Shown piece by piece: positions 1 through 64,000 of a DNA stretch of 64,000 bases (the first letter of the stretch is position 1; each line of letters starts with the position of its first letter). Origin of the DNA: Blautia sp. (GTDB taxonomy: Bacteria; Bacillota; Clostridia; Lachnospirales; Lachnospiraceae); NCBI GenBank assembly GCA_017463155.1, contig JAFTPT010000020.1, positions 1 to 64,000 of the forward strand, written 5' to 3'. Below the pieces are notes generated by a model that was given only the letters and a program-made list of their open reading frames with translations, had not been told where the DNA came from and ran no database searches. A program made the position numbers and the translations under genes.

Positions 1-1
1 C

Positions 2-3000
2 GTTGATGTTGGATCATACACGATGCCGGATGCGGATCTTTCGTTCTATCCGGTGCTGATCCCGCACCGGATCCTGGTACATCTGGATGTGGGTGCCGTG
101 GACAGGAACGCGGACAGTACCAACATGAACGGCTGGACGAACCCGGTCGTCTATACGGACACGGATACGGCAGCCGTCATGAACGCGGATCAGTACCGCA
201 GCTTCACGACCAACGCGGGCGAAAAGCTCCGCATGGACGAAGGCATGAACAGTGTGACCCGCCCCGGCTACGTCCCAGATGGCTGGTACACAAAGAGCGG
301 CGTCCGGTGGGAAGCTTCCTTCGGGACGGATCCCGAATACTGTGACCGGGATGAGGACGGAGTCCCGATCCTCACAAAGGATCCGGAACGGCCGTATTCC
401 TTCTATACGCTTACCCTGACGGCCGACTGGGCGCTCCGCTGGGCGGATGTCGTCTACGACACGGCGGAGGGAAGCGGTATGATTGACGGTGAGACGCCGG
501 TGATTCCCTACGGCAGGGTCATCATTACGGATGAGACACCGGAGCCTCCGTCGGGATATGACTTTGCCGGATGGAAGGATAGATCCGGCCATCTGTACAA
601 AGCCGGCCAGAGTTTTGGCTATTATGACCTGAACAATGTGACGGTTCCCGGCACGGAAAGCGGGAACAATACCATTACCCTCACCGCGCAGTATGTGCCT
701 GCACGTGAAGCGGTGCTGATCCTGGATACGCAGGGCGGTCTCATGCTCGATCCCATCCGGAAGCATGTCGCTCCAGGTGAGACTGCCTGCGAAGTGACGG
801 AGGCGGAGGTCGCAGAAAAAGTGCCCACCCGCGAAGGATATACCTTTGCCGGCTGGGTTACGGAGCCCGGCGGCACATCGTCGGTGGTCTATCCCATCAG
901 GCTGGAAGAAAAAGCTGTCACGATCTACGCAGCGTGGGCACCAAACGAATACACGGTCACCTTTGACAGCAAAGGGGGAAGTGAAATTCCGCCGGCCACC
1001 TACGCATGTGGCGAGGAGATCCGGGAACCTTCACCGGCACCCGAACGGCTGCACTATGATTTTGCAGGCTGGTCACCGGCCCTTACTCCGCCTGTGACCA
1101 TGCCGGCTCATGACCTTGTGCTGGAAGCCCGGTGGACACCGAAAACGTACACGATCACCTTTGATACGGATGGCGGCAGCAAGGTGGAACCGATCGTGGA
1201 TATCTACGGCGCAAGGATCACGCATCCTGAAGCACCGGTCCGCGAGGGCTATGTCTTCACCGGCTGGGATCCGGAGATCCCGACCTTCATGCCCGACACT
1301 GATCCGACGATCAGGGCGGTCTTCAAGCAAAAACAGGAGCCCCCGGAGGCACCGGTCGTGATGGACGTTACGGATACCACGATCCAGATCCGGCAGGTGA
1401 CAGGCCAGGAATATGCGTTACTGCCTGCAGATGCTTCCGCATCCGGCGATGAACCATGGATATGGCAGCGCTCCGGACTGTTCACCGGACTTTCTCCGGC
1501 GACAGAATACCGGATCGTCACCCGGATGGCCGAAAACGCAGTAAAACTGCCGTCACAAGCGTCGAAACCTGTTTACAGTACCACGGACAAGTCCGACCAG
1601 GCTGCACCTGCCGCGCCCGGAGCGATTCCGGATCTCACGTCCATCGAGGTGACACCGGTAACGCCGGGAATGGAATATGCGGTCGAGCCTGCCGATCAGC
1701 CGCAGGCCGATGACGAGGCAAGAGTCTGGCAGCGGCCTGACAAGGATGGAAAGGTGATCTTTGAGGGGCTGTCCGAGGATACGAAGTACAGGGTCGTCGC
1801 CCGATGGGTGGAGACGGAGGTGCAGAAAGCATCTCCGGCGAGTGCGCCTTCTGAGGTGTATACGCAGAAAACACTGCTTTCCGGGGCTTCCCTTACCGGT
1901 AAAGCGGCATATGGAGATACCCTGACAGTGTCCGTCGAGCCCGCGAATGCGGCCGACCTGTCGTACAAATGGTACCGGCGCGATCCCGCGGACGGACTTC
2001 CCGATGAAGGAGAGACCCCGGGAGAAGCGCTGGACAGCATAGCGGGAGCATCCTACGGCCCCGTTGCGGCCGACGTCGGAAAGGAGATCTATGTAAAGAT
2101 CGTCCAGCATGTAAACGGCGGCAGCGATGTCGTAAAACTTCTCCACGCGGGACCGGTCGATAAGCTGGAGGGTCCTGCTGCACCTGCTGTGGAAGTGGAG
2201 GCCGGAAGGACAGCCATCACGATCGTTTCGCCGGCACAGACTGGAAAAAGGTACGAGTACAGTCTGGACGGAAAGACCTGGCAGACAGAGCCGGAATTCG
2301 GCGGACTGGTTCCGGGGCAGACCTATACGGTCTTCGCACGGACCCGGGAGACGGATTTCCAGAAGCCAGGAAAAGCCGGAACACTGCAGGTAGCGACCTT
2401 GAAAAACCCTGTCGAGGTATGGGAGATCTTCCAGAACGTCGACGGATCCTGGCCGCTTCCGGATGCACCGGCCGCACGGAATGCGAGTGGAGCCTGGGTA
2501 CTTCCGGAAGATCCGGAGGGATTTACCGCCACAGGATACACCCTGGACATCCTGACGGAGGATATGGAAAAACGGACGGCTGTGTCCGCGAAGGAAACCG
2601 TCACCTTCCCGGCAGAAATGAAGACGCTGTATGTATATTACACGCGCCGCAGCTTTACGCTTTCGTTCTGCAGCGATATCGAAGGAACGACGGTGCAGAG
2701 CAGCCATCAGGTGTATTACGGTGCTTCCCTTGCGCCCTACGCGGACGAAAAGGTCATCCTGGAAGGCTTCACCTTCGACGGATGGTCCGAGACTCCGAAG
2801 ACGGACGGCCCCTACAGGTGGCGGGAGGCGGATCCGGACAGCGCGCAGTATAAGGCCGCGGATCCTGCTTCCATGACCATGCCGGTTTCCGACAAGACCT
2901 TCTACCCGATCCTGGTCGCGCATCGTGTGGCTGTCCATCTGGATCCGGGAGCCGTGGACGCGTACGCCGATGATACAAACATGAACGGCTGGGAGAATCC

Positions 3001-4858
3001 TGTCACATATAAGGATGACGATACGCCGGCGTATCTTGCGGCCTCGCAGGACCGCAGCTTTGTAACGGATGAAGGGGAAAAGCTCCGCATGGAGGAAGGA
3101 ATGAACCGTGTATCCCGGGACGGCTACGCGCTGCAGGGCTGGTATACCTCCGACGGTATCCGCTGGGAAGCCGGGATGGGAACCAACGTCAGCTATTGTG
3201 ACCGCGGCAAAACCGGAGAGCCTGTCCTTTCCGTACAGGAAAAAGGCTTGTATGCGTACTATACCATAACTCTGACGGCACGGTGGTCACCGCGGGAGAT
3301 CACCGTATCCTACGGGGACGCTGCCCCGGATGATCATACCAGGCTCGGGGAGATCCTGAAACTTCCGTCCACGGCGGACGCACCTGCCGGACAGAGGCTT
3401 TCGGCCTGGGAGGACAAAAAGGGGAATCTGCATGCTGCGGGCGAGGATTTCCTGTTTGATGACTGGAAACTGACCGAAAATATGCGTCTCTCCTTTACGC
3501 CTGTATTTACGGATATTCCACAGTACGGTGTCATTTTCGATACGGACGGAGGCTCGTATATCGAATCCGTCACGGTACCGGAGGGCGGAACGGTGGATCG
3601 TCCGTATGATCCGGTCAGGACGGGATGGCTGTTTACAGGCTGGTATCTGGAGGAGGACAAGGTTTCCTTCCCGATCACCGACATACGGAGCACGATCACG
3701 CTCAAGGCCGGATGGAGCAGGAGAGCATATACGCTCATCTTTGATACTAAGGGAGGCGATCCTCTTCCGACCATGACACTGGAATTCGGCGAGAAGGTCG
3801 AAGTTCCCGATCCTGTCAGAGAGGGATACAGCTTTGGCGGATGGACGCCGGCGCTGCCGAAGACGATGCCTGCCTATGATCTGATTCTCGAGGCATCCTG
3901 GTCTCCGATGGTCTACTTTATCTACTTTGACACGGACGGAGGAACGGAGATTCCGCCGGTCAGGGCATACTACGGGGAGAAAGTGACCGCACCGGCCGAT
4001 CCGGAGAAGGAAGGATATACCTTTGCCGGATGGGACAGAGAGATTCCGGAGTTCATGCCGGATACCAATCCGACGATCAGGGCAAAGTGGACGGAGATCA
4101 CGCCGACACCGGCGGATGAACCGGAGGACACGGTCACACCGACGCCGACGGATGAAGCAGAAAAAGGGCATTACTTCGTCGAGCAGGAAGAGAATGGGGA
4201 TCTGTTTGTCATGGATGTAAAGAATCTCACGGAATCACTGGCCCGGAAAATGGCATCTTCTGACGAGAAAGACAGGGTCGAGGAAGGCGAGGACTTCACG
4301 CTGACACTCGTGATCACAAATATCGATGACACAATCAGCGATGATGACAAAGATCTCCTTTCAGAAGCCATGGACGGCGCAAAGGCGGCTCTCTATATGG
4401 ATCTTTCCGTGTTCAAAAAGATCGGTGGGGACGACCCGGTCAGGATCACGGATCTTGAAGGAAACAAGATCAAAGTCACACTGACGATCCCGGAGAGCCT
4501 CCAGGCGAAGAAAGGCGTCGACAGGACCTGGTACATCGCCCGTGTCCATGATGGAAAGGCGGCGGTTCTGGCGGACAGCACGGGAAATACCATTACCTTC
4601 GAGACAGACAAATTCTCAAGCTACGCACTTGGCTATTCCGATTCTTCGGATGACGCCGATGTGACGCCGACAAAGAAGGGATCCCGCGGGACAAATAGAA
4701 CGGATGCAGGAAACGGTGCCGCCGACCATTCAGATATAGATGGCGACAGGGCCGCAAGGACCGGAGATGATACACAGGCCGGTTTCTGGCTCCTGCTTAT
4801 GGCCTGCGCCGCGGTCATGGCCTGCTTCGCGGCAGACCGCAAAAAGAAACGTTCCTGA
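2..4858 (+). CDS. Giant InlB-B-repeat cell-surface protein, 5'-truncated by window
   Basis: The frame is open to the window edge, so the ATG at 23 is internal and the N-terminus is missing; about 1,618 residues are visible. Listeria-Bacteroides (Flg_new/InlB B) repeats, with the pattern FDTDGG followed by EGYTFAGW, lie at about 700-1330 and 3520-4100. Between them are fibronectin-III-like stretches (about 1350-2400). A module containing NMNGW and a GYxxxGWYTxxGxRWE core occurs twice (about 20-460 and 2860-3290), so the protein has an internal duplication. Near the C-terminus come TPTP linkers, a roughly 150-residue domain, then ARTGDD, a hydrophobic segment and RKKKRS. This looks like a non-canonical sortase-type sorting signal. 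The role is likely adhesion or surface display; the ligand is unknown. An intrinsic terminator follows directly. Confidence 0.85.
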   Translation, partial: VDVGSYTMPDADLSFYPVLIPHRILVHLDVGAVDRNADSTNMNGWTNPVVYTDTDTAAVMNADQYRSFTTNAGEKLRMDEGMNSVTRPGYVPDGWYTKSGVRWEASFGTDPEYCDRDEDGVPILTKDPERPYSFYTLTLTADWALRWADVVYDTAEGSGMIDGETPVIPYGRVIITDETPEPPSGYDFAGWKDRSGHLYKAGQSFGYYDLNNVTVPGTESGNNTITLTAQYVPAREAVLILDTQGGLMLDPIRKHVAPGETACEVTEAEVAEKVPTREGYTFAGWVTEPGGTSSVVYPIRLEEKAVTIYAAWAPNEYTVTFDSKGGSEIPPATYACGEEIREPSPAPERLHYDFAGWSPALTPPVTMPAHDLVLEARWTPKTYTITFDTDGGSKVEPIVDIYGARITHPEAPVREGYVFTGWDPEIPTFMPDTDPTIRAVFKQKQEPPEAPVVMDVTDTTIQIRQVTGQEYALLPADASASGDEPWIWQRSGLFTGLSPATEYRIVTRMAENAVKLPSQASKPVYSTTDKSDQAAPAAPGAIPDLTSIEVTPVTPGMEYAVEPADQPQADDEARVWQRPDKDGKVIFEGLSEDTKYRVVARWVETEVQKASPASAPSEVYTQKTLLSGASLTGKAAYGDTLTVSVEPANAADLSYKWYRRDPADGLPDEGETPGEALDSIAGASYGPVAADVGKEIYVKIVQHVNGGSDVVKLLHAGPVDKLEGPAAPAVEVEAGRTAITIVSPAQTGKRYEYSLDGKTWQTEPEFGGLVPGQTYTVFARTRETDFQKPGKAGTLQVATLKNPVEVWEIFQNVDGSWPLPDAPAARNASGAWVLPEDPEGFTATGYTLDILTEDMEKRTAVSAKETVTFPAEMKTLYVYYTRRSFTLSFCSDIEGTTVQSSHQVYYGASLAPYADEKVILEGFTFDGWSETPKTDGPYRWREADPDSAQYKAADPASMTMPVSDKTFYPILVAHRVAVHLDPGAVDAYADDTNMNGWENPVTYKDDDTPAYLAASQDRSFVTDEGEKLRMEEGMNRVSRDGYALQGWYTSDGIRWEAGMGTNVSYCDRGKTGEPVLSVQEKGLYAYYTITLTARWSPREITVSYGDAAPDDHTRLGEILKLPSTADAPAGQRLSAWEDKKGNLHAAGEDFLFDDWKLTENMRLSFTPVFTDIPQYGVIFDTDGGSYIESVTVPEGGTVDRPYDPVRTGWLFTGWYLEEDKVSFPITDIRSTITLKAGWSRRAYTLIFDTKGGDPLPTMTLEFGEKVEVPDPVREGYSFGGWTPALPKTMPAYDLILEASWSPMVYFIYFDTDGGTEIPPVRAYYGEKVTAPADPEKEGYTFAGWDREIPEFMPDTNPTIRAKWTEITPTPADEPEDTVTPTPTDEAEKGHYFVEQEENGDLFVMDVKNLTESLARKMASSDEKDRVEEGEDFTLTLVITNIDDTISDDDKDLLSEAMDGAKAALYMDLSVFKKIGGDDPVRITDLEGNKIKVTLTIPESLQAKKGVDRTWYIARVHDGKAAVLADSTGNTITFETDKFSSYALGYSDSSDDADVTPTKKGSRGTNRTDAGNGAADHSDIDGDRAARTGDDTQAGFWLLLMACAAVMACFAADRKKKRS

Positions 4859-4860
4859 AA

Positions 4861-4882
4861 AAGACAGAGAACCCTGTCTTTT
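4861..4882 (+). terminator. Intrinsic terminator after surface protein gene
   Basis: AAGACAG (4861-4867) pairs with CTGTCTT (4874-4880) across a 6-nt loop and is followed by further T residues. It starts two bases after the stop codon of the surface-protein gene. Confidence 0.65.
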
Positions 4883-4891
4883 CGGGCTTCG

Positions 4892-4938
4892 AAAAAAAAA
4901 GCACCCGGTCATTGGTTTCATCGCCGATGACCGGGTGT
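4892..4938 (-). terminator. Intrinsic terminator of luxS
   Basis: A perfect GC-rich stem (4901-4912 with 4927-4938, core CACCCGGTCAT) has on the minus strand a run of nine T residues directly after it (A-run 4892-4900 on the plus strand). It lies about 60 bp past the luxS stop and may also act weakly on the plus strand. Confidence 0.85.
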
Positions 4939-4997
4939 TCTTATGATGCGATTGAGAATAAGAGGATACAGTTGCCGACAGTCGATCACGAAATCTC

Positions 4998-5522
4998 TTA
5001 TGAATCGAAAAACCGACGGCCGTCTTCGGTCGTAAGCCTATCGGCCCTGGGATACTGGAAGATCGCCGGATCCTCTGCGTTCTCAGCCAGATATGCAGCG
5101 AATTTCCGCGCATGCCATTTGGCCATCAAAAGATTGTGCATCAGGTATGTGCCGCAGTTTTCCGCCTGGGTTCCCGGAACCTCCTGAGCGTTTTCCACAG
5201 AGCGGAAGGCACCGAGGAGCAGATCATAGATTTCCTTTGGCTCCCGGTTTCCCTTCAGGATCAGGTAGAACCCAGTCAGGCACCCCATAGGTCCCCAGTA
5301 GATGACCTGGTCCTTCCAGTCCGGGTCATTCCGCAGGTATGTCGCGATCAAATGCTCCAGGGAGTGCATGGCGGCCACGTCAATGCAGGGCTCAATGTTG
5401 GGTCTCGTGACCCTCACGTCGTAGGTGGTCACCTTCTGATCTCCAAGAATGTCCACCCTGCTGGTAAAGATCCCCGGGACGATCTTTGTGTGGTCAACAG
5501 AAAAGCTGGGAATTAAATCCAT
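4998..5522 (-). CDS. luxS: S-ribosylhomocysteine lyase LuxS
   Basis: This is the metalloenzyme of the activated methyl cycle that cleaves S-ribosylhomocysteine to homocysteine and DPD, the precursor of autoinducer AI-2. The 174-residue product shows the metal-binding motif HSLEHL, the catalytic-cysteine segment MGCLTGFYL and the third-ligand cysteine in ENCGTY, all in family order. It is slightly longer than the usual 150-160 residues because of a short C-terminal tail. The start is supported by AAAGGAG about 8 nt upstream on the minus strand. The gene is monocistronic, with its own promoter (5625-5653) and terminator (4892-4938). No SAM or SAH riboswitch was recognised in the short leader. 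Confidence 0.95.
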   Translation of the reverse strand: MDLIPSFSVDHTKIVPGIFTSRVDILGDQKVTTYDVRVTRPNIEPCIDVAAMHSLEHLIATYLRNDPDWKDQVIYWGPMGCLTGFYLILKGNREPKEIYDLLLGAFRSVENAQEVPGTQAENCGTYLMHNLLMAKWHARKFAAYLAENAEDPAIFQYPRADRLTTEDGRRFFDS

Positions 5523-5624
5523 ATCGATATCTCCTTTCGAATCGTGTTATGCTTGTCATGATCCGGGTCTCCAGTGAGATTCCATCAGCCCAAGTCCCTC
5601 CGGGCAGCCGGATCCTTTTTGCCC

Positions 5625-5653
5625 ATTATAACATACGGAGGAAGTGTATACAA
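5625..5653 (-). promoter_or_regulatory. Predicted sigma-A promoter of luxS
   Basis: On the minus strand TTGTAT (-35) and TATAAT (-10) are separated by 17 bp, about 100 bp before the luxS start. Confidence 0.5.
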
Positions 5654-5695
5654 CGAAGAATCCTCAGGTGTAAATCGAAGAATTAACACGAATAT

Positions 5696-5724
5696 TTGAC
5701 TTTGGCATGCTGCAATGGTAAACT
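5696..5724 (+). promoter_or_regulatory. Predicted sigma-A promoter of trpS
   Basis: TTGACT, a 17-bp spacer and TAAACT, about 70 bp before the trpS start. The leader is too short for a T-box and no T-box motif is visible. Confidence 0.6.
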
Positions 5725-5792
5725 AATCGATAGCGTACGTGCAGGTTGACCTGCCATGCAAACGGATTATGAATAACGGGAGGAACTGGAAG

Positions 5793-6797
5793 ATGATAGA
5801 TGGAAAGAAGGTCCTGTTCAGCGGAATGCAGGCGACAGGAAATCTGACACTTGGCAATTATCTGGGTGCTCTCAAGAACTGGGTGACCTTGAGTGAAGAA
5901 TATGAGTGCTTCTACAGTGTGGTGGACATGCATTCGATCACGGTACGGCAGGATCCGGCGGAGCTTCGGAAGCGTGCCCGGAATCTGCTGACGCTCTATA
6001 TCGCCGCGGGCATCGATCCCAAAAAGAACTGCCTGTATTACCAGTCTCATGTATCCGGGCACGCGGAGCTGGCCTGGATCCTGAACTGCTTTACCTATAT
6101 GGGTGAGCTGAACCGGATGACCCAGTTCAAGGACAAATCCGCCAAGCACGCGGACAACATCAACGCGGGCCTGTTCACGTATCCGGTCCTGATGGCGGCG
6201 GATATCCTATTATACCAGGCGGACGTGGTGCCGGTGGGCATCGACCAGATGCAGCATCTCGAGCTGACCAGAAACCTGGCCGAGCGCTTCAACAACATCT
6301 ATGGTGACGTCTTTACCGTGCCGGAGGCCTACATCGGCAAGGTCGGCGCCAAGATCATGAGCCTCCAGGATCCCTCCAAAAAAATGTCCAAATCCGATGA
6401 GAACCCGAATGCCAGCATCTATCTGATGGACGATCCGGATACGATCATGCGCAAATGCAAGAGGGCCGTGACGGATTCTGAGGGCTGCATCGCCTACCGG
6501 GATGAGCAGCCGGGCATCAAAAACCTGATCGACATCTACAGCGCCTGCACAGGCAAGACCCCGCAGGACGTTGTCAAGGAGTTCGAAGGGAAAGGCTACG
6601 GCGAGCTGAAGCCGGCCGTCGGCGAGGCGGTCGTGAGCGTGCTGAAGCCACTGCAGGAGGAGTACGCACGTCTCCAGAAGGACAAAGCCTTTATCGATTC
6701 CATCATCAAGGAGAATGCCGAGAAGGCAAGCTATGTTTCCACCAAGACCCTCCGCAAGGTGCAGCGAAAGGTCGGTTTCCCGGACCGCATCCGGTAA
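5793..6797 (+). CDS. trpS: Tryptophanyl-tRNA synthetase
   Basis: Class Ic aminoacyl-tRNA synthetase that charges tRNA-Trp in the cytoplasm. The 334-residue product carries the HIGH-type motif as GNYLGAL near residue 20 and the KMSKS loop as [10 protein letters not shown]. The length is normal for bacterial TrpS. I chose ATG 5793 because GGGAGGA lies 8 nt upstream; the longer in-frame start at 5739 lacks a ribosome-binding site. The gene is monocistronic behind the promoter at 5696-5724. Many Firmicute trpS genes are T-box controlled, but this one shows no T-box. Confidence 0.95.
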
Positions 6798-6825
6798 AAA
6801 AGAGAAAAGAAGGCATACAGAACAA

Positions 6826-6972
6826 ATCGGGCAGTACTCCGCTTTCGGCCATGTGACAAGCGGGATCGAGATCGTGGACAAGATCGCCGACGATGTGGTC
6901 CCGGTCGACGGGAACGGCACGACCAAAAAGGAAGACCAGCCGGTGATCGAGTCGGTGCGGGTGCTTGACTGA
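6826..6972 (+). pseudogene. C-terminal remnant of cyclophilin-type peptidyl-prolyl isomerase
   Basis: In frame, about 48 residues ([19 protein letters not shown], then a Gly/Asn-rich turn, then [11 protein letters not shown] and stop) match the last strands of cyclophilin PPIases, where YAAFGxVxxGxxVVDxI and a final QPVIxSVxV are typical. The upstream two-thirds of the domain is absent: the trpS stop lies 28 bp before the homology starts. No ribosome-binding site or sensible start exists. It is best read as a deletion relic fused to the trpS 3' flank. A short leaderless peptide is possible but unlikely. Confidence 0.6.
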
Positions 6973-6980
6973 ATCGTATC

Positions 6981-7544
6981 TCAGAGCTTGATCACCAGGA
7001 CAGGAACCGGCGGATGATTCGGGCGGTTGTAATAATCGGACCGGATCACCAGATAACGCTTCGGATCAAGCTTCTGCAGCCAGGAGAGGATCCGGTCCCG
7101 TTCTTCAAAGCCGGTATCCTTGCCGCTGTAGAGACAAAGAACCAGAAGCCCCTCCGCTTTCAGAAGCGGGAGGGCTTTTTCCATGGCGCGGATACTCACA
7201 TCGGCGCGGGTGGCCAGGGAATGATCGCCTCCCGGCAGCCAGCCGAAATTGAAGACCACGCAGGAAAGCGAGGCAGGGGCGATAAAACGGTCCATGTTCT
7301 CGTGGCTCTCCAGGAAAAGCTCTGTGTTGGCCGGGGCTTTTTCTTTTGCCAGAAGTGCGCGGGTATTCTGAAGGGCGATGTCCTGGATATCAAAGGCGTA
7401 GACATGGCCTTCCGCTCCGCACAGCCTCGAGAGGAGAAGCGTATCGTTCCCGTTCCCCATGGTGCCGTCGGCGCAGTGATCACCGGGGCGTACCTGCTGC
7501 CGGATGAATTGATGGTACCAGTCCGTGATGGAAAGATTGTTCAT
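6981..7544 (-). CDS. mnmM: SAM-dependent tRNA/rRNA methylase, YtqB/MnmM type
   Basis: Class I Rossmann methyltransferase of the family long annotated 'putative rRNA methylase'. Bacillus YtqB (MnmM) methylates the wobble uridine side chain of tRNA. The 187 residues contain the SAM-binding motif DGTMGNGND and the family signature FNFGWLPGGDHS. I start at 7544 (MNNLSITDW) because AGGAAAGG precedes it on the minus strand and the upstream residues of the longer frame have no family-like character. The gene converges on the cyclophilin remnant with only 8 bp between. The exact RNA substrate is inferred from the family. Confidence 0.85.
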   Translation of the reverse strand: MNNLSITDWYHQFIRQQVRPGDHCADGTMGNGNDTLLLSRLCGAEGHVYAFDIQDIALQNTRALLAKEKAPANTELFLESHENMDRFIAPASLSCVVFNFGWLPGGDHSLATRADVSIRAMEKALPLLKAEGLLVLCLYSGKDTGFEERDRILSWLQKLDPKRYLVIRSDYYNRPNHPPVPVLVIKL

Positions 7545-7634
7545 GAAGAGATCCTTTCCTTTCATGCAAAAAAGGAGCGTTTCCTGGTATCTGCAGCATG
7601 GTTTTGCCGCTGCAGAAAAGGGGCTGCTGGTATC

Positions 7635-7663
7635 ATAGTAATCGTTCCCTTCGAAATTGTAAA
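7635..7663 (-). promoter_or_regulatory. Predicted promoter of the methyltransferase gene
   Basis: Minus strand TTTACA, 17 bp, TACTAT, about 90 bp upstream of the start at 7544. Confidence 0.4.
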
Positions 7664-7713
7664 GACCGTAAAAGAGGACAGCGTTCCACGATCCCCCGGG
7701 GAGCGGATTGTGA

Positions 7714-7743
7714 TTTACTTCAGGAACCCTTTCATGGTATAAT
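7714..7743 (+). promoter_or_regulatory. Predicted promoter of the aldo/keto reductase
   Basis: TTTACT, 18 bp, then a consensus TATAAT (7738-7743) about 50 bp before the start codon. Confidence 0.5.
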
Positions 7744-7792
7744 GGCTGCATTGAAAGCACATGACAGAAGCAGGAGCAAAGGAGATGACGCC

Positions 7793-8728
7793 ATGATCCA
7801 GATTCCAGGAACAGACCTTACCGTATCCGATATCGGCCTTGGCACCGTAAAGGCCGGCATTACCTATGAGACCGCAGATGAACTGATCAGCGCTTTTCTT
7901 TCGGAGGGCGGAAACCTGATCGATACAGCCAGGATCTATTCCGACTGGATCCCCGGGGAGATCGGCCGGAGCGAGCGCGTCGTCGGCGATGCCATTGCCC
8001 GTCTTGGCGTGCGCAGCCGGGTCGTCCTGATGACAAAGGGCGGACATCCGGATATCAGCAACGGCTTTGACAATATGCCGAAGCGGATGAGCCCGGCTGA
8101 TATGCGTTATGACCTGGAGCAGTCCCTCCGGGCGCTTCAGACCGACGTGATCGATATTTATGTGTACCACAGGGATGATCCGGACCAGCCGGTCCCCGAG
8201 GAGATCGAGGTCATGGAGACCTTCCGCAGGGAAGGGAAGATCCGCTGGTATGCCTGCTCCAACTGGACGGCCGACAGGATGAGCGAGGCCGACGTCTACT
8301 GTAAGGAGCATGGATACCGTGGGTTTATCTGTGACCAGAGTCTTCTGAACGCCGGCGTTCCCCGTATGCTTACTCCCTCCGATCCCACGCTTACCGTGGT
8401 AAAGGATGAGGTATACGCGTATCATGTAAAGAATCCGGACAACGTGCTGATGCCGTTCTCCAGCGTGGCGGAGGGCTATTTCCACCGGCTTCTTCTGAAG
8501 GGAGAAGGCGGAGGCGACTACGACACCGAAGGAAACCGGGCCTTTGCAAAAAAGATCCCGGCTTTGCAGGAAAAATACGGTGCGACCATCACCCAGGTGC
8601 TGCTGGGGTATTTCAGGACCATGCCCTTTACCTGCATCCCGCTGTTCGGGCCCAGGGATGTAAGCCAGCTGTCCGACGCCATGAAGGCCATGGAGATCCC
8701 CTTTACGGAGGAGGATTATCGGCTGTAG
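7793..8728 (+). CDS. Aldo/keto reductase family oxidoreductase
   Basis: A (beta/alpha)8-barrel NADPH-dependent oxidoreductase of 311 residues. The usual catalytic tetrad is visible in order: Asp and Tyr in LIDTARIYSDW, Lys in VVLMTKGG and His in YVYHRDD. The start ATG 7793 has AAAGGAG 8 nt upstream; the longer in-frame extension overlaps the divergent promoter region and looks non-coding. The gene appears monocistronic, divergent from the methyltransferase, and followed by a separate consensus promoter for coaBC. The substrate cannot be told from sequence. Confidence 0.88.
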   Translation: MIQIPGTDLTVSDIGLGTVKAGITYETADELISAFLSEGGNLIDTARIYSDWIPGEIGRSERVVGDAIARLGVRSRVVLMTKGGHPDISNGFDNMPKRMSPADMRYDLEQSLRALQTDVIDIYVYHRDDPDQPVPEEIEVMETFRREGKIRWYACSNWTADRMSEADVYCKEHGYRGFICDQSLLNAGVPRMLTPSDPTLTVVKDEVYAYHVKNPDNVLMPFSSVAEGYFHRLLLKGEGGGDYDTEGNRAFAKKIPALQEKYGATITQVLLGYFRTMPFTCIPLFGPRDVSQLSDAMKAMEIPFTEEDYRL

Positions 8729-8851
8729 ATCCCGGTGGAAGCCCGTGTGCAGAAGCGAAGCACCTCCGCGGCACTTATCATCTGCATATTACAGAAGACC
8801 GGCACAGGGATGATAGAATAGCAGTGTCAATATAAAGACATGGAAGATTCT

Positions 8852-8880
8852 TTGACAGATCCGCTGCCGGAGCGTATAAT
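8852..8880 (+). promoter_or_regulatory. Consensus sigma-A promoter of the coenzyme A operon
   Basis: A perfect TTGACA, 17-bp spacer, perfect TATAAT, 62 bp before the coaBC start. This is a strong constitutive-type promoter. Confidence 0.85.
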
Positions 8881-8941
8881 AGGTTCGCCTGCTGCAATGA
8901 AAAAACGCAGCATCGGCAGGTTGACAGAGAGGAGTGAGACA

Positions 8942-10141
8942 ATGCTGAAAGGAAAGACCGTTCTTCTCGGCGTAACCGGAAGTATCGCCGCCTACAAGAT
9001 CGCGAATCTGGCCAGTGCGCTGGTCAAGCTGCACGCGGACGTGCATGTGCTGATGACCCGGAACGCGACGAATTTTATCACTCCCATCACCTTTGAGACG
9101 CTGACAGGGAACAAGTGCCTCGTGGATACCTTTGACCGGAATTTTCCGATCGAGGTGGAGCATGTCGCCCTGGCCAAAAAGGCCGATGTGGTGCTGATCG
9201 CGCCGGCAAGCGCCAACGTGATCGCCAAAATGGCCCACGGGATCGCCGATGATATGCTGACCACCACCGTGCTGGCCTGCACCTGTAAAAAGCTGGTCTC
9301 TCCGGCGATGAACACGGCCATGTACGAGAACCCTGTCACCCAGGACAACATGGAGATCCTGAAGCGGTACGGCTTCCGGATCATCGAGCCTGCGAGCGGC
9401 TATCTGGCCTGCGGGGATACAGGCCGGGGCAAAATGCCGGAGCCGGAGGTGCTTTTACAGTACATCCTGAAAGAAATCGCTTTTGAAAAGGATATGGAAG
9501 GCCAGAAGGTCCTTGTGACGGCAGGTCCGACCCAGGAGAGCATCGATCCGGTGCGCTATATCACGAACCACTCATCGGGAAAAATGGGTTACGCCATCGC
9601 GAAGATTGCCATGCAGCGGGGAGCGGATGTCACGTTGGTCAGCGGACGTACCGCACTTGTACCCCCCATCGACGTAACCTATGTCCCGGTCGTTACGGCG
9701 GAGGATATGTTCCAGGCGGTCACTTCGAGGGCGGAGCAGCAGGATATCATCATCAAGGCCGCGGCCGTGGCGGATTACAGGCCGGCCGTCGTCAGTGACG
9801 AGAAGGTCAAAAAGGCGGACGCCGAGATGTCGATCCCCCTGGAACGGACAAAGGATATCCTGCAGTATCTGGGTGAACACAAGCGCCCGGGACAGTTTTT
9901 GTGCGGGTTCTCCATGGAGACCCGGGATATGATCGGTAATTCCAGAGCCAAGCTGGTCAAAAAGAACCTGGACATGATCGCGGCCAACAACCTGAAGGTC
10001 AAGGGCGCCGGATTCCAGGGAGATACCAATGTGCTGACTCTGATTACACAGGAGGAGGAAGTGTCACTCCCGCTGCAGAGCAAGGAGGATGCAGCTTCAC
10101 AGCTCCTGAAAAAGATCCTTTCCCTTCGGAAGGACCGGTAA
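8942..10141 (+). CDS. coaBC: Bifunctional phosphopantothenoylcysteine decarboxylase / phosphopantothenate-cysteine ligase
   Basis: Catalyses two consecutive steps of coenzyme A synthesis from 4'-phosphopantothenate. The 399 residues contain the FMN-dependent CoaC half, with the active-site His in VEHVALA, the APASANV motif and the Cys clamp in LACGDTGRGKMPEP. The CoaB ligase half starts at KVLVTAGPTQE (around residue 187) with the NHSSGKMG motif. ATG 8942 is preceded by GAGAGGAG. It is the first gene of an apparent operon with an ECF S component and coaX, so three steps of CoA supply are co-transcribed from 8852-8880. Confidence 0.95.
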   Translation: MLKGKTVLLGVTGSIAAYKIANLASALVKLHADVHVLMTRNATNFITPITFETLTGNKCLVDTFDRNFPIEVEHVALAKKADVVLIAPASANVIAKMAHGIADDMLTTTVLACTCKKLVSPAMNTAMYENPVTQDNMEILKRYGFRIIEPASGYLACGDTGRGKMPEPEVLLQYILKEIAFEKDMEGQKVLVTAGPTQESIDPVRYITNHSSGKMGYAIAKIAMQRGADVTLVSGRTALVPPIDVTYVPVVTAEDMFQAVTSRAEQQDIIIKAAAVADYRPAVVSDEKVKKADAEMSIPLERTKDILQYLGEHKRPGQFLCGFSMETRDMIGNSRAKLVKKNLDMIAANNLKVKGAGFQGDTNVLTLITQEEEVSLPLQSKEDAASQLLKKILSLRKDR

Positions 10142-10205
10142 CTCATCCATCTTCTTTCTACACCGTGCTGTATCCGAAGGCGGAGCGGCAACAAGGAGGA
10201 AAAAA

Positions 10206-10838
10206 ATGAACAACAGAAAAAATGACACCCGTTATCTGGTTTCCACAGGCCTGATGGCAGCCATCGTGATCCTGCTGGCGAACACGCCGCTCGGCATGAT
10301 CCAGCTGCCCATCATCAAAGCGACGACCGTTCACATCCCCGTGATCATCGGTGCCGTGATCCTTGGACCGCTTGCCGGTGCAATACTGGGAGGAGTGTTC
10401 GGCATCTGCTCGATGATCAGCAATACGATGGCGCCGACACTTCTTTCTTTTGCGTTTTCGCCGTTCCTGGCCTCGGATCTTCCGGGCGTCCTCAAGGCGA
10501 TCTGGATCTCGGTCGGATGCCGCGTCATGATCGGCGTCGTTGCCGGCTGGCTCTGGATCCTTCTGCGCAAGCTGAAGATCAATTCCTGGATCGCGCTCCC
10601 GATCGTCGGCTTTGTGGGCTCCATGACCAACACCGTGTTTGTCATGGGAAGCATCTATCTGCTGCTGGCTAAGCAGTATGCCGAGGCGAAGAGCGTGGCG
10701 GTGGATGCCGTCTGGGGCCTTGTGATGGGCACCGTGACCGCGTCCGGGATCCCGGAGGCCATCGCGGCGGCTGTGCTTGTGGCCGCGATCGGAAAGGCCC
10801 TCCTGTCCTTTGTCCAGAGACAGGTGCAGGTGGCGTAA
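10206..10838 (+). CDS. ECF transporter S component, probable pantothenate transporter
   Basis: A small integral-membrane protein of 210 residues with about five to six hydrophobic segments and the early Ala/Gly-rich helices typical of energy-coupling-factor substrate-binding (S) subunits, which share an ATPase/EcfT module encoded elsewhere. Its position between coaBC and coaX points to pantothenate (PanT-like); this is inference from context. An AAGGAGG ribosome-binding site sits just upstream. No ATPase or EcfT gene lies in the window. Confidence 0.8.
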   Translation: MNNRKNDTRYLVSTGLMAAIVILLANTPLGMIQLPIIKATTVHIPVIIGAVILGPLAGAILGGVFGICSMISNTMAPTLLSFAFSPFLASDLPGVLKAIWISVGCRVMIGVVAGWLWILLRKLKINSWIALPIVGFVGSMTNTVFVMGSIYLLLAKQYAEAKSVAVDAVWGLVMGTVTASGIPEAIAAAVLVAAIGKALLSFVQRQVQVA

Positions 10839-10863
10839 CGGTTCACAGAATTTGGAGATAAAT

Positions 10864-11631
10864 ATGATGATCCTGGCAATCGACATCGGAAATACCAATA
10901 TCGTCGTGGGAGCTGTCGAGAGAGAGCTTACACACTTTATCGAACGGATCTCCACGGTCCGTACCAAGACAGAGCTTGAATATGCCGTGGATATCAAGAC
11001 GATCCTTGACATCCATCATATCAATCCGGAGGAGCTGGAGGGGTGCATCATCGCCTCCGTGGTCCCGCAGATCACGGATATCGTAAGGCTTGCGGCCGAA
11101 AAGATCCTCCACAGGGATGTCCTGGTCCTGGGGCCCGGGTTAAAGACCGGCCTGAATATCCTGATGGACAATCCGGCTACGCTGGGCGCCGACCTTGTGG
11201 CGGGCGCGGTGGCGGGGATTGCGTATTACCCCCTGCCGCTGATCATCATCGACATGGGAACGGCCACCACGCTCTGCGTTGTCGATGAGGACAAAAACTA
11301 CATCGGCGGCATGATCATGCCCGGGGTGGGCGTTTCGCTGGATGCGCTGACGGCCCACGCCTCCCAGCTCAGCGGGATCGGCATCGAGCCCCCGAAACGC
11401 GTCATTGCCAAGAATACCGTCGAGTGCATGAAGAGCGGCGTGCTCTACAGCAGCGCCGGAGCGCTGGACGGCTGCATCGAGCGTATGGAGGAGGAACTGG
11501 GGCAAAGCACCACCGTGGTGGCCACGGGAGGTCTTGCCAAAAAGGTCATCCCCTACTGCAAACGGAAGATCATCCTGGACGAAGAGCTTCTGCTAAAGGG
11601 ACTCCTGGTGATCTACGAAAAAAACACCTGA
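10864..11631 (+). CDS. coaX: Type III pantothenate kinase
   Basis: Phosphorylates pantothenate, the committed step of CoA synthesis. Type III enzymes are resistant to CoA feedback and need a monovalent cation. The 255-residue product has the ASKHA-fold motifs DIGNTN (residues 6-11), GADLVAGAVAG and DMGTATT. ATG 10864 is preceded by TTGGAGA. It is the last gene of the coaBC operon: the preceding gene ends 25 bp upstream and an intrinsic terminator follows at 11655-11679. Confidence 0.95.
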   Translation: MMILAIDIGNTNIVVGAVERELTHFIERISTVRTKTELEYAVDIKTILDIHHINPEELEGCIIASVVPQITDIVRLAAEKILHRDVLVLGPGLKTGLNILMDNPATLGADLVAGAVAGIAYYPLPLIIIDMGTATTLCVVDEDKNYIGGMIMPGVGVSLDALTAHASQLSGIGIEPPKRVIAKNTVECMKSGVLYSSAGALDGCIERMEEELGQSTTVVATGGLAKKVIPYCKRKIILDEELLLKGLLVIYEKNT

Positions 11632-11654
11632 AAAAGGATCTGAAAACAGGCTGT

Positions 11655-11679
11655 CTGCCCGCTGGGCGGGCAGTCTTTT
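11655..11679 (+). terminator. Intrinsic terminator after coaX
   Basis: CTGCCCGC pairs with GCGGGCAG over a 3-nt loop, followed by TCTTTT. It separates the CoA operon from the cobalamin operon. Confidence 0.85.
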
Positions 11680-11705
11680 CGTTTGCGGCCCCGTCAGAGT
11701 TGCTA

Positions 11706-11735
11706 TTGTCAGCGATCGGGTGCACATGGTATAAT
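11706..11735 (+). promoter_or_regulatory. Predicted promoter of the cobalamin biosynthesis operon
   Basis: TTGTCA, 18 bp, consensus TATAAT. Only about 20 bp separate the likely transcription start from the cbiD start codon, so there is no room for a cobalamin riboswitch. Confidence 0.65.
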
Positions 11736-11760
11736 AGCGGATGTGACAGGAGGTGGGGTT

Positions 11761-12918
11761 TTGACCAGAAAGACAGGCCTTGAGGATTACTATGTGATCC
11801 GGGGCAGCAAAAAACTCCGCTTCGGATATACCACCGGTTCCTGTGCGGCCGCGGCTTCCAAGGCAGCGGTCCGTATGCTTCTTACGGGACGGGAGGAATC
11901 AGAGGTAGAACTGATGACTCCCAAGGGGATCCTGCTGACGCTGCAGCTGGAGGAGATCTCTCTTACGGCGGAGCAGGCCATCTGCGCGGTCCGGAAGGAT
12001 TCGGGCGATGACCCCGATACCACCAACGGGATCCTGGTCTTTGCCACCGTCCAAAAGACGGACAGGCCCGGCATTTATGTGGATGGAGGGACAGGCGTCG
12101 GACGTGTGACCCTGCCCGGCCTGAAACAGCCGGTCGGCGAGGCCGCCATCAATCCGGTCCCCAGGGCCATGATCCTCCGGGAAGCGGAGCAATGTGCGTC
12201 GGAGCTTGATTATGACGGAGGTCTCTCCATCGTGATCTCGGTGCCCGAGGGCGAGGAGATCGCCAGGCGGACCTTCAATCCGCGGCTCGGGATCGTGGGA
12301 GGCATTTCGATCCTCGGGACCAGCGGGATCGTGGAGCCCATGAGTGAGAAGGCACTGGTGGACAGTATCCAGGTGGAAATGAAACAGCATTTCGCTCAGG
12401 GTGAGGAATATATGCTGGTGACCCCCGGCAATTACGGGGAAAACTATCTGCGGAATCATATGGACCTTCCCTTTGAGAAAAATATCAAATGCAGCAATTA
12501 TGTAGGCGAGACCATCGATATGGCCATCGACATGGGTGTCAAGGGCATCCTGTTTGTGGCCCATATCGGCAAGTTTGTCAAGGTTGCGGCCGGGATCATG
12601 AACACGCACTCCCACAGCGCGGACGGGAGGCTGGAGATCCTGGCGGCCAACAGCATCCGGGCCGGAGGAAGCCTTTCCTGTGCCAGGAGGATCCTGGATG
12701 CCATGACGACGGATGAGGCACTGACCATCCTTAAGGAGGAGGGAGTCCTTGCCGCCACCATGGAGATCATCATGGACAAGATCCAATTTTACCTGGATCA
12801 CCGTTCCTATGAGCAGATCCTGCTGGGTGCCGTCGTTTTTTCGGACGTGCACGGGTACCTGGGCCGGACCAGGGATGCGGACAGACTGATCAAAGCCATT
12901 TCAGGAAAAGGAGAATAA
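11761..12918 (+). CDS. cbiD: Cobalt-precorrin-5B C1-methyltransferase
   Basis: Methylates C1 of the corrin ring in the anaerobic cobalamin route. The 385-residue protein shows the family start LRFGYTTGSCAAAASKAA and the GGISILGTSGIVEPMS segment. I take the TTG at 11761 as start because AGGAGGT (11748-11754) is 6 nt upstream; the in-frame extension before it crosses the promoter. It is the first gene of a ten-gene operon with short gaps or overlaps running to 23112. The next gene follows after 4 bp. Confidence 0.93.
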   Translation: MTRKTGLEDYYVIRGSKKLRFGYTTGSCAAAASKAAVRMLLTGREESEVELMTPKGILLTLQLEEISLTAEQAICAVRKDSGDDPDTTNGILVFATVQKTDRPGIYVDGGTGVGRVTLPGLKQPVGEAAINPVPRAMILREAEQCASELDYDGGLSIVISVPEGEEIARRTFNPRLGIVGGISILGTSGIVEPMSEKALVDSIQVEMKQHFAQGEEYMLVTPGNYGENYLRNHMDLPFEKNIKCSNYVGETIDMAIDMGVKGILFVAHIGKFVKVAAGIMNTHSHSADGRLEILAANSIRAGGSLSCARRILDAMTTDEALTILKEEGVLAATMEIIMDKIQFYLDHRSYEQILLGAVVFSDVHGYLGRTRDADRLIKAISGKGE

Positions 12919-12922
12919 ACAC

Positions 12923-13681
12923 ATGGTTCATTTTGTCGGAGCAGGTCCCGGAGCCGCGGACCTTATCACGGTCAGAGGCAAGCAGCTTCTGGAGGAGGCG
13001 GATGTCGTGATCTATGCAGGATCCCTCGTCAATCCGCAGCTTCTTGAGTACACCAAGGATGTCTGTACCATCCATAACAGCGCGAAAATGACCCTGGAGG
13101 AGGTCATCTCCGTCATGACCCGGGCCGAGGAGGAGGGGAAGACCACCGTCCGGCTGCACACCGGGGATCCCTGCATCTACGGCGCGATCCGGGAGCAGAT
13201 GGATCTGCTGGATGAAAAAGGGATCCACTATGATTACACGCCCGGCGTGAGCGCCTTCTGCGGGGCGGCCAGCGCCATGGATGTCGAATACACGCTTCCG
13301 GACGTCTCCCAGAGCGTCATCATCACGAGGATGGAAGGACGTACGCCGGTTCCTCCCAAGGAGAGCATCCAGTCCTTTGCGGCCCACCACGCGACCATGG
13401 TGGTCTTCCTGAGCACGGGCATGCTGGACGAGCTCAGCCGCAGGCTGATCGAGGGCGGCTACGAGCCGGATACGCCGGCCGCCATCGTCTACAAGGCGAC
13501 CTGGCCGGATGAAAAGACCTTCTCCTGCACGGTCGGAACTCTTGCCGAGACGGCCAGGGAGAACAATATCACCAAGACGGCCCTGATGTTGATCGGAGAC
13601 GCCGTCAAGGGCGGAAAATATGACCGTTCCAAGCTGTATGATCCGACCTTTACGACGGAATTCCGCAAGGCCCAGAGCTAA
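12923..13681 (+). CDS. cbiF: Cobalt-precorrin-4 C11-methyltransferase
   Basis: SAM-dependent uroporphyrin-III-C-methyltransferase-fold enzyme (CobM/CbiF), 252 residues. It begins with the typical VHFVGAGPGAADLITVRG, followed by YAGSLV and LHTGDPCIYGAIREQMDLL. The cluster supports the anaerobic assignment (CbiF). An AAAGGAGA ribosome-binding site overlaps the end of cbiD. The order cbiD-cbiF-cbiG-cbiH follows common Clostridia clusters. Confidence 0.94.
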   Translation: MVHFVGAGPGAADLITVRGKQLLEEADVVIYAGSLVNPQLLEYTKDVCTIHNSAKMTLEEVISVMTRAEEEGKTTVRLHTGDPCIYGAIREQMDLLDEKGIHYDYTPGVSAFCGAASAMDVEYTLPDVSQSVIITRMEGRTPVPPKESIQSFAAHHATMVVFLSTGMLDELSRRLIEGGYEPDTPAAIVYKATWPDEKTFSCTVGTLAETARENNITKTALMLIGDAVKGGKYDRSKLYDPTFTTEFRKAQS

Positions 13682-13692
13682 GGCAGGGAACG

Positions 13693-14772
13693 ATGAAGAT
13701 CAGCATGATCTGCTTCAGCCTGACCGGCCATGAGACCGGCCGCAGGCTGATGGAAGAACTGATAAAACAAGGACATACGGTCACCCTCTGTGCCAGGAGC
13801 CGTTATCTGCCCGAATCGATCCCGGAATCGACCGGAGAGTGGGCTGCGCGGGAGTTTTCCGCGTCGGACGCGATGATCTTTATCGGCTCCTGCGGAATCG
13901 CGGTCAGAGCGATCGCTCCGTCGGTCACCAGCAAGAAAACAGACCCGGCCGTGCTCGTGGTAGACGAGTGCGCGCGGCACGTGATCTCGCTGCTTTCCGG
14001 CCATCTGGGAGGCGCGAATGCCCTGACGATGACGGTTTCAAAGATCCTCGGAAGCGATCCCGTGATCACGACGGCGACGGACCTGCATGACCGGTTCGCC
14101 GTCGATGTGTTTGCCCGGAGCATCGGCGCCTCGATCTTCAACATGAAGGCGGCTAAGGATGTCTCGGCGGCACTGCTTGCGGGGGAAAACGTCGGCTTTT
14201 ACAGCGAATTCCCCATCGAGGGAACACTTCCGGAGGGACTCATCCTGGCGGGACCGGACGGGACCGCCGGTACGGATGCGAAGGAGCAGGACCGTAAACA
14301 GATGCCCCTCGGGATCGCGGTGACGATCCACAGGAACTGCCGGCCCTTTGCGTCCACCGTGCAGATCGTTCCGCCGCTCGTCTGCCTGGGGATCGGCTGC
14401 AAGAAGGGAAAGCCCCTTCCGGAGATCCGGGCACATGTGGACGGGTGCCTCGAGGCCGCGGATATTCATCCGGCTTCGCTGTACGCGGTGGCGAGCATCG
14501 ACCTCAAAAAGGAGGAGCAGGGCCTGATTGGCTATGCCGAGGAAAAGCAGATCCCGTTTCTCACCTACGACGCGGAAACACTCCGGCAGGTGGAGGGGGA
14601 TTTTACCCCGTCCGCCTTTGTAAGCCAGGTGACCGGAACGGACAATGTCTGTGAACGGAGTGCCTGCATGTGTGCGGGCTCCGGTGAGCTGCTCATCCGC
14701 AAGACGGCGCAGAACGGCGTGACAGCCGCGGCGGCGCTCAGAAAATGGAAAACAGCGGTCCGAAAGGAATGA
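13693..14772 (+). CDS. cbiG: Cobalt-precorrin-5A hydrolase
   Basis: Opens the delta-lactone of cobalt-precorrin-5A with loss of acetaldehyde. The 359 residues contain the CbiG N-terminal and central regions (IFIGSCGIAVRAIAP, then LSGHLGGANAL) and the C-terminal region (CLGIGCKKG, then ASIDLKKEEQGL). The length matches stand-alone CbiG. The ribosome-binding site is weak (AGGCAGGGA), which fits translational coupling 11 bp after cbiF. Confidence 0.94.
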   Translation: MKISMICFSLTGHETGRRLMEELIKQGHTVTLCARSRYLPESIPESTGEWAAREFSASDAMIFIGSCGIAVRAIAPSVTSKKTDPAVLVVDECARHVISLLSGHLGGANALTMTVSKILGSDPVITTATDLHDRFAVDVFARSIGASIFNMKAAKDVSAALLAGENVGFYSEFPIEGTLPEGLILAGPDGTAGTDAKEQDRKQMPLGIAVTIHRNCRPFASTVQIVPPLVCLGIGCKKGKPLPEIRAHVDGCLEAADIHPASLYAVASIDLKKEEQGLIGYAEEKQIPFLTYDAETLRQVEGDFTPSAFVSQVTGTDNVCERSACMCAGSGELLIRKTAQNGVTAAAALRKWKTAVRKE

Positions 14773-14796
14773 CCGCTTTTGATGGAGGACTGTAAT

Positions 14797-15528
14797 TTGA
14801 GTAAAATGTACGTTGTCGGGATCGGTCCCGGCGCTTATGAACAGATGACCGGCAAAGCCATCCGTGCGCTGCAGGAGAGCGACGTGATCATCGGTTATAC
14901 GGTCTATGTGGATCTGGTAAAAGAATATTTCCCGGATAAGGAATTCATGACCACGCCCATGAAAAAAGAAGTGGACCGCTGCGTGCTTGCCTTCAAGGAG
15001 GCCCAGAAGGGCAAAAATGTGTCCATGATCTGCAGCGGCGATGCCGGCGTCTACGGCATGGCGGGACTGATGTACGAGGTCGGTGCCTCCTATCCGGACG
15101 TGGAGATCGAGATCATCCCGGGCGTCACGGCGGCCCTGGGCGGCGCTTCGGTGCTGGGAGCTCCCCTGATCCACGATTTCTGCCTGATCAGCCTGAGCGA
15201 CCTGCTGACTCCGTGGGAAAAGATCGAGACCAGGCTTCTCTGTGCTTCCCAGGCTGACTTTGTGATCTGTCTGTACAATCCGTCCAGCCACAAGAGGCAT
15301 GATTACCTGCAGAAAGCCTGTGACCTGATGCTCCGGTATAAATCACCGGAGACCGTCTGCGGGATCGTGTCCAATATTGCCCGGGAAGGCGAAGAATACC
15401 AGATCATGACGCTGAAGGAACTCCGGGATACGCAGGTCGATATGTTCACCACGGTCTTTATCGGCAATTCCCAGACGAAGGAGCTTTCCGGAAAGATGGT
15501 CACGCCCAGGGGATACAAGGGCGTTTAG
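14797..15528 (+). CDS. cbiH: Precorrin-3B / cobalt-factor III C17-methyltransferase
   Basis: Ring-contraction methyltransferase (CobJ/CbiH), 243 residues, with the motif MYVVGIGPGAYEQMT at the N-terminus, SGDAGVYGMAG in the middle and CLYNPSSHKR later. I chose the TTG at 14797 because GGAGG (14784-14788) is 8 nt upstream. The in-frame ATG at 14782 overlaps that site and would add five unsupported residues; ATG 14806 is an alternative. It is expressed with cbiG, about 24 bp upstream. Confidence 0.93.
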   Translation: MSKMYVVGIGPGAYEQMTGKAIRALQESDVIIGYTVYVDLVKEYFPDKEFMTTPMKKEVDRCVLAFKEAQKGKNVSMICSGDAGVYGMAGLMYEVGASYPDVEIEIIPGVTAALGGASVLGAPLIHDFCLISLSDLLTPWEKIETRLLCASQADFVICLYNPSSHKRHDYLQKACDLMLRYKSPETVCGIVSNIAREGEEYQIMTLKELRDTQVDMFTTVFIGNSQTKELSGKMVTPRGYKGV

Positions 15529-15536
15529 GAGGATCC

Positions 15537-17495
15537 ATGTACAAAGTGATCGTATTTGCAGGAACGACAGAGGGGTATGACATCTGCCGGTTTCTGAAAA
15601 AGCACGGGATCAGGACCTGTGCCTGCGTGGCGACGGATTACGGAACCCGGTCCCTCACGGAAAATGAGGATCTGACGATCCGGGCCGCACGCCTGACCGA
15701 AGAGGAGATGCATGCGTTCTTTCTCGAGGAGCAGCCGGAGCTCGTGATCGATGCCACACACCCCTACGCGGCCGTCGTAACGGAGAATATCCGGGAAGCC
15801 TGCAAAGACTTTCCGGAAAGGTATGTCCGCGTCCTGCGTCAAGAAGGGGAGCACACCTCGGATGCGGTCTATGTCGAGAATACGGAGGCGGCCGTCGAGT
15901 ATTTGAAGAATACGACAGGAAATGTCCTCCTGACGACCGGCTCCAAGGAGCTGAAGGCCTATACGGAGGTTCCGGATTACGAGAACCGGCTGTACGCCAG
16001 AGTCCTTTCGCTTCCGGGCGTTATGACCTCCTGTGCCGGACTGGGGTTTGAAGGAAAACACCTGATCGGCATGCAGGGCCCGTTCTCGCGGGAACTGAAC
16101 GAAGCCATGCTGCGGCAGCTTGACTGCCGGTACCTGGTCACAAAGGATACCGGAGCCGCGGGCGGTTTTCAGGAAAAGATCGAGGCGGCACATGCATGCG
16201 GGACGATCCCGGTGATCATCGGGCGCCCGACAACCGAAGAGGGCATCTCGGTCCGGGAGTGCAAAAAGCTTTTGTCGGAGCACTTTTCCCTGACACTGAT
16301 CCCCCGGGTGACGCTCCTCGGGATCGGCATGGGAAGTCCTGCGACGCTTACGCAGGAAGCCCTTGAAGTCCTGTCGGAGGCGGATCTGGTGATCGGGGCC
16401 AGACGGATGGCAGATGCTGTCAGGCAGCCCCACCATGAGATTTTGTACGAGTACCGGAGCGACGTGATCGCTGCCTATATCCGTGAGCATCCATGGTATG
16501 AGCACATCGTGATCGCGCTTTCGGGGGACGTCGGGTTTTACAGCGGAGCCCGGAAGCTTTTAGATCTTTTGGGACCGTCCGTAAGGGTCGTCTGCGGTAT
16601 CTCTTCGGTGGTCTATTTCATGGCAAAAACCGGTCATTCCTGGGATGACGCGAAGATCGTAAGCGCCCACGGGCGCAGCTGCAATCTGATCCCGCTCATC
16701 CGTCATAACCGCAAGGTCTTTTCCATCCTGGGTACGACGGACGGCGTCCGGAATCTGGCTAAGAAGCTGGTGACCTACGGGATGGGGGACGTGCTTCTGT
16801 ATGTAGGCGAGAATCTTTCCTACAAGGAGGAGAAGGTTTTCTGCCGGAAGGCCTGCGAGCTCACGGAATACGAAGGGGATGCCCTTTCCGTTATTCTTGC
16901 TTACAATGAAAACGCAGTGAAGATGCGCACCACCCACGGATTGCCGGACGAAGAGTTCCTGCGGGGCAAGGCTCCCATGACCAAGGAGGAGGTCCGCACG
17001 GTTTCTCTTTCCAAGCTGCAGCTTACCGAGGATTCCATCTGCTACGATATCGGTGCCGGCACCGGCTCCGTATCCATCGAGATGGCCCTCCGGGCTTCCC
17101 AGGGAAAGGTCTATGCCATCGAGAAAAAAGACGATGCGCTGGAGATCCTGGGCAGGAACAAGGAGCATTTCGCCGCCGACAATATGGAGATCATCGCCGG
17201 CACGGCGCCGGATGCGATGGAGGAACTGCAGGCCCCGACCCACGCGTTCATCGGAGGCTCCTCCGGAAACCTGGACCGGATCGTGCAGCTGCTTCTTTCT
17301 AAAAACCCTCACGTCCGGATCGTGATCAACTGTATCACGCTTGAAACGGTGTCCGAGGCGCTCGCTGTTATAAGGGAGCATTCCTTTACCGGGACGGACG
17401 TGGTGATGCTTTCCGCGGCCAGGTCAAAGGAAATCGGCCGCTATCATATGATGATGGGGGAAAACCCGATCTATATTATCACCCTGCAGGGGTAG
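15537..17495 (+). CDS. cobK-cbiE-cbiT: Fused CobK (precorrin-6A reductase), CbiE and CbiT methyltransferases
   Basis: One 652-residue polypeptide carries three consecutive activities. Residues 1-257 match CobK/CbiJ reductase (VIVFAGTTEG, IDATHPYA, LLTTGSKEL). Residues 258 to about 455 match the cobalt-precorrin-7 C5-methyltransferase CbiE (VTLLGIGMGSPATLT, ALSGDVGFYSGA). Residues from about 462 match the C15-methyltransferase/decarboxylase CbiT (GLPDEEFLRGKAPMTKEEVR, then DIGAGTGSVSIEMA). AGGAGG overlaps the cbiH stop codon, so translation is coupled. The frame is continuous. CbiET fusions are common; the triple fusion is known from some Clostridia and may channel intermediates. Confidence 0.93.
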   Translation: MYKVIVFAGTTEGYDICRFLKKHGIRTCACVATDYGTRSLTENEDLTIRAARLTEEEMHAFFLEEQPELVIDATHPYAAVVTENIREACKDFPERYVRVLRQEGEHTSDAVYVENTEAAVEYLKNTTGNVLLTTGSKELKAYTEVPDYENRLYARVLSLPGVMTSCAGLGFEGKHLIGMQGPFSRELNEAMLRQLDCRYLVTKDTGAAGGFQEKIEAAHACGTIPVIIGRPTTEEGISVRECKKLLSEHFSLTLIPRVTLLGIGMGSPATLTQEALEVLSEADLVIGARRMADAVRQPHHEILYEYRSDVIAAYIREHPWYEHIVIALSGDVGFYSGARKLLDLLGPSVRVVCGISSVVYFMAKTGHSWDDAKIVSAHGRSCNLIPLIRHNRKVFSILGTTDGVRNLAKKLVTYGMGDVLLYVGENLSYKEEKVFCRKACELTEYEGDALSVILAYNENAVKMRTTHGLPDEEFLRGKAPMTKEEVRTVSLSKLQLTEDSICYDIGAGTGSVSIEMALRASQGKVYAIEKKDDALEILGRNKEHFAADNMEIIAGTAPDAMEELQAPTHAFIGGSSGNLDRIVQLLLSKNPHVRIVINCITLETVSEALAVIREHSFTGTDVVMLSAARSKEIGRYHMMMGENPIYIITLQG

Positions 17496-17501
17496 ATACG
17501 A

Positions 17502-17521
17502 TGTCCTTGCTCATAAGGACA
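17502..17521 (+). promoter_or_regulatory. Intercistronic hairpin before cbiA
   Basis: TGTCCTT pairs with AAGGACA over a 6-nt loop just before the cbiA ribosome-binding site. There is no T tract, so it is not a terminator; it may affect mRNA processing or translation. Confidence 0.3.
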
Positions 17522-17534
17522 ACAGGAGACAGAC

Positions 17535-18929
17535 ATGAAGATTCCCAGAATACTATTGACCGCCGGGGCCAGCGGCAGCGGCAAGACCATGCTCACCTGC
17601 GGCCTTCTGCAGGCGCTCGTGGACAGGAACAAAGACGTCGCGTCGTTTAAATGCGGCCCGGACTATATCGATCCCATGTTCCACAGCCGTGTGATCGGGA
17701 CCAGTTCGTGCAATCTGGATACCTTTTTTACGGACAAGGAGACAACACAGTATCTTCTGTGCGAGCATGGGAAGGACAAGGATATCTGCGTGATGGAGGG
17801 CGTGATGGGCTTCTATGACGGCCTCGCGGGCATCAGCGTCATGGCCAGCGCCTATGACCTGGCCGTGACCACAAAGACGCCGGCCGTACTCATCGTGAAC
17901 AGCCGGGGCATGAGCGTTTCCCTGGCCGCCTACATCAAGGGCTTTCTTGAATATATGCCGGATAACCCGATCAAAGGCGTGATCTTTAACCAGATGTCCG
18001 AGATGCTGTATCCCCGTATGAAGAAGATGATCGAGGATCAGCTGCCCGTACGGGTGCTCGGGTATGTGCCCAGGCTTACGGAAGGCATTCTCGAAAGCCG
18101 TCACCTGGGCCTTGTGCTGCCGGACGAGGTCGAAGGACTCCGGGATACCTTAAAGGATCTGGCTTCCATCATGGAGAAAACGGTGGACATCGACGGCCTG
18201 CTGCAGCTTGCCGGCGAGGCGCCTGAGATCGATTGTGATGAACAGGAACTGCTGAAAAAGAAGCCGGTGCTTTCCTTCCGGACAAAAGAGAAGGTCCGCA
18301 TCGGCGTGGCCTCGGATGAAGCGTTCTGCTTTTTCTATGAAGACAACTTCAGGCTCCTTCAGAAGATGGGGGCGGAACTGATATACTTTTCCCCGATCCA
18401 CGACAGACATCTTCCGGAAGGTCTGGACGGTCTGCTGCTCTATGGAGGGTATCCGGAGCTGTATGCAAAGGAGCTTTCTGAAAACAGCACCATGCTTTCC
18501 GACATCCGGAACGCCATTTCAGGGAACATGCCCGTGATGGCGGAGTGCGGAGGGTTCATGTATCTGCACCGGAAGATGGAGGATACAGAAGGAAACAGCT
18601 ATGAGATGGCAGGCGTGATCGACGGAGAGGTCCGCCACACCCATAAGCTCAGCCGTTTCGGGTATGTGACCCTTCAGGGAGGCGATACCGAGGTCTTCGG
18701 TACCCCCTTTACCTGGGAGATCCCGGCCCATGAATTCCACTATTTTGATTCGTCCAGCTGCGGGGAGTGCTTCTTCGCAAAGAAGCCCTTAAGCAAGCGC
18801 GGATGGAACTGTATACATGCAGGCAGGACCATGCTGGCCGGTTTTCCGCATCTGTACTATTACGGCGCGCCGGAAGTCCCGGCAGCATTTCTGAAGGCCT
18901 GTGAAGCCTACGGACTGGAGAAAAAATGA
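17535..18929 (+). CDS. cbiA: Cobyrinate a,c-diamide synthase
   Basis: ATP- and glutamine-dependent amidation of the a and c side chains. The 464-residue protein has the P-loop ASGSGKTMLTCGL near the N-terminus, FKCGPDYIDPMFH and MEGVMGFYDG of the synthetase domain. The class I glutamine amidotransferase-like domain follows, with the catalytic Cys in MAECGGFMYL and the His region in HEFHYF. AACAGGAGA precedes the ATG. The 3' end overlaps cbiB (ATGA type), indicating coupling. Confidence 0.95.
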   Translation: MKIPRILLTAGASGSGKTMLTCGLLQALVDRNKDVASFKCGPDYIDPMFHSRVIGTSSCNLDTFFTDKETTQYLLCEHGKDKDICVMEGVMGFYDGLAGISVMASAYDLAVTTKTPAVLIVNSRGMSVSLAAYIKGFLEYMPDNPIKGVIFNQMSEMLYPRMKKMIEDQLPVRVLGYVPRLTEGILESRHLGLVLPDEVEGLRDTLKDLASIMEKTVDIDGLLQLAGEAPEIDCDEQELLKKKPVLSFRTKEKVRIGVASDEAFCFFYEDNFRLLQKMGAELIYFSPIHDRHLPEGLDGLLLYGGYPELYAKELSENSTMLSDIRNAISGNMPVMAECGGFMYLHRKMEDTEGNSYEMAGVIDGEVRHTHKLSRFGYVTLQGGDTEVFGTPFTWEIPAHEFHYFDSSSCGECFFAKKPLSKRGWNCIHAGRTMLAGFPHLYYYGAPEVPAAFLKACEAYGLEKK

Positions 18930-19909
18930 TGATGCTATATCGTGTTCTGGCTTTGCCGGCCGGATGTCTTCTGGACTTTATCCTTGGTGATCCCGCCTGG
19001 CTGTATCACCCGGTGATCCTGATCGGAAAGCTGATCAGCCTTCTGGAAGAAAAGATCAGGCCCCATTTTTCAAAATCGAAGACAAGCGAGCTGCTTGGCG
19101 GCCTCGTCGAGGTGGCTGTGGTATGCCTGGTCTGCTTCGGCCTTCCCTGGCTTGTGATCGAATACCTGTACCGGCTGTTTCCGGTCGTTGCCTTTATCCT
19201 CGAGAGCTTTCTGTGCGGTCAGCTGCTGGCGGCAAGATCCCTGCAGAAGGAGAGCATGAAGGTCTACGATGCGCTGAAGCACGGGACGCTCGAAGATGCA
19301 AGGCACGCGATCTCCATGATCGTCGGAAGGGATACGCAGAGCCTGACGGAAAAAGGGATCATAAAGGCGGCCGTGGAAACGATCGCGGAGAACACCTCCG
19401 ACGGCGTGACGGCCCCGATGCTCTTCATGGCGATCGGCGGACTGCCGTTCATGTTCCTCTACAAGGGCATCAACACGATGGATTCCATGCTGGGCTACAA
19501 GAACGAGAAATACCTGTACTACGGGAGATGCGCGGCCAAGCTTGATGATCTGGCCAACTACATTCCCGCAAGGGTGACGGCCTTTGTCATGATCCTGGCC
19601 TGCGGTATGTGCGGGCTTGACGCGAAAATGGCCGAGACGATCCACAAAAGGGACCGGAAAAAGCATGCCAGCCCGAATTCCGCGCAGACGGAGTCGGTCA
19701 TGGCCGGCGCACTTCACGTGCAGCTGGCGGGAGACGCATACTATTTCGGCAAAAAATATGAAAAGCCGACCATCGGCGACGACATCCGCCCCATTGAGGC
19801 GGAGGATATCAAAAAAGCCAACCGGCTGATGTTTGCGACCAGCTTTCTATGTATGATCCTGTTTACGCTGATCTCGCTGGTCATCCGGGTGGCAGGAGGA
19901 CTGTTATGA
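18926..19909 (+). CDS. cbiB: Adenosylcobinamide-phosphate synthase
   Basis: Membrane enzyme that attaches aminopropanol or its phosphate to adenosylcobyric acid. The 327 residues have several hydrophobic segments and the family motifs DFILGDPAWLYHPVILIGK near the start, VAETIAENTSDGVTAP-like text and PNSAQTESVMAGAL. Three ATG codons in a row overlap the cbiA stop (18926, 18929, 18932); spacing from CTGGAG slightly favours 18929. The 3' end overlaps the next gene by 4 bp. Confidence 0.93.
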   Translation: MMMLYRVLALPAGCLLDFILGDPAWLYHPVILIGKLISLLEEKIRPHFSKSKTSELLGGLVEVAVVCLVCFGLPWLVIEYLYRLFPVVAFILESFLCGQLLAARSLQKESMKVYDALKHGTLEDARHAISMIVGRDTQSLTEKGIIKAAVETIAENTSDGVTAPMLFMAIGGLPFMFLYKGINTMDSMLGYKNEKYLYYGRCAAKLDDLANYIPARVTAFVMILACGMCGLDAKMAETIHKRDRKKHASPNSAQTESVMAGALHVQLAGDAYYFGKKYEKPTIGDDIRPIEAEDIKKANRLMFATSFLCMILFTLISLVIRVAGGLL

Positions 19910-20943
19910 AGCACACCCATGGCGGGAACATCTATACCTACAGGAACTGCCTGGATTTTTCTTCGAACTGCAATCCGCTCGGGACGCCGGATTCCGTGAA
20001 GGAAGCGATCCGAAAGAGCGCGGATCTGATCATGCATTACCCGCAGGTGGAAAGCGGGGATTTGTGCAGCGCGATCGCCGCGTACGAAGGCGTAAGCGAG
20101 GAGCAGGTGATCTGCGGAAACGGTGCGGCGGAGGTGATCTTTTCCCTCTGCAGGGCACTTCGCCCCCGGAAGGCGCTTCTTCCGGCTCCGACCTTCGCGG
20201 AATATGAGCAGGCGCTCACGAGCGTGGACGCTAAGATCCTTTATTTTCCACTCAGGGAAGAACAGGATTATATACTGGATGAGACGATCCTGGACCGGCT
20301 TGTGCCCGGGATCGACATGCTCTTCATCTGCAATCCGAACAACCCGACCGGGATGCTGACGGACGGAGCGCTTATGCGGAAGCTCCTGGAGAAATGCGCG
20401 TCGAATGGCATCTTTCTGGCGGCAGACGAATGTTTTCTGGATTTTGTGGAGGGGCAGGAGAACTATACGCTCAAGAACTACCTGGACAGCTTCGGAAATC
20501 TGCTGATCCTGAAGGCCTTTACCAAACGGTACAGTATGGCGGGCGTTCGTCTCGGCTACGGGCTTTGCGGAAACGAAGAGCTGATCCGGAAGATGACCTT
20601 CCAGAACCAGCCGTGGAATGTCTCTGCGCCGGCCCAGTTGGCCGGGCTGGCCGCTCTTAAGGAAAAGGAATTTGTCGAGCAGGGCAGGAAGATGGCTTTA
20701 TCGGAAGCCGTGTACCTGAAGCATGCGATGAAAGAACTCGGGCTGCAGGTGTTTCCGTCCCAGGCGAATTATATATTCTTTAAAGGCCCGGAAGACCTGT
20801 TCAGGGAATGTGTGGAGCACGGGATCCTGATCCGGGACTGCAGCAATTATGAAGGGCTTACGAAGGGCTACTACCGGATCGCCGTCCGTTCGCATACGGA
20901 CAATGAACGGCTGATCCGGGTATTTACAGAGATACTGAAGTAA
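19906..20943 (+). CDS. cobD: Threonine-phosphate decarboxylase-like aminotransferase
   Basis: PLP enzyme of aminotransferase fold class I that in cobalamin clusters makes (R)-1-amino-2-propanol phosphate from threonine phosphate. The 345 residues start with HGGNIYTY and FSSNCNPLG. They contain ICNPNNPTG and ADECFLDF, and the PLP lysine lies in [21 protein letters not shown] 19906 overlaps the cbiB stop as ATGA; the longer frame start at 19849 lies inside cbiB and is rejected. A histidinol-phosphate aminotransferase is the main alternative, but the cbi context argues against it. Confidence 0.87.
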
Positions 20944-20957
20944 AAAGGAGGGGTATT

Positions 20958-22466
20958 TTGGCGAAGGCGATCATGGTGCAGGGTACGATGTCAAATGCGG
21001 GGAAAAGTCTCCTGGCCGCAGGACTCTGCCGGATCTTCCATCAGGACGGATATCGTACCGCACCTTTTAAATCACAGAATATGGCACTCAACTCTTATAT
21101 CACCCGGGAAGGGCTGGAGATGGGACGCGCACAGGTCATGCAGGCGGAATGCGCCGGGATCGAGCCGTCGGTCCTGATGAACCCGATCCTCTTAAAGCCT
21201 ACGAACGACGTGGGTTCCCAGGTGATCGTCAACGGGGAAGTCCTTGGAACGATGGCTGCCCGCGATTATTTTGCCTACAAAAAGCAGCTGATCCCGGAGA
21301 TCATGAGGGCCTACGACACGCTGTCGGCACAGAATGATATCCTGGTGCTGGAGGGTGCCGGAAGTCCGGCCGAGATCAATCTCAAGCAGGATGACATCGT
21401 CAATATGGGTATGGCGAAGATGGCCCATGCGCCGGTGCTTCTGGTCGGAGATATCGACCGCGGCGGCGTGTTCGCGCAGCTGCTTGGCACGGTGGATCTT
21501 TTGGAGCCGGATGAACGGGCCATGGTCAAGGGCCTCATCATCAATAAATTCCGCGGCGACAAGACCATCCTCGATCCTGGCATCGTGATGCTGGAGGAGA
21601 GGAGCGGGATCCCGGTGGTGGGCGTCGCTCCCTACCTGCAGATCCAGGTGGAGGATGAGGACAGCCTGACCGAGCGCTTCGAAGGGCACAGGGAGGCGGA
21701 TCTGATCGATATCGCGGTCATCCGGGTCCCCAGGATCTCGAATTTTACGGATTTCAATCCGCTGGAGAACATTCCCGGCGTCTCCGTCCGCTATGTCAGG
21801 TATCCCAATGAGCTGAAGGATCCCGATCTGATCATGCTTCCCGGTACCAAAAATACCATGGAGGATCTTCTGTCCCTCAGGCAGAACGGCATGGAAGCGG
21901 CGATCCTCAAGGAAGCCGCCAAGGGAAAGCTGATCTTCGGTATCTGCGGCGGGTACCAGATGCTGGGCGAGGAGCTTTCGGATCCCTACGGCGTGGAAGC
22001 CGGCGGGACGATCAAGGGAATGGGGCTTCTGCCCATGAAGACCGTCTTTACGAAGGAAAAAACAAGGACCCGGGCCATGGGAAGCTTCCGGAAGCTTGAT
22101 GGCCCCTTCGCGGCGCTCTCCGGCGCGGAGATCGACGGCTATGAGATCCACATGGGCGAGACGGTCTTTGCGGGTGAAGCCGGCTCTGCCACGTCGATCC
22201 GCGACGTTGTCTCGGGTGACGAAAAGGAGGACGGCGCGTGCCTCGGAAATGTCTGCGGCACGTATGTACACGGCGTTTTTGATACGGAGGAGGCGGCCGC
22301 CAGCCTGATCCGGGCTCTCGGCGAAAAGAAAGGCATCGATGTGACGGAGATGGCCAGCGTAGATTTCGCGGCCTTTAAGGAAACACAGTATGACATCCTG
22401 GCTTCCGAGCTTCGGAAAGCCATGGACATGGAAAAAATCTACCGTATTCTTGAGGAGGGTATCTGA
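20958..22466 (+). CDS. cbiP: Cobyric acid synthase
   Basis: Amidates the b, d, e and g side chains of adenosylcobyrinate diamide using glutamine. The 502-residue product starts with [20 protein letters not shown] (P-loop), contains KSQNMALNS and [15 protein letters not shown], and ends with an amidotransferase domain ([11 protein letters not shown] Cys; TYVHGVFD His). The start is TTG 20958, supported by AAGGAGGGG directly upstream. It is 14 bp after the preceding gene. Confidence 0.95.
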
Positions 22467-22470
22467 ACGA

Positions 22471-23112
22471 ATGAGAGTGGAGCTTGAGAATGTAAAACCC
22501 ATGGATATCGAGGGAAGAAGCTTTGAGATCATCACCGAGGAGCTGGGGGATACCCCTCTGGTCCCGGGAACAGAGCTGATCGTGAAGCGCTGCATTCATA
22601 CCAGCGCGGATTTCGATTACGCAAAGAACCTCTGCTTTTCCGAAAACGTGGTCGAGAAAGCCATCCGGGCCATCAAGGACGGGGCCTGTATCGTGACGGA
22701 CACGCAGATGGCGAAGGCCGGCATCAACAAGAAGGCGCTTTCGCGCTACGGTGGTGATGTCTACTGCTTCATGTCCGATGAGGATGTGGCGAGGATCGCA
22801 AAAGAGAACGGTTCCACCAGAGCGACCGCCAGCATGGACAAGGCGGCTGCCATGGACAAAAAGCTGATCTTCGCCATCGGGAACGCCCCGACGGCGCTGG
22901 TGCGCCTGTACGAGCTGATCGAGGACAAAAAGCTGTCCCCGGAGCTGATCATCGGTGTTCCCGTTGGATTCGTCAACGTCGTGCAGTCCAAGGAACTGAT
23001 CATGGAGACCGACGTGCCCTATATCGTGGCACGAGGACGAAAAGGCGGCAGCAACATCGCGGCCTGCATCTGCAATGCACTTCTTTACATGATCGACAAC
23101 AAACGTGATTGA
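22471..23112 (+). CDS. cbiC: Cobalt-precorrin-8 methylmutase
   Basis: Moves the methyl group from C11 to C12 to give cobyrinate. The 213 residues contain RCIHTSADFDYAKNLCFSE with the proposed catalytic His, GACIVTDTQMAKAGI, IGNAPTALVRLYELI and the C-terminal GRKGGSNIAACICNALLY. ATG 22471 follows GAGGAGGGT inside the end of cbiP. It is the last gene of the cluster and converges on the MocR-type gene with 7 bp between; no clear terminator is seen. Confidence 0.95.
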   Translation: MRVELENVKPMDIEGRSFEIITEELGDTPLVPGTELIVKRCIHTSADFDYAKNLCFSENVVEKAIRAIKDGACIVTDTQMAKAGINKKALSRYGGDVYCFMSDEDVARIAKENGSTRATASMDKAAAMDKKLIFAIGNAPTALVRLYELIEDKKLSPELIIGVPVGFVNVVQSKELIMETDVPYIVARGRKGGSNIAACICNALLYMIDNKRD

Positions 23113-23119
23113 TAAAGCG

Positions 23120-24415
23120 CTAGATCAGGAGCTCCTTCAGAAGGCGGAGTGCCTCCGGATAGACGGAGGTGTCCATGGAGGAGCAGGACAGTACCAGGGT
23201 CAGGCTTCCCTCTGACAGGGAAAGGATCTGGAACCGGATGCCGGACGAATTCATGCGCGCCCGAAGCTCTTCTTCCGTAAGAAGGCAGGGAACCGTAAGA
23301 GCGAGGGTGATCCCGGCGGCACCGTAACGGATCTGGCAGCCCGGACCAAATACGCGATCGACTTCATCGGCCAGGAGCTTCAGCTTCTGGCCGTATAAAC
23401 GGTTGAGGCGCCGGATCTGGGAGGCCATGTGCCCGTCCCGGATGAACTGGCACAGGGCGATCTGCTCGGCCTTCGAAGCGGTCTGGTTGTAGTGGGACGC
23501 TCTTTCCTGATACAGGGAAAGAAGCGACGGCGGAAGGATCATAAAGCTGATGCGGATTGAGGGGAGCAGAAGGCGGGAGAAGGTGCCAAGGTAGACAACA
23601 TTCTCCGAACCCGAGAGACTGTAGAGGGAGGGCGTCGGCTTCTGCAGGTAGACGAATTCATTCTCATAGTCGTCCTCGATCACGATGCTTCCGTGCTGTT
23701 CGGAATACCGGATCAGCTCCATCCGCCGTTTGACAGGCATGATCTCCCCCCAGCGCGTCATGTGGGCCGGGGAGACATAGATGATGCTGCAGTCCCTGTC
23801 ACGATAATGCACCTTGAATCCGTAATCCGTAAAGACCGCGATCCCCTGTGTAAAGGATGGCGTGGGAAAGGAGACCGTCCGCCGGTCCTTCAGCATGGGA
23901 CAGAGAAGCTGCAGCAGGGACTGAACGCCCGCGCCGATCAGGATCTGGTCCGCGCCGCAGTAGATATTCCGCTGGGTGCGGATGTAGGCGGCAAGCGTCT
24001 CGCGAAGATCGGATTCACCCTGGGGCTCCCCGTAGGTGAGCATCCGTTCATTCTGGCGAAGGGCGCTTTTTAAGTAGCGCTGCCACAGATCAAAACGAAA
24101 GCTCTGGCGATCCACGCCGGAGGAGGCAAAGTCATAGCGGATCGGCGCCTTTTCCGGCCGCTTTTTTTGCATTTTCTGTCCCTGGCGGATCACTTCCGCA
24201 ATTTCTGTCACAAAATACCCGCTCTGGGGGCGGGAGATGATATAGCCGTCCGCAGCCAGCTGCAGGTAAGCGGCCTCCACGGTCGTCCGGCTGACATGAA
24301 GCTCCCAGCAGCACTTGCGAAGAGACGGAAGCTTTGCCCCGGGCGGAAGCTGTCCTCCCAGGATCAGCTGTTCAAAATGGTGATAGACATCCATGTATAG
24401 AAGCGACGTGTTCAT
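23120..24415 (-). CDS. pdxR: MocR/PdxR-type GntR regulator with aminotransferase domain; PLP lysine replaced by Arg
   Basis: The 431 residues have an N-terminal GntR winged helix (LPPGAKLPSLRKCCWELHVS, then RTTVEAAYLQLAADGYI) and a C-terminal fold-type-I aminotransferase domain. Divergent from pyridoxal kinase, it fits PdxR, which senses pyridoxal 5'-phosphate. The PLP-facing Asp/Tyr segment IEDDYENEF is kept. The segment that carries the Schiff-base lysine in GabR/PdxR (GTFSK) reads GTFSRLLLPSIR here, with Arg at residue 281 (codon 23573-23575). The regulator may therefore bind PLP non-covalently or sense something else. Symbol and role are inference from context. Confidence 0.8.
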   Translation of the reverse strand: MNTSLLYMDVYHHFEQLILGGQLPPGAKLPSLRKCCWELHVSRTTVEAAYLQLAADGYIISRPQSGYFVTEIAEVIRQGQKMQKKRPEKAPIRYDFASSGVDRQSFRFDLWQRYLKSALRQNERMLTYGEPQGESDLRETLAAYIRTQRNIYCGADQILIGAGVQSLLQLLCPMLKDRRTVSFPTPSFTQGIAVFTDYGFKVHYRDRDCSIIYVSPAHMTRWGEIMPVKRRMELIRYSEQHGSIVIEDDYENEFVYLQKPTPSLYSLSGSENVVYLGTFSRLLLPSIRISFMILPPSLLSLYQERASHYNQTASKAEQIALCQFIRDGHMASQIRRLNRLYGQKLKLLADEVDRVFGPGCQIRYGAAGITLALTVPCLLTEEELRARMNSSGIRFQILSLSEGSLTLVLSCSSMDTSVYPEALRLLKELLI

Positions 24416-24476
24416 GCAAAACTGTCCCCCTGAAAATCGTCTGAATCATAATCGGAATAAATGTACAGTTACGGAT

Positions 24477-24505
24477 ATCATACATGAACATGAAAGAGAA
24501 TGCAA
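24477..24505 (-). promoter_or_regulatory. Predicted promoter of the MocR-type regulator
   Basis: Minus strand TTGCAT, 17 bp, TATGAT. The transcript would start about 55 bp before the gene. No strong plus-strand promoter for the kinase is visible in 24416-24556, as expected for an activator-dependent promoter. Confidence 0.5.
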
Positions 24506-24556
24506 GACCGGGAGCGAAACACTTTTGTGCAGATGCTCCCGTAAGGAGGAGATGGA

Positions 24557-25456
24557 ATGAAACGCATCGTACTGCTGAGTGATCTTTCGGCCCTGGGACG
24601 CTGTTCCCTGACAGCCTCGATCCCCGTGCTGTCGGTGATGGGTGTCCAGCCTGTTCCGGCACCTACGGCGATCCTCAGCAACCAGACCGGCTACAGGTCC
24701 TGCTATTTTGAAGAATACACGGACAGGCTTTCATCCTTTGCGGATGAATGGCAGAAGATCGGTTTTACCCCGGACGGGATCTACACGGGGTTTCTTAAAG
24801 ATGCCGTGTCCGTAAAAAGAGTGGCTTCCATGGTGACAAAGATCCGTGTTCCGGGATGTCTTCTGATCGTTGATCCGATCATGGGGGATAACGGCAATGC
24901 CTTTCCGATGTATTCCGAAGAGTTCCTTCTGGAGAGCAGAAAGCTGATCCGGATGGCTGATGTGATCACACCGAATCTGACAGAGGCAATCCTTCTGCTT
25001 GCAGGAATTGACGGACTTAAAAAAGAATGGAACCGGCTCGGGAGTGAAACCGGCGAAGAGAAGCGGATGCACATCCTGTCCATCGCGGAGGCCTTGTCCC
25101 GGGAGTACGGGATCGGCACCGTCGTGATCACGGGGATCGAGGAAGGATGCGGGATGCGGTTCGACGATGGGGCAGAAGGCTCCGACGATGACAAAGAGAT
25201 CTCCAATCTGATCCTTCAAAAGGGAAACGGGACGTTTATCTCCTCACGGAAGATCGGCGGAAGCTATTCTGGGACCGGTGATCTGTTTACATCCGTACTC
25301 GCTGCAGGCATGGTGAACGGGATCGATCCGGTTGTTTGCGGCCGGAAAGCATGCCGATTTCTAAACCAGGCCCTGGAGCTTACCGTACAGGAAGGCACGG
25401 ACCGGAATGAAGGGCTCCATTTCGAGCCGTTTCTCGGTGAGCTTCTCCCGAAATAA
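24557..25456 (+). CDS. pdxK: Pyridoxal / pyridoxamine kinase
   Basis: Ribokinase-fold PfkB-type vitamin B6 salvage kinase, 299 residues. It shows LSALGRCSLTASIPVLSVMG and QTGY near the N-terminus, VDPIMGDNG and TPNLTEA in the middle, and the anion-hole/catalytic motif SGTGDLFTSVLAAG near the C-terminus. ATG 24557 has AAGGAGGA 7 nt upstream. It is transcribed away from the MocR-type regulator, a common pdxR-pdxK arrangement. It is also called pdxY-like; substrate preference is unknown. Confidence 0.88.
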   Translation: MKRIVLLSDLSALGRCSLTASIPVLSVMGVQPVPAPTAILSNQTGYRSCYFEEYTDRLSSFADEWQKIGFTPDGIYTGFLKDAVSVKRVASMVTKIRVPGCLLIVDPIMGDNGNAFPMYSEEFLLESRKLIRMADVITPNLTEAILLLAGIDGLKKEWNRLGSETGEEKRMHILSIAEALSREYGIGTVVITGIEEGCGMRFDDGAEGSDDDKEISNLILQKGNGTFISSRKIGGSYSGTGDLFTSVLAAGMVNGIDPVVCGRKACRFLNQALELTVQEGTDRNEGLHFEPFLGELLPK

Positions 25457-25466
25457 CGGAAAAACA

Positions 25467-25493
25467 AAGAGCTGGCTTATTCGGCCAGCTCTT
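25467..25493. terminator. Shared bidirectional terminator between pdxK and the ABC-F gene
   Basis: A ten-bp perfect stem (AAGAGCTGGC with GCCAGCTCTT) and 7-nt loop. On the minus strand it is followed by TTGTTTTT, and on the plus strand by CCCATTTTT. The stem overlaps the last codons of the ABC-F gene. Confidence 0.75.
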
Positions 25494-27387
25494 CCCATTT
25501 TTCGTATAATTCCCGGAGTTCCTCTGTCACATCGGCTTTTTCCTGACTGAGAGCCGTGACCTTCTGAAGATCGGTACACACATCCGGCCGCGCCAGGGCT
25601 TCATCGATCTCCTGGTCACGGGTCTCCAGCTCCTCGATCCGCTTTTCCACACGTTTTAATTCGTTTTCCCGCCTGCGGCGGTTTGCCTCGGCTTCTTTTT
25701 TCTGCTGCCAGAGGATCTTGCTGTCCGTGGCTTCACGGTCCGGCTCTCCGGATGCAGGGCCGGGAGCATAGCGGGCCGTCATCTCATCATGCTTTTCGAG
25801 ATAATAGTCATAATCGCCGATATAGTTTACGAGGGTCTGGTTTGTCAGGTCCAGGATCCTTGTCGCCGTCTGGTTGATGAAATAGCGGTCGTGGGACACA
25901 TACAGAAGCGTCCCCGTATAACTGTTCAGCGCGTCCTCCAGGATCTCCTTGGATGCGATGTCCAGATGGTTGGTCGGCTCATCGAGGATCAGAAAGTTCG
26001 CCTCCGACAGCATCAGCTTGGCCAGGGACACGCGGCCTCGTTCTCCGCCGGATAAGGAGGAGATGAGCTTGAAAACGTCATCACCCGTGAACAAAAACGC
26101 CGCCAGCATGTTGCGGATCTCCGTCTCGGTAAGGGTGGGATAGGTATCGGAAATCTCCTGAAACAGTGTCTTTTCCATGTGAAGCACATGATGCTCCTGG
26201 TCGTAGTATCCGATCTGGACCTTGCTTCCCAGCGTAAATTCACCGGAGTCCGCCGGCAGAAGCCCGTTCAGGATCTTGAGGATCGTCGTCTTGCCGGTAC
26301 CGTTATTGCCGATCAGGGCCACGCGCTCGCCGCGCTTGATCTCAAAACCGATGTCCGTAAAAAGCGTCTGTCCGGGGAACGCCTTTGTAAGGCCTTCCAC
26401 ACGAAGCACATCGTTTCCGCTTACGACACGGGGCTCGAGGCTGATCCGCATCTGTTCCTGCATCTCCACAGGCTTATCGAGGCGCTGGATCTTTCCCAGC
26501 ATTTTTTCACGGCTCTCGGCACGGCGGATGGATTTTTCCCTGTTGAAGGATCTGAGCTTTGCGATGACCGCCTCCTGATGCCGGATCTCCCGCTGCTGGT
26601 TGAGCCAGGCCTTGTACTGTGCATCCCGGAGCTGTGCCTTTTTAAGAGCAAAGGCGGAATAGTTTCCCTGGTATACGAGAAGGCTGCCGGCTTCGATCTC
26701 AATGACCTTGGTGACGACCTTGTCAAGAAAATACCGGTCATGGGAAACGATGAACACGGCACCCGGGTAGGTGAGAAGATAGGTCTCAAGCCACGCGATG
26801 CTCTCCATGTCCAGATGGTTGGTCGGCTCGTCCAGAAGAAGGATGTCCGGAGCGAGCAGAAGCTGCCGCCCGAGGGCCACGCGGGTCTTCTGGCCGCCGG
26901 AGAGAGTGCCGAGAGGCTTTGCGAAATCCTCCTCGCCAAAGCCCAGTCCTTTGAGGACCCCGGTCACCTCGCTCTTGTAGGCATAGCCGTTTTCCATCTC
27001 GAATTCATGGCTTGTCCGGGTGTAGCTGTTCATGAGGGATTCAAGTCTCTCTCCGGACGCGTCCTTCATCTGTTTTTCGAGGCTGCGGAGCCTCATCTCC
27101 ATGTCCAGAAGGTACTGTTTGGTCGAAAGCAGCTCCTCGTAGATGGTCCTGTTTCCGGTGACCTCCTGGTGCTGGGCCAGGTATCCGAGCTTTTTGTCGC
27201 GGGCCAGGACGACCTGTCCGCTGTCCGGGGAGAGTTCGCCCGTGATCATGCGAAGGAGCGTCGTCTTGCCGGCCCCGTTGTTTCCGATAAGAGCCGCCTT
27301 TTCATGATCTTCGATGTGGAAAGAGGCATCGCGCAGGATCACCTGTTCCCCGAAGGATTTTGAAAGGTTCTGACAGGAAAGGATCAT
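25477..27387 (-). CDS. ABC-F family ATP-binding protein
   Basis: Cytoplasmic ribosome-associated ABC-F protein of 636 residues with no membrane segments. Domain 1 has Walker A GNNGAGKTT, LSGGQKTR and LLLDEPTNHLDMES. The inter-domain linker includes NREKSIRRAESREKMLGK. Domain 2 has GNNGTGKTT, LSGGERGR and LILDEPTNHLD. The Lys/Glu-rich C-terminal coiled coil covers about residues 560-636, as in YdiF/Uup types. The family acts on translation or gives antibiotic resistance; no resistance-specific feature is recognised. Its 3' end holds a terminator and its start overlaps the end of the upstream dehydrogenase gene by 4 bp, so the two are one operon. Confidence 0.92.
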   Translation of the reverse strand: MILSCQNLSKSFGEQVILRDASFHIEDHEKAALIGNNGAGKTTLLRMITGELSPDSGQVVLARDKKLGYLAQHQEVTGNRTIYEELLSTKQYLLDMEMRLRSLEKQMKDASGERLESLMNSYTRTSHEFEMENGYAYKSEVTGVLKGLGFGEEDFAKPLGTLSGGQKTRVALGRQLLLAPDILLLDEPTNHLDMESIAWLETYLLTYPGAVFIVSHDRYFLDKVVTKVIEIEAGSLLVYQGNYSAFALKKAQLRDAQYKAWLNQQREIRHQEAVIAKLRSFNREKSIRRAESREKMLGKIQRLDKPVEMQEQMRISLEPRVVSGNDVLRVEGLTKAFPGQTLFTDIGFEIKRGERVALIGNNGTGKTTILKILNGLLPADSGEFTLGSKVQIGYYDQEHHVLHMEKTLFQEISDTYPTLTETEIRNMLAAFLFTGDDVFKLISSLSGGERGRVSLAKLMLSEANFLILDEPTNHLDIASKEILEDALNSYTGTLLYVSHDRYFINQTATRILDLTNQTLVNYIGDYDYYLEKHDEMTARYAPGPASGEPDREATDSKILWQQKKEAEANRRRRENELKRVEKRIEELETRDQEIDEALARPDVCTDLQKVTALSQEKADVTEELRELYEKWEELAE

Positions 27388-28388
27388 GGCCGCCTCCCGG
27401 GATGATTGACGATGTGCATGGGTTCACGGCCCTCAGCCATGGCCCGGATATCCTCGGAGATCATAGCGTAGCCGCGCCGGAAGCTGGAGGAAGTGATCCC
27501 GCCGATGTGCGGGGCCAGCAGAAGCCTGTCCTGAACGGACGGACGTCCCAGCAGCGGATGGTCGGCCTTCACCGGCTCCAGATCCAGTGTATCAAGCCCG
27601 GCCATGGCGACCTGTCCGGATTCGAGAGCGTCAAGAAGAGCTTCATCGTCCACGAGTTCGCCCCTCGAGGTATTGATAAAGAAGCTGCCGGCTTTCATGC
27701 GGGAGAAGAAATCCCTGTCTGCCAGGTGCATGGTTTCGGGCGTCACGGGAACGTGAAGGCTCACAAAATCACTCTGTGAGAGCAGATCGTCAAGCGGCAG
27801 ATACTTAACACCCAGCGTCTCTTCCTCCTCCCCGGAAAGAGGATTCCGTTTGTAGTACCGGATATCCTTGACGCCGAAGGCCCGAAGAAGAGCGGCCGTC
27901 TCCCTCGCGATATTCCCGAACCCGACAAGGCCGACACTGCAGTCCCGGAGCTCATGGAGATTTCCGTTCGAAATATATGCCTCCTTGACTTCGATCTGGC
28001 GGCCCTCCCGGACAGAACGGTCCCCGTTTACGACGTCGCGAAGGATCCCAAGCATCAAAAGGAGTGTCTGCTCCGCGACAGCCGCGGCATTCATGCCCTG
28101 GCAGTTGCAAACATAGACGCCGCATTCGTCCGCCGCGGCAAGATCGATGGAATTGAAGGCCACGCCTTCGGAATGGATCATGCGAAGAGATGGCATCCTC
28201 CGGATCAGTTCGCCGGGCACGGGCACGATGGCGTCAGCGACGAGAAACTCCGCGTCGGCCGCCTCCTTAAGATATTCCTCCACACTGAGGCCGCGGGGCA
28301 GGTCCACACGGTCCAGGGTCAGCAGGAAGCTGTCCGCGGCAGCATATTTTTCCATATTTCCTTGTTTTCCGATATGAAGTACTTTCAT
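27384..28388 (-). CDS. D-isomer-specific 2-hydroxyacid dehydrogenase
   Basis: NAD-dependent dehydrogenase of 334 residues. The Rossmann motif is VGLVGFGNIARETA. The catalytic Arg lies in NTSRGELVDDEALL, Glu in LDTLDLEPV and His in LAPHIGGIT. It resembles phosphoglycerate dehydrogenase without the regulatory ACT domain. The minus-strand AAGGAG supports the ATG at 28388. It precedes and overlaps the ABC-F gene. The substrate cannot be assigned from sequence: serine synthesis, D-lactate and other 2-ketoacids are all possible. Confidence 0.87.
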   Translation of the reverse strand: MKVLHIGKQGNMEKYAAADSFLLTLDRVDLPRGLSVEEYLKEAADAEFLVADAIVPVPGELIRRMPSLRMIHSEGVAFNSIDLAAADECGVYVCNCQGMNAAAVAEQTLLLMLGILRDVVNGDRSVREGRQIEVKEAYISNGNLHELRDCSVGLVGFGNIARETAALLRAFGVKDIRYYKRNPLSGEEEETLGVKYLPLDDLLSQSDFVSLHVPVTPETMHLADRDFFSRMKAGSFFINTSRGELVDDEALLDALESGQVAMAGLDTLDLEPVKADHPLLGRPSVQDRLLLAPHIGGITSSSFRRGYAMISEDIRAMAEGREPMHIVNHPGRRP

Positions 28389-28437
28389 GATATATTCTCC
28401 TTAAAAGCGTCACGCAAGCGGGACACTTTTTTATTCT

Positions 28438-28466
28438 ATTTTACAGGAGAATCCGGGCATGTGCAA
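28438..28466 (-). promoter_or_regulatory. Predicted promoter of the dehydrogenase/ABC-F operon
   Basis: Minus strand TTGCAC, 17 bp, TAAAAT, about 50 bp before the start at 28388. Confidence 0.5.
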
Positions 28467-28524
28467 GAAACACTTTGACGTATCCTCAAAAACGATAAGC
28501 CATGCAGGATAATGCCCTGAATCG

Positions 28525-28553
28525 TTGACATCTGCGTGCAAATTGTATATAAT
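28525..28553 (+). promoter_or_regulatory. Consensus sigma-A promoter of rex
   Basis: Perfect TTGACA, 17-bp spacer, perfect TATAAT, about 30 bp before the TTG start of rex. Confidence 0.85.
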
Positions 28554-28582
28554 TAGCACAAGATTGACAGGAGGGTATTGAC

Positions 28583-29227
28583 TTGGATTCCAAAGAAATC
28601 TCCAAAGCCGTGATCAAAAGACTTCCGCGCTATCACCGTTATCTCGGCGAGCTGCTTGATGAAGGAGTGGATCGTATTTCATCGGGAGAGCTGAGCCGGA
28701 AGATGCGGGTGACGGCTTCGCAGATCCGGCAGGATCTGAATAATTTCGGTGGCTTTGGCCAGCAGGGCTACGGATATAATGTAGAATATCTTTATAACGA
28801 GATCGGTAAGATCCTGGGACTGAACAAGGTACATCCCATGATCATCATCGGCGCCGGTAATCTTGGACAGGCCCTGGCCAACTATCATGGCTTTGAAAAA
28901 CGCAGCTTCAAGCTTACGGCCGTGTTTGACATCCGTGAAGAGCTGAAGGGCAGGATGGTAGGGAATGTGAAGGTTCTGATGACAAGTGAGCTTGAATCCT
29001 TCCTTAAGGACCATCCGGCGGAGATCGCGATCCTGACGCTGCCCAAATCACAGGCCCAGGCGATGACCGACGTTCTCGTACAATGCGGCATCAGGGCGAT
29101 CTGGAATTATGCACATATCGATCTCGTGGTTCCGGACGATGTGATCGTGGAAAATGTTCATCTGTCAGAGAGCCTGATGACACTTTCCTACAATCTCAGC
29201 CAGTATCGTGAAGATCACGAGCAGTGA
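28583..29227 (+). CDS. rex: Redox-sensing transcriptional repressor Rex
   Basis: Represses fermentative and NADH-reoxidising genes and releases DNA when NADH rises. The 214 residues comprise an N-terminal winged helix (LPRYHRYLGELLDEG; RVTASQIRQDLNNFGGFG) and a Rossmann NAD(H) domain (IIIGAGNLGQALANY) with a C-terminal domain-swap helix. The start is TTG 28583, with AGGAGGG 7 nt upstream. It is monocistronic: its own consensus promoter lies upstream and a perfect 11-bp terminator stem downstream. NfnAB encoded later in the window is a plausible target, but no clear Rex operator was found. Confidence 0.95.
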   Translation: MDSKEISKAVIKRLPRYHRYLGELLDEGVDRISSGELSRKMRVTASQIRQDLNNFGGFGQQGYGYNVEYLYNEIGKILGLNKVHPMIIIGAGNLGQALANYHGFEKRSFKLTAVFDIREELKGRMVGNVKVLMTSELESFLKDHPAEIAILTLPKSQAQAMTDVLVQCGIRAIWNYAHIDLVVPDDVIVENVHLSESLMTLSYNLSQYREDHEQ

Positions 29228-29241
29228 CGGTGACAGATAGG

Positions 29242-29271
29242 GAGCATGGATCTCTTTGATCCATGCTCTTT
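29242..29271 (+). terminator. Intrinsic terminator of rex
   Basis: An 11-bp perfect stem (core GAGCATGGATC) with a 5-nt loop and a short T tract. Confidence 0.8.
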
Positions 29272-29346
29272 CCGATTTGAGCAAAGACCTGCGAAAACCG
29301 ATGCGCACGATGCTCCGTGCTCATTCGTCTGGTGGGTGAGAAGATC

Positions 29347-30912
29347 ATGAAGAGAATTGTAACAGGAATGGAAATGAAAGAGCTGGATCAGAACACGATC
29401 CGGCAGCACGGCATCCCGTCCGCCGTCCTGATGGAGCGGGCCTCGCTTGCCGTGGCGGAGGAGATCCGAAAGCGTTTTTCCCCCGGAAGCCGTATACTGG
29501 CCGTGTGCGGAAGCGGGAACAACGGTGGTGACGGGATCGCATCCGCCAGGATCCTGCATATGTGGGGGTACCGCGTCCTGATCTTTCTGGCCGGAAGGAT
29601 CGAAAAGATGACGGATGAGACAGGAGCCCAGTACAGGACAGCCATGAGCTACGGCATACCGGTCCTTTCCGGGGAAGATCTTCCCGAGGGCCCCTTTGAC
29701 GTTGTTATAGACGCTTTGTTCGGCGTCGGCCTTGCAAGGGAGATCGAAGGTAACTACCGTGAGCTGATCAGCCGGCTCAATACCATGGAAGGATATAAGG
29801 TTAGCGTCGATATCCCTTCCGGGATCCATGCCGATCATGGACAGGTGATGGGAACCGCTTTCAAAGCGGATCTGACGGTCACGTTCGCGTACCGGAAACG
29901 CGGTCACTGCCTCTATCCCGGAAGACAGCTTTCCGGCGAAGTGATCGTGGCGGATATCGGCATCTATGAGAAAAGAAATGCAGGAGTAAGTCCGGATGGC
30001 GCAGTGGTTCCGCAGAATGCGGAAGCTCCCGGGTGCTGCATGCATTTTCAACAGGACGATCTTTCCCTGCTCTCCGGCCGGAATGAGGACGGAAATAAAG
30101 GGACCTTCGGCAAAATACTGGTGGCCGCCGGAAGTCCCGGCATGTGCGGAGCCGCCTATATGTCTTCGAGGGCAGCGCTCCTATCCGGGATCGGAATGGT
30201 CCGTATCCTGACAGCGGAGGAGAACCGTATTCCTCTGCAGACGATGTTCCCGGAAGCGATGCTCACCTGCAGCCATGAAGAGGCTGAGCTTGAAAGGGTC
30301 TTTTCCTGGTGCGATACTGTCGTCCTAGGCCCGGGGCTCGGTACATCCACGGACTCGGAGAATGTGTGCCTTTGGCTCCTTCGAAATGCACGGGAGAGTA
30401 AGAAACCGCTGGTCATCGACGCGGATGGGCTGAATCTTCTGGCTGCGCATCCGGAGTGGAATGATTATCTGGATACGAACGTGATCCTGACGCCCCATGT
30501 AGGGGAGATGAGCCGGCTCTGCGGCCTGCCGGCCGGGGAGCTCAAGGCGGATCTTCCGGCAGCTGCCTTTAACTATGCTAAGAGTCACGGATGTACGGTG
30601 GTGCTGAAGGATGCCTGCACGGTGATCTCGGCCCCGGACGGACGTCTGTGGTTGAATCTTTCCGGCAATTCCGGTATGGCCACGGCAGGCAGCGGTGATG
30701 TTCTGTCCGGCCTCATCGGAGGACTTGTCTGCCTCGGACAGATGAAAGCCGTATGCCGGGGAGCAAAGAGTTGTAATGCCAATCTTCCGCTTCTTGCCGC
30801 CGGAGCTGTGTATCTTCACGGTCTGTGCGGGGATCGCGCCGCAGCGGAACATGGAAAGTCGTCCATGACCGCGGTAAGCCTTCTTGCGGAGATCGGGTAT
30901 TTTTTAGAGTAA
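29347..30912 (+). CDS. nnr: Bifunctional NAD(P)HX epimerase / ADP-dependent dehydratase
   Basis: Repairs hydrated NADH and NADPH. The N-terminal YjeF_N epimerase domain (about 1-210) has CGSGNNGGDGIASAR and the VVIDALFGVGL segment. The C-terminal ribokinase-like dehydratase domain (about 235-521) has GSPGMCGAAYMSSRAAL, LGPGLG, DADGLNLLA, TPHVGEMSRL and the closing GMATAGSGDVLSG. Total 521 residues, normal for the fusion. ATG 29347 has only a weak GGTGGG ribosome-binding site. It is followed after 19 bp by alanine racemase, a frequent Firmicute neighbour. Confidence 0.93.
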   Translation: MKRIVTGMEMKELDQNTIRQHGIPSAVLMERASLAVAEEIRKRFSPGSRILAVCGSGNNGGDGIASARILHMWGYRVLIFLAGRIEKMTDETGAQYRTAMSYGIPVLSGEDLPEGPFDVVIDALFGVGLAREIEGNYRELISRLNTMEGYKVSVDIPSGIHADHGQVMGTAFKADLTVTFAYRKRGHCLYPGRQLSGEVIVADIGIYEKRNAGVSPDGAVVPQNAEAPGCCMHFQQDDLSLLSGRNEDGNKGTFGKILVAAGSPGMCGAAYMSSRAALLSGIGMVRILTAEENRIPLQTMFPEAMLTCSHEEAELERVFSWCDTVVLGPGLGTSTDSENVCLWLLRNARESKKPLVIDADGLNLLAAHPEWNDYLDTNVILTPHVGEMSRLCGLPAGELKADLPAAAFNYAKSHGCTVVLKDACTVISAPDGRLWLNLSGNSGMATAGSGDVLSGLIGGLVCLGQMKAVCRGAKSCNANLPLLAAGAVYLHGLCGDRAAAEHGKSSMTAVSLLAEIGYFLE

Positions 30913-30931
30913 GATTGGAGAGGAACGACAG

Positions 30932-32062
30932 ATGGAACATAAGAGGATCAAAGCCGTGATCTCGCTTGATCATGTCGTACATAATTTTGAGGAGATGCAC
31001 CGGAATATCGATCCGCGCACAAAGATCGTTGCCGTTATCAAGGCAGACGGCTATGGGCACGGGGCGGTTCCGATCGCCCGCAGGATCGAAGGTCTGTCCT
31101 ATATCTGGGGCTTTGCAGTCGCGATTCCCGAAGAGGCGATCGAGCTTCGCGGCGCCGGGATCGAAAAGCCGATCCTGATCCTGGGACCTGTGTTTGATGA
31201 ATACTACGAAGAAATGGCAAAACTGGATGTTCGTCTTGCCATCATGGATTACGAAAGAGCCGAAGCCTACGCAAAGGCAGGGGAAAGGGTCGGAAAACCC
31301 GTGAAGGTCCATCTGGCCCTCGACACCGGGATGACCAGGATTGGTTTTGCCGATACCGAGGAGAGTATCCCGGCGATCTGCCGGATCGCGTCCATCGACA
31401 ACCTGACGATCGAAGGCATGTTCACACATTTTGCCAGGGCCGACGAGACCGATCGTTCCCCGGCTATGGTACAGCTTGAACGGTACCTTTCCTTTGTGGA
31501 AAGGCTTGAGACCGCCGGCGTACATATTCCGCTGAAGCACTGCTGCAACAGCGCCGGGATCATCCGGGTGCCGGAGGGTAATCTGGACCTGGTACGTGCA
31601 GGGATCACGATCTATGGGATCTATCCTTCCGGGGAGGTCGAAAAAGATATCGTCCGGCTGAAACCGGTCATGGAGCTCATCAGCCATGTCTCCTATGCCA
31701 AGACGGTAGCTGCGGGCGTGGCCATCAGCTACGGCGGAACCTATGTGACGGACAGAAAGATGCGTGTCGCGACGATCCCCGTGGGCTACGCGGACGGGTA
31801 TCCAAGGCTTCTTTCCAACAGGGGCTGGGTCCTGATCCATGGAAAAAAGGCGCCCATCCTGGGGCGTGTCTGCATGGACCAGTTCATGGTGGATGTGACG
31901 GACATCGAAAACGTAGAGATCGGCTCCAGGGTCGTCCTTATGGGGCGGGACGGGGACGAGGAGATCACGGCGGATACCCTCGGAGATCTTTCCGGACGGT
32001 TTTCCTACGAGCTCGTCTGTGATATCGGCAAACGGGTACCGCGGGTGTATACAGGTTCCTGA
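30932..32062 (+). CDS. alr: Alanine racemase
   Basis: PLP-dependent L/D-alanine interconversion that supplies peptidoglycan. The 376-residue product has the PLP lysine in VAVIKADGYGHGAVP, the catalytic tyrosine region in AISYGGTY, and the conserved VGYADGYPR and GRVCMDQFMVDVT. Family length is normal. AGAGGAACGA is the ribosome-binding region. It is probably co-transcribed with the NAD(P)HX repair gene; no terminator is visible between the two. Confidence 0.95.
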   Translation: MEHKRIKAVISLDHVVHNFEEMHRNIDPRTKIVAVIKADGYGHGAVPIARRIEGLSYIWGFAVAIPEEAIELRGAGIEKPILILGPVFDEYYEEMAKLDVRLAIMDYERAEAYAKAGERVGKPVKVHLALDTGMTRIGFADTEESIPAICRIASIDNLTIEGMFTHFARADETDRSPAMVQLERYLSFVERLETAGVHIPLKHCCNSAGIIRVPEGNLDLVRAGITIYGIYPSGEVEKDIVRLKPVMELISHVSYAKTVAAGVAISYGGTYVTDRKMRVATIPVGYADGYPRLLSNRGWVLIHGKKAPILGRVCMDQFMVDVTDIENVEIGSRVVLMGRDGDEEITADTLGDLSGRFSYELVCDIGKRVPRVYTGS

Positions 32063-32082
32063 AAATGTTAAAGATTGTTATA

Positions 32083-32111
32083 TTGTGTAAACAAGGACTT
32101 TGTGATAAAAT
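32083..32111 (+). promoter_or_regulatory. Predicted promoter of the GH5 gene
   Basis: TTGTGT, 17 bp, TAAAAT in an AT-rich stretch about 85 bp before the GH5 start. Confidence 0.45.
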
Positions 32112-32196
32112 AAACAGATAATCCAGGATATTTTGCTGATATACAGGAGACACCCTCGTTGATCCGGATCAATAACCAGTTATGAAGGATAATCCA

Positions 32197-33627
32197 ATGA
32201 GAAAGTCACTATTCGAACGAGTCAAAAAAAGCATACTGTTTGTTCTGGTCCTGCTGATGGTGGCTGGCTGCCTTCCGGCAGCACCGCATGATGTGCATGC
32301 CTCGACCCTGATCTCCAAGGTTTCGGTCACGCTGGAACGGATCAATTCCTATAAAAAGAATGATCTTCTGTATTCCCAGTACCGGTTGAAGGTGACCAAC
32401 AAAGGGAAAAAGGCGGTCACCACATGGAAGATCCAGCTCAATATGAACCAGTCGTTGAAGGTCACCGAAAAATGGGACTGCCAGACCTCGGTCAGCGGCA
32501 AGAAGCTTCAGGTAAGCCCCGTATCCTACAACAAGACCATCGCGGCCGGAAAGAGTGAAGAAGCATCCTTTGTCCTGTACAGCAAGAGTACCCCAAAGTG
32601 TACCTCGGCAAAGATCACCGCGACGATCAACAAGAAGAGCCGGCAGCGAACGCAGAAGACCGTCAGCATCAAGACCGGAAAAGTCAATCTTGGAAAAACG
32701 CCTGCCCAGGTCACCAAAAAAAGCAAGACCCCGGTGCAGCAGTACGGACGGCTGAAGGTGAGCGGCAGATACCTGGTGAGCGAATCCGGCAAACGGGTCG
32801 CGCTTAAAGGGATCAGTACCCACGGCCTCAGCTGGTATCCGCAGTTTGTCAGCAAGGCAAGCTTTAAGACGATGCGGGATGAGTGGGGCGTGGAATGTGT
32901 CCGCCTGGCCATGTACACGGCAAGCAACGGCGGCTACTGTACAAACGGTGACCAGGAGGCCCTCAAGGCTCTGATCGACAAGGGCGTGGAGGCAGCCACC
33001 TCCCTCGGCCTGTATGTGATCATCGACTGGCATGTGCTGCACGACCTGAATCCGAAAAAATACCAGAAGGAGGCCGAGGCTTTCTTTACCGAGATGTCCT
33101 CCCGCTACAAAAACAATAAAAACGTGCTGTACGAGATCTGTAACGAGCCAAACGGAACCACCACCTGGAAGGATGTCAAGTCCTATGCTCAGTCGATCCT
33201 GAAGGTGATCCGAAAGAATGATTCCAAAGGGATCGTTCTGATCGGTACCCCTCACTGGGATCAGCGTCCGGATGAGGTACTGAAGGATCCGATCAAGGGC
33301 TATACCAATATCATGTACACCTTCCATTTTTATTCGGCTGAGCACAAGTCCGTCATGCGTGCCAGACTCGAGAGCGCCTTACGCCGAGGACTTCCGATCT
33401 TTGTTTCGGAATGCGGTCCGGCCAAGCCGGGCGCCAGGTATCCGATCGATTTTGATGCGTTCGGTCAATGGCTGAAGCTGATGAAGAGCTACAGCGTCAG
33501 CTATGTGGTCTGGGGACTCAGCAACAAGAATGAATCCCATTCACTGGTCGAGCCCGGATGCACAAAGACCAGTGATTATACGGATGATGATCTGACCTCC
33601 GTCGGGCTCTGGTTCAAGGATCTTTGA
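32197..33627 (+). CDS. GH5 endoglucanase lipoprotein with N-terminal CBM-like domain
   Basis: Likely exported beta-glucanase of 476 residues. The signal peptide ends in a lipobox-like VAGC, so the enzyme is probably membrane-anchored. Residues about 35-160 look like a CBM2-like beta-sandwich (VTNKGKKAVTTWKIQLNMN). A basic Lys/Thr linker and the GH5 barrel follow: GISTHGLSWYPQF, IIDWHVL, the acid/base Glu in EICNEPNG (Glu 317) and the nucleophile in VSECGPA (Glu 405). I prefer ATG 32197 (AAGGA upstream) over ATG 32182. A strong terminator follows at 33671. Cellulose or mixed-linkage glucan is the family-based substrate guess. Confidence 0.88.
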   Translation: MRKSLFERVKKSILFVLVLLMVAGCLPAAPHDVHASTLISKVSVTLERINSYKKNDLLYSQYRLKVTNKGKKAVTTWKIQLNMNQSLKVTEKWDCQTSVSGKKLQVSPVSYNKTIAAGKSEEASFVLYSKSTPKCTSAKITATINKKSRQRTQKTVSIKTGKVNLGKTPAQVTKKSKTPVQQYGRLKVSGRYLVSESGKRVALKGISTHGLSWYPQFVSKASFKTMRDEWGVECVRLAMYTASNGGYCTNGDQEALKALIDKGVEAATSLGLYVIIDWHVLHDLNPKKYQKEAEAFFTEMSSRYKNNKNVLYEICNEPNGTTTWKDVKSYAQSILKVIRKNDSKGIVLIGTPHWDQRPDEVLKDPIKGYTNIMYTFHFYSAEHKSVMRARLESALRRGLPIFVSECGPAKPGARYPIDFDAFGQWLKLMKSYSVSYVVWGLSNKNESHSLVEPGCTKTSDYTDDDLTSVGLWFKDL

Positions 33628-33670
33628 GTCATCGCCGATGCGGCAGATGTATGGAGCAAGTATTATGCAG

Positions 33671-33706
33671 GATAGGGGAGAAGGCATCTCCCCTATCTGT
33701 TTTTTT
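33671..33706 (+). terminator. Intrinsic terminator after GH5 gene
   Basis: A perfect 11-bp stem GATAGGGGAGA with TCTCCCCTATC, 5-nt loop, then TGTTTTTTTT. Confidence 0.9.
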
Positions 33707-33755
33707 GAAGGGGAAGTACAAATCAAAGACAAGCCTGGCTTTAAGGAGTAAGCGA

Positions 33756-35558
33756 ATGAAAAAACTCATGCATTATCTGCTGCGATGCTTCCTGTTTATA
33801 CTCATCACGGCGGCAGAATACCTGCAGCTTCAGTATAGCTCGGTTCCCTATATCAGGGAGGTATTCCGGACGGACGTCCGGTATCTGGCCGTCAATCTGC
33901 TGATCATCGCCTCGGTCAATCTGCTGCTTGCGGTCATTCTCCAGAGTATGACCATTTCCGTGGCCGTCAGCAGCGTGCTTTTCACGCTCTGGGCGGTCGC
34001 AAACTACTTTGTGATCGAATACCATGGAAGTCCTTTGTTTCCAAGTGAATTCGTGAATGCAGGAGCGGCGGTGGATGTGAGCAGCGGCTATTCGCTGCAT
34101 ATGAACCGGACGATCCTGTACCTTTTGCTCGTTTTTGCGGCAGAAGTCATTCTGGTTGTCCTCCTTCATCTGCTTTTTCGCGGCACCGGGATCTTTCATC
34201 TCTCCAGGCTCCTCGTAAGGCTTCTGCTGCTTTGCGCCTGTGTTCTCGGCTGCTGGCTGTGCCTGTACAGCCCCTATAAGATCAAAAAGAAGACAGCCAT
34301 TACATTCTCATGGTCCGATGGGATCAAGGGCTTCGGATTCGGGATCTGTGCGGTGGAGGATGCGGAGATGGCACTGTTTCCATACAAGATGCCGGAGGGC
34401 TATTCTGTACAGGCTGTTCCGGAGGAACCGGAAGCGAAAGCAGGACGAATTCCTGCGGATCAGTATCCGGACGTGATCCTGATCCTGAATGAGACCTTCT
34501 GCGATCTCGACATCTACACGGATCTTCAACCGGACAAAGATTATCTGGCGGATTTTTACGGGATCGACAACGCCGTATACGGGCATGCCATTACGCCCAG
34601 GGAGGGCGGCGGAACCAACAATTCCGAATATGAACTCCTGACCGCCAATTCCCTTTACCTGATCCGGAATTCCGCACCCTTTAATTTTGTGGATTTCAGT
34701 AAGGCCGACAATCACGCGGTCACATATTTCCATCAGCTTGGCTACGACACCTATGCCATGCATTACGGGGTGCCGGGAACCTATTCGAGAAACAAGGCCT
34801 ATAAGGATATGGGATTTGACCATATCACGCTCGGGAAGGACTCTTTTTCCTATCACGGTAAAAACGGAAATCGTTCCTGCCTGGATTCCGACAATTATCA
34901 TGACCTGACGGACCAGTACGAGGCCGGCGGGGACGCTCCCCGCTTCATGTATCTTCTGACGTTGCAGAATCATGTCGGGTGGGAGCAGAATGAGGATTCC
35001 CTGGATACGGTCCATACCGGCGTCGATTTCGGGGACCTGACAGACGATATCAATGAATACATGAGTACGATCGAGCTGTCAGCCCATGCCTTCCGGAAGC
35101 TTACAGAATACTTTGAAACGGTCGACCGTCCCGTGATCGTCTGCATGGTGGGAGACCACGCGCCATCCTTCATCAAGGATCTTCCCTGCGGACAGGACTA
35201 TACCGAAGAGGAAGCCGCCATGGCCAGACGCACCGTTCCCTATGTCATCTGGTCGAACAGGAAGCTTTCTTATCCCGAAAATACCGGATACGCCTCCATG
35301 ACAGACCTTCTGCCGCTCATCGCGGAAAGCGCGGGACTTCCCGAATCCGCTTATTATCGAATGATCCTTACCCTCCGGGACACACTGCCGGTACGGACAA
35401 GCTACGGAAGGTACAGGACGACGGAGGGAGAGATCGGTATCTTTAAAAAGTCCTCCCCCTACTATGACCTGCTGCAGAAATACTATTATCTGGAATACAA
35501 TGGACTGCGGGCCGGGAACGACTACCTGCGGGACGCTTTTCTGCCGCCTGTTGGCTGA
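33756..35558 (+). CDS. LTA-synthase family phosphoglycerol transferase
   Basis: Membrane protein of 600 residues: about five N-terminal transmembrane helices (1-200), then an extracellular sulfatase-fold domain. Active-site features are visible as ILILNETFCDLD (metal-binding Glu), EGGGTNNSEYELL where the Thr corresponds to the LtaS nucleophile, and VGDHAPSF with the metal-binding His. The role is transfer of glycerol-phosphate (or a similar group) to a surface polymer. ATG 33756 has AAGGAG upstream. The NNSE variant of the nucleophile loop differs from KTSDSE in Staphylococcus LtaS, so the substrate may differ. Confidence 0.87.
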   Translation: MKKLMHYLLRCFLFILITAAEYLQLQYSSVPYIREVFRTDVRYLAVNLLIIASVNLLLAVILQSMTISVAVSSVLFTLWAVANYFVIEYHGSPLFPSEFVNAGAAVDVSSGYSLHMNRTILYLLLVFAAEVILVVLLHLLFRGTGIFHLSRLLVRLLLLCACVLGCWLCLYSPYKIKKKTAITFSWSDGIKGFGFGICAVEDAEMALFPYKMPEGYSVQAVPEEPEAKAGRIPADQYPDVILILNETFCDLDIYTDLQPDKDYLADFYGIDNAVYGHAITPREGGGTNNSEYELLTANSLYLIRNSAPFNFVDFSKADNHAVTYFHQLGYDTYAMHYGVPGTYSRNKAYKDMGFDHITLGKDSFSYHGKNGNRSCLDSDNYHDLTDQYEAGGDAPRFMYLLTLQNHVGWEQNEDSLDTVHTGVDFGDLTDDINEYMSTIELSAHAFRKLTEYFETVDRPVIVCMVGDHAPSFIKDLPCGQDYTEEEAAMARRTVPYVIWSNRKLSYPENTGYASMTDLLPLIAESAGLPESAYYRMILTLRDTLPVRTSYGRYRTTEGEIGIFKKSSPYYDLLQKYYYLEYNGLRAGNDYLRDAFLPPVG

Positions 35559-35565
35559 ATCGTTC

Positions 35566-35594
35566 TTGACGGAAATTATCCCAAATGATATGAT
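35566..35594 (+). promoter_or_regulatory. Predicted promoter of the CBS/CorC gene
   Basis: TTGACG, 17 bp, TATGAT, beginning 8 bp after the LTA-synthase-like gene and about 40 bp before the next start. Confidence 0.6.
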
Positions 35595-35630
35595 AAAAAG
35601 AGTGTATTTACTGCTTTAGGAGTTAACTGT

Positions 35631-36929
35631 ATGGAGGATGGAAACCTGTCGTTTCTGTGTGTGGCCATCTGGCTGCTTCTCTTGTGGCTGAACGGCATCC
35701 TGTACGGATTTGCCGCGGCCATGCAGAATATCAATGAGACGGAAGTGGAAAGACGTGCCAAGGAGGGTGATAAAGCGTCCGGGCAGCTTTTGCGGCTTCT
35801 CGAGAAGCCGGTTCGCTATATCAACGCGATCCCGGTCATGGTCATGACCGCCGGAATCACCTTCGGCGTATTTCTGTTTCCCGGCGCTGTTTATCTTCTT
35901 CAGGAACACGTGCCGCGGCCGGCCGCGGTGGTTCTCGTGATCCTCATTGCCGTCATCCTTACCGCCGGTATCGGGATCCTTGCGTTCCGGCGGGTCGGAC
36001 GTGGAAGACCAGAACGTTTTGCCTGTCGTTATGTCCGCCTGGTGTGGCCCGTGACGCAGGTGCTTTATCCGCTGACCATGCTGATCAGCTGGATCTCACG
36101 GATCGCGGCAAGACCATTCGGGATCACGATGAACGAGATCCAGGATGCCGTCACCGAGGAAGAGATCATCTCCATGGTCGATGAAGCGCATGAGCAGGGC
36201 GTCATCGAAGAGAACGAAGCCGAGATGATCCAGAACATCATGGCCTTCAATGAGACGGAAGCCGGCGATATCATGACGCACCGGAAGAACATCGTCGGAT
36301 TTGAGGAGACGGTCCTCCTGCAGGAGATGGTCGACATCATGCTGGAGGAAGGCAACTCCAGATATCCGGTCTTCCGGGAGAATATCGACAACATCATCGG
36401 TATCGTCCACTACAAGGATGCACTCAAGTTCCTTACAAAGAATCCATGGGCGAAATTCAAAGCCCTGAAGGAGCTTCCCGGCCTGATCCGGGAGGCGGCG
36501 TTCATCCCCGAGACCAGAGGCATCGGGGACCTGTTCCACACCATGCAGGCTGAGAAGCTTCACATGGCCGTGGTCCTGGATGAGTACGGACAGACGGCCG
36601 GGATCGTCTCCATGGAGGATATCCTGGAGGAGATCGTCGGAGAGATCCTCGATGAATACGACGAGGACGAGGTGCAGATCCGTACCCAGGTCGATAATTC
36701 CGTCGTGATCGACGGACTTACCAAACTGGAGGATGTGGAGGAAGAGCTCGGCATCCGGTTCGGCGACTGTGATTTTGAGACGCTGAACGGAGTGCTCACT
36801 TCCATTCTGGGACATATCCCCACCGCCAGGGATCTTGACAAAGAGGTCGAGGCCGGCGGGTACAGGTTCCATATATTATCCCTTGGGAACAAGACCATCG
36901 GGAAAGTAAAAGCAGAAAAGATCAACTGA
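35631..36929 (+). CDS. CNNM/CorC-like hemolysin-family CBS-domain membrane protein
   Basis: 432 residues: an N-terminal DUF21/CNNM-type membrane domain with three to four helices (1-150), a CBS pair (around [12 protein letters not shown] and [22 protein letters not shown]) and a C-terminal CorC_HlyC FAD-like domain ([17 protein letters not shown]). The family is linked to magnesium export or sodium-coupled ion homeostasis, despite the old name hemolysin. AGGAGTT precedes the ATG. yebC follows after 28 bp and may be co-transcribed. Confidence 0.9.
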
Positions 36930-36957
36930 CCAAAAAACAACAAGAAGGAGAAGGAGT

Positions 36958-37686
36958 ATGTCAGGACATTCAAAATTTGCCAACATAAAGCACAAAAAGG
37001 AGAAAAACGACGCAAAGAAGGGCAAGATCTTTACCGTCATCGGCCGTGAGATCGTCATGGCTGTCAAGGCCGGAGGCCCGGATCCCGCGAACAACAGCAA
37101 GCTTCGTGACGTGATCGCAAAGGCTAAAGCCAACAATATGCCGAACGACACCATCGACCGCGGCATCAAAAAAGCGGCTGGCGCCGACTCGGCCGACAGC
37201 TACGAGAAGGCGGTCTATGAAGGCTACGGTCCCAACGGCGTCGCGATCATCGTGGAGACCCTGACGGACAACAAGAACCGTACGGCCGGAAACGTCCGCA
37301 GTGCTTTTACCAAGGGCAACGGCAGTATCGGTACCCAGGGGTGCGTCTCCTTCATGTTTGACCAGAAGGGGCAGATCATCATCGATAAAGAAGAATGCGA
37401 GATGGATGCCGACGAGCTGATGATGGTGGCTCTCGACGCAGGCGCGGAGGATTTCAGTGAGGAGGAAGACAGCTATGAGGTGCTGACGGCTCCGGATGAC
37501 TTCAGTGCCGTCCGCGAAGCCCTGGAGGCGGCAAATGTACCGCTTCTGGAGGCACAGGTAGCCATGATCCCCCAGACCTACGTGGAGCTTACCGATGAGA
37601 AGGCGATCAAGGACCTGCAGAAGACCCTGGACCTTCTGGATGACGACGATGACGTCACGGACGTCTGGCATAACTGGGACGAATGA
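36958..37686 (+). CDS. yebC: YebC/TACO1 family translation factor
   Basis: The 242-residue protein starts with the family signature [20 protein letters not shown] and keeps [15 protein letters not shown] and the acidic C-terminal [10 protein letters not shown]. The family was first described as transcriptional regulators; YebC proteins are now reported to help ribosomes through proline-rich stretches. That would suit the many Pro-rich surface proteins in this window (inference). An AAGGAGAAGGAG ribosome-binding site is directly upstream. Confidence 0.94.
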
Positions 37687-37734
37687 TCCCGATCGATCAA
37701 AACAGAATATCATAATGGGATCCAGTGCCGGAAA

Positions 37735-37930
37735 AGGTCATAGGGCTTTTTCGGGTAAAAGGGAATCAGGTGAAAATCCTGAGCGATCCGGTCACTGTGA
37801 GCGGGGAGTATCCTGAAACCACCACTTCGGAATTCATTCCGGGGAAGGGGAAAAGGCCATTGTGCAAGTCATGAGAAGGCCAGGTACGGGATATGAAGAT
37901 CTGCGAGTCAGGAAACCTGCTGGCTCTCTG
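37735..37930 (+). promoter_or_regulatory. Cobalamin riboswitch
   Basis: Hallmark segments occur in order: GGGAATCAGGTGAAAATCC from 37761, GGTCACTGTGAGCGGGGA about 30 nt later, AAGTCATGAGAAGGCCAGG from 37866, and the B12 box GCGAGTCAGGAAACCTGC ending at 37920. An intrinsic terminator (37989-38025) sits between aptamer and gene, so control is probably by premature termination when cobalamin is bound. Controlled genes are 38077-44793. The exact 5' edge is uncertain. Confidence 0.93.
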
Positions 37931-37988
37931 TGATACGCTTCCGATGAAAGCAGAACTCACAGCCGGGAATGGTTCAACTGGATCATCT

Positions 37989-38025
37989 GAAAAGGCGTCT
38001 GCTTTTGCAGGCGCCTTTTCTTTTG
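37989..38025 (+). terminator. Riboswitch expression platform: intrinsic terminator
   Basis: A 14-bp stem (GAAAAGGCGTCTGC with GCAGGCGCCTTTTC, one wobble) with TTTT loop and trailing TTTT, 50 bp upstream of the first gene of the uptake operon. Confidence 0.88.
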
Positions 38026-38076
38026 AAATCGGGTGCTTTCCATGTACCGGCTTAAAAGAAAAAGGAGATGAACGCT

Positions 38077-41000
38077 ATGAAACGAAAGAAACTGCTAGCC
38101 ATCGTACTCGCAGCAGCCATGATGACCGTACCGGTCCTGCCGGCATTCTCCGAAGAAAATGCCACACAGGTGAAGACCGAAGCAACAGACAATAGCAGCA
38201 CCGGAACAGTAAAAGAAAAGTCCGCCGAACAGCAGAATACAGCCCAGCAGCAGACTGCTTCACAGACACCGCAGGCAGCCCCCGCGGCCCCGCAGCAGAG
38301 TACACCGGCAGAACCGCAGAAGGCTCCCGAGCAGCCTGCAGCACAGCCGCAGCCTGAACAGCCCGAAGCACAGTCACAGACAGAGAAGCCCGAAGCACAG
38401 GCGCCGGCAGAACAGCCGCAGGATACGGCCGTATCAGAGGAGACGACTCCTGCCGAAGGACCGGAAGCATCCCAGGAGAATGCGGACGGTGAGACCGCCG
38501 CTCCCGCAGAAGAGCAGACGCCGGCCATCGAAGAGACGGAAGCCCCGGCAGAAGAAGCGGCACCTGCCGAGGAAGAGAAAAAAGAAGAAAAAGAAAAGGA
38601 TAAGGAAGTCAAGGAGACCGGCACGCCGGAAGTCTTTGTAAGCGATACCCCTGTGGACAACAGCACGACGCTTGCGGACGGCACCTACACGCCGGAAGGC
38701 TTCTCCTTCAGCGCCGTCAAGAGCGGCACTGCGTCCGCCAGCTGCAGCACGGTCAAGGTGTCCGGCGGCAAGGCCACGGCCGTTCTTTCGATCAACAGTG
38801 CCGGCAAGGTCGTACATGCCGTCAAGTGGAACGGCGGAAGCAAATCCTTCGAGGTGGAAAACCCGACGGCGGAGGTCCCCGTAGACCTGAATACCGCTAA
38901 TGATCTGGCGCTCAATGTCGACATGGGTACCAGCGGCCGTACCACCGATGCGTCCTATACATTTACCGTGACGCTGACCGAAACGTCCGCAACACCGACT
39001 CCGACCGAAGCACCGACGCCCACGCCCACCGAGGAGCCGGAGCCTGAGAAGGCTGCTCCCGTGGAAGGCGATGACGGCGTGACCGTCACCAAGGAAGGCG
39101 ATACGGCCGCCTACGGCATGTTCAGCCCGACTTCTTCTTCCATCAAGGATAACGGAGATACCATCACGGTATCGATCACCTCCAACAAAAAGACCTACAG
39201 CAAGGTCTATGTCGGAACGGTCAGTGATTACAATGACGGAAAAGACGGAACGATGGTTGAAGGCGTCCCGAACACCGACGGCACCTTCAATTTCACCTTT
39301 ACTCTGCCGGCATCGGCCCGCGGCACCAGCGTGTCCATCACGCCTGTCAAACCGGACGGCGACGCCAACTCAAACTCTCTGGTAATGAACATCCCGGCGG
39401 CGGATGAACCCGAACCGACTGCCACACCGACCCCCGAAGCGACGAGTACGCCGACTCCGGCCCCGGAGAAGGAGTATGAAAACGTCAACATCGTCAAGGA
39501 TGACGACACGACCTATGCCATGATCGGTGTCGACAGCGATTCCTCCAAGGCGGTCATGTCCGGCGATGAGGTGGAAATCACCTATACGACCACAAGGGCA
39601 AATTATGACGGTCTTTTCCTGGGTACCAACGAGACCGAGAGCAAGACGCCGGTCATCGAGGGAACCGTAAGCGAAGACGGCACGCACTACACCTTTGTCT
39701 TCAAAGTATCCAAGGATGACCTCGGAAAGCGGATCCCGGTCTGCCTGAAGAACGCCGGCAAGGATGCTTTCTACAGCAAACAGCAGCTGTATCTGACGAT
39801 CCCAAAGACGGCGGAGCCTGAACCGACCGCGACGCCGACCCCGGAACCGAGCGAGACGCCGACGCCTACACCTGAGCCGACCGAGACACCGACCCCGACG
39901 CCCACCAAGGCACCTGTGACGGACATCGAAGACGGAATCTATGAAGCCAACGTGACAACGAACGCATCCATGTTCAAGGTCGTCAAGTGCGTCCTCACCA
40001 AAAAGGACGGTAAAATGACGGCCGTGCTGACGCTCAGCGGCACCGGTTATGACTATCTGTATCCGGGCACGGATGCGGAGGCCGGCAGTGCTGACAAATC
40101 ATCCTGGATCCCCTTTGATGTAGCCGAGGACGGAACCTATACCTATGAGGTACCGATCACCGCGCTGGATACCGAGATCCCGATCGCTTCCCATTCCCAG
40201 CGTCAGGACAAATGGTACGCCCGTACCATCACGCTGGATTCCGAGACACTCCGCAGACTGGACGGCGATGAGCCTGCACCGACTGCGACGCCGACCCCGA
40301 CGCCCACGCCTGCACCTACCTATAAGCCGACCACTGGCGGCGGCACCAGTGCCGTGGATTCCTCCACGAAGCTTGCCGACGGCATCTACAAGCCCGACAG
40401 CTTCAGCTGGAGCGGTGGTTCCGGACGAATGAAAGGCATCAGCTGCACACAGATCCGTGTGAGCGGCGGACATGCCTATGCAACGATCGTATTCAACAGC
40501 AGCCATATCGGCTATGTCAAGGCCAGCGGAAGCACCTATTACGGAAGCGGCGGCTCCTTTGAGATTCCTGTCAGGCTGAACGCCAACAACCGGATCCTTG
40601 CCATGACCACGGCCATGTCCCAGCCTCATGAGGTTGCCTACACCCTGTATATCGGCCTGAACGCGGCGAAGACCGCGGATGAGAAGGCGGATGAGGACAA
40701 GAATGCTAACGAGGATCTGAAGAAAGACGATACCGCACCGGAAGTGGCCGGCCTCACCTATGTAGGCACCAGCCAGGAAAAATCCGCGAAGTATTTCCGC
40801 CTGCATTACTACAACGACGGTTTCCGTATTCTCGAGATCGATACCCTGGATGACAATGGTGATGTCTTCAAGGATGCAGCAGATGTTCCTGCTACGACCG
40901 ACACGGCAGCGAATGATTCCCTTTATGATGGAGAGATTCTTACATACCTGCTGGCACCGGAAGGCAAAGACCTGCCGGCCGGCGTCGACAAGTCCATGAT

Positions 41001-41373
41001 CGTCGTGACCATTCCTGTCTCCAATGCCTTTACGGCTTCGGCGGACATCACAGACCTGATCACCTCCCTCGGAGCGGACGAGAAGGTTCCGGAATCCGGA
41101 AGCCTCGTGGACCTGGTCTTCCGTGACCTGGTGACCGGACATAACGATCTTCTGATCGCACCGGCTTCCATCGTTGGAGAAGAGGCGGAGGATGAGACCT
41201 CTGTGAACAAGATCCAGGAGCTGGGCGATGCGCTGAGCCTTCTTAAGATCCCGATGATCCTGGACCGCTCCGCGGATGAAAAAGAAGAAGCCGGCAGCAA
41301 AGAATGGGCGAGAGTTTACGGTACCTTGTTCGGAGCAGAAGAAAAAGCCGAAGAGCTTCTGAAGAACAACTGA
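38077..41373 (+). CDS. Riboswitch-controlled secreted multi-module protein with half periplasmic-binding domain (putative corrinoid capture protein)
   Basis: 1,098 residues. Signal peptide (KRKKLLAIVLAAAMM, then PAFS) followed by a long Pro/Gln/Glu-rich stretch (to about 190). Five Ig-like modules separated by Thr/Pro linkers follow. Modules at about 194-303 and 757-864 resemble each other (STxLADGxYxP and YTLYIGL/YTFTVTL ends). Modules at about 335-441 and 466-578 resemble each other. One at 613-731 holds YDYLYPGTDAEA. Residues from about 885 match the N-terminal lobe of the next gene's binding protein (TAPEVAGLTY; YLLAPEGKDLPAGVDKS; EWARVYGTLFGAE) and then stop, so the second lobe is absent. 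No anchor is visible. Function is inferred from riboswitch and operon. AAAGGAG supports ATG 38077. Confidence 0.85.
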   Translation: MKRKKLLAIVLAAAMMTVPVLPAFSEENATQVKTEATDNSSTGTVKEKSAEQQNTAQQQTASQTPQAAPAAPQQSTPAEPQKAPEQPAAQPQPEQPEAQSQTEKPEAQAPAEQPQDTAVSEETTPAEGPEASQENADGETAAPAEEQTPAIEETEAPAEEAAPAEEEKKEEKEKDKEVKETGTPEVFVSDTPVDNSTTLADGTYTPEGFSFSAVKSGTASASCSTVKVSGGKATAVLSINSAGKVVHAVKWNGGSKSFEVENPTAEVPVDLNTANDLALNVDMGTSGRTTDASYTFTVTLTETSATPTPTEAPTPTPTEEPEPEKAAPVEGDDGVTVTKEGDTAAYGMFSPTSSSIKDNGDTITVSITSNKKTYSKVYVGTVSDYNDGKDGTMVEGVPNTDGTFNFTFTLPASARGTSVSITPVKPDGDANSNSLVMNIPAADEPEPTATPTPEATSTPTPAPEKEYENVNIVKDDDTTYAMIGVDSDSSKAVMSGDEVEITYTTTRANYDGLFLGTNETESKTPVIEGTVSEDGTHYTFVFKVSKDDLGKRIPVCLKNAGKDAFYSKQQLYLTIPKTAEPEPTATPTPEPSETPTPTPEPTETPTPTPTKAPVTDIEDGIYEANVTTNASMFKVVKCVLTKKDGKMTAVLTLSGTGYDYLYPGTDAEAGSADKSSWIPFDVAEDGTYTYEVPITALDTEIPIASHSQRQDKWYARTITLDSETLRRLDGDEPAPTATPTPTPTPAPTYKPTTGGGTSAVDSSTKLADGIYKPDSFSWSGGSGRMKGISCTQIRVSGGHAYATIVFNSSHIGYVKASGSTYYGSGGSFEIPVRLNANNRILAMTTAMSQPHEVAYTLYIGLNAAKTADEKADEDKNANEDLKKDDTAPEVAGLTYVGTSQEKSAKYFRLHYYNDGFRILEIDTLDDNGDVFKDAADVPATTDTAANDSLYDGEILTYLLAPEGKDLPAGVDKSMIVVTIPVSNAFTASADITDLITSLGADEKVPESGSLVDLVFRDLVTGHNDLLIAPASIVGEEAEDETSVNKIQELGDALSLLKIPMILDRSADEKEEAGSKEWARVYGTLFGAEEKAEELLKNN

Positions 41374-41401
41374 GAAAGCATTGTCCCGAAAAGGAGAAAT
41401 G

Positions 41402-42607
41402 ATGAATATCCGATTTACAAAAAAGAACGGCAGGAGGGCGGCGGCGTTCGCCCTCGCCGCCGTACTGACGCTCGGCGGCTCGGTCTTCGGACCGGCCGCC
41501 TATGCGGAGGAAGAGGAACTGGATGAGGTTTCCGTCACGGCCGACGTGGACCGCACAGCGCCTGAGATTGACGGCCTGACCTACGAGTCCACCATGGAAC
41601 TGACATACGCGGACCGCTTTGACGTATTCTATTATGAAGGCGGCTACAAATTTATCCGCGTTTATGACGGGTCGGACTACCTGCTCGTGCCGGAAGGCGC
41701 TGAAGCTCCGGCGGGCCTTTCTTCGGACGTCCGCGTCCTGTACGCGCCGCTTACCAACATCTATCTGGCAGCCACCTCCGCGATGGCGCTCTTTGACTCC
41801 ATCGACGCGCTGGACACCATCCGTCTCTCCGCGCTGAACGCGGATGGATGGTACATCGACAATGCAGTCACGGCGATGGAGAACGGAGATATCCTGTTCG
41901 CCGGCAAATACAGTGAGCCGGACTATGAGCTTCTGATCAACGAGAACTGTTCCGTGGCTATCGAGTCCACGATGATCCTGCATACCCCGAAGGTGCAGGA
42001 GATGATCGAAAACATGGGCATCCCGGTCTTTATCGACCGGTCCAGCTATGAGAGCCATCCTCTCGGCCGGACCGAGTGGGTCCGTCTCTACGGTGCTCTC
42101 GTCGGTAAGGAAGACCAGGCGGCCGCCTTCTTCGAGGACCAGGCGAAGGTCATGTCCGACCTGAAGGATTTCCCGAATACCGAAAAGACCGTCGCTTTCT
42201 TCTTTATGAGTACGGACGGTTCGGTGGTCGTCAGGCGTCCCGAGGATTACATTCCCAAGATGATTGAGATCGCCGGAGGGCGCTATGTCCTCACGGATCT
42301 GGAAGTGGGGGAGACCAAGCGTACATCCGTGTCCATGACGATGGAAGATTTCTACGCCAGGGCGATCGACGCGGATTACCTGATCTACAATTCAACGATC
42401 GACGCACCCGTGAACTCTCTCGACGAGCTTCTGCAGAAGAGTGCCCTGTTCGCCGATTTCAAAGCTGTCAAGGACGGAAACGTCTGGAATGCCGGAAAAT
42501 ACCTGTACCAGGCTACCGACATCGTCGGACAGCTGATCCGGGACATCAACCATATGCTGACGGACGGGGACGAGGCCAACATGATCTTCCTGTCAAAGAT
42601 ACAGTAA
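41402..42607 (+). CDS. btuF: BtuF-like ABC transporter substrate-binding protein
   Basis: 401 residues: an N-terminal signal segment ending near PAAYAEEEE, then a class III (FecB/BtuF-type) binding fold. Recognisable parts are YEGGYKFIRVYDGSDYLLVPE, IGIPVF-like NMGIPVFIDRSS, EWVRLYGALVGKEDQA, VVRRPEDYIPKMIEIAGG and the closing GNVWNAGKYLY. Operon position (riboswitch, permease, ATPase) indicates cobalamin or other corrinoids. No lipobox Cys is present, which is unusual for a Gram-positive binding protein; the signal segment may stay as an anchor. ATG 41402 follows AAAGGAG; 41399 is an alternative. Confidence 0.87.
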   Translation: MNIRFTKKNGRRAAAFALAAVLTLGGSVFGPAAYAEEEELDEVSVTADVDRTAPEIDGLTYESTMELTYADRFDVFYYEGGYKFIRVYDGSDYLLVPEGAEAPAGLSSDVRVLYAPLTNIYLAATSAMALFDSIDALDTIRLSALNADGWYIDNAVTAMENGDILFAGKYSEPDYELLINENCSVAIESTMILHTPKVQEMIENMGIPVFIDRSSYESHPLGRTEWVRLYGALVGKEDQAAAFFEDQAKVMSDLKDFPNTEKTVAFFFMSTDGSVVVRRPEDYIPKMIEIAGGRYVLTDLEVGETKRTSVSMTMEDFYARAIDADYLIYNSTIDAPVNSLDELLQKSALFADFKAVKDGNVWNAGKYLYQATDIVGQLIRDINHMLTDGDEANMIFLSKIQ

Positions 42608-42633
42608 TGCGTTTTATTGCAAGAGGATAACCT

Positions 42634-43692
42634 ATGTCTAACCAAGCTGCTGAAGGCCGCACAAGCTTTCACATGGAAAACTTTAAAAGAAGGACCAGGT
42701 ATACGGTCGTGTTTGTGGTCCTGATCCTGGCTGCCTTCGTGATCACGGTGCTGAACATCAATACCGGTTCCACCAACATTCCGGTCGGACGGATCCTGTC
42801 GATCATATTCAAGGGAACCGGGGATCCGACCGAGTACAATATCATCTGGAAGATCCGTCTTCCGAGGGTATTGATGGCAGCGATCCTCGGGGGAGGGCTC
42901 TCCGTATCGGGCTTTCTTCTGCAGACCTTCTTCGGAAATCCGATCGCGGGACCTTTTGTCCTGGGTATTTCCTCCGGAGCCAAGATGCTGGTCGCGCTGA
43001 CCATGATCTATTTCCTGCAGTATTTCGGGTCCGTTTCATCCTACGCGCTGATCATTGCCGCATTTGTAGGAGCACTTATCTCCACGGGCTTTATCCTGCT
43101 GATCTCGCGCCGGATGAAGCATATGGCGACGCTCCTGGTGGCCGGTATCATGATCGGCTACATCTGTTCGGCCGTGACCGATTTTATCGTGACCTTTGCC
43201 GAGGATTCGGACATCGTCAACCTGCACGGCTGGTCGCTCGGAAGCTTTTCCGGCGCCACCTGGGGAAATGTACAGATTTCGGCCGTGATCATCGGCATCA
43301 CGATGATCTGCGCGTTCCTGATGTCCAAGCCCATCGGTGCATACCAGCTGGGCGAAGCCTATGCCCAGAGCCTCGGCGTCAACATCAAGATATTCCGGAT
43401 CATGCTGATCCTCATGTCCAGCGTGCTGTCCGCCTGCGTGACGGCTTTTGCAGGTCCTATCTCCTTTGTCGGCATGGCGGTCCCGCATCTGATCAAGACT
43501 GGACTCAATACCTCCAAGCCGGTCGTCGTGATCCCCGGGATCTTTCTTGGCGGATCCGTGTTCTGTATGATGTGCGATCTGATCGCCCGTACGGCATTTT
43601 CGCCGCTGGAGCTGAACATCAGTACCGTGACGTCGGTCTTCGGCGCGCCGGTCGTGATCGTGATGCTCCTGAACAGGCAGAAAGGACGATGA
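42634..43692 (+). CDS. btuC: FecCD/BtuC-type ABC permease
   Basis: 352 residues, strongly hydrophobic, about ten transmembrane helices. Family motifs are RLPRVLMAAILGGGLSVSGFLLQ, FFGNPIAGPFVLGISSGA, the coupling region GEAYAQSLGVNI and FAGPISFVGMAVPHLI. It forms the channel of the corrinoid importer with the adjacent ATPase. GAGGA lies before ATG 42634. The stop is 3 bp before the ATPase start, so the genes are coupled. Confidence 0.93.
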   Translation: MSNQAAEGRTSFHMENFKRRTRYTVVFVVLILAAFVITVLNINTGSTNIPVGRILSIIFKGTGDPTEYNIIWKIRLPRVLMAAILGGGLSVSGFLLQTFFGNPIAGPFVLGISSGAKMLVALTMIYFLQYFGSVSSYALIIAAFVGALISTGFILLISRRMKHMATLLVAGIMIGYICSAVTDFIVTFAEDSDIVNLHGWSLGSFSGATWGNVQISAVIIGITMICAFLMSKPIGAYQLGEAYAQSLGVNIKIFRIMLILMSSVLSACVTAFAGPISFVGMAVPHLIKTGLNTSKPVVVIPGIFLGGSVFCMMCDLIARTAFSPLELNISTVTSVFGAPVVIVMLLNRQKGR

Positions 43693-43695
43693 CCG

Positions 43696-44793
43696 ATGGC
43701 TGAGAATTATATGAAAACAGAAAGCCTTTCCGTCGGTTACAACGGCAAGGCCCTGATCCATGACATCTGTCTGGACATCCGGAGCGGTGAGATCGTGACG
43801 CTGATCGGCCCCAACGGGGCAGGCAAATCCACGATCCTTAAAAGTATTACGCGCCAGCTGCAGATCATCGGGGGAAACGTGACCATCGCGGGCAAAAACC
43901 TGCATTCCCTGTCCTACAAGGAGCTTTCGACAAAGATGTCCGTCGTGCTGACCGAGCGGATGAAGCCCGAGCTCATGACCTGCCACGACATCGTGGCGAC
44001 CGGGCGGTATCCCTACACTGGACGGCTGGGTTTTCTGACGCCTGAGGATGAGGAAAAAGTGGATGCCGCCATGGCGGCCGTCCATGCGGAGGATCTCGGG
44101 AACCGGGATTTCAACGCCATCAGTGACGGCCAGAGGCAGCGTGTCCTTTTGGCCCGGGCGATCTGCCAGGAGCCGGAGATCATCATTCTCGATGAGCCGA
44201 CCTCATTCCTGGATATCCGGCACAAGCTTGAACTTCTGTCGATCCTTCGCTCCATGGCCAAGGAAAACGGCATCACCGTCATCATGTCCCTGCATGAGAT
44301 CGACCTCGCGCAGAAGATCTCCGACAAGATCATCTGTGTCAAAGGAGACCATATCGCGCACTACGGCGAACCGGAGAGCATTTTCGAGGAGAATACCATA
44401 CGGGATCTTTACAGCATCGACAATGGTTATTTTGATCCGGTGTTCGGGAGCCTGGAGCTTCCGAAGCCCGAGGGCGAGCCGAAGGTGTTTGTGCTTTCCG
44501 GCTGCGGGAGCGGAATCCCCGTCTTCCGAAGGCTCCAGAAGAAGAACATTCCCTTCGCCGCGGGTATTCTGTATACGAATGACGTGGACTATCAGCTGGC
44601 CCGGCTTCTCGCCGCAGAGGTGGTCACCGAAAAACCCTTCATGCCGATCTCGGAAGAGGCCTTTACAAGGGCTGCCGGATTGATCAGAAAGTGTGAGCGC
44701 GTCATCAACGCAGGCTTTCCGGAAGGGGAGGGCAATTGCCGCATGAAGGAGCTGATCGCCATGGCCGGTGACAAGATCGATCAAAATTCATGA
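43696..44793 (+). CDS. btuD: BtuD-like ABC ATPase with C-terminal extension
   Basis: 365 residues. The nucleotide-binding domain (1 to about 250) has Walker A GPNGAGKST, a variant signature ISDGQRQR in place of LSGGQ, Walker B IIILDEPTSFLD and the switch His in MSLHEIDLA. After it comes an extension of about 110 residues (GEPKVFVLSGCGSGIPVFRR onward, ending NCRMKELIAMAGD) not needed for a basic BtuD. It is found with the importer under the cobalamin riboswitch. The extension has a Rossmann-like alternating pattern; its role is unknown. Confidence 0.9.
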   Translation: MAENYMKTESLSVGYNGKALIHDICLDIRSGEIVTLIGPNGAGKSTILKSITRQLQIIGGNVTIAGKNLHSLSYKELSTKMSVVLTERMKPELMTCHDIVATGRYPYTGRLGFLTPEDEEKVDAAMAAVHAEDLGNRDFNAISDGQRQRVLLARAICQEPEIIILDEPTSFLDIRHKLELLSILRSMAKENGITVIMSLHEIDLAQKISDKIICVKGDHIAHYGEPESIFEENTIRDLYSIDNGYFDPVFGSLELPKPEGEPKVFVLSGCGSGIPVFRRLQKKNIPFAAGILYTNDVDYQLARLLAAEVVTEKPFMPISEEAFTRAAGLIRKCERVINAGFPEGEGNCRMKELIAMAGDKIDQNS

Positions 44794-44811
44794 AGTATTC
44801 ACAAATTCTCT

Positions 44812-44839
44812 TTGCTATTTTGTAGCATTGTGCTATTAT
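44812..44839 (+). promoter_or_regulatory. Predicted promoter of nfnAB
   Basis: TTGCTA, 16 bp, TATTAT, about 95 bp before nfnA. GCTATT/GCTATTAT-type partial repeats surround it. No convincing Rex operator is seen. Confidence 0.45.
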
Positions 44840-44932
44840 TATTTCGATGACTACTGTGCCGGACGGCGTCAGAAGCCCTGTTGAGGCTGCCAGTATACTG
44901 CACCGGAAGGCAGAAAAAAGCAGGAGGTTACT

Positions 44933-45820
44933 ATGTACAAGATTTTACGAGCAGAAGAATTGGCTTCCAATATCTATCTCATGGATGTGGAAGCGCCCCG
45001 CGTAGCCAGCCGCTGTCTGCCGGGACAGTTTGTGATCGTCAAGCTTGACGAGGTCAGCGAGAGGATCCCCCTTACCATTTGTGATTACGATCCGGAAAAA
45101 GGAACCGTCACCATCGTGTTCCAGCCGATCGGCGTCTCCACACGTAAATACGTATCCCTGAAGGCAGGCGACTGCTTTGAGGATTTTGTCGGACCTCTGG
45201 GACAGCCTTCCGAGCTGACGCATCTTTCTCCGGAAGAACTGAAGCAGAAAAAGATCGTATTCGTGGGCGGCGGTGTCGGCACGGCTCCGGTGTATCCGCA
45301 GCTGAAATGGCTTCATGCCCACGGCGTGACGCCGGACTGCATCATCGGTGCCAGGACCAAGGATCTGATCATCCTCGAGGAGGAGATGAAGGCGGTCAGC
45401 AATCTGTATCTTACAACGGATGATGGTTCCTACGTACGCAAGGGCATGGGCACGGATGTGCTCCGCGATCTTGTACAGAACCAGGGTAAGAAATACGATC
45501 TCTGCGTTGCGATCGGTCCGATGATCATGATGAAATTTGTCTGTCTTCTCACCAAGGAGCTCGGCATCCCGACGATCGTCAGCATGAACCCGATCATGGT
45601 CGACGGTACCGGCATGTGCGGGGCCTGTCGTCTGATGGTCGGCGACGAGGTGAAATTCGCCTGTGTCGACGGTCCAGAGTTTGACGGCCACAAGGTCGAT
45701 TTTGACCTGGCCATGAAGAGACAGCAGATGTATAAGACAGAAGAAGGGCGTGCCCTGCTGCGTGCACAGGAGGGCGAGACCCATCACGGCGGATGCGGAA
45801 ACTGCGGAGGTGACAAGTAA
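44933..45820 (+). CDS. nfnA: NADH-dependent ferredoxin:NADP+ oxidoreductase subunit A
   Basis: Small subunit of the electron-bifurcating NfnAB complex: FAD- and NAD(H)-binding ferredoxin-reductase fold with a C-terminal [2Fe-2S] site. The 295 residues show PGQFVIVKLDEVSERIPLTI (FAD), FVGGGVGTAPVYPQLKWL (nucleotide) and GTGMCGACRLMVG with a later FACVDGPEFDG cysteine. The extra C-terminal HHGGCGNCGG is Cys/His-rich. AGGAGGT supports the start. It overlaps nfnB by one base. The older name is sulfide dehydrogenase subunit SudB. Confidence 0.93.
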   Translation: MYKILRAEELASNIYLMDVEAPRVASRCLPGQFVIVKLDEVSERIPLTICDYDPEKGTVTIVFQPIGVSTRKYVSLKAGDCFEDFVGPLGQPSELTHLSPEELKQKKIVFVGGGVGTAPVYPQLKWLHAHGVTPDCIIGARTKDLIILEEEMKAVSNLYLTTDDGSYVRKGMGTDVLRDLVQNQGKKYDLCVAIGPMIMMKFVCLLTKELGIPTIVSMNPIMVDGTGMCGACRLMVGDEVKFACVDGPEFDGHKVDFDLAMKRQQMYKTEEGRALLRAQEGETHHGGCGNCGGDK

Positions 45821-47214
45821 TGGGAGACGTTTTAAAGAAAGTACCGGTAAGAGAGCAGGATCCCAAGGTCCGTGCCACGAATTTTGACGAAGTATGTCTT
45901 GGCTACAACCAGGAAGAGGCCCAGGAAGAGGCCGTCAGATGCCTCAACTGCAAAAAGGCCCAGTGCGTGATCGGATGCCCGGTCTCCATCGATATCCCGG
46001 CGTTCATCCACGAAGTAAAAGAAGGCAATTTTGCCGAAGCCTACCGCGTGATCAGCGAATCAAGCGCGCTTCCGGCCGTCTGCGGCCGCGTATGCCCGCA
46101 GGAGACGCAGTGCGAGGGTAAATGCATCCGCGGCAAAAAAGGAGAACCGGTCTCCATCGGCAAGCTGGAGCGCTTTGTCGCCGACTGGGCCAAGGAGAAC
46201 GGGATCAAACCCACCCCGGCCGCACAGAAGAACGGCCACAAGGTGGCAGTCATCGGTTCCGGACCCGCAGGTCTTACCTGCGCAGGCGACCTGGCCCGTA
46301 TGGGATATGACGTCACGATCTTCGAAGCACTTCACAAGGCCGGCGGCGTCCTGGTGTACGGAATTCCCGAATTCCGTCTTCCCAAGGAAAAAGTCGTGGC
46401 GGCAGAGGTCGAGAATGTCAAGTCTCTCGGCGTCAAGATCGAGACCAACGTCATCATCGGCAAATCCGTGACCATCGATGAGCTTCTGAAGGACGAAGGC
46501 TTTGAGGCGGTCTTCATCGGCTCCGGTGCCGGACTTCCCATGTTCATGGGCATCCCCGGCGAGCAGGCCAACGGCGTATTCTCCGCGAACGAGTACCTCA
46601 CCCGGAACAACCTGATGAAGGCTTTCCGCGATGATTATGATACCCCCATCGTCCACGGCAAAAAGGTCGTGGTCGTCGGCGGCGGAAACGTGGCTATGGA
46701 CGCGGCCAGGACGGCTCTTCGTCTTGGCGCCGAAACGCATATCGTCTACCGTCGTTCCGAGGCGGAGCTTCCCGCGAGAGCGGAGGAAGTCCACCATGCA
46801 AAGGAAGAGGGCGTCATCTTTGACCTGCTGTGCAATCCGGTCGAGATCCTGGCGGATGAGAATTCCTGGGTGACCGGAGTCCGCTGCATCCGTATGGAGC
46901 TTGGCGAGCCCGATGCTTCCGGACGCAGACGTCCTGTCGAGATTCCGGGATCGGAGTTCGAGATCGAGGCGGACACGGTGATCATGTCCCTCGGCACCTC
47001 CCCGAACCCGCTGATCTCCTCCACGACCTACGGGCTGGATGTCAACAAGCGTAAATGCATCGTGGCCGACGAAGAGTTCGGCCGTACCTCCAAGGAAGGC
47101 GTCTACGCGGGCGGCGATGCCGTCACGGGCGCGGCGACCGTCATCCTGGCCATGGGTGCCGGCAAGGCCGGTGCGAGAGGCATCGACGAGTATATCAAGA
47201 GCAAAAACGCGTAA
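45820..47214 (+). CDS. nfnB: NADH-dependent ferredoxin:NADP+ oxidoreductase subunit B (glutamate-synthase-small-subunit-like)
   Basis: 464 residues. The N-terminal part has two [4Fe-4S] cysteine sets (CLNCKKAQCVIGCPV; CGRVCPQETQCEGKC). A FAD domain (VIGSGPAGLTCAGDLARMGYD) and an NADPH domain (VVVGGGNVAMDAARTALRLG) follow. With NfnA it couples NADPH, NADH and ferredoxin pools in fermenting anaerobes. It is often annotated gltA; no large glutamate synthase subunit is nearby, and the NfnA neighbour decides the call. A strong terminator follows. Confidence 0.92.
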   Translation: MGDVLKKVPVREQDPKVRATNFDEVCLGYNQEEAQEEAVRCLNCKKAQCVIGCPVSIDIPAFIHEVKEGNFAEAYRVISESSALPAVCGRVCPQETQCEGKCIRGKKGEPVSIGKLERFVADWAKENGIKPTPAAQKNGHKVAVIGSGPAGLTCAGDLARMGYDVTIFEALHKAGGVLVYGIPEFRLPKEKVVAAEVENVKSLGVKIETNVIIGKSVTIDELLKDEGFEAVFIGSGAGLPMFMGIPGEQANGVFSANEYLTRNNLMKAFRDDYDTPIVHGKKVVVVGGGNVAMDAARTALRLGAETHIVYRRSEAELPARAEEVHHAKEEGVIFDLLCNPVEILADENSWVTGVRCIRMELGEPDASGRRRPVEIPGSEFEIEADTVIMSLGTSPNPLISSTTYGLDVNKRKCIVADEEFGRTSKEGVYAGGDAVTGAATVILAMGAGKAGARGIDEYIKSKNA

Positions 47215-47268
47215 AAACGTGTAAAAAAGCCTGATCTGCCCATGTCCGGGCACAGAAAACAGGATCAT

Positions 47269-47311
47269 AAAACGGGATTTCCTAAAAAAAACGGAAATCC
47301 CGTTTTCTCTT
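47269..47311 (+). terminator. Intrinsic terminator after nfnB
   Basis: A perfect 14-bp stem (AAAACGGGATTTCC with GGAAATCCCGTTTT), 10-nt A-rich loop, then CTCTT. It could act in both directions. Confidence 0.88.
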
Positions 47312-47381
47312 GCATAAAAATATGATATAATACTATTTGTGTCTTTATGCGCATTATTATTGGGAAAAGGAACGAGTGATC

Positions 47382-48254
47382 ATGACCGTTATCTATGTTA
47401 TTCTGCTGGGGATCCTCCAGGGGATCCTGGAATTTCTACCGGTCAGCAGCTTTGGACATGTGCATATGCTCGAGAGAGTCTTCGGCATTCACATGTCTGC
47501 AGATATATTGTTTGAGACCATGCTTCATGTGGGGACGCTCGCCGCGATCCTTTACAGCTTCCAGAAGGACGTCCGCCGCATTGCCGCGGAGACGGTCGGT
47601 ATGGCCGGCGATGTGCTTCACAACGTACGGATCTATATGAACCGGCGTAAGCAGAAGGAAGTCGTCTATGTCCGGGTGGTCAACAGCGTCTACCGTCGTT
47701 TTACATTCATGCTGATCCTGACATCGATCCCGACAGCATTGCTCGGCTTTACGGCCAGAAGACTGGTACGGCTCAGTGCGGGAGCGCGGTTCGTTCCCGG
47801 AATCTGTATGCTTCTGACGGGCGTATTCCTGATCGTGATCGATTTCAGCGGTATTTCCGGCAAGAGAACGCCGCGGGACGCAGGGTACCATACGGCGCTC
47901 TGGATCGGCATTTTTCAGGGTTTATCGGTCTTTCCCGGACTTTCAAGGATGGGGCTGACCGTCGGAACCGGTATTCTTTGCGGGCTGTCCCGCAGAACAG
48001 CCGTCCGCTATTCGATCCTGGCAAGCCTTCCGGCGGTCATCGGCGCCATGCTCGTCGAGGCTCCGTCGTTTGCCGCTCAGTCCGTAAGTCTGCAGGAGGG
48101 GGCATACTGCGTACTGGGAATGATCGCGGCCGGTGTGACCGGCGTTCTCGCGATCCAGGCTGTCACAAAGCTGATGAACAGCCTTCGTTTCCGCTATTTC
48201 GCGGTTTATTGTTTTATAGCCGGGGCTGCTTTTCTGGCCATCGGCCTGGGGTAA
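47382..48254 (+). CDS. uppP: Undecaprenyl-diphosphatase UppP/BacA
   Basis: Polytopic membrane phosphatase that regenerates undecaprenyl phosphate for wall synthesis; overproduction gives bacitracin resistance. The 290 residues have the two active-site segments: GILQGILEFLPVSSFGH near the N-terminus, and GIFQGLSVFPGLSRMGLTVG. AAAGG precedes ATG 47382, and a TATAAT at 47326-47331 may be its -10. The first motif reads LEFLPVSSFGH, a small variant of TEFLPVSSTGH. Confidence 0.93.
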   Translation: MTVIYVILLGILQGILEFLPVSSFGHVHMLERVFGIHMSADILFETMLHVGTLAAILYSFQKDVRRIAAETVGMAGDVLHNVRIYMNRRKQKEVVYVRVVNSVYRRFTFMLILTSIPTALLGFTARRLVRLSAGARFVPGICMLLTGVFLIVIDFSGISGKRTPRDAGYHTALWIGIFQGLSVFPGLSRMGLTVGTGILCGLSRRTAVRYSILASLPAVIGAMLVEAPSFAAQSVSLQEGAYCVLGMIAAGVTGVLAIQAVTKLMNSLRFRYFAVYCFIAGAAFLAIGLG

Positions 48255-48276
48255 AAGATAAGGGGGAGAGCCATTC

Positions 48277-51162
48277 ATGGCAGAAACAAAACGTACGCAG
48301 GGGAACACATCCGGAAACAGAAAAAAATCATCCGGATCTTCCAGAAACACATCTTCAACAAGAAACAGCCGGTCTTCACGTAGTCCGAAGGCATCCGGGA
48401 GCTCACAGCGCTTCCAGAATGACATCATCCTGCTTGTGATCCTGGCGGCATGCCTGATCCTTCTGGTCAGTGTGCTGGGCTTCGGCGGGATCGTCGGGAA
48501 TGTGATCGCCAACTGGATGTTCGGCGTGATGGGGCTTCTCGCCTATGCATTTCCGGTGCTTCTGTTTATTGGCCTTGCTTTTATCGTTTCGAACCATACC
48601 AGTTTTATCGCGTTTCGAAAGGTACTGGCGGGGATCATCCTGCTCTGTGCGGTGTGCGGGTTCCTGCAGCTGGTAACGGAAGGTTATAATGTCAGCAACA
48701 CGCTTATGGACTACTTTACGCTCAGTTCCGATTACCGCACCGGCGGCGGGCTGATCGGCGGCGCCGTCTGTTTCTCGACCGCGCAGGCCTTCGGGCGCAT
48801 CGGCGGGATGATCATCATTGTCCTGGTCATTCTTGTCTGCCTGATCATCATCACACAGCGTTCCTTCTTTGATTTCATTTTCCGGATCGTCGACCGGATC
48901 AGCGAAGGGATCGGAGGAGCCGTGGACAACTACCGCGAAGGTGCTCCGGAGCGGGAGCGGATCCGTGAGCTCCGGGCAGAACAGCAGGCCATCCGGCGGG
49001 AAGAAAGGCGTCAGGAGAGACTTCGCCGGGAGGAAGAGCGGCTGGCACTCCTTTCCGAGGAAGGGGATGACGATGAGTACGAGATCGAGCTCCCCGATGA
49101 GAACAGAAAAACCGGCAGAAAAACCTCTGCTACAGATAAAAAGCAAAAGAAGACCGGCGGCTTCCTGGATGGCTCCTCACTTCGGACGGAGACGGAGGAC
49201 AATAGAAGCACGACCGTGAAGTCTGCGAAAAAAGAAAAGGAACAGGACTATCGCCAGCGTTCACTTTTTGAAGATGATTTCCATATCGAGAACGGAAACT
49301 CCGCGGGAAATGACCTGTTCCATGACCTTGAAGACGATGACCTGTTCGGGGAAGAAGCCAAGGCCTCAACTGTACGTACCGTTCGAAGCGCATCGGGACG
49401 GACGGAAGCGAAGCGGCAGGAGACAAGGCCGCAGGCCGATGTCTCCAATGATTACAACGATGATGATGCCGGGTTCCCGCCCATCGAAGCCGGTAGCTTT
49501 CCGGAGGGACTCGATGCGTCCGGACCTGTAAAGAATGCACAGAATACGGGAAGCACCGCAAAGACAACAGATGTTCCCGCAGAAGAATCTCCCAGGCAGC
49601 GCCAGAGCGTAAAGAATCCGAAATCCTCCCAGGCGGAGATCGAGAACGGGATCGACAGTGTACAGAAGCAGATCTCCAAAGAGCAGGCAGTGCCAAAGCG
49701 CGTCTATCATTTTCCGCCGCTCAGGCTCCTGGAAAAAGGAGAGGGCGGAAAACACGGAGATTCCGAGGCGGAGATCCGGGCGACGGCCCACAAGCTGCAG
49801 GAGACCCTGTACAATTTCGGCGTCAACGCCAAGGTGACCAATGTGAGCTGCGGACCTACCGTCACGCGGTTTGAACTGCAGCCGGAGATGGGCGTCAAGG
49901 TGAGCAAGATCGTATCCCTCGCGGATGACATCAAGCTGAATCTGGCGACGGCCGATATAAGGATCGAGGCACCGATCCCCGGCAAGGCGGCCGTAGGCAT
50001 CGAGGTGCCCAACAAGGAGAACACGACGGTCAAGCTCCGGGAGTTGATCGAGAGCAAGGAATTCAAGGAATCCAAGTCCAGGCTTTCCTTCGCGGTCGGC
50101 AAGGATATCGGCGGCAAGCCTGTGGTGACGAACATCGCCAAGATGCCGCATCTTCTGATCGCGGGAGCAACCGGCTCCGGTAAATCCGTCTGCATCAATA
50201 CACTGATCATCAGCCTTCTGTACAAGGCTTCCCCGGATGAGGTGAAGCTGATCATGATCGACCCGAAGGTGGTGGAGCTGAGCGTCTATAACGGCATTCC
50301 GCATCTGCTGATCCCTGTGGTGACCGATCCCAAGAAGGCCGCCGGTGCCCTCAATTGGGCCGTGGCGGAGATGACCAAGCGTTATAATACGTTTGCCGAA
50401 TACAATGTACGGAATCTGGGGGAATACACCCGTAAGATCGAAAGCCTGGAAACACCGGAGGGTGAAAATCCGCATGAAAAGATGCCGCAGATCGTCATCA
50501 TCGTGGATGAGCTGGCGGATCTGATGATGGTGGCGCCCGGCGAGGTGGAGGATGCGATCTGCCGTCTGGCGCAGCTTGCGAGAGCCGCGGGCATCCACCT
50601 GGTGATCGCCACCCAGCGTCCCTCCGTCAACGTCATCACCGGCCTGATCAAGGCAAATATGCCTTCCAGGATCGCGTTCGCGGTCTCGTCGGGCGTAGAT
50701 TCCCGTACGATCCTCGACATGAACGGGGCTGAAAAGCTTCTGGGCAAGGGCGATATGCTGTTTTATCCCCAGGGCTATCCGAAACCGGCCAGGCTTCAGG
50801 GCGCTTTTGTATCCGACGAAGAGGTCAGCGCGATCGTGGATTATCTGACCGACAAGAACCCGAAAGCGGAATATGACAGCGGTATCGAGCAGCAGCTGAA
50901 TTCGGCCGGCGCCCCCGGCGCGTTCGGCGGCGGTGAGGACCGTGACGTCTATTTTGAAGAGGCCGGTAAGTTTATCATCGAAAAAGACAAGGCCTCCATC
51001 GGCATGCTGCAGCGTATGTTCAAGATCGGCTTCAACCGGGCCGCCAGGATCATGGACCAGCTCAGCGACGCCGGTGTCGTGGGACCGGAGGAGGGCACAA
51101 AGCCCCGTAAGATCCTGATGACGATGGAACAGTTTGAAAACTATCTGGAAGAGAACGGCTGA
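48277..51162 (+). CDS. ftsK: DNA translocase FtsK/SpoIIIE
   Basis: 961 residues. Four N-terminal transmembrane helices (about 48-195) are followed by a charged low-complexity linker (about 210-480), then alpha/beta motor domains with Walker [11 protein letters not shown] (about residue 628) and Walker [14 protein letters not shown] (about 738). The gamma winged helix that reads KOPS/SRS-type DNA signals is at the C-terminus (from [20 protein letters not shown]). It moves chromosomal DNA through the septum in division or sporulation. AGGGGGA precedes the ATG. The long antisense frame over it is a shadow. Confidence 0.95.
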
Positions 51163-51192
51163 ACATAGTGGGAGTCTAAGTGGAGCGACAAG

Positions 51193-52314
51193 ATGAAATG
51201 TCCGAATTGTGATCATGAGGTGCCGAAGGGCTCGCTTTTCTGCCCGAACTGCCTCACGGAAGTCCCCTGGGTCAAGGAATTTGACACAGTGGAAACACAA
51301 ATGAACAAGAAGAATCTGGAAGAAGCCCGCCAGAACGGATCGGATCAGGAGGATCCCGAAACGGAAGAGCTCTATCGTCTCGACCAGATCAGTATCCGGA
51401 CCAGGCTGACCACCATGCAGAAGGTGGCCAGGATCCTTCCGGTCGTGCTGATCGTCGTGGCTCTAGCGGTCATGGTCCTGGTGTATCAGCACACCCATAC
51501 CTTTACGGCCATTTTCCTCAAAGCGGAACGCGCCTATCAGGAAGGGGATCTGGATAGAGCGCTTAGTACCGTGCAGGACGCTCTCCAGCAGAAGCCGGAA
51601 AGCCTGAAGGCAAATCTTCTGATGGCAGAGACACTCGATGCCATGGGAGACCAGGACAGTGCGATCATGGTCCTTCAGCCCCTTGTGGAGGCTCATCCGG
51701 ACAGCACGGGACTGTATCTCCAGCTTTGCGATCTGTATCTGACGACCGGGCGGCAGAAGGAACTCAGGGCGCTGCTTCGCGATGTGACCAGTGAGAAGGT
51801 CCTTTCCGCCTGTGGCGTATATATGTGTGATCCGCCGGTCAGTTCGCCGGATCCGGGTACATACTACAGTGCCGGAAACGTCGAGCTTTCGGCAGGCGGC
51901 AACCGCATCTATTACACGATCAACGGTGACAAACCGACCGAATCGAGCTACATGTACGCGGACCCGGTCCCGCGTTCCGAGGGAACGATGGAGATCAGGA
52001 CCTTCGCGGTGAACGAGCTGGGGGTCCATTCCGACACGGTTTCCTATACATACGTGACAGTGCTCGACACACCGGATCCGCCGGTGATCACGCCGGAATC
52101 CGGCAGCTACTCCGAGGACATCCGGATCGAGATCCAGGTTCCGGACGGCTGCAAGGCCTACTATGCGTTCGATGAGGTGCCGACGACGGGCAGTACGGAA
52201 TACAAAAGCCCCATCACCATGCCTCAGGGCGAGCATACGCTGTATGCGATCCTGGTGGCCGGAAACGGCCGGCAGAGCGAGACGGCCCAGGCGGTCTATC
52301 AGCTGGAATATTGA
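51193..52314 (+). CDS. Zinc-ribbon membrane protein with TPR and chitobiase-like beta-sandwich domains
   Basis: 373 residues. An N-terminal zinc ribbon (CPNCDHEVPKGSLFCPNC, residues 3-20) is cytoplasmic by topology. One transmembrane helix follows (about 80-102), then TPR-like repeats (AERAYQEGDLDRALSTVQDA onward). Two CHB_HEX_C-type beta-sandwich repeats are at about 215-290 and 298-373 (YYTINGDKPTESSYMY; AYYAFDEVPTTGSTEY). Context is cell-wall and division genes (uppP, ftsK). No defined function. GGAG at 51182-51185 supports the start. Confidence 0.83.
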   Translation: MKCPNCDHEVPKGSLFCPNCLTEVPWVKEFDTVETQMNKKNLEEARQNGSDQEDPETEELYRLDQISIRTRLTTMQKVARILPVVLIVVALAVMVLVYQHTHTFTAIFLKAERAYQEGDLDRALSTVQDALQQKPESLKANLLMAETLDAMGDQDSAIMVLQPLVEAHPDSTGLYLQLCDLYLTTGRQKELRALLRDVTSEKVLSACGVYMCDPPVSSPDPGTYYSAGNVELSAGGNRIYYTINGDKPTESSYMYADPVPRSEGTMEIRTFAVNELGVHSDTVSYTYVTVLDTPDPPVITPESGSYSEDIRIEIQVPDGCKAYYAFDEVPTTGSTEYKSPITMPQGEHTLYAILVAGNGRQSETAQAVYQLEY

Positions 52315-52342
52315 CGCAGGCGCCATTGGAGTGTGACAGAGA

Positions 52343-52822
52343 ATGGAAATACGGATCCTGTCAGTGGGCAAGATCAAAGAAAAATACCTGACAGATGCGA
52401 TCGCGGAATATCAGAAAAGACTCGGCCGCTATACGCGTCTTCAGTTCATACAGGTACAGGATGAAAAGACCCCGGACAACGCGTCCGCAAAAGAGAATGA
52501 ACGCATCCTGGAGATCGAGGGTGAACGACTCCTCCGGCACATCCGTGAGCAGGATTTCTGCATCATCCTCTCGATCGACGGAGAGATGCCGGATTCCCCC
52601 GGCCTTGCCGACATGCTCGGACGCCTGATGGTGGAAGGGAAGAGCAGCCTCACCTTTGTGATCGGAGGCTCGCTCGGGCTGTCCGAAGAGGTCCGCAGGC
52701 GCGCGGACAGGAGCATCAGCTTTTCAAGGCTGACCTTTCCGCATCAGCTGATGCAGGTGATCCTGCTTGAGCAGATCTACCGGGCTTTCCGCATCCTGAA
52801 CCATGAACCATATCACAAATAG
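52343..52822 (+). CDS. rlmH: 23S rRNA pseudouridine-1915 N3-methyltransferase
   Basis: SPOUT-fold methyltransferase acting on helix 69 of 23S rRNA in assembled ribosomes. The 159 residues show MEIRILSVGKIKEKYL, ILSIDGEMPDSP, FVIGGSLGLSEEV and the C-terminal knot region FPHQLMQVILLEQIYRAFRI, ending EPYHK. This matches family length and ending exactly. TGGAGTG lies before the ATG. Confidence 0.96.
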   Translation: MEIRILSVGKIKEKYLTDAIAEYQKRLGRYTRLQFIQVQDEKTPDNASAKENERILEIEGERLLRHIREQDFCIILSIDGEMPDSPGLADMLGRLMVEGKSSLTFVIGGSLGLSEEVRRRADRSISFSRLTFPHQLMQVILLEQIYRAFRILNHEPYHK

Positions 52823-52834
52823 GAGCATGATCAC

Positions 52835-53383
52835 ATGGATATTGCTGCATTTGAAGAGTTTATTTCCCAGTATCCCATATTTGAATACCGGATCCTTCCG
52901 ACGGACACGATCGCCGTGGAGGAGCGCGTGCGCATGATCTGCGAGGAATGTCCGCGCTACGGAAGCAGCTGGGCCTGCCCTCCCGGGGTGGGGCCTCTTT
53001 CCGTCTGCTATGAAAAGATCCACGCGTTTTTGCAGGGTATCTTTTTTTCCAGTGTGGCCGAGGTCTCCGATATCATGAATATGGAGGAGCTGCTTTCCAC
53101 CCGCCAGGCCCACGAGGAGCTGACGACCGAGGTCGGAAAGTACCTGACGTCGCTGGGATACGAGATCTATATACTTTCGACGGAGTCCTGCGACATCTGC
53201 GAGAACTGTACCTACAAGGAGGGGAAGCCCTGCCGTTTCCCGGACAGGATGCATCCATGCCTGGAAAGCCACGGGGTCGTCGTGCAGGAGATCGCCGAGA
53301 GAGAACAGATGGAATACAGTCTTGGGGGGAACACCATCCTCTGGTTCTCCCTTGTTTTATACCGTGAAAGGAAACAGTCATAG
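52835..53383 (+). CDS. DUF2284 predicted metal-binding protein
   Basis: 182 residues with a Cys pattern typical of this uncharacterised family: CEECPRYGSSWACPPGVG near residue 35, then CDICENCTYKEGKPCRFPDR and HPCLESHG near the C-terminus. The eight or so cysteines suggest an iron-sulfur or zinc site. It sits 12 bp after rlmH and 1 bp before phoH, so it is probably translated from the same message. Function is unknown. Confidence 0.85.
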   Translation: MDIAAFEEFISQYPIFEYRILPTDTIAVEERVRMICEECPRYGSSWACPPGVGPLSVCYEKIHAFLQGIFFSSVAEVSDIMNMEELLSTRQAHEELTTEVGKYLTSLGYEIYILSTESCDICENCTYKEGKPCRFPDRMHPCLESHGVVVQEIAEREQMEYSLGGNTILWFSLVLYRERKQS

Positions 53384-53384
53384 A

Positions 53385-54389
53385 ATGGCAGGCAACATTA
53401 TCGAACAAAGGATACAGATCCCGGCGGCACACCAGTCCAACGTTTCAGGACAGTTTGACGAGCACCTGAAGCTGATCGAACGGACGCTTCACGTCTCCCT
53501 GATCTCCAGGGAGGACGAGATGAAGATCCTGGGACCTGAGAACAACACCGAGATGGCGAGGAGAGTGCTGAGCGACCTGGCGTCCCTTTCCATCAGGGGG
53601 AATACCATCACGACCCAGAATGTCAATTACGCGCTATCCCTGGTGCTTGACAAGTCCGGACATACGCTGACGGAGCTTGACAAGGATTTTATATGCAACA
53701 CCATCCAGGGACGGCCGATCAAGCCCAAGACCCTCGGCCAGCAGGAATACGTGGAGATGATCCGCAAAAAGATGATTGTATTCGGCGTAGGCCCGGCGGG
53801 CACCGGCAAGACCTACCTTGCCATGGCGATGGCGGTCACGGCTTTCCGGAACGAGGAGGTCAGCCGCATCATCCTGACAAGACCCGCCATCGAAGCCGGC
53901 GAAAAGCTGGGCTTTCTTCCCGGGGACCTGCAGAGCAAGGTCGATCCGTACCTGCGGCCGCTCTATGACGCCCTGTATCAGATCATGGGCGCGGAGACCT
54001 TTGCCCGGAACATGGAAAAAGGCCTGATCGAGGTCGCGCCGCTCGCCTATATGCGCGGACGGACGCTCGACAATGCCTTTATCATTCTCGATGAAGCCCA
54101 GAATACGACGCCGGCTCAGATGAAGATGTTCCTGACGAGGATCGGCTTCGGCTCCAAGGTGATTGTGACGGGAGATGCTTCTCAGAAGGATCTCCCCAAG
54201 GACACGATCTCGGGCCTTGACGTGGCGATGAAGGTGCTCCGGAAGATCGACGACATCGCTTTCTGTGAACTGACCAGCAAGGACGTTGTCCGTCATCCGC
54301 TGGTGCAGAAGATCGTACAGGCCTATGAAGATTATGAAACCAAGCAGAAACCGGCTGCCCGGGGAGGACGGCCGAGACAGGTGAAATGA
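53385..54389 (+). CDS. phoH: PhoH family ATPase
   Basis: 334-residue ATPase related to YbeZ, which works with YbeY in rRNA maturation. An N-terminal KH-like segment (residues 1-100) is followed by Walker A GPAGTGKTYLAMAMA, RPAIEAGEKLGFLPGDLQSK, PLAYMRGRT, Walker B FIILDEAQNTTPAQMKMFL and TGDASQKDLP. ATG 53385 starts one base after the previous stop (AAAGG upstream). ybeY follows directly, the usual phoH-ybeY pair. Confidence 0.94.
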   Translation: MAGNIIEQRIQIPAAHQSNVSGQFDEHLKLIERTLHVSLISREDEMKILGPENNTEMARRVLSDLASLSIRGNTITTQNVNYALSLVLDKSGHTLTELDKDFICNTIQGRPIKPKTLGQQEYVEMIRKKMIVFGVGPAGTGKTYLAMAMAVTAFRNEEVSRIILTRPAIEAGEKLGFLPGDLQSKVDPYLRPLYDALYQIMGAETFARNMEKGLIEVAPLAYMRGRTLDNAFIILDEAQNTTPAQMKMFLTRIGFGSKVIVTGDASQKDLPKDTISGLDVAMKVLRKIDDIAFCELTSKDVVRHPLVQKIVQAYEDYETKQKPAARGGRPRQVK

Positions 54390-54390
54390 C

Positions 54391-54885
54391 ATGCGTTTTA
54401 TTATCGATTATGAAGCGGAAAGAGAACTGCAGGTAAAATACGAAGAACTGTCCGTCCTTGTGGGAGAGAGGGTCCTCGACATGGAAGGTTGTCCCTATGA
54501 ATGCCAGGTGAACCTGGTGCTGACGGATGATGTGCGGATCCGGGAGGTCAACCGGCAGTTCCGGGATCTCGACCAGGCTACGGACGTGCTTTCGTTTCCG
54601 GGTGTTCCCTTTGAGAATCCCGCTGACTACGAACTTTTGAAGGACGACGATACCTGCTTTGACCTCGACACTGGCGAGCTCATTCTCGGCGATATCATGA
54701 TCTCCGTCGACCATGTCTACGCCCAGGCGGAGGAGTACGGACACAGTCTGGAACGGGAGTTCAGCTTTCTGATCGCCCACAGCATGCTTCATCTGCTCGG
54801 GTACGACCACATGACCCCCGAGGAAGCGGACCGGATGGAGGAGAAACAGCGGTCCGTCCTGAACAGTCTCGGGATCCACAGGTAA
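54391..54885 (+). CDS. ybeY: Endoribonuclease YbeY
   Basis: Zinc-dependent endoribonuclease for 16S rRNA 3' maturation and ribosome quality control. The 164 residues have the signature HSMLHLLGYDH (H-x3-H-x5-H, zinc ligands) and the upstream ATDVLSFP and LGDIMISV motifs. It starts one base after the phoH stop. The segment after ybeY (54886-55108) is AT-rich with inverted repeats but has no clear terminator. Confidence 0.95.
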   Translation: MRFIIDYEAERELQVKYEELSVLVGERVLDMEGCPYECQVNLVLTDDVRIREVNRQFRDLDQATDVLSFPGVPFENPADYELLKDDDTCFDLDTGELILGDIMISVDHVYAQAEEYGHSLEREFSFLIAHSMLHLLGYDHMTPEEADRMEEKQRSVLNSLGIHR

Positions 54886-54970
54886 ACGAAGTAAATACGA
54901 ATTTAACTGCAAAACGAACTAAACATGAATCACGACATAATTCGAATTACGATTCATTCCTTTTAAAACG

Positions 54971-54984
54971 AACGCAGCTGCGTT
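54971..54984. repeat. Perfect palindrome in ybeY-DUF896 intergenic region
   Basis: AACGCAGCTGCGTT is self-complementary. It sits in an AT-rich 223-bp gap that also holds ATGAATC/GATTCAT inverted repeats and two TGTCGA-type boxes (55003, 55033). It may be a protein-binding site; no loop or T tract to make it a terminator. Confidence 0.35.
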
Positions 54985-55108
54985 TCATTTCGATCCTTCA
55001 TTTGTCGAAAAATAGGAATTCCGGTAGATTTTTGTCGATGGAATTAGATGGACGGATCGTGAAAGATGGTGTACCATCAAGATGGAATGATAGAATACAG
55101 GAGGCATA

Positions 55109-55330
55109 ATGGACCAGAAACAGATCGACCGGATCAACGAGCTTGCACACAAGGCCAAGAGAGAGGGACTGACTCCGGAGGAGAAAAAAGAGCAGGCAGC
55201 ACTTCGAAAAGAATTTCTTGCCAATATCCGCATGAATCTGAAGGCGCAGCTTGACAATATCGATATCCAGCAGGAGGACGGGACCATCGTCAATCTGGGA
55301 GAGAAATATGGCAGCAAAACAAGACATTAG
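55109..55330 (+). CDS. DUF896 (YnzC/YlaL-like) small protein
   Basis: A 73-residue Lys/Glu-rich cytoplasmic protein beginning DQKQIDRINELAHKAKREGL, followed by TPEEKKEQAALRKEF, the DUF896 helical-hairpin signature. In Bacillus the relative YnzC is linked to the SOS response. CAGGAGG precedes the ATG. Its end overlaps the cyclo-ligase start by 23 bp, so translation is coupled. Confidence 0.9.
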   Translation: MDQKQIDRINELAHKAKREGLTPEEKKEQAALRKEFLANIRMNLKAQLDNIDIQQEDGTIVNLGEKYGSKTRH

Positions 55331-55874
55331 AAAGCAGATCTCTGCCATGCGGAAAGCCTGCACGGATGCGTGGGTGGACGCGGCCAGCAGACAGATCACA
55401 AAAGCGATCACCGGACATCCGCTGTTTGTACAGGCGGACACGATCCTGGCATATATGGATTACAGACACGAGGTCGTCACGAAGTATCTTATAGAAGAGG
55501 CCTGGCGGGAGAAAAAAAGGGTAGCCGTACCTAAATGCTCCGGTAAAACGATGACTTTTTACCGGATCGACACTTTCGACGATGTGGCAGAGGGCTTCTA
55601 CGGGATCAGGGAACCCCGGACCGGGGAGATCGTGGATGACGAACACGCGTTGATGCTTATGCCGGGAGTCGCTTTTGACCGGAACTGCAACCGGGTCGGA
55701 TATGGAGGCGGATTCTATGACCGCTACCTTGAGAATCGTCCTGGGATCATCCGGATGGCGCTGGCCTTTGACTTCCAGATCCTCGACGAGGTCCCTTACG
55801 GCCCCTTCGACATCCGGCCGTCGCTGATCGTAACGGAAAAGGAAATCCTGATCGAAAGCCGGACGACAGTTTGA
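55308..55874 (+). CDS. fau: 5-formyltetrahydrofolate cyclo-ligase
   Basis: ATP-dependent conversion of 5-formyl-THF to 5,10-methenyl-THF. The 188-residue protein has the family features ILAYMDYRHEVVT, VAVPKCSG, LMLMPGVAFDRNCNRVGYGG and GFYDRYL (the nucleotide-binding C-terminal motif). ATG 55308 lies inside the end of the DUF896 gene, with GGGAGAG upstream; the longer frame start at 55251 is rejected. Pairing with DUF896 is common in Firmicutes. Confidence 0.93.
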   Translation: MAAKQDIRKQISAMRKACTDAWVDAASRQITKAITGHPLFVQADTILAYMDYRHEVVTKYLIEEAWREKKRVAVPKCSGKTMTFYRIDTFDDVAEGFYGIREPRTGEIVDDEHALMLMPGVAFDRNCNRVGYGGGFYDRYLENRPGIIRMALAFDFQILDEVPYGPFDIRPSLIVTEKEILIESRTTV

Positions 55875-55895
55875 CATAACATTTCAGCCATATGG

Positions 55896-55924
55896 TTGCA
55901 CTTTTGCACATATTGTGCTATAAT
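55896..55924 (+). promoter_or_regulatory. Promoter of the 1,288-residue surface protein with embedded palindrome
   Basis: TTGCAC, 17 bp, TATAAT. The spacer contains the inverted repeat GCACA-TAT-TGTGC (55906-55918), a likely regulator site. Confidence 0.7.
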
Positions 55925-55948
55925 ACTGTGTTGGATCATAGCGTGGAA

Positions 55949-55989
55949 TGTTCTGTGTACAAAAACAGTACACTAAGGTTGATAGAACA
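55949..55989 (+). repeat. Nested inverted repeat in leader of surface protein gene
   Basis: GTGTAC (55955-55960) pairs with GTACAC (55968-55973), and the outer TGTTCT (55949-55954) pairs with AGAACA (55984-55989). It would fold in the 5' UTR or serve as an operator. Confidence 0.4.
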
Positions 55990-56034
55990 TAGGAATCGTA
56001 AACAGTTGTAAATAATAAGCAGGGGGGAAAAATT

Positions 56035-59000
56035 GTGAGAAAAAAACAATTCCTGGCATTATTCCTGGCATTAGCCATGAGCGTCGGCTCCGTACAGCCG
56101 GCCGTGATGGCATCGGAGGTATCCGCTGAGGAGACGGATTCCGTCGGGGAAGGAGAAGAGACCGAAACGGTGGCCGAAGAGCCGGCGCCGCAGCCCGAAG
56201 AACCGGCCCCGGAGCCGGAAGAACCCGCGCCGCAACCCGAAGAACCCGCGCCGCAGCCGGAAGAGCCTGCGCCACAGCCTGAGGAAGTGACGCCTGCCGA
56301 AGAGCCGGCAGCACCCGAGGAGACACCGGCAGAGCCGGCGGAGGAAGAAGTCCCGGAAGAGATCCCGGAGCTTTCCATTACGCCGACACCGACTCCTTCA
56401 CCGGAGCCGGAAAAGCCGTCCATCATCGAGAATGAAAAGGATCTCCGCACCGCCATCAGTGATGCGGATTCCGGAGACTCGACGACGGTCATCGTACTTG
56501 GCGGAAGCTTTTCGCTTACTTCCCCGGTGTCGATCCCGGATAACAAGCGCATCGCGCTGGTCAACGGAACGGGCTCCAATATCACCATCGGCCGTGACGA
56601 GGACTTCAAGGGAGATATGTTCCAGGTCTATGGAAGACTGTCCCTGCAGAAATCCGGCAGCGGATCATCCGGAAAGATCATCCTTGACGGATCCTTCAAG
56701 AACAGCAGCCGCAAGGCCGACGGGTCCATCATCAACGTCGAAAAGAAGGATTCCGTATTCGGCATGGAATCCAACGTGACCCTTAAAGGGAACAACACCA
56801 ACGCCAAGGGCGGCGCCATCTTCAGCCATGGGCAGATCATCCTGCAGGGCGGAACCATCGCCGGCAATATTGCCAAGTCCGGCGGCGCCATCTACACCTC
56901 CAGCTATGTGAGTGTGCAGGGCAAGGTCAACGTTTCCGACAACCGGAATGAAAAAGACAAAAAAGACAATATCGCCCTTGCCGGCGACGCCATGATCGTT
57001 GTCAGTGATTCCCTTAGTTCCGAAGCCAGGGTCTGCTTCCGCAAGCTGGACCATGCGGAAGGAATGCAGGCCGCGGCCCTTAGCGGGACCGCTTCCGGCA
57101 ACGGCGTGAACCTGGAAAGCCTGATCGGTTCCGTGCTTGTCTATGAGGGCAGCGACCTGGAACTCGACGGAAACGGCGTTCTGTATCTGCCGAAGGCCGA
57201 AGAGCCCGAGGAAGTACCGGCGGAAGAGCCGGCAGAGGAAGTACAGGAACCCGCGGCCGAGGAGCTGCAGGAGGAGAAGGCCGAAGAGCCGAAGGAAGAG
57301 GCTCCGGCTGAGGAGGAAGCTCCCACTCCGGAAGAGGAAGCCTCCGCGAAGCCGACGCTTGCCAAAGCGGAGGGCGGCGATCCCAGATGGACGTCCGAAA
57401 CGACGGCCGAGATGGTATGCGTCTCCGATTCGGATGGCTGGTACTATGCGGCAGCCACCTCCGGTGACGTTCCGACCTTTGATGTCAATCAGGACGGTAC
57501 GCCGATCAAGGCGGACGAGCCCTTTACTGTGACCTTTACGGATATCGATACGGACCAGCCGAGCCTGTTCGTCCTGGTCAAGAGCACCGGCAATGAGCTT
57601 TCCGACAAGAAGACGGCGACTCTCACAGAGCCTCGTCCCGGTACGGAGGAGGAAGGTTCCGAGGAGCCTGCGGCTGATACCGAAGAGGAAGCCGGTGAGG
57701 AAACAGCTCCGGCCGAGGAGACCGACGAGATCGTATCCGGGGAGCAGAATCCCGAAGCCGAAAACGAAGAAACGAACGAATCCGTATCCGAAGAACCTTC
57801 GGATGTCATCATCGCCGATGAGAACGGTGAGGAGTCCACGCTGGCAGATGAACTGTATCCCGAAGAGCTGAACGACGGCGAAGAGGAACTCGCCGAAGAA
57901 GGAGCCGCCGCTGTCGGCGCCGGTGAGGAGACGCAGACCGCTGAAGCGAAGGTGGAAGACAGCGTCGTCACCGGACTTGAAAACAAAAAGTTTGCGCCCG
58001 GTTTATATTATCCGTTCGAAGTGAACGGTGCCGGCGAGGATAACAAAGAGCCGAAGGCCGGCGATGTCAAGTGGGTCAAGAAAGGCTGGAACCTTGACGG
58101 AAGCAACGATTATAGTGTGGACTGGGAGCTTGGCTTTGACAGCGGCCTGCCGACGGATGATCCTTTCACACTGACCATCCAGATGAGCAAGCTGGTGGCC
58201 ACGGAAGTAGAAACGACCAACGAGGAGACGTCTGAGACCGTCAAGACCATTGAATGGAAAGCACCGGAAAAGGAAGTACTCGAAACCTTTACCTTTGAAG
58301 TCAAGCCCGTCGCCTGGGCGACAGTCACCGGACTTGAAGAATCTTCCAAGATCATCTTCTCACCGGGAACCTACTATAAGTTCAATGTCAAGGGCTATGG
58401 CGAGGATGTCGCTGAAAAGGATCTGAAGGTCGACGATGTCAAGTGGTCGAAATACAGCTGGTCTCTTGATGAGAAGACCTGGAACAGGACATTTGAGATC
58501 GGTTACAAGGACGGAAAGACCGGAAGCAAGGATATCCCGATCACGATCCGGATGCGCAAATACGTCTATGTCGAGGAACTCATCGAAGAAGAGGATGAGA
58601 AAGGAAATAAAACGACTCATACAGAGACGCACTGGGATCCGACCGACGAGTATGCGACCATCAAATACAATGTCAAACATAAGGAATGGACGCCCACACC
58701 TTCCCCCAAACCCGGAAGGGATCCGGTCATTGCCGACATCGACAATACCGTCGTGGAAGGTCTTGGTTCCAGACTGGCCCTGAAGCCCGGCGTATATTAT
58801 AACTTTGACGTTTACGGAGCCGGCTACAAGTATTCAGATGAAGTGATCAAGACTCCCTATGTGGACGGTGACACCAGATGGAAACCGGTCTACTGGAACC
58901 AGAACGGCAAGGGTAAGAATACGACCTGGAAGGTCGGTGCCAAGGCCGGTCTCAACAAGAAGACCTCCCTCAAGATCCGGATCTATCTGCAGAAGCAGGT

Positions 59001-59901
59001 CTACTCCGGGGATAAGGAAAAGTGGGTCGACAAGGACGAGTATGATTACATCGTTGCAACGGTGTACACGAAGACCTATGATGAGCAGCGGAAGGCTGTC
59101 ATCACAAAGGTGACTGACAGTGTTGTCGCCGGTCTCGAGAACGCGCTCGAGCTTCGTCCCAACGTCTTCTTCCCGATCACGGTCTATGGAGCCGGCACGG
59201 CAAAATCAAGTGTCGTGATCCCGGAACCGTATGTGACCGGTGACGTTCGCTGGGTCAAGGATTACTGGCGTATGGAGAACGGCAAGACCAAGCAGCGCAG
59301 CTGGCGTGTCGGCGCGCCTAAGGGTATCAACGAGGTCAGGGAGATCCCGATCCGGATCTACTTCCTGAAACAGCAGTATTCCGAGACCAAGGGCGGCTGG
59401 CAGAGCGTCGGTACCGGTTACGTTACCGCCGTCGTCAAGACCAAGACCTGGGTCGATGAAGAAGAGAATAAGAATGGCAACAAGAAAAACGGCAGCGGCA
59501 GCGGCGGTCATTACTACAGCGGCGGCAGCGGCCGGGGTTCCAGCAGCGGCAGCGGCTCGGATGACGACGATGATGACAGCAGTAGCAGCAGCCTCTCCGA
59601 CAGCACAAGCGGCCGGGGAACCGGAAACGGAAGCTCCTCCGCATCCGAACCGATGGCGATCTCCCACGAGGGACCGTATGATAAGGTCATGCTGAGCGAT
59701 ACAAGTCTCGCTCCCGGTAAGAATACCGACAGCGTATCAGATTCCGGCGATGGCACTGTGGCGGATGACGGAACCGGCTCGATCGACGGTTCCGGAACCG
59801 GAGAAGGGATCTATTCCATCCCGACAACCACGATCTTTATGATCCTTTCGCTGATCGTTTACAGCGTGACCGGCCATATGCCGTATATCCCGATGATCTG
59901 A
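56035..59901 (+). CDS. Large secreted surface protein: beta-helix region plus four tandem repeats
   Basis: 1,288 residues, GTG start with AGGGGGGA upstream. Signal peptide (KKQFLALFLALAMS to about residue 25), then Pro/Glu repeats (about 30-125). A right-handed beta-helix-like domain (about 131-385) has Gly/Asn ladder text such as GGAIFSHGQIILQGGTIAGN. Two further Glu-rich stretches follow, then four tandem repeats of about 115-140 residues starting near 640, 759, 901 and 1026, each with VxGLExxxxxxPGxYYxFxVxGAG and a W-rich core. A Gly/Ser/Asp linker and a hydrophobic C-terminus without a basic tail end the protein. The repeat family was not recognised. It is likely wall- or matrix-associated, lying next to the SipW operon. 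Confidence 0.85.
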   Translation: MRKKQFLALFLALAMSVGSVQPAVMASEVSAEETDSVGEGEETETVAEEPAPQPEEPAPEPEEPAPQPEEPAPQPEEPAPQPEEVTPAEEPAAPEETPAEPAEEEVPEEIPELSITPTPTPSPEPEKPSIIENEKDLRTAISDADSGDSTTVIVLGGSFSLTSPVSIPDNKRIALVNGTGSNITIGRDEDFKGDMFQVYGRLSLQKSGSGSSGKIILDGSFKNSSRKADGSIINVEKKDSVFGMESNVTLKGNNTNAKGGAIFSHGQIILQGGTIAGNIAKSGGAIYTSSYVSVQGKVNVSDNRNEKDKKDNIALAGDAMIVVSDSLSSEARVCFRKLDHAEGMQAAALSGTASGNGVNLESLIGSVLVYEGSDLELDGNGVLYLPKAEEPEEVPAEEPAEEVQEPAAEELQEEKAEEPKEEAPAEEEAPTPEEEASAKPTLAKAEGGDPRWTSETTAEMVCVSDSDGWYYAAATSGDVPTFDVNQDGTPIKADEPFTVTFTDIDTDQPSLFVLVKSTGNELSDKKTATLTEPRPGTEEEGSEEPAADTEEEAGEETAPAEETDEIVSGEQNPEAENEETNESVSEEPSDVIIADENGEESTLADELYPEELNDGEEELAEEGAAAVGAGEETQTAEAKVEDSVVTGLENKKFAPGLYYPFEVNGAGEDNKEPKAGDVKWVKKGWNLDGSNDYSVDWELGFDSGLPTDDPFTLTIQMSKLVATEVETTNEETSETVKTIEWKAPEKEVLETFTFEVKPVAWATVTGLEESSKIIFSPGTYYKFNVKGYGEDVAEKDLKVDDVKWSKYSWSLDEKTWNRTFEIGYKDGKTGSKDIPITIRMRKYVYVEELIEEEDEKGNKTTHTETHWDPTDEYATIKYNVKHKEWTPTPSPKPGRDPVIADIDNTVVEGLGSRLALKPGVYYNFDVYGAGYKYSDEVIKTPYVDGDTRWKPVYWNQNGKGKNTTWKVGAKAGLNKKTSLKIRIYLQKQVYSGDKEKWVDKDEYDYIVATVYTKTYDEQRKAVITKVTDSVVAGLENALELRPNVFFPITVYGAGTAKSSVVIPEPYVTGDVRWVKDYWRMENGKTKQRSWRVGAPKGINEVREIPIRIYFLKQQYSETKGGWQSVGTGYVTAVVKTKTWVDEEENKNGNKKNGSGSGGHYYSGGSGRGSSSGSGSDDDDDDSSSSSLSDSTSGRGTGNGSSSASEPMAISHEGPYDKVMLSDTSLAPGKNTDSVSDSGDGTVADDGTGSIDGSGTGEGIYSIPTTTIFMILSLIVYSVTGHMPYIPMI

Positions 59902-59917
59902 ATGAAATGAATGAAGG

Positions 59918-59949
59918 GGGAAGCGTTCTTTGAACGCTTCTCCTTTTTT
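59918..59949 (+). terminator. Intrinsic terminator after surface protein gene
   Basis: GAAGCGTTC pairs with GAACGCTTC (extended by G-rich/CTCC bases), 3-nt loop, then a run of T residues. Confidence 0.88.
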
Positions 59950-59992
59950 GTGCAAAAAAGCGAGAGAGCAGGTGCTTACGATCCATCATAAT

Positions 59993-60049
59993 TGTCGAAT
60001 ATTGTCGAAAATAGTCAGAACAATAATGTAAATGTCGACATTTGTCGAA
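59993..60049 (+). promoter_or_regulatory. Phased Spo0A-box-like TGTCGAA array
   Basis: TGTCGAA occurs at 59993, 60003 and 60043, and TGTCGAC at 60033: starts spaced by multiples of exactly 10 bp on one DNA face, with a degenerate copy near 60013. TGTCGAA is the known 0A-box consensus. The array ends 10 bp before the -35 of the sipW promoter, fitting an activator position. Spo0A itself is not in the window, so binding is inference. Confidence 0.7.
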
Positions 60050-60058
60050 CGATTTTTC

Positions 60059-60087
60059 TTGACAACCGGACCAAACACTCGTATACT
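60059..60087 (+). promoter_or_regulatory. Promoter of the sipW-tasA-like operon
   Basis: TTGACA, 17 bp, TATACT immediately downstream of the TGTCGAA array. Confidence 0.75.
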
Positions 60088-60096
60088 CTTTTTCAC

Positions 60097-60190
60097 AAGG
60101 ACCATTCGAGTCCTTTTACTCTAAGAGGGGGCTTCCCCCGTATCTTTTTTCTGCATCCGGCCGCAGGCAGATCCTGCGGCATCCTGGATG
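60097..60190 (+). promoter_or_regulatory. Structured leader with terminator-like hairpin upstream of sipW
   Basis: Three stem-loops occur in a leader of about 145 nt: AAGGAC/GTCCTT (60097-60115) with Ts after it; GGGGG-CTT-CCCCC followed by GTATCTTTTTT (60127-60150), which looks like an intrinsic terminator; and GCCGCAGG/CCTGCGGC (60160-60180) extended by CATCC/GGATG. This suggests attenuation or antitermination. Together with the array and promoter it accounts for the 336-bp gap 59902-60237. Confidence 0.55.
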
Positions 60191-60237
60191 AACTTTTTCC
60201 ACAAGAACACAATAAAATCTTACAAGGAGGGGATTCC

Positions 60238-60840
60238 ATGCGATATCCGCTTCGAGGCCGTGCTCCGCCTTTTTTATCCTATGGAGCAGTCTGGTCTTAC
60301 ATCTATTTTCTTTTCACAAAAAGCCAAGAGGTTTTATCATTCCAAACACAGATCAGGAGGCAGAAGAGTTTGTTATCCAGAATTTGCAAAACCGCGTTTT
60401 TTATATTTCCCGCAGCCGGGATCGTGATCCTTGTTCTGTTCCTTTACGGCTATCAGTCCTACGTGATCCTGTCCGGATCCATGGAGCCGGCAATTCCGAC
60501 GGGAAGCCTTGTCATCACGGACACAAGGCACCAGAGTCCGGAACCCGGAGAGATCATCACATATCAGGCCGGAGAAAACTGTATCACGCACAGGGTCGTC
60601 GCCGTCATGGACGGGCAGGTGATCACCCGCGGTGACGCGAACGACGGAGCAGATCCTTTCCCCGTCAGGAACTCACAGATCATTGGCATAGTCAGGGCTT
60701 CGATTCCCCTGGTCGGATACTTGATCATGATACTGAAAAAGCGATGGGGAGCCTGCCTTCTGATCCTATTGTTATCTTACGCTGTGGCGAAAATGAGCGC
60801 CGCACGTCTACACAAAACACTTCCAGTTAGTAAAGGATAG
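60238..60840 (+). CDS. sipW: SipW-type (ER-type) signal peptidase I
   Basis: 200-residue membrane protease. The catalytic Ser 81 lies in LSGSMEPAIPTGSLV, and ITHRVV places His 118 where ordinary bacterial signal peptidases have Lys, so this is the Ser-His (SipW/ER) class. RGDAND adds the conserved acidic residues. Hydrophobic helices lie at about 50-75 and 155-185. SipW processes TasA-type matrix proteins in Bacillus. AAGGAGG 7 nt before ATG 60238 fixes the start; the long upstream in-frame extension covers the regulatory array and is not coding. The stop is 3 bp before the first substrate gene. Confidence 0.93.
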   Translation: MRYPLRGRAPPFLSYGAVWSYIYFLFTKSQEVLSFQTQIRRQKSLLSRICKTAFFIFPAAGIVILVLFLYGYQSYVILSGSMEPAIPTGSLVITDTRHQSPEPGEIITYQAGENCITHRVVAVMDGQVITRGDANDGADPFPVRNSQIIGIVRASIPLVGYLIMILKKRWGACLLILLLSYAVAKMSAARLHKTLPVSKG

Positions 60841-60843
60841 ATC

Positions 60844-61494
60844 ATGAATATTAAAAAATCAGCAAAAACAGGAATCCTGGTCCTTTCCGTAGCCGCTCTG
60901 GCCTACGTCGGAGGAACCATGGCATATTTGACAGATTATGATACGGCAGCCAATGAATTTACGGTAGGAAAGATCGATATCGAGCTCCAGGAACCGACAT
61001 GGAAGCCGGAGGAACACAAAAAACTGGTACCCACCGAAACCATCAAGAAGGATCCGCAGGTCAAGAACACCGGCGTTAACGACGCATATGTCTACCTGGA
61101 GGTGTCCGTCCCGATGCGGAACGTCGTGACGGCCGATGCGTCCGGAAACCGTGTCAATGCCAAGAATATGGAGCTGTTCACCTTCAGCAGCGCGCAGGAG
61201 TGGTCCCTGATCGATTCCTATGTCAAGGGAGAGAACAAGATCTACCTGTACGCATACACACAGATCGTCAAGCCCAACCAGACGACCAAGCCGCTTTTCC
61301 AGCAGATGACCTTCGCCAATATCGTTGAAGGACAGCTGGATGGCAAAACGCTGAACGTACCGGTGAGAGCCTACGCGATCCAGACCGCAAACACCGGCGA
61401 GAACAAGACGTCCATTACGGAGCAGGCCAAGGAAGCCTTCAAGAAGTACAGCAATCAGAACCAGGGACAGAAAGGGACCGTTACACAGAAATGA
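60844..61494 (+). CDS. TasA/camelysin-like SipW substrate 1
   Basis: 216 residues. The N-terminal KKSAKTGILVLSVAALAYVG helix and GGTMAYLTDYDTAAN cleavage region match the SipW-cognate signal. The mature part, FTVGKIDIELQEPTWKPEE followed by VKNTGVNDAYVYLEVSVPM, resembles TasA/CalY beta-sandwich proteins that form matrix fibres. It is placed directly after sipW. Likely secreted fibre subunit or surface protein; polymerisation is inference. Two hairpins follow the gene (61499-61573). Confidence 0.87.
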   Translation: MNIKKSAKTGILVLSVAALAYVGGTMAYLTDYDTAANEFTVGKIDIELQEPTWKPEEHKKLVPTETIKKDPQVKNTGVNDAYVYLEVSVPMRNVVTADASGNRVNAKNMELFTFSSAQEWSLIDSYVKGENKIYLYAYTQIVKPNQTTKPLFQQMTFANIVEGQLDGKTLNVPVRAYAIQTANTGENKTSITEQAKEAFKKYSNQNQGQKGTVTQK

Positions 61495-61498
61495 AGAT

Positions 61499-61573
61499 AG
61501 CTGAGAGCTGCCGGGAAGCGCCTCTCAGCTCATACCGGGATATGGGAGAGCCTTTTACCTGTGCGGCGCTCCC
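61499..61573 (+). promoter_or_regulatory. Two intercistronic hairpins between SipW substrates 1 and 2
   Basis: AGCTGAGAG pairs with CTCTCAGCT (61499-61530), and GGGAGAGCC with GGCGCTCCC, one mismatch (61544-61573). No T tract, so more likely mRNA stabilisers or partial attenuators that favour high expression of substrate 1. Confidence 0.5.
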
Positions 61574-61597
61574 TGCCCGGAGAAAAGGAGGTTTATC

Positions 61598-62158
61598 GTG
61601 AGAGCAGGCACGATCAGCAGGACGATGCTCCTGTCGGCAGCCGTGGCAGGGCTGCTGGTGACCGGACGTGCAAAGGCATTCCTTTCGGATTATGCTTCCG
61701 CTGACAATCCTGTCACCATCGGGTACAACGAGACCCGGATCCAGGAGGAGTTTCCCGGCACGCCGCCGGTCCCCGTCACAGATGATCCGGTGATCAACAA
61801 AAAAGTACAGCTCCAGAGCCCTGATCCATCCGGCACGAATGTCGACTGTTATATCCGCGCATATGTCCTGTTTTCGAACGCAGAGATCGGAAACGCCGTC
61901 ACACTCCGGGGAATGGATACAACGTCCTGGACAAAAGGAGCGGACGGGTATTACTACTATAAGCCGGTATTGAAGGCCGGGGGCCTGACAACGCCGCTAT
62001 TTACGGCTGTCGCCATTGACAGCAGCCGGATCGACAAAGACCAGCTGGCAAATGTGAAGGATTTCCAGGTCTCCATCTATGAGGAATCCGTACAGGCAGA
62101 AGGTGCCGGCGGCTACCAGGACGCCTGGAGCCGGTTTCTGACCCATGCGGGAGGATGA
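61598..62158 (+). CDS. SipW substrate 2 (TasA-like family, divergent)
   Basis: 186 residues, GTG start with AAAGGAGGT upstream. The signal segment ends TGRAKAFLSDYASADNPV, matching the AFLSD-type SipW cleavage region. The mature domain (NETRIQEEFPG, then VDCYIRAYVLFSN and VSIYEESVQAEGAG) follows the general plan of TasA-like proteins: a C-terminal YxxxxxSVQ and an early charged strand. A minor fibre subunit or anchor is plausible by analogy with TapA, but no TapA homology is claimed. Confidence 0.8.
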   Translation: MRAGTISRTMLLSAAVAGLLVTGRAKAFLSDYASADNPVTIGYNETRIQEEFPGTPPVPVTDDPVINKKVQLQSPDPSGTNVDCYIRAYVLFSNAEIGNAVTLRGMDTTSWTKGADGYYYYKPVLKAGGLTTPLFTAVAIDSSRIDKDQLANVKDFQVSIYEESVQAEGAGGYQDAWSRFLTHAGG

Positions 62159-62171
62159 GAAAGGAGCAGAC

Positions 62172-63350
62172 ATGAAGAAAAATAAGATCCTGTCCGCCGC
62201 GCTGCTGGCGGGCACATTATCCATGCTCCTGATCAGAGGATCCTACGCGCTGTACACGGATTCCATCTCGGTCACGAGCCATGTGAAGACGGGAAATGTA
62301 AACATTCACATCGAAGAATATGAAAAGGATGGCGGCAGCGAGATCGTCTACCGGAACCCGAAGACGGTCATGCCTGGCGACGTGGTCTCCAAGATCCCGA
62401 AGATCTGCAACGACGCCGAGGATTGCTGGATCCGGGCCCGGGTCATCTTTGAACCCGCGGACGACGGCCCGGTGCTGACAGAAGACGCGATCGGCGGAAT
62501 TCCGGATGTGTGGAAACACGTCGGCGATTATTACTATCTGACGGAACCTCTGCCGTCCGGGGAGTCGAAGACTTTTTTTGAGGAGATCCACATCCCGGAG
62601 GAATGGACCGAGCGGCAGGAAGACCGGCAGTTTTCCGTCACGATCCGGGCGGACGCGGTGCAGATGACACATTTTACGCCGGATTTCGACGCAGCCTCCC
62701 CGTGGGGCGACCAGTCGATCGATCTGTGTGTCCGGGAGAAAGACAATTACGAGATTGGGAAGCAGTCGAACATTCAGTTCAGCGTCAAGCTGCAGGGCGA
62801 CGCGCCGAAGCTGGTCGTCATGCCCGAAGACTTTTTCAGTAATTTCGGGCGGCTCATGCCGGGCGATTCCATGACTGACCGGGTCCTCCTGCATAATACG
62901 ACAAAAAGGAAAGCAGAGCTTTTCTTCTCGGCGGGATATCAGGACCAGACACCGGAGCAGGTAGAACTTCTGAAGGCGCTGGAGCTCACCATCGAGTATA
63001 AAGGAAAGGAACTGTACAAGGGACCGCTGACCGGTGATGATCTGAATCGTGAGATATCCCTCGGCAGATACAAGGCCGGAGAAAAGGGAGAACTCGTCTA
63101 CACCGTGCGAATGCCGGAAGAGCTAGAAAACGCTTTTGCCCTCCGGGACGCAGACGTGATCTGGAACTTCCGCGTGGAGCAGAAGGAGCCCTCGGGAGGA
63201 TATTCTCCGGGCGGAGGAACATCCTACGGAAGAGACCCCGTCAAGACAGGGGATGAAACGCATGCGGAGGCGGCTTTTGTGACGGTCGTTCTGGCCATGC
63301 TGCTCGGACCCTTATGCGCGAACCGATTACACAGGAGGAGACGAGAATGA
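62172..63350 (+). CDS. SipW substrate 3 with C-terminal sorting-signal-like end
   Basis: 392 residues. The signal segment ends RGSYALYTDSISVTSHVKTG, like the other two substrates. The first half repeats the TasA-like plan (CWIRARVIFEPADD; FSVTIRADAVQ). A second domain (about 215-345) looks like a beta-sandwich with VLLHNTTKRKAELFFS. The end carries PVKTGDETH, a hydrophobic helix and RLHRRRRE, i.e. a non-canonical sortase-type signal, so this subunit may tether the complex to the wall. AAAGGAG supports ATG 62172. It overlaps the next gene by 4 bp. Confidence 0.82.
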   Translation: MKKNKILSAALLAGTLSMLLIRGSYALYTDSISVTSHVKTGNVNIHIEEYEKDGGSEIVYRNPKTVMPGDVVSKIPKICNDAEDCWIRARVIFEPADDGPVLTEDAIGGIPDVWKHVGDYYYLTEPLPSGESKTFFEEIHIPEEWTERQEDRQFSVTIRADAVQMTHFTPDFDAASPWGDQSIDLCVREKDNYEIGKQSNIQFSVKLQGDAPKLVVMPEDFFSNFGRLMPGDSMTDRVLLHNTTKRKAELFFSAGYQDQTPEQVELLKALELTIEYKGKELYKGPLTGDDLNREISLGRYKAGEKGELVYTVRMPEELENAFALRDADVIWNFRVEQKEPSGGYSPGGGTSYGRDPVKTGDETHAEAAFVTVVLAMLLGPLCANRLHRRRRE

Positions 63351-64000
63351 AAAAAAGAGTTTGCAGCCTGCTGACCGCTTTCGTGCTGGTGATCGGCAGT
63401 TCCTCCATTCCCGCGATCCGGGCTACCGAGCTCGGCTATGAATCCGGGGCGGATGAAGCGGGATCCGTCATGGAGGAGGAAGTGGTCCTCACGCAGGATG
63501 AAGAAGAGCCGGAGGAGACAGAAGAAGCGGAGGATATGCTGGACGACGGCGGTCTATCCGGGGAAGACATGGACGGATCCGAAGGATCCGGGGATCCGGA
63601 ACCGGAGGTGCCCCCGGAAGATGAAGGAGGGGAAGAAACGGACCCCGACCTGATCGACATGATCCCGGTGGGAGAAGAGGAGGAAGAGGACCTTCTGACA
63701 GCCGGTGAAGGACTCGAGGAGGAAGACGGGAGCGGCTACGTTTTTGCCGGATATCTCCCGGACGGAACACCGGATTTTATCTGGATGGGAGAAGGGCCGG
63801 AGCCGGAGATCCTGGCTGATCTCGATGAGCTGTTGGTGGAAGGGGACGAGGAACTTCTTCTGAGTTCGCTCTTCACGGCAAAGGCCGCTTCCGTCGGAGC
63901 CGCGGACACAGTCAATTATTATGTCTCCGCGCCGAAATATCCTGCGTACCACAATTACGCAAAGATGTCCTCCTCCAAAAACACATCGATCAAGGACGGC
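63347..64000 (+). CDS. Large acidic secreted protein, 3'-truncated by window
   Basis: Open to the window end (218 residues visible). ACAGGAGGAG precedes an ATG that overlaps the previous stop (ATGA), so it belongs to the sipW operon. A signal peptide (KKRVCSLLTAFVLVIGSSS, then PAIRA) is followed by a very acidic Glu/Asp-rich stretch (about 35-130), then a more mixed region (VNYYVSAPKYPAYHNYAK). It resembles the N-terminal layout of the other giant surface proteins here. Function unknown. Confidence 0.8.
   Translation, partial: MKKRVCSLLTAFVLVIGSSSIPAIRATELGYESGADEAGSVMEEEVVLTQDEEEPEETEEAEDMLDDGGLSGEDMDGSEGSGDPEPEVPPEDEGGEETDPDLIDMIPVGEEEEEDLLTAGEGLEEEDGSGYVFAGYLPDGTPDFIWMGEGPEPEILADLDELLVEGDEELLLSSLFTAKAASVGAADTVNYYVSAPKYPAYHNYAKMSSSKNTSIKDG

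What the first reader, a model, noticed from the sequence alone, without database searches (positions are those of the whole stretch)
37735..44793. Riboswitch-controlled cell-surface corrinoid capture system
A textbook cobalamin riboswitch with terminator precedes a 1,098-residue secreted modular protein, then binding protein, permease and ATPase. The known Gram-negative equivalents (BtuG/BtuH surface corrinoid binders) have no described Firmicute counterpart with this architecture as far as I know. The modular protein is a good candidate for extracellular corrinoid capture and hand-over.
Basis: partly seen in the sequence, partly recalled or inferred. Interest (0 to 1): 0.82.

Follow-up and report, generated by a model that had tools for sequence, protein, structure and literature searches.

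The report
B12-switched NEAT-like relay for cobalt tetrapyrroles
Common gut bacteria that make vitamin B12 carry, under a B12-sensing RNA switch, secreted proteins related to heme-grabbing domains next to a B12-type importer and usually an exported cobalt-inserting enzyme, which suggests that a cobalt-loaded B12 precursor or corrinoid is captured outside the cell membrane.

Summary
A cobalamin riboswitch (Rfam RF00174, 84.7 bits) and a strong hairpin precede a 1,098-aa secreted modular protein, a substrate-binding protein, a BtuC-like permease and a BtuD-like ATPase. The modular protein has no Pfam hit above cut-off, but relatives of its modules are distant NEAT domains (50 of 63 aligned segments match PF05031 at E<=0.01; the window's does not). 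Its C-terminus is a degenerate half of the neighbouring binding protein.

The link to B12 is strong. Of the best 80 of 281 named loci found by protein similarity, 68 have the riboswitch upstream. Plain corrinoid capture is not the best fit, though. In 293 Clostridia-class genomes the modules occur almost only in corrin makers (17 of 19 have CbiD, against 72 of 274). They often sit with cbi genes and usually follow or are fused to an exported cobaltochelatase, CbiK. In 37 CbiD-bearing genomes an exported CbiK is the only CbiK/CbiX found.

My reading is an Isd-like NEAT relay re-purposed for a cobalt tetrapyrrole, probably a precursor metalated outside the membrane, less likely a finished corrinoid. 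At the expected NEAT Tyr-ligand position, A modules carry His in 118 of 139.

The parts
37706..37938 (+). cobalamin riboswitch aptamer RF00174
   Evidence: cmscan 84.7 bits, E 2e-19; own model R1, which it helped to build, 136 bits
37989..38020 (+). intrinsic-terminator-like hairpin (14 bp) upstream of the first gene
   Evidence: fold -25.6 kcal/mol, z -5.88; not listed by the consensus scan
38077..41373 (+). secreted modular protein, 1,098 aa: signal peptide, low-complexity region, modules A1-B1-B2-B3-A2, half binding protein (C)
   Evidence: ORF; modules by iterated HMMs
38671..38991 (+). module A1 (degenerate A type; ligand motif not matched)
39118..39366 (+). module B1
39520..39780 (+). 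module B2
39919..40242 (+). module B3 (B type, WY motif)
40366..40662 (+). module A2 (A type, AMSxPHExxY motif with His at the supposed NEAT-ligand position)
40729..41370 (+). C domain: degenerate N-lobe half of the neighbouring binding protein
   Evidence: 27% identity over 229 columns, E 3e-20 for this single comparison; E195, M198 and H201 of the binding proteins (numbering of the 408-aa ORF from 41381) each replaced in 18 of 19 C-type rows
41402..42607 (+). substrate-binding protein (Peripla_BP_2; weak IsdE match), signal-peptide-like start without lipobox Cys
42634..43692 (+). FecCD/BtuC-type permease
43696..44793 (+). BtuD/FecE-type ATPase with C-terminal extension
11683..23112 (+). anaerobic corrin-ring synthesis cluster in the same window: cbiD, tetrapyrrole methylases, cbiG, cbiJ plus methylase, two CbiA/CobQ-type genes, cbiB, aminotransferase, cbiC
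   Evidence: Pfam; CbiD and CbiC of G000

Best explanation
The locus is the capture-and-import half of an Isd-like relay re-purposed from heme to a cobalt tetrapyrrole in corrin-making Clostridia (window genus: Blautia group, inferred). Low cobalamin lets the riboswitch read through. NEAT-like modules outside the membrane bind the tetrapyrrole. The half-binding-protein C domain may dock the modular protein near the binding protein or transporter. The binding protein takes the ligand and the BtuCD-type transporter imports it. The ligand most likely receives its cobalt outside the membrane from the exported cobaltochelatase CbiK, which heads most relatives of this operon; in the window's genome it sits behind a second cobalamin riboswitch about 80 kb away. 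The ligand then feeds the cbi pathway. Shown by sequence: riboswitch, gene order, remote NEAT kinship, exported CbiK, fusions, link to CbiD. Inferred: ligand identity, cobalt insertion outside, direction of hand-over.
For: (1) Riboswitch upstream of the module gene in 68 of 80 named loci (the best 80 of 281 relatives); 2 further sites lay downstream. Rfam gathering hits in 39 of 60 hand-picked loci. (2) NEAT kinship: 50 of 63 aligned segments match PF05031 at E<=0.01, best 6.9e-11. A profile search of the PDB put NEAT structures first (4h8q/4h8p E 5e-4, 3sik 0.012). (3) A CbiK homologue is upstream of or fused to the module gene in 69 of 79 named loci, nearly all with signal-peptide-like or lipoprotein starts and kept chelatase motifs. 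Single genes join CbiK to modules (e.g. L137, L144, L180) or modules to the binding protein (L160, L164). (4) In 293 class genomes 17 of 19 module-bearers have CbiD against 72 of 274 others, Fisher p 5e-8, with no correction for kinship. In 11 of those 17, module and CbiD lie within 7 kb. (5) An exported CbiK is the only CbiK/CbiX hit in 28 of 47 CbiD-positive named genomes and 9 of 17 class genomes. (6) A-module ligand position: His in 118, Tyr in 8, Leu or Val in 5 of 139 distinct modules; 8 had no motif match. (7) Own genome: exported CbiK plus a one-module protein behind another cobalamin riboswitch.
Against: The window's own B3-A2 segment has no Pfam match at E<=0.01. No structure could be predicted. 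The HxxxY/YxxxY equivalence rests on the motif: the hhalign global alignment sets the Tyr pair two residues off, and the PDB profile hits align mainly the N-terminal half of A modules. Insertion outside needs metal-free precursor outside, and the candidate ABC-2 exporter at >=75% identity is in only 3 of 19 module-bearing class genomes. A genome titled Pseudoflavonifractor sp. MSJ-30 (L150; RefSeq record, not marked as a MAG) has the whole operon but no CbiD or CbiC hit, as do two MAGs (L147, L162). The window's genome also has a CbiK without signal peptide. Five of the 19 module-bearing class genomes are of one genus. CobN-type chelatases were not searched.
Confidence: 0.5

Rival explanations
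1. One reading: the modular protein captures finished corrinoids (cobalamin, other cobamides, cobinamide) outside the cell and hands them to a BtuFCD-type importer.
For: Cobalamin riboswitch; BtuC and corrinoid-ATPase models among the best hits; L150 and two MAGs with the operon lack CbiD and CbiC hits, so a finished corrinoid would be usable there while a precursor would not.
Against: Strong bias to corrin makers (17 of 19 against 72 of 274); position next to cbi genes; regular pairing with an exported cobaltochelatase, whose known substrate is metal-free sirohydrochlorin (passage in PMC7242693); a separate BtuFCD-type set in the same genome.
Confidence: 0.3
2. Cobalt scavenging: exported CbiK and modules bind Co2+ or cobalt complexes and the importer delivers cobalt, with no tetrapyrrole crossing the membrane.
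For: Cobalamin riboswitches often control cobalt uptake (recalled); one operon relative is followed by CbiM-like cobalt ECF genes (L140, by eye); all near-complete genus genomes searched have corrin genes (32 of 32 for CbiD and for CbiC).
Against: NEAT domains and FecCD/BtuC importers characteristically handle macrocycles or siderophores (recalled); His or Tyr is kept where NEATs put the ligand of a bound macrocycle's metal (by motif).
Confidence: 0.12
3. Heme or iron acquisition: ordinary NEAT hemophores that happen to be under B12 control.
For: Kinship to PF05031 and a weak IsdE match of the binding protein (E 8e-6, far below its cut-off); the 105 binding proteins aligned keep an invariant Met and His, and Met/His are IsdE's axial ligands (passage in PMC7815599), though the positions were not shown to correspond.
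Against: Cobalamin riboswitch in 68 of 80 loci, cbi gene neighbourhood, exported cobaltochelatase; YxxxY in only 8 of 139 A modules.
Confidence: 0.06

Closest known systems
Isd heme relay (IsdA/B/C/H NEAT proteins with IsdE, IsdF)
   Same: Surface or secreted NEAT-type domains in several copies, a Peripla_BP_2-type binding protein and a FecCD-type permease (passages in PMC7815599).
   Different: Cobalamin riboswitch, cobaltochelatase partner, no sortase motif seen, YxxxY mostly replaced by HxxxY, half binding protein fused to the receptor.
BtuG/BtuH surface B12 binders of Bacteroides
   Same: Extra extracytoplasmic proteins tied to B12 import loci (search listing and starts of abstracts).
   Different: No DUF4465 Pfam hit here, Gram-positive hosts, tied to corrin synthesis.
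Desulfovibrio cbiK-cbiL plus btuCDF riboswitch operon; periplasmic CbiKP
   Same: A B12 element controls cbiK-cbiL and btuCDF (passage in PMC545781). A periplasmic CbiKP that binds haem is recalled; of it I saw only a title in a reference list.
   Different: I know of no NEAT-like proteins there (recalled, not searched). Here an exported CbiK is often the only CbiK/CbiX found in CbiD-bearing genomes.
Clostridial NEAT group lacking YxxxY (PMC4143258)
   Same: NEAT-related domains in Clostridia with a changed ligand motif (passages).
   Different: The terms cobal, B12, Blautia and Ruminococcus do not occur in that paper's main text.

Membership tests
NEAT (PF05031) | Pfam profile match over the curated cut-off | tested here: not met
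   Window segment: no match at E<=0.01. L088 relative 30.3 bits against 32.8. Matches at E<=0.01 in 50 of 63 aligned segments; their bit scores were not shown.
NEAT (PF05031) | YxxxY heme motif on the last strand | tested here: not met
   Window A2 has HxxxY. A modules in all: His at the first position 118, Tyr 8, Leu/Val 5, no motif match 8, of 139. B modules of alignment A3 lack it.
NEAT (PF05031) | Immunoglobulin-like eight-strand fold | not testable with these tools
NEAT (PF05031) | Heme binding | not testable with these tools
   Needs purified protein.
Isd system | NEAT receptor with IsdE/IsdF-like importer | tested here: inconclusive
   Architecture present; IsdE model 25.3 bits against a 298.65 cut-off.
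Isd system | Sortase-anchored receptor | tested here: not met
   The 1,098-aa protein ends in the C domain and shows no LPXTG on reading.
BtuCDF B12 importer | NCBIfam BtuC / corrinoid ATPase equivalog cut-off | tested here: not met
   BtuC 208.7 against 334; PRK09536 209.5 against 537. Pfam FecCD and ABC_tran are met.
Cobalamin riboswitch RF00174 | Gathering score | tested here: met
   84.7 against 31.5 bits.
CbiK cobaltochelatase (partner protein) | PF06180 match and conserved chelatase motifs | tested here: met
   E 4.4e-74 for the own-genome exported copy. GHGT/GDHA motifs present in those printed; exceptions L111, L132, L134. Their role as active-site residues is recalled.
BtuG/BtuH | DUF4465 or related Pfam domain | tested here: not met
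   No such hit.

The most novel reading that the evidence does not exclude
In many corrin-making gut Clostridia cobalt is inserted into the B12 precursor outside the cytoplasmic membrane by an exported CbiK. The cobalt-tetrapyrrole is then passed along NEAT-like domains with a His in place of the Tyr ligand and re-imported through a BtuCD-type transporter, so the precursor ring works as its own cobaltophore.
Probability: 0.35. Interest if true: 0.92.

Novelty: new variant of a known kind. Interest (0 to 1): 0.74.

Why it matters
It would extend NEAT relays from heme to B12 chemistry. It would also explain uncharacterised secreted proteins in common gut genera: records titled Blautia wexlerae, B. 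luti, Coprococcus comes, Ruminococcus and Oscillibacter are among the 80 loci. It raises a question that can be tested directly: where do these B12 makers insert cobalt, given that the only CbiK/CbiX-type chelatase found in many of them is exported?

Tried and rejected
Rejected: (a) the modular protein as an autotransporter- or adhesin-like match (YfaL, 22.2 bits against 1459, E 2.4e-5) and the PDB hit 9cca (E 0.025, largely a proline-rich stretch). (b) Chance co-occurrence of riboswitch and gene: about 0.8% expected per locus within 5 kb upstream, reckoned from 10 sites in this genome, against 68 of 80. (c) An obligatory tetrapyrrole exporter: the ABC-2 permease of the cbiL/hemC cluster is found at >=75% identity in 3 of 293 class genomes, all three module-bearing and one the window's own, so it is linked but not general.

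Led nowhere: hhalign against NEAT sequences gave moderate support only (probability 58 and 87 for A, 85 and 88 for B, global and local). PDB profile alignments of A modules stop before the ligand strand. Structure prediction, and with it fold search, was not available. I did not search for CobN, nor for CbiK/CbiX in corrin makers that lack the modules, so 'exported CbiK only' has no outside control. Signal peptides were judged by hydrophobicity and eye, not by a dedicated predictor. The 60 loci L031-L090 were picked by hand from the printed, cut list. The named set is the best-scoring 80 of 281, and the RNA model R1 was built from riboswitches of L031-L089 and the window, some of them the same genomic places as named loci (e.g. 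L032 and L101), so the class sample is the more independent test.

Mended on re-checking: the count of C-type rows that lose E195, M198 and H201 is 18 of 19 each; the named genomes with only an exported CbiK are 28, not 27, since Coprococcus comes (G101) has a single exported copy away from the module operon; the account of the Rfam recheck was corrected.
Full report
OBSERVATION. The window holds a full-length cobalamin riboswitch at 37706-37938 (+), 84.7 bits against a gathering score of 31.5 and the only Rfam gathering hit in 64 kb. A 14-bp hairpin at 37989-38020 folds at -25.6 kcal/mol, better than all 200 shuffles, although the consensus scan did not list it. The first gene encodes 1,098 aa with a signal-peptide-like start and Pro/Thr-rich linkers. 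A Peripla_BP_2 protein, a FecCD permease and an ABC ATPase follow. BtuC is the best NCBIfam model for the permease; for the ATPase FecE and a corrinoid ATPase score alike; all are well below their equivalog cut-offs. The word 'surface' is not shown: I see no lipobox or LPXTG, no wall-binding Pfam domain was found, and the window's binding protein also lacks a lipobox Cys.

ANATOMY OF THE MODULAR PROTEIN. Iterated HMMs divide it into A1, B1, B2, B3, A2 and a C-terminal C domain. The B model also matches A modules, so the types are related. C aligns with the first half of the neighbouring binding protein (27% identity, E 3e-20) and ends before that protein's second half. In 105 distinct binding proteins Met198 and His201 (numbering of the 408-aa ORF from 41381) are invariant and Glu195 is kept in 103. 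In 19 C-type rows each of the three is replaced in 18, while Glu224, Glu232, Trp233 and Tyr237 are kept in all 19; one of the 19 rows (L179) is a contig-end fragment. My inference is that C is a ligand-free docking lobe.

KINSHIP. No Pfam family above cut-off covers the window protein. A relative's A module scores 30.3 bits for NEAT, just under the 32.8 cut-off. Of 63 aligned B-A segments (the window's and 62 from named loci), 50 match NEAT at E<=0.01, best 6.9e-11, but the window's does not. Of 17 A modules on their own, 10 match. A profile search of PDB sequences returned NEAT structures first. NEAT domains bind heme through YxxxY: the first Tyr binds the iron and the second hydrogen-bonds to it (passages, PMC4143258; PMC7815599). 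Among 139 distinct A modules the residue four before the conserved Tyr is His in 118, Tyr in 8 and Leu or Val in 5; 8 had no motif match, among them A1 of the window. The alternation of His and Tyr at one place suggests a metal-ligand position. This rests on the motif: hhalign's global alignment is two residues off there, and the PDB profile alignments stop earlier.

GENOMIC CONTEXT, NAMED SET. One scan of genome contigs with alignment A1 gave 281 relatives, of which the best 80 were kept. Their titles include Blautia wexlerae, B. luti, B. massiliensis, Coprococcus comes, Agathobaculum, Ruminococcus, Oscillibacter, a Christensenella and one Spirochaetia MAG. A covariance model built from 29 riboswitches of the window and L031-L089, some of them the same places as named loci, found the riboswitch at >=35 bits upstream on the same strand in 68 of 80 loci, median 1.35 kb before the module gene, with 2 sites downstream. 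Of the 12 without, 5 have a weaker upstream match of 18-26 bits (L132, L133, L172, L173, L178), 4 start close to a contig end (L120, L136, L157, L158) and 3 have none (L110, L129, L131). Rfam's own model confirmed all 6 weaker-scoring counted loci that I rechecked (L123, L124, L134, L141, L162, L165); in L172 it found only an opposite-strand site, and in L132, L133, L136, L173 and L178 nothing. A CbiK homologue lies upstream of or fused to the module gene in 69 of 79 loci where a module ORF was delimited, and a binding protein lies within 2 kb downstream or fused in 71 of 79. Permease and ATPase were not found nearby in 19 and 18 of 79, partly because the contig ends and partly because they sit divergently beyond a second riboswitch (e.g. 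L139, L148). Eleven loci carry the long C-ended protein of the window's kind, and eight of these have no CbiK in the operon, like the window.

THE EXPORTED COBALTOCHELATASE. These CbiK proteins have signal-peptide-like or lipoprotein starts, judged by hydrophobicity and eye, and those printed keep the GHGT and GDHA motifs; exceptions are L111, L132 and L134, of which L111 and L134 have no such start. Three scanned ones match PF06180 at E 3e-71 to 4e-74. Fusions tie them to the rest: CbiK with modules, and modules with the binding protein. In the window's genome the exported CbiK (403 aa) and a one-module protein stand behind a different cobalamin riboswitch on the same contig, about 80 kb away. 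A second CbiK without signal peptide is present too. So the window's operon looks like one half of a split system.

LINK TO CORRIN SYNTHESIS. In 293 genomes of the class, drawn with completeness of at least 90%, A1 modules were found in 19 and CbiD in 89. CbiD was present in 17 of the 19 and in 72 of the other 274, Fisher p 5e-8 without correction for kinship; five of the 19 are of one genus. The exceptions are G330 and the weak hit G412; G338, with CbiD, is also weak. In 11 of the 17, module and CbiD lie within 7 kb on one contig. Ten loci were read: in eight (L181-L188) exported CbiK and/or modules, with or without binding protein, permease and ATPase, are followed by cbi genes (CbiD, others by eye); the riboswitch model scores >=45 bits in 8 of the 10 and 28 bits in L183 and L190. 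In the genus, CbiD was found in 55 of 60 and CbiC in 54 of 60, and in 32 of 32 near-complete genomes each. The window itself holds cbiD to cbiC at 11683-23112, 15 kb before the operon. Across 69 genomes (19 class, 50 named) CbiK was counted; each CbiX hit fell on a gene already counted as CbiK, and in G360, perhaps also G148, that gene is really CbiX-like. An exported CbiK is the only copy in 28 of 47 CbiD-positive named genomes (27 in the module operon, one elsewhere, G101) and 9 of 17 class genomes. One more (G120) has its start cut off and was not counted. Some module-bearers have only a cytosolic copy (G100, a CbiO-CbiK fusion; G103; G338). MAG gaps may inflate the first number; the class genomes are more complete.

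MECHANISM. [quoted passage not shown] If the only such enzyme is outside, cobalt insertion, a tetrapyrrole-binding NEAT-like relay and a BtuCD-type importer form a consistent cycle under B12 feedback. How the metal-free ring gets out is unknown. An ABC-2 exporter with cbiL-like, cytosolic cbiK and hemA/hemC-like genes and a membrane-anchored NEAT-like protein exists in some genomes (L128, L134, by eye; L046), but at >=75% identity in only 3 of 19 module-bearing class genomes. Finished corrinoids remain the chief rival, best supported by L150.

NOVELTY. Searches of the open library listed no paper whose title or abstract start joins NEAT domains with cobalamin, or exported CbiK with Clostridia. 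The lists were capped (e.g. 15 of 151 papers), I read passages of six papers only, and subscription papers are missing. The nearest precedents are Desulfovibrio's cbiK-cbiL with btuCDF under one B12 element and its CbiKP (title in a reference list only). I file this as a new variant of a known kind: it works like an Isd relay, and strict NEAT membership of the window's modules was tested and not met.

Noticed in passing
window 11683-23112 +: Anaerobic corrin-ring synthesis cluster (cbiD to cbiC) in the same window; no riboswitch was found in the window before it.
   Followed up: partly
L210 2032-3705 -, L140 13124-14699 +: CbiK fused behind a CbiO-like cobalt-transporter ATPase (557 aa in L210); other 557-573 aa open frames with CbiK in the genus may be the same.
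   Followed up: no
L139, L148, L156, L161, L166, L169 near 5.0-5.6 kb; L147 near 2.4-3.0 kb: Divergent pairs of cobalamin riboswitches: one before CbiK and modules, the other before a permease and ATPase on the opposite strand.
   Followed up: no
L049 5197-12330 +, L061 4058-8712 +: 1,379- and 1,441-aa module proteins behind cobalamin riboswitches; in L049 a FeoA/FeoB-like gene follows (by eye).
   Followed up: no
L128 1835-14780 +: One long gene run behind a cobalamin riboswitch with exported CbiK, CbiL-like, ABC-2 exporter, cytosolic CbiK, anchored NEAT-like protein, importer, HemA-like and HemC-like genes (by eye).
   Followed up: partly
L091 10196-13387 +: Own genome: a cobalamin riboswitch before a second, short binding protein, permease and ATPase of BtuFCD type.
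   Followed up: partly
L094, L096, L098, L097: Own genome: other cobalamin riboswitches lie near oligopeptide/nickel-type ABC operons and a glycyl-radical-enzyme-like gene (by eye).
   Followed up: no
window 23-4858 +: 1,611-aa protein with Listeria-Bacteroides repeats (PF09479) at the start of the contig.
   Followed up: no
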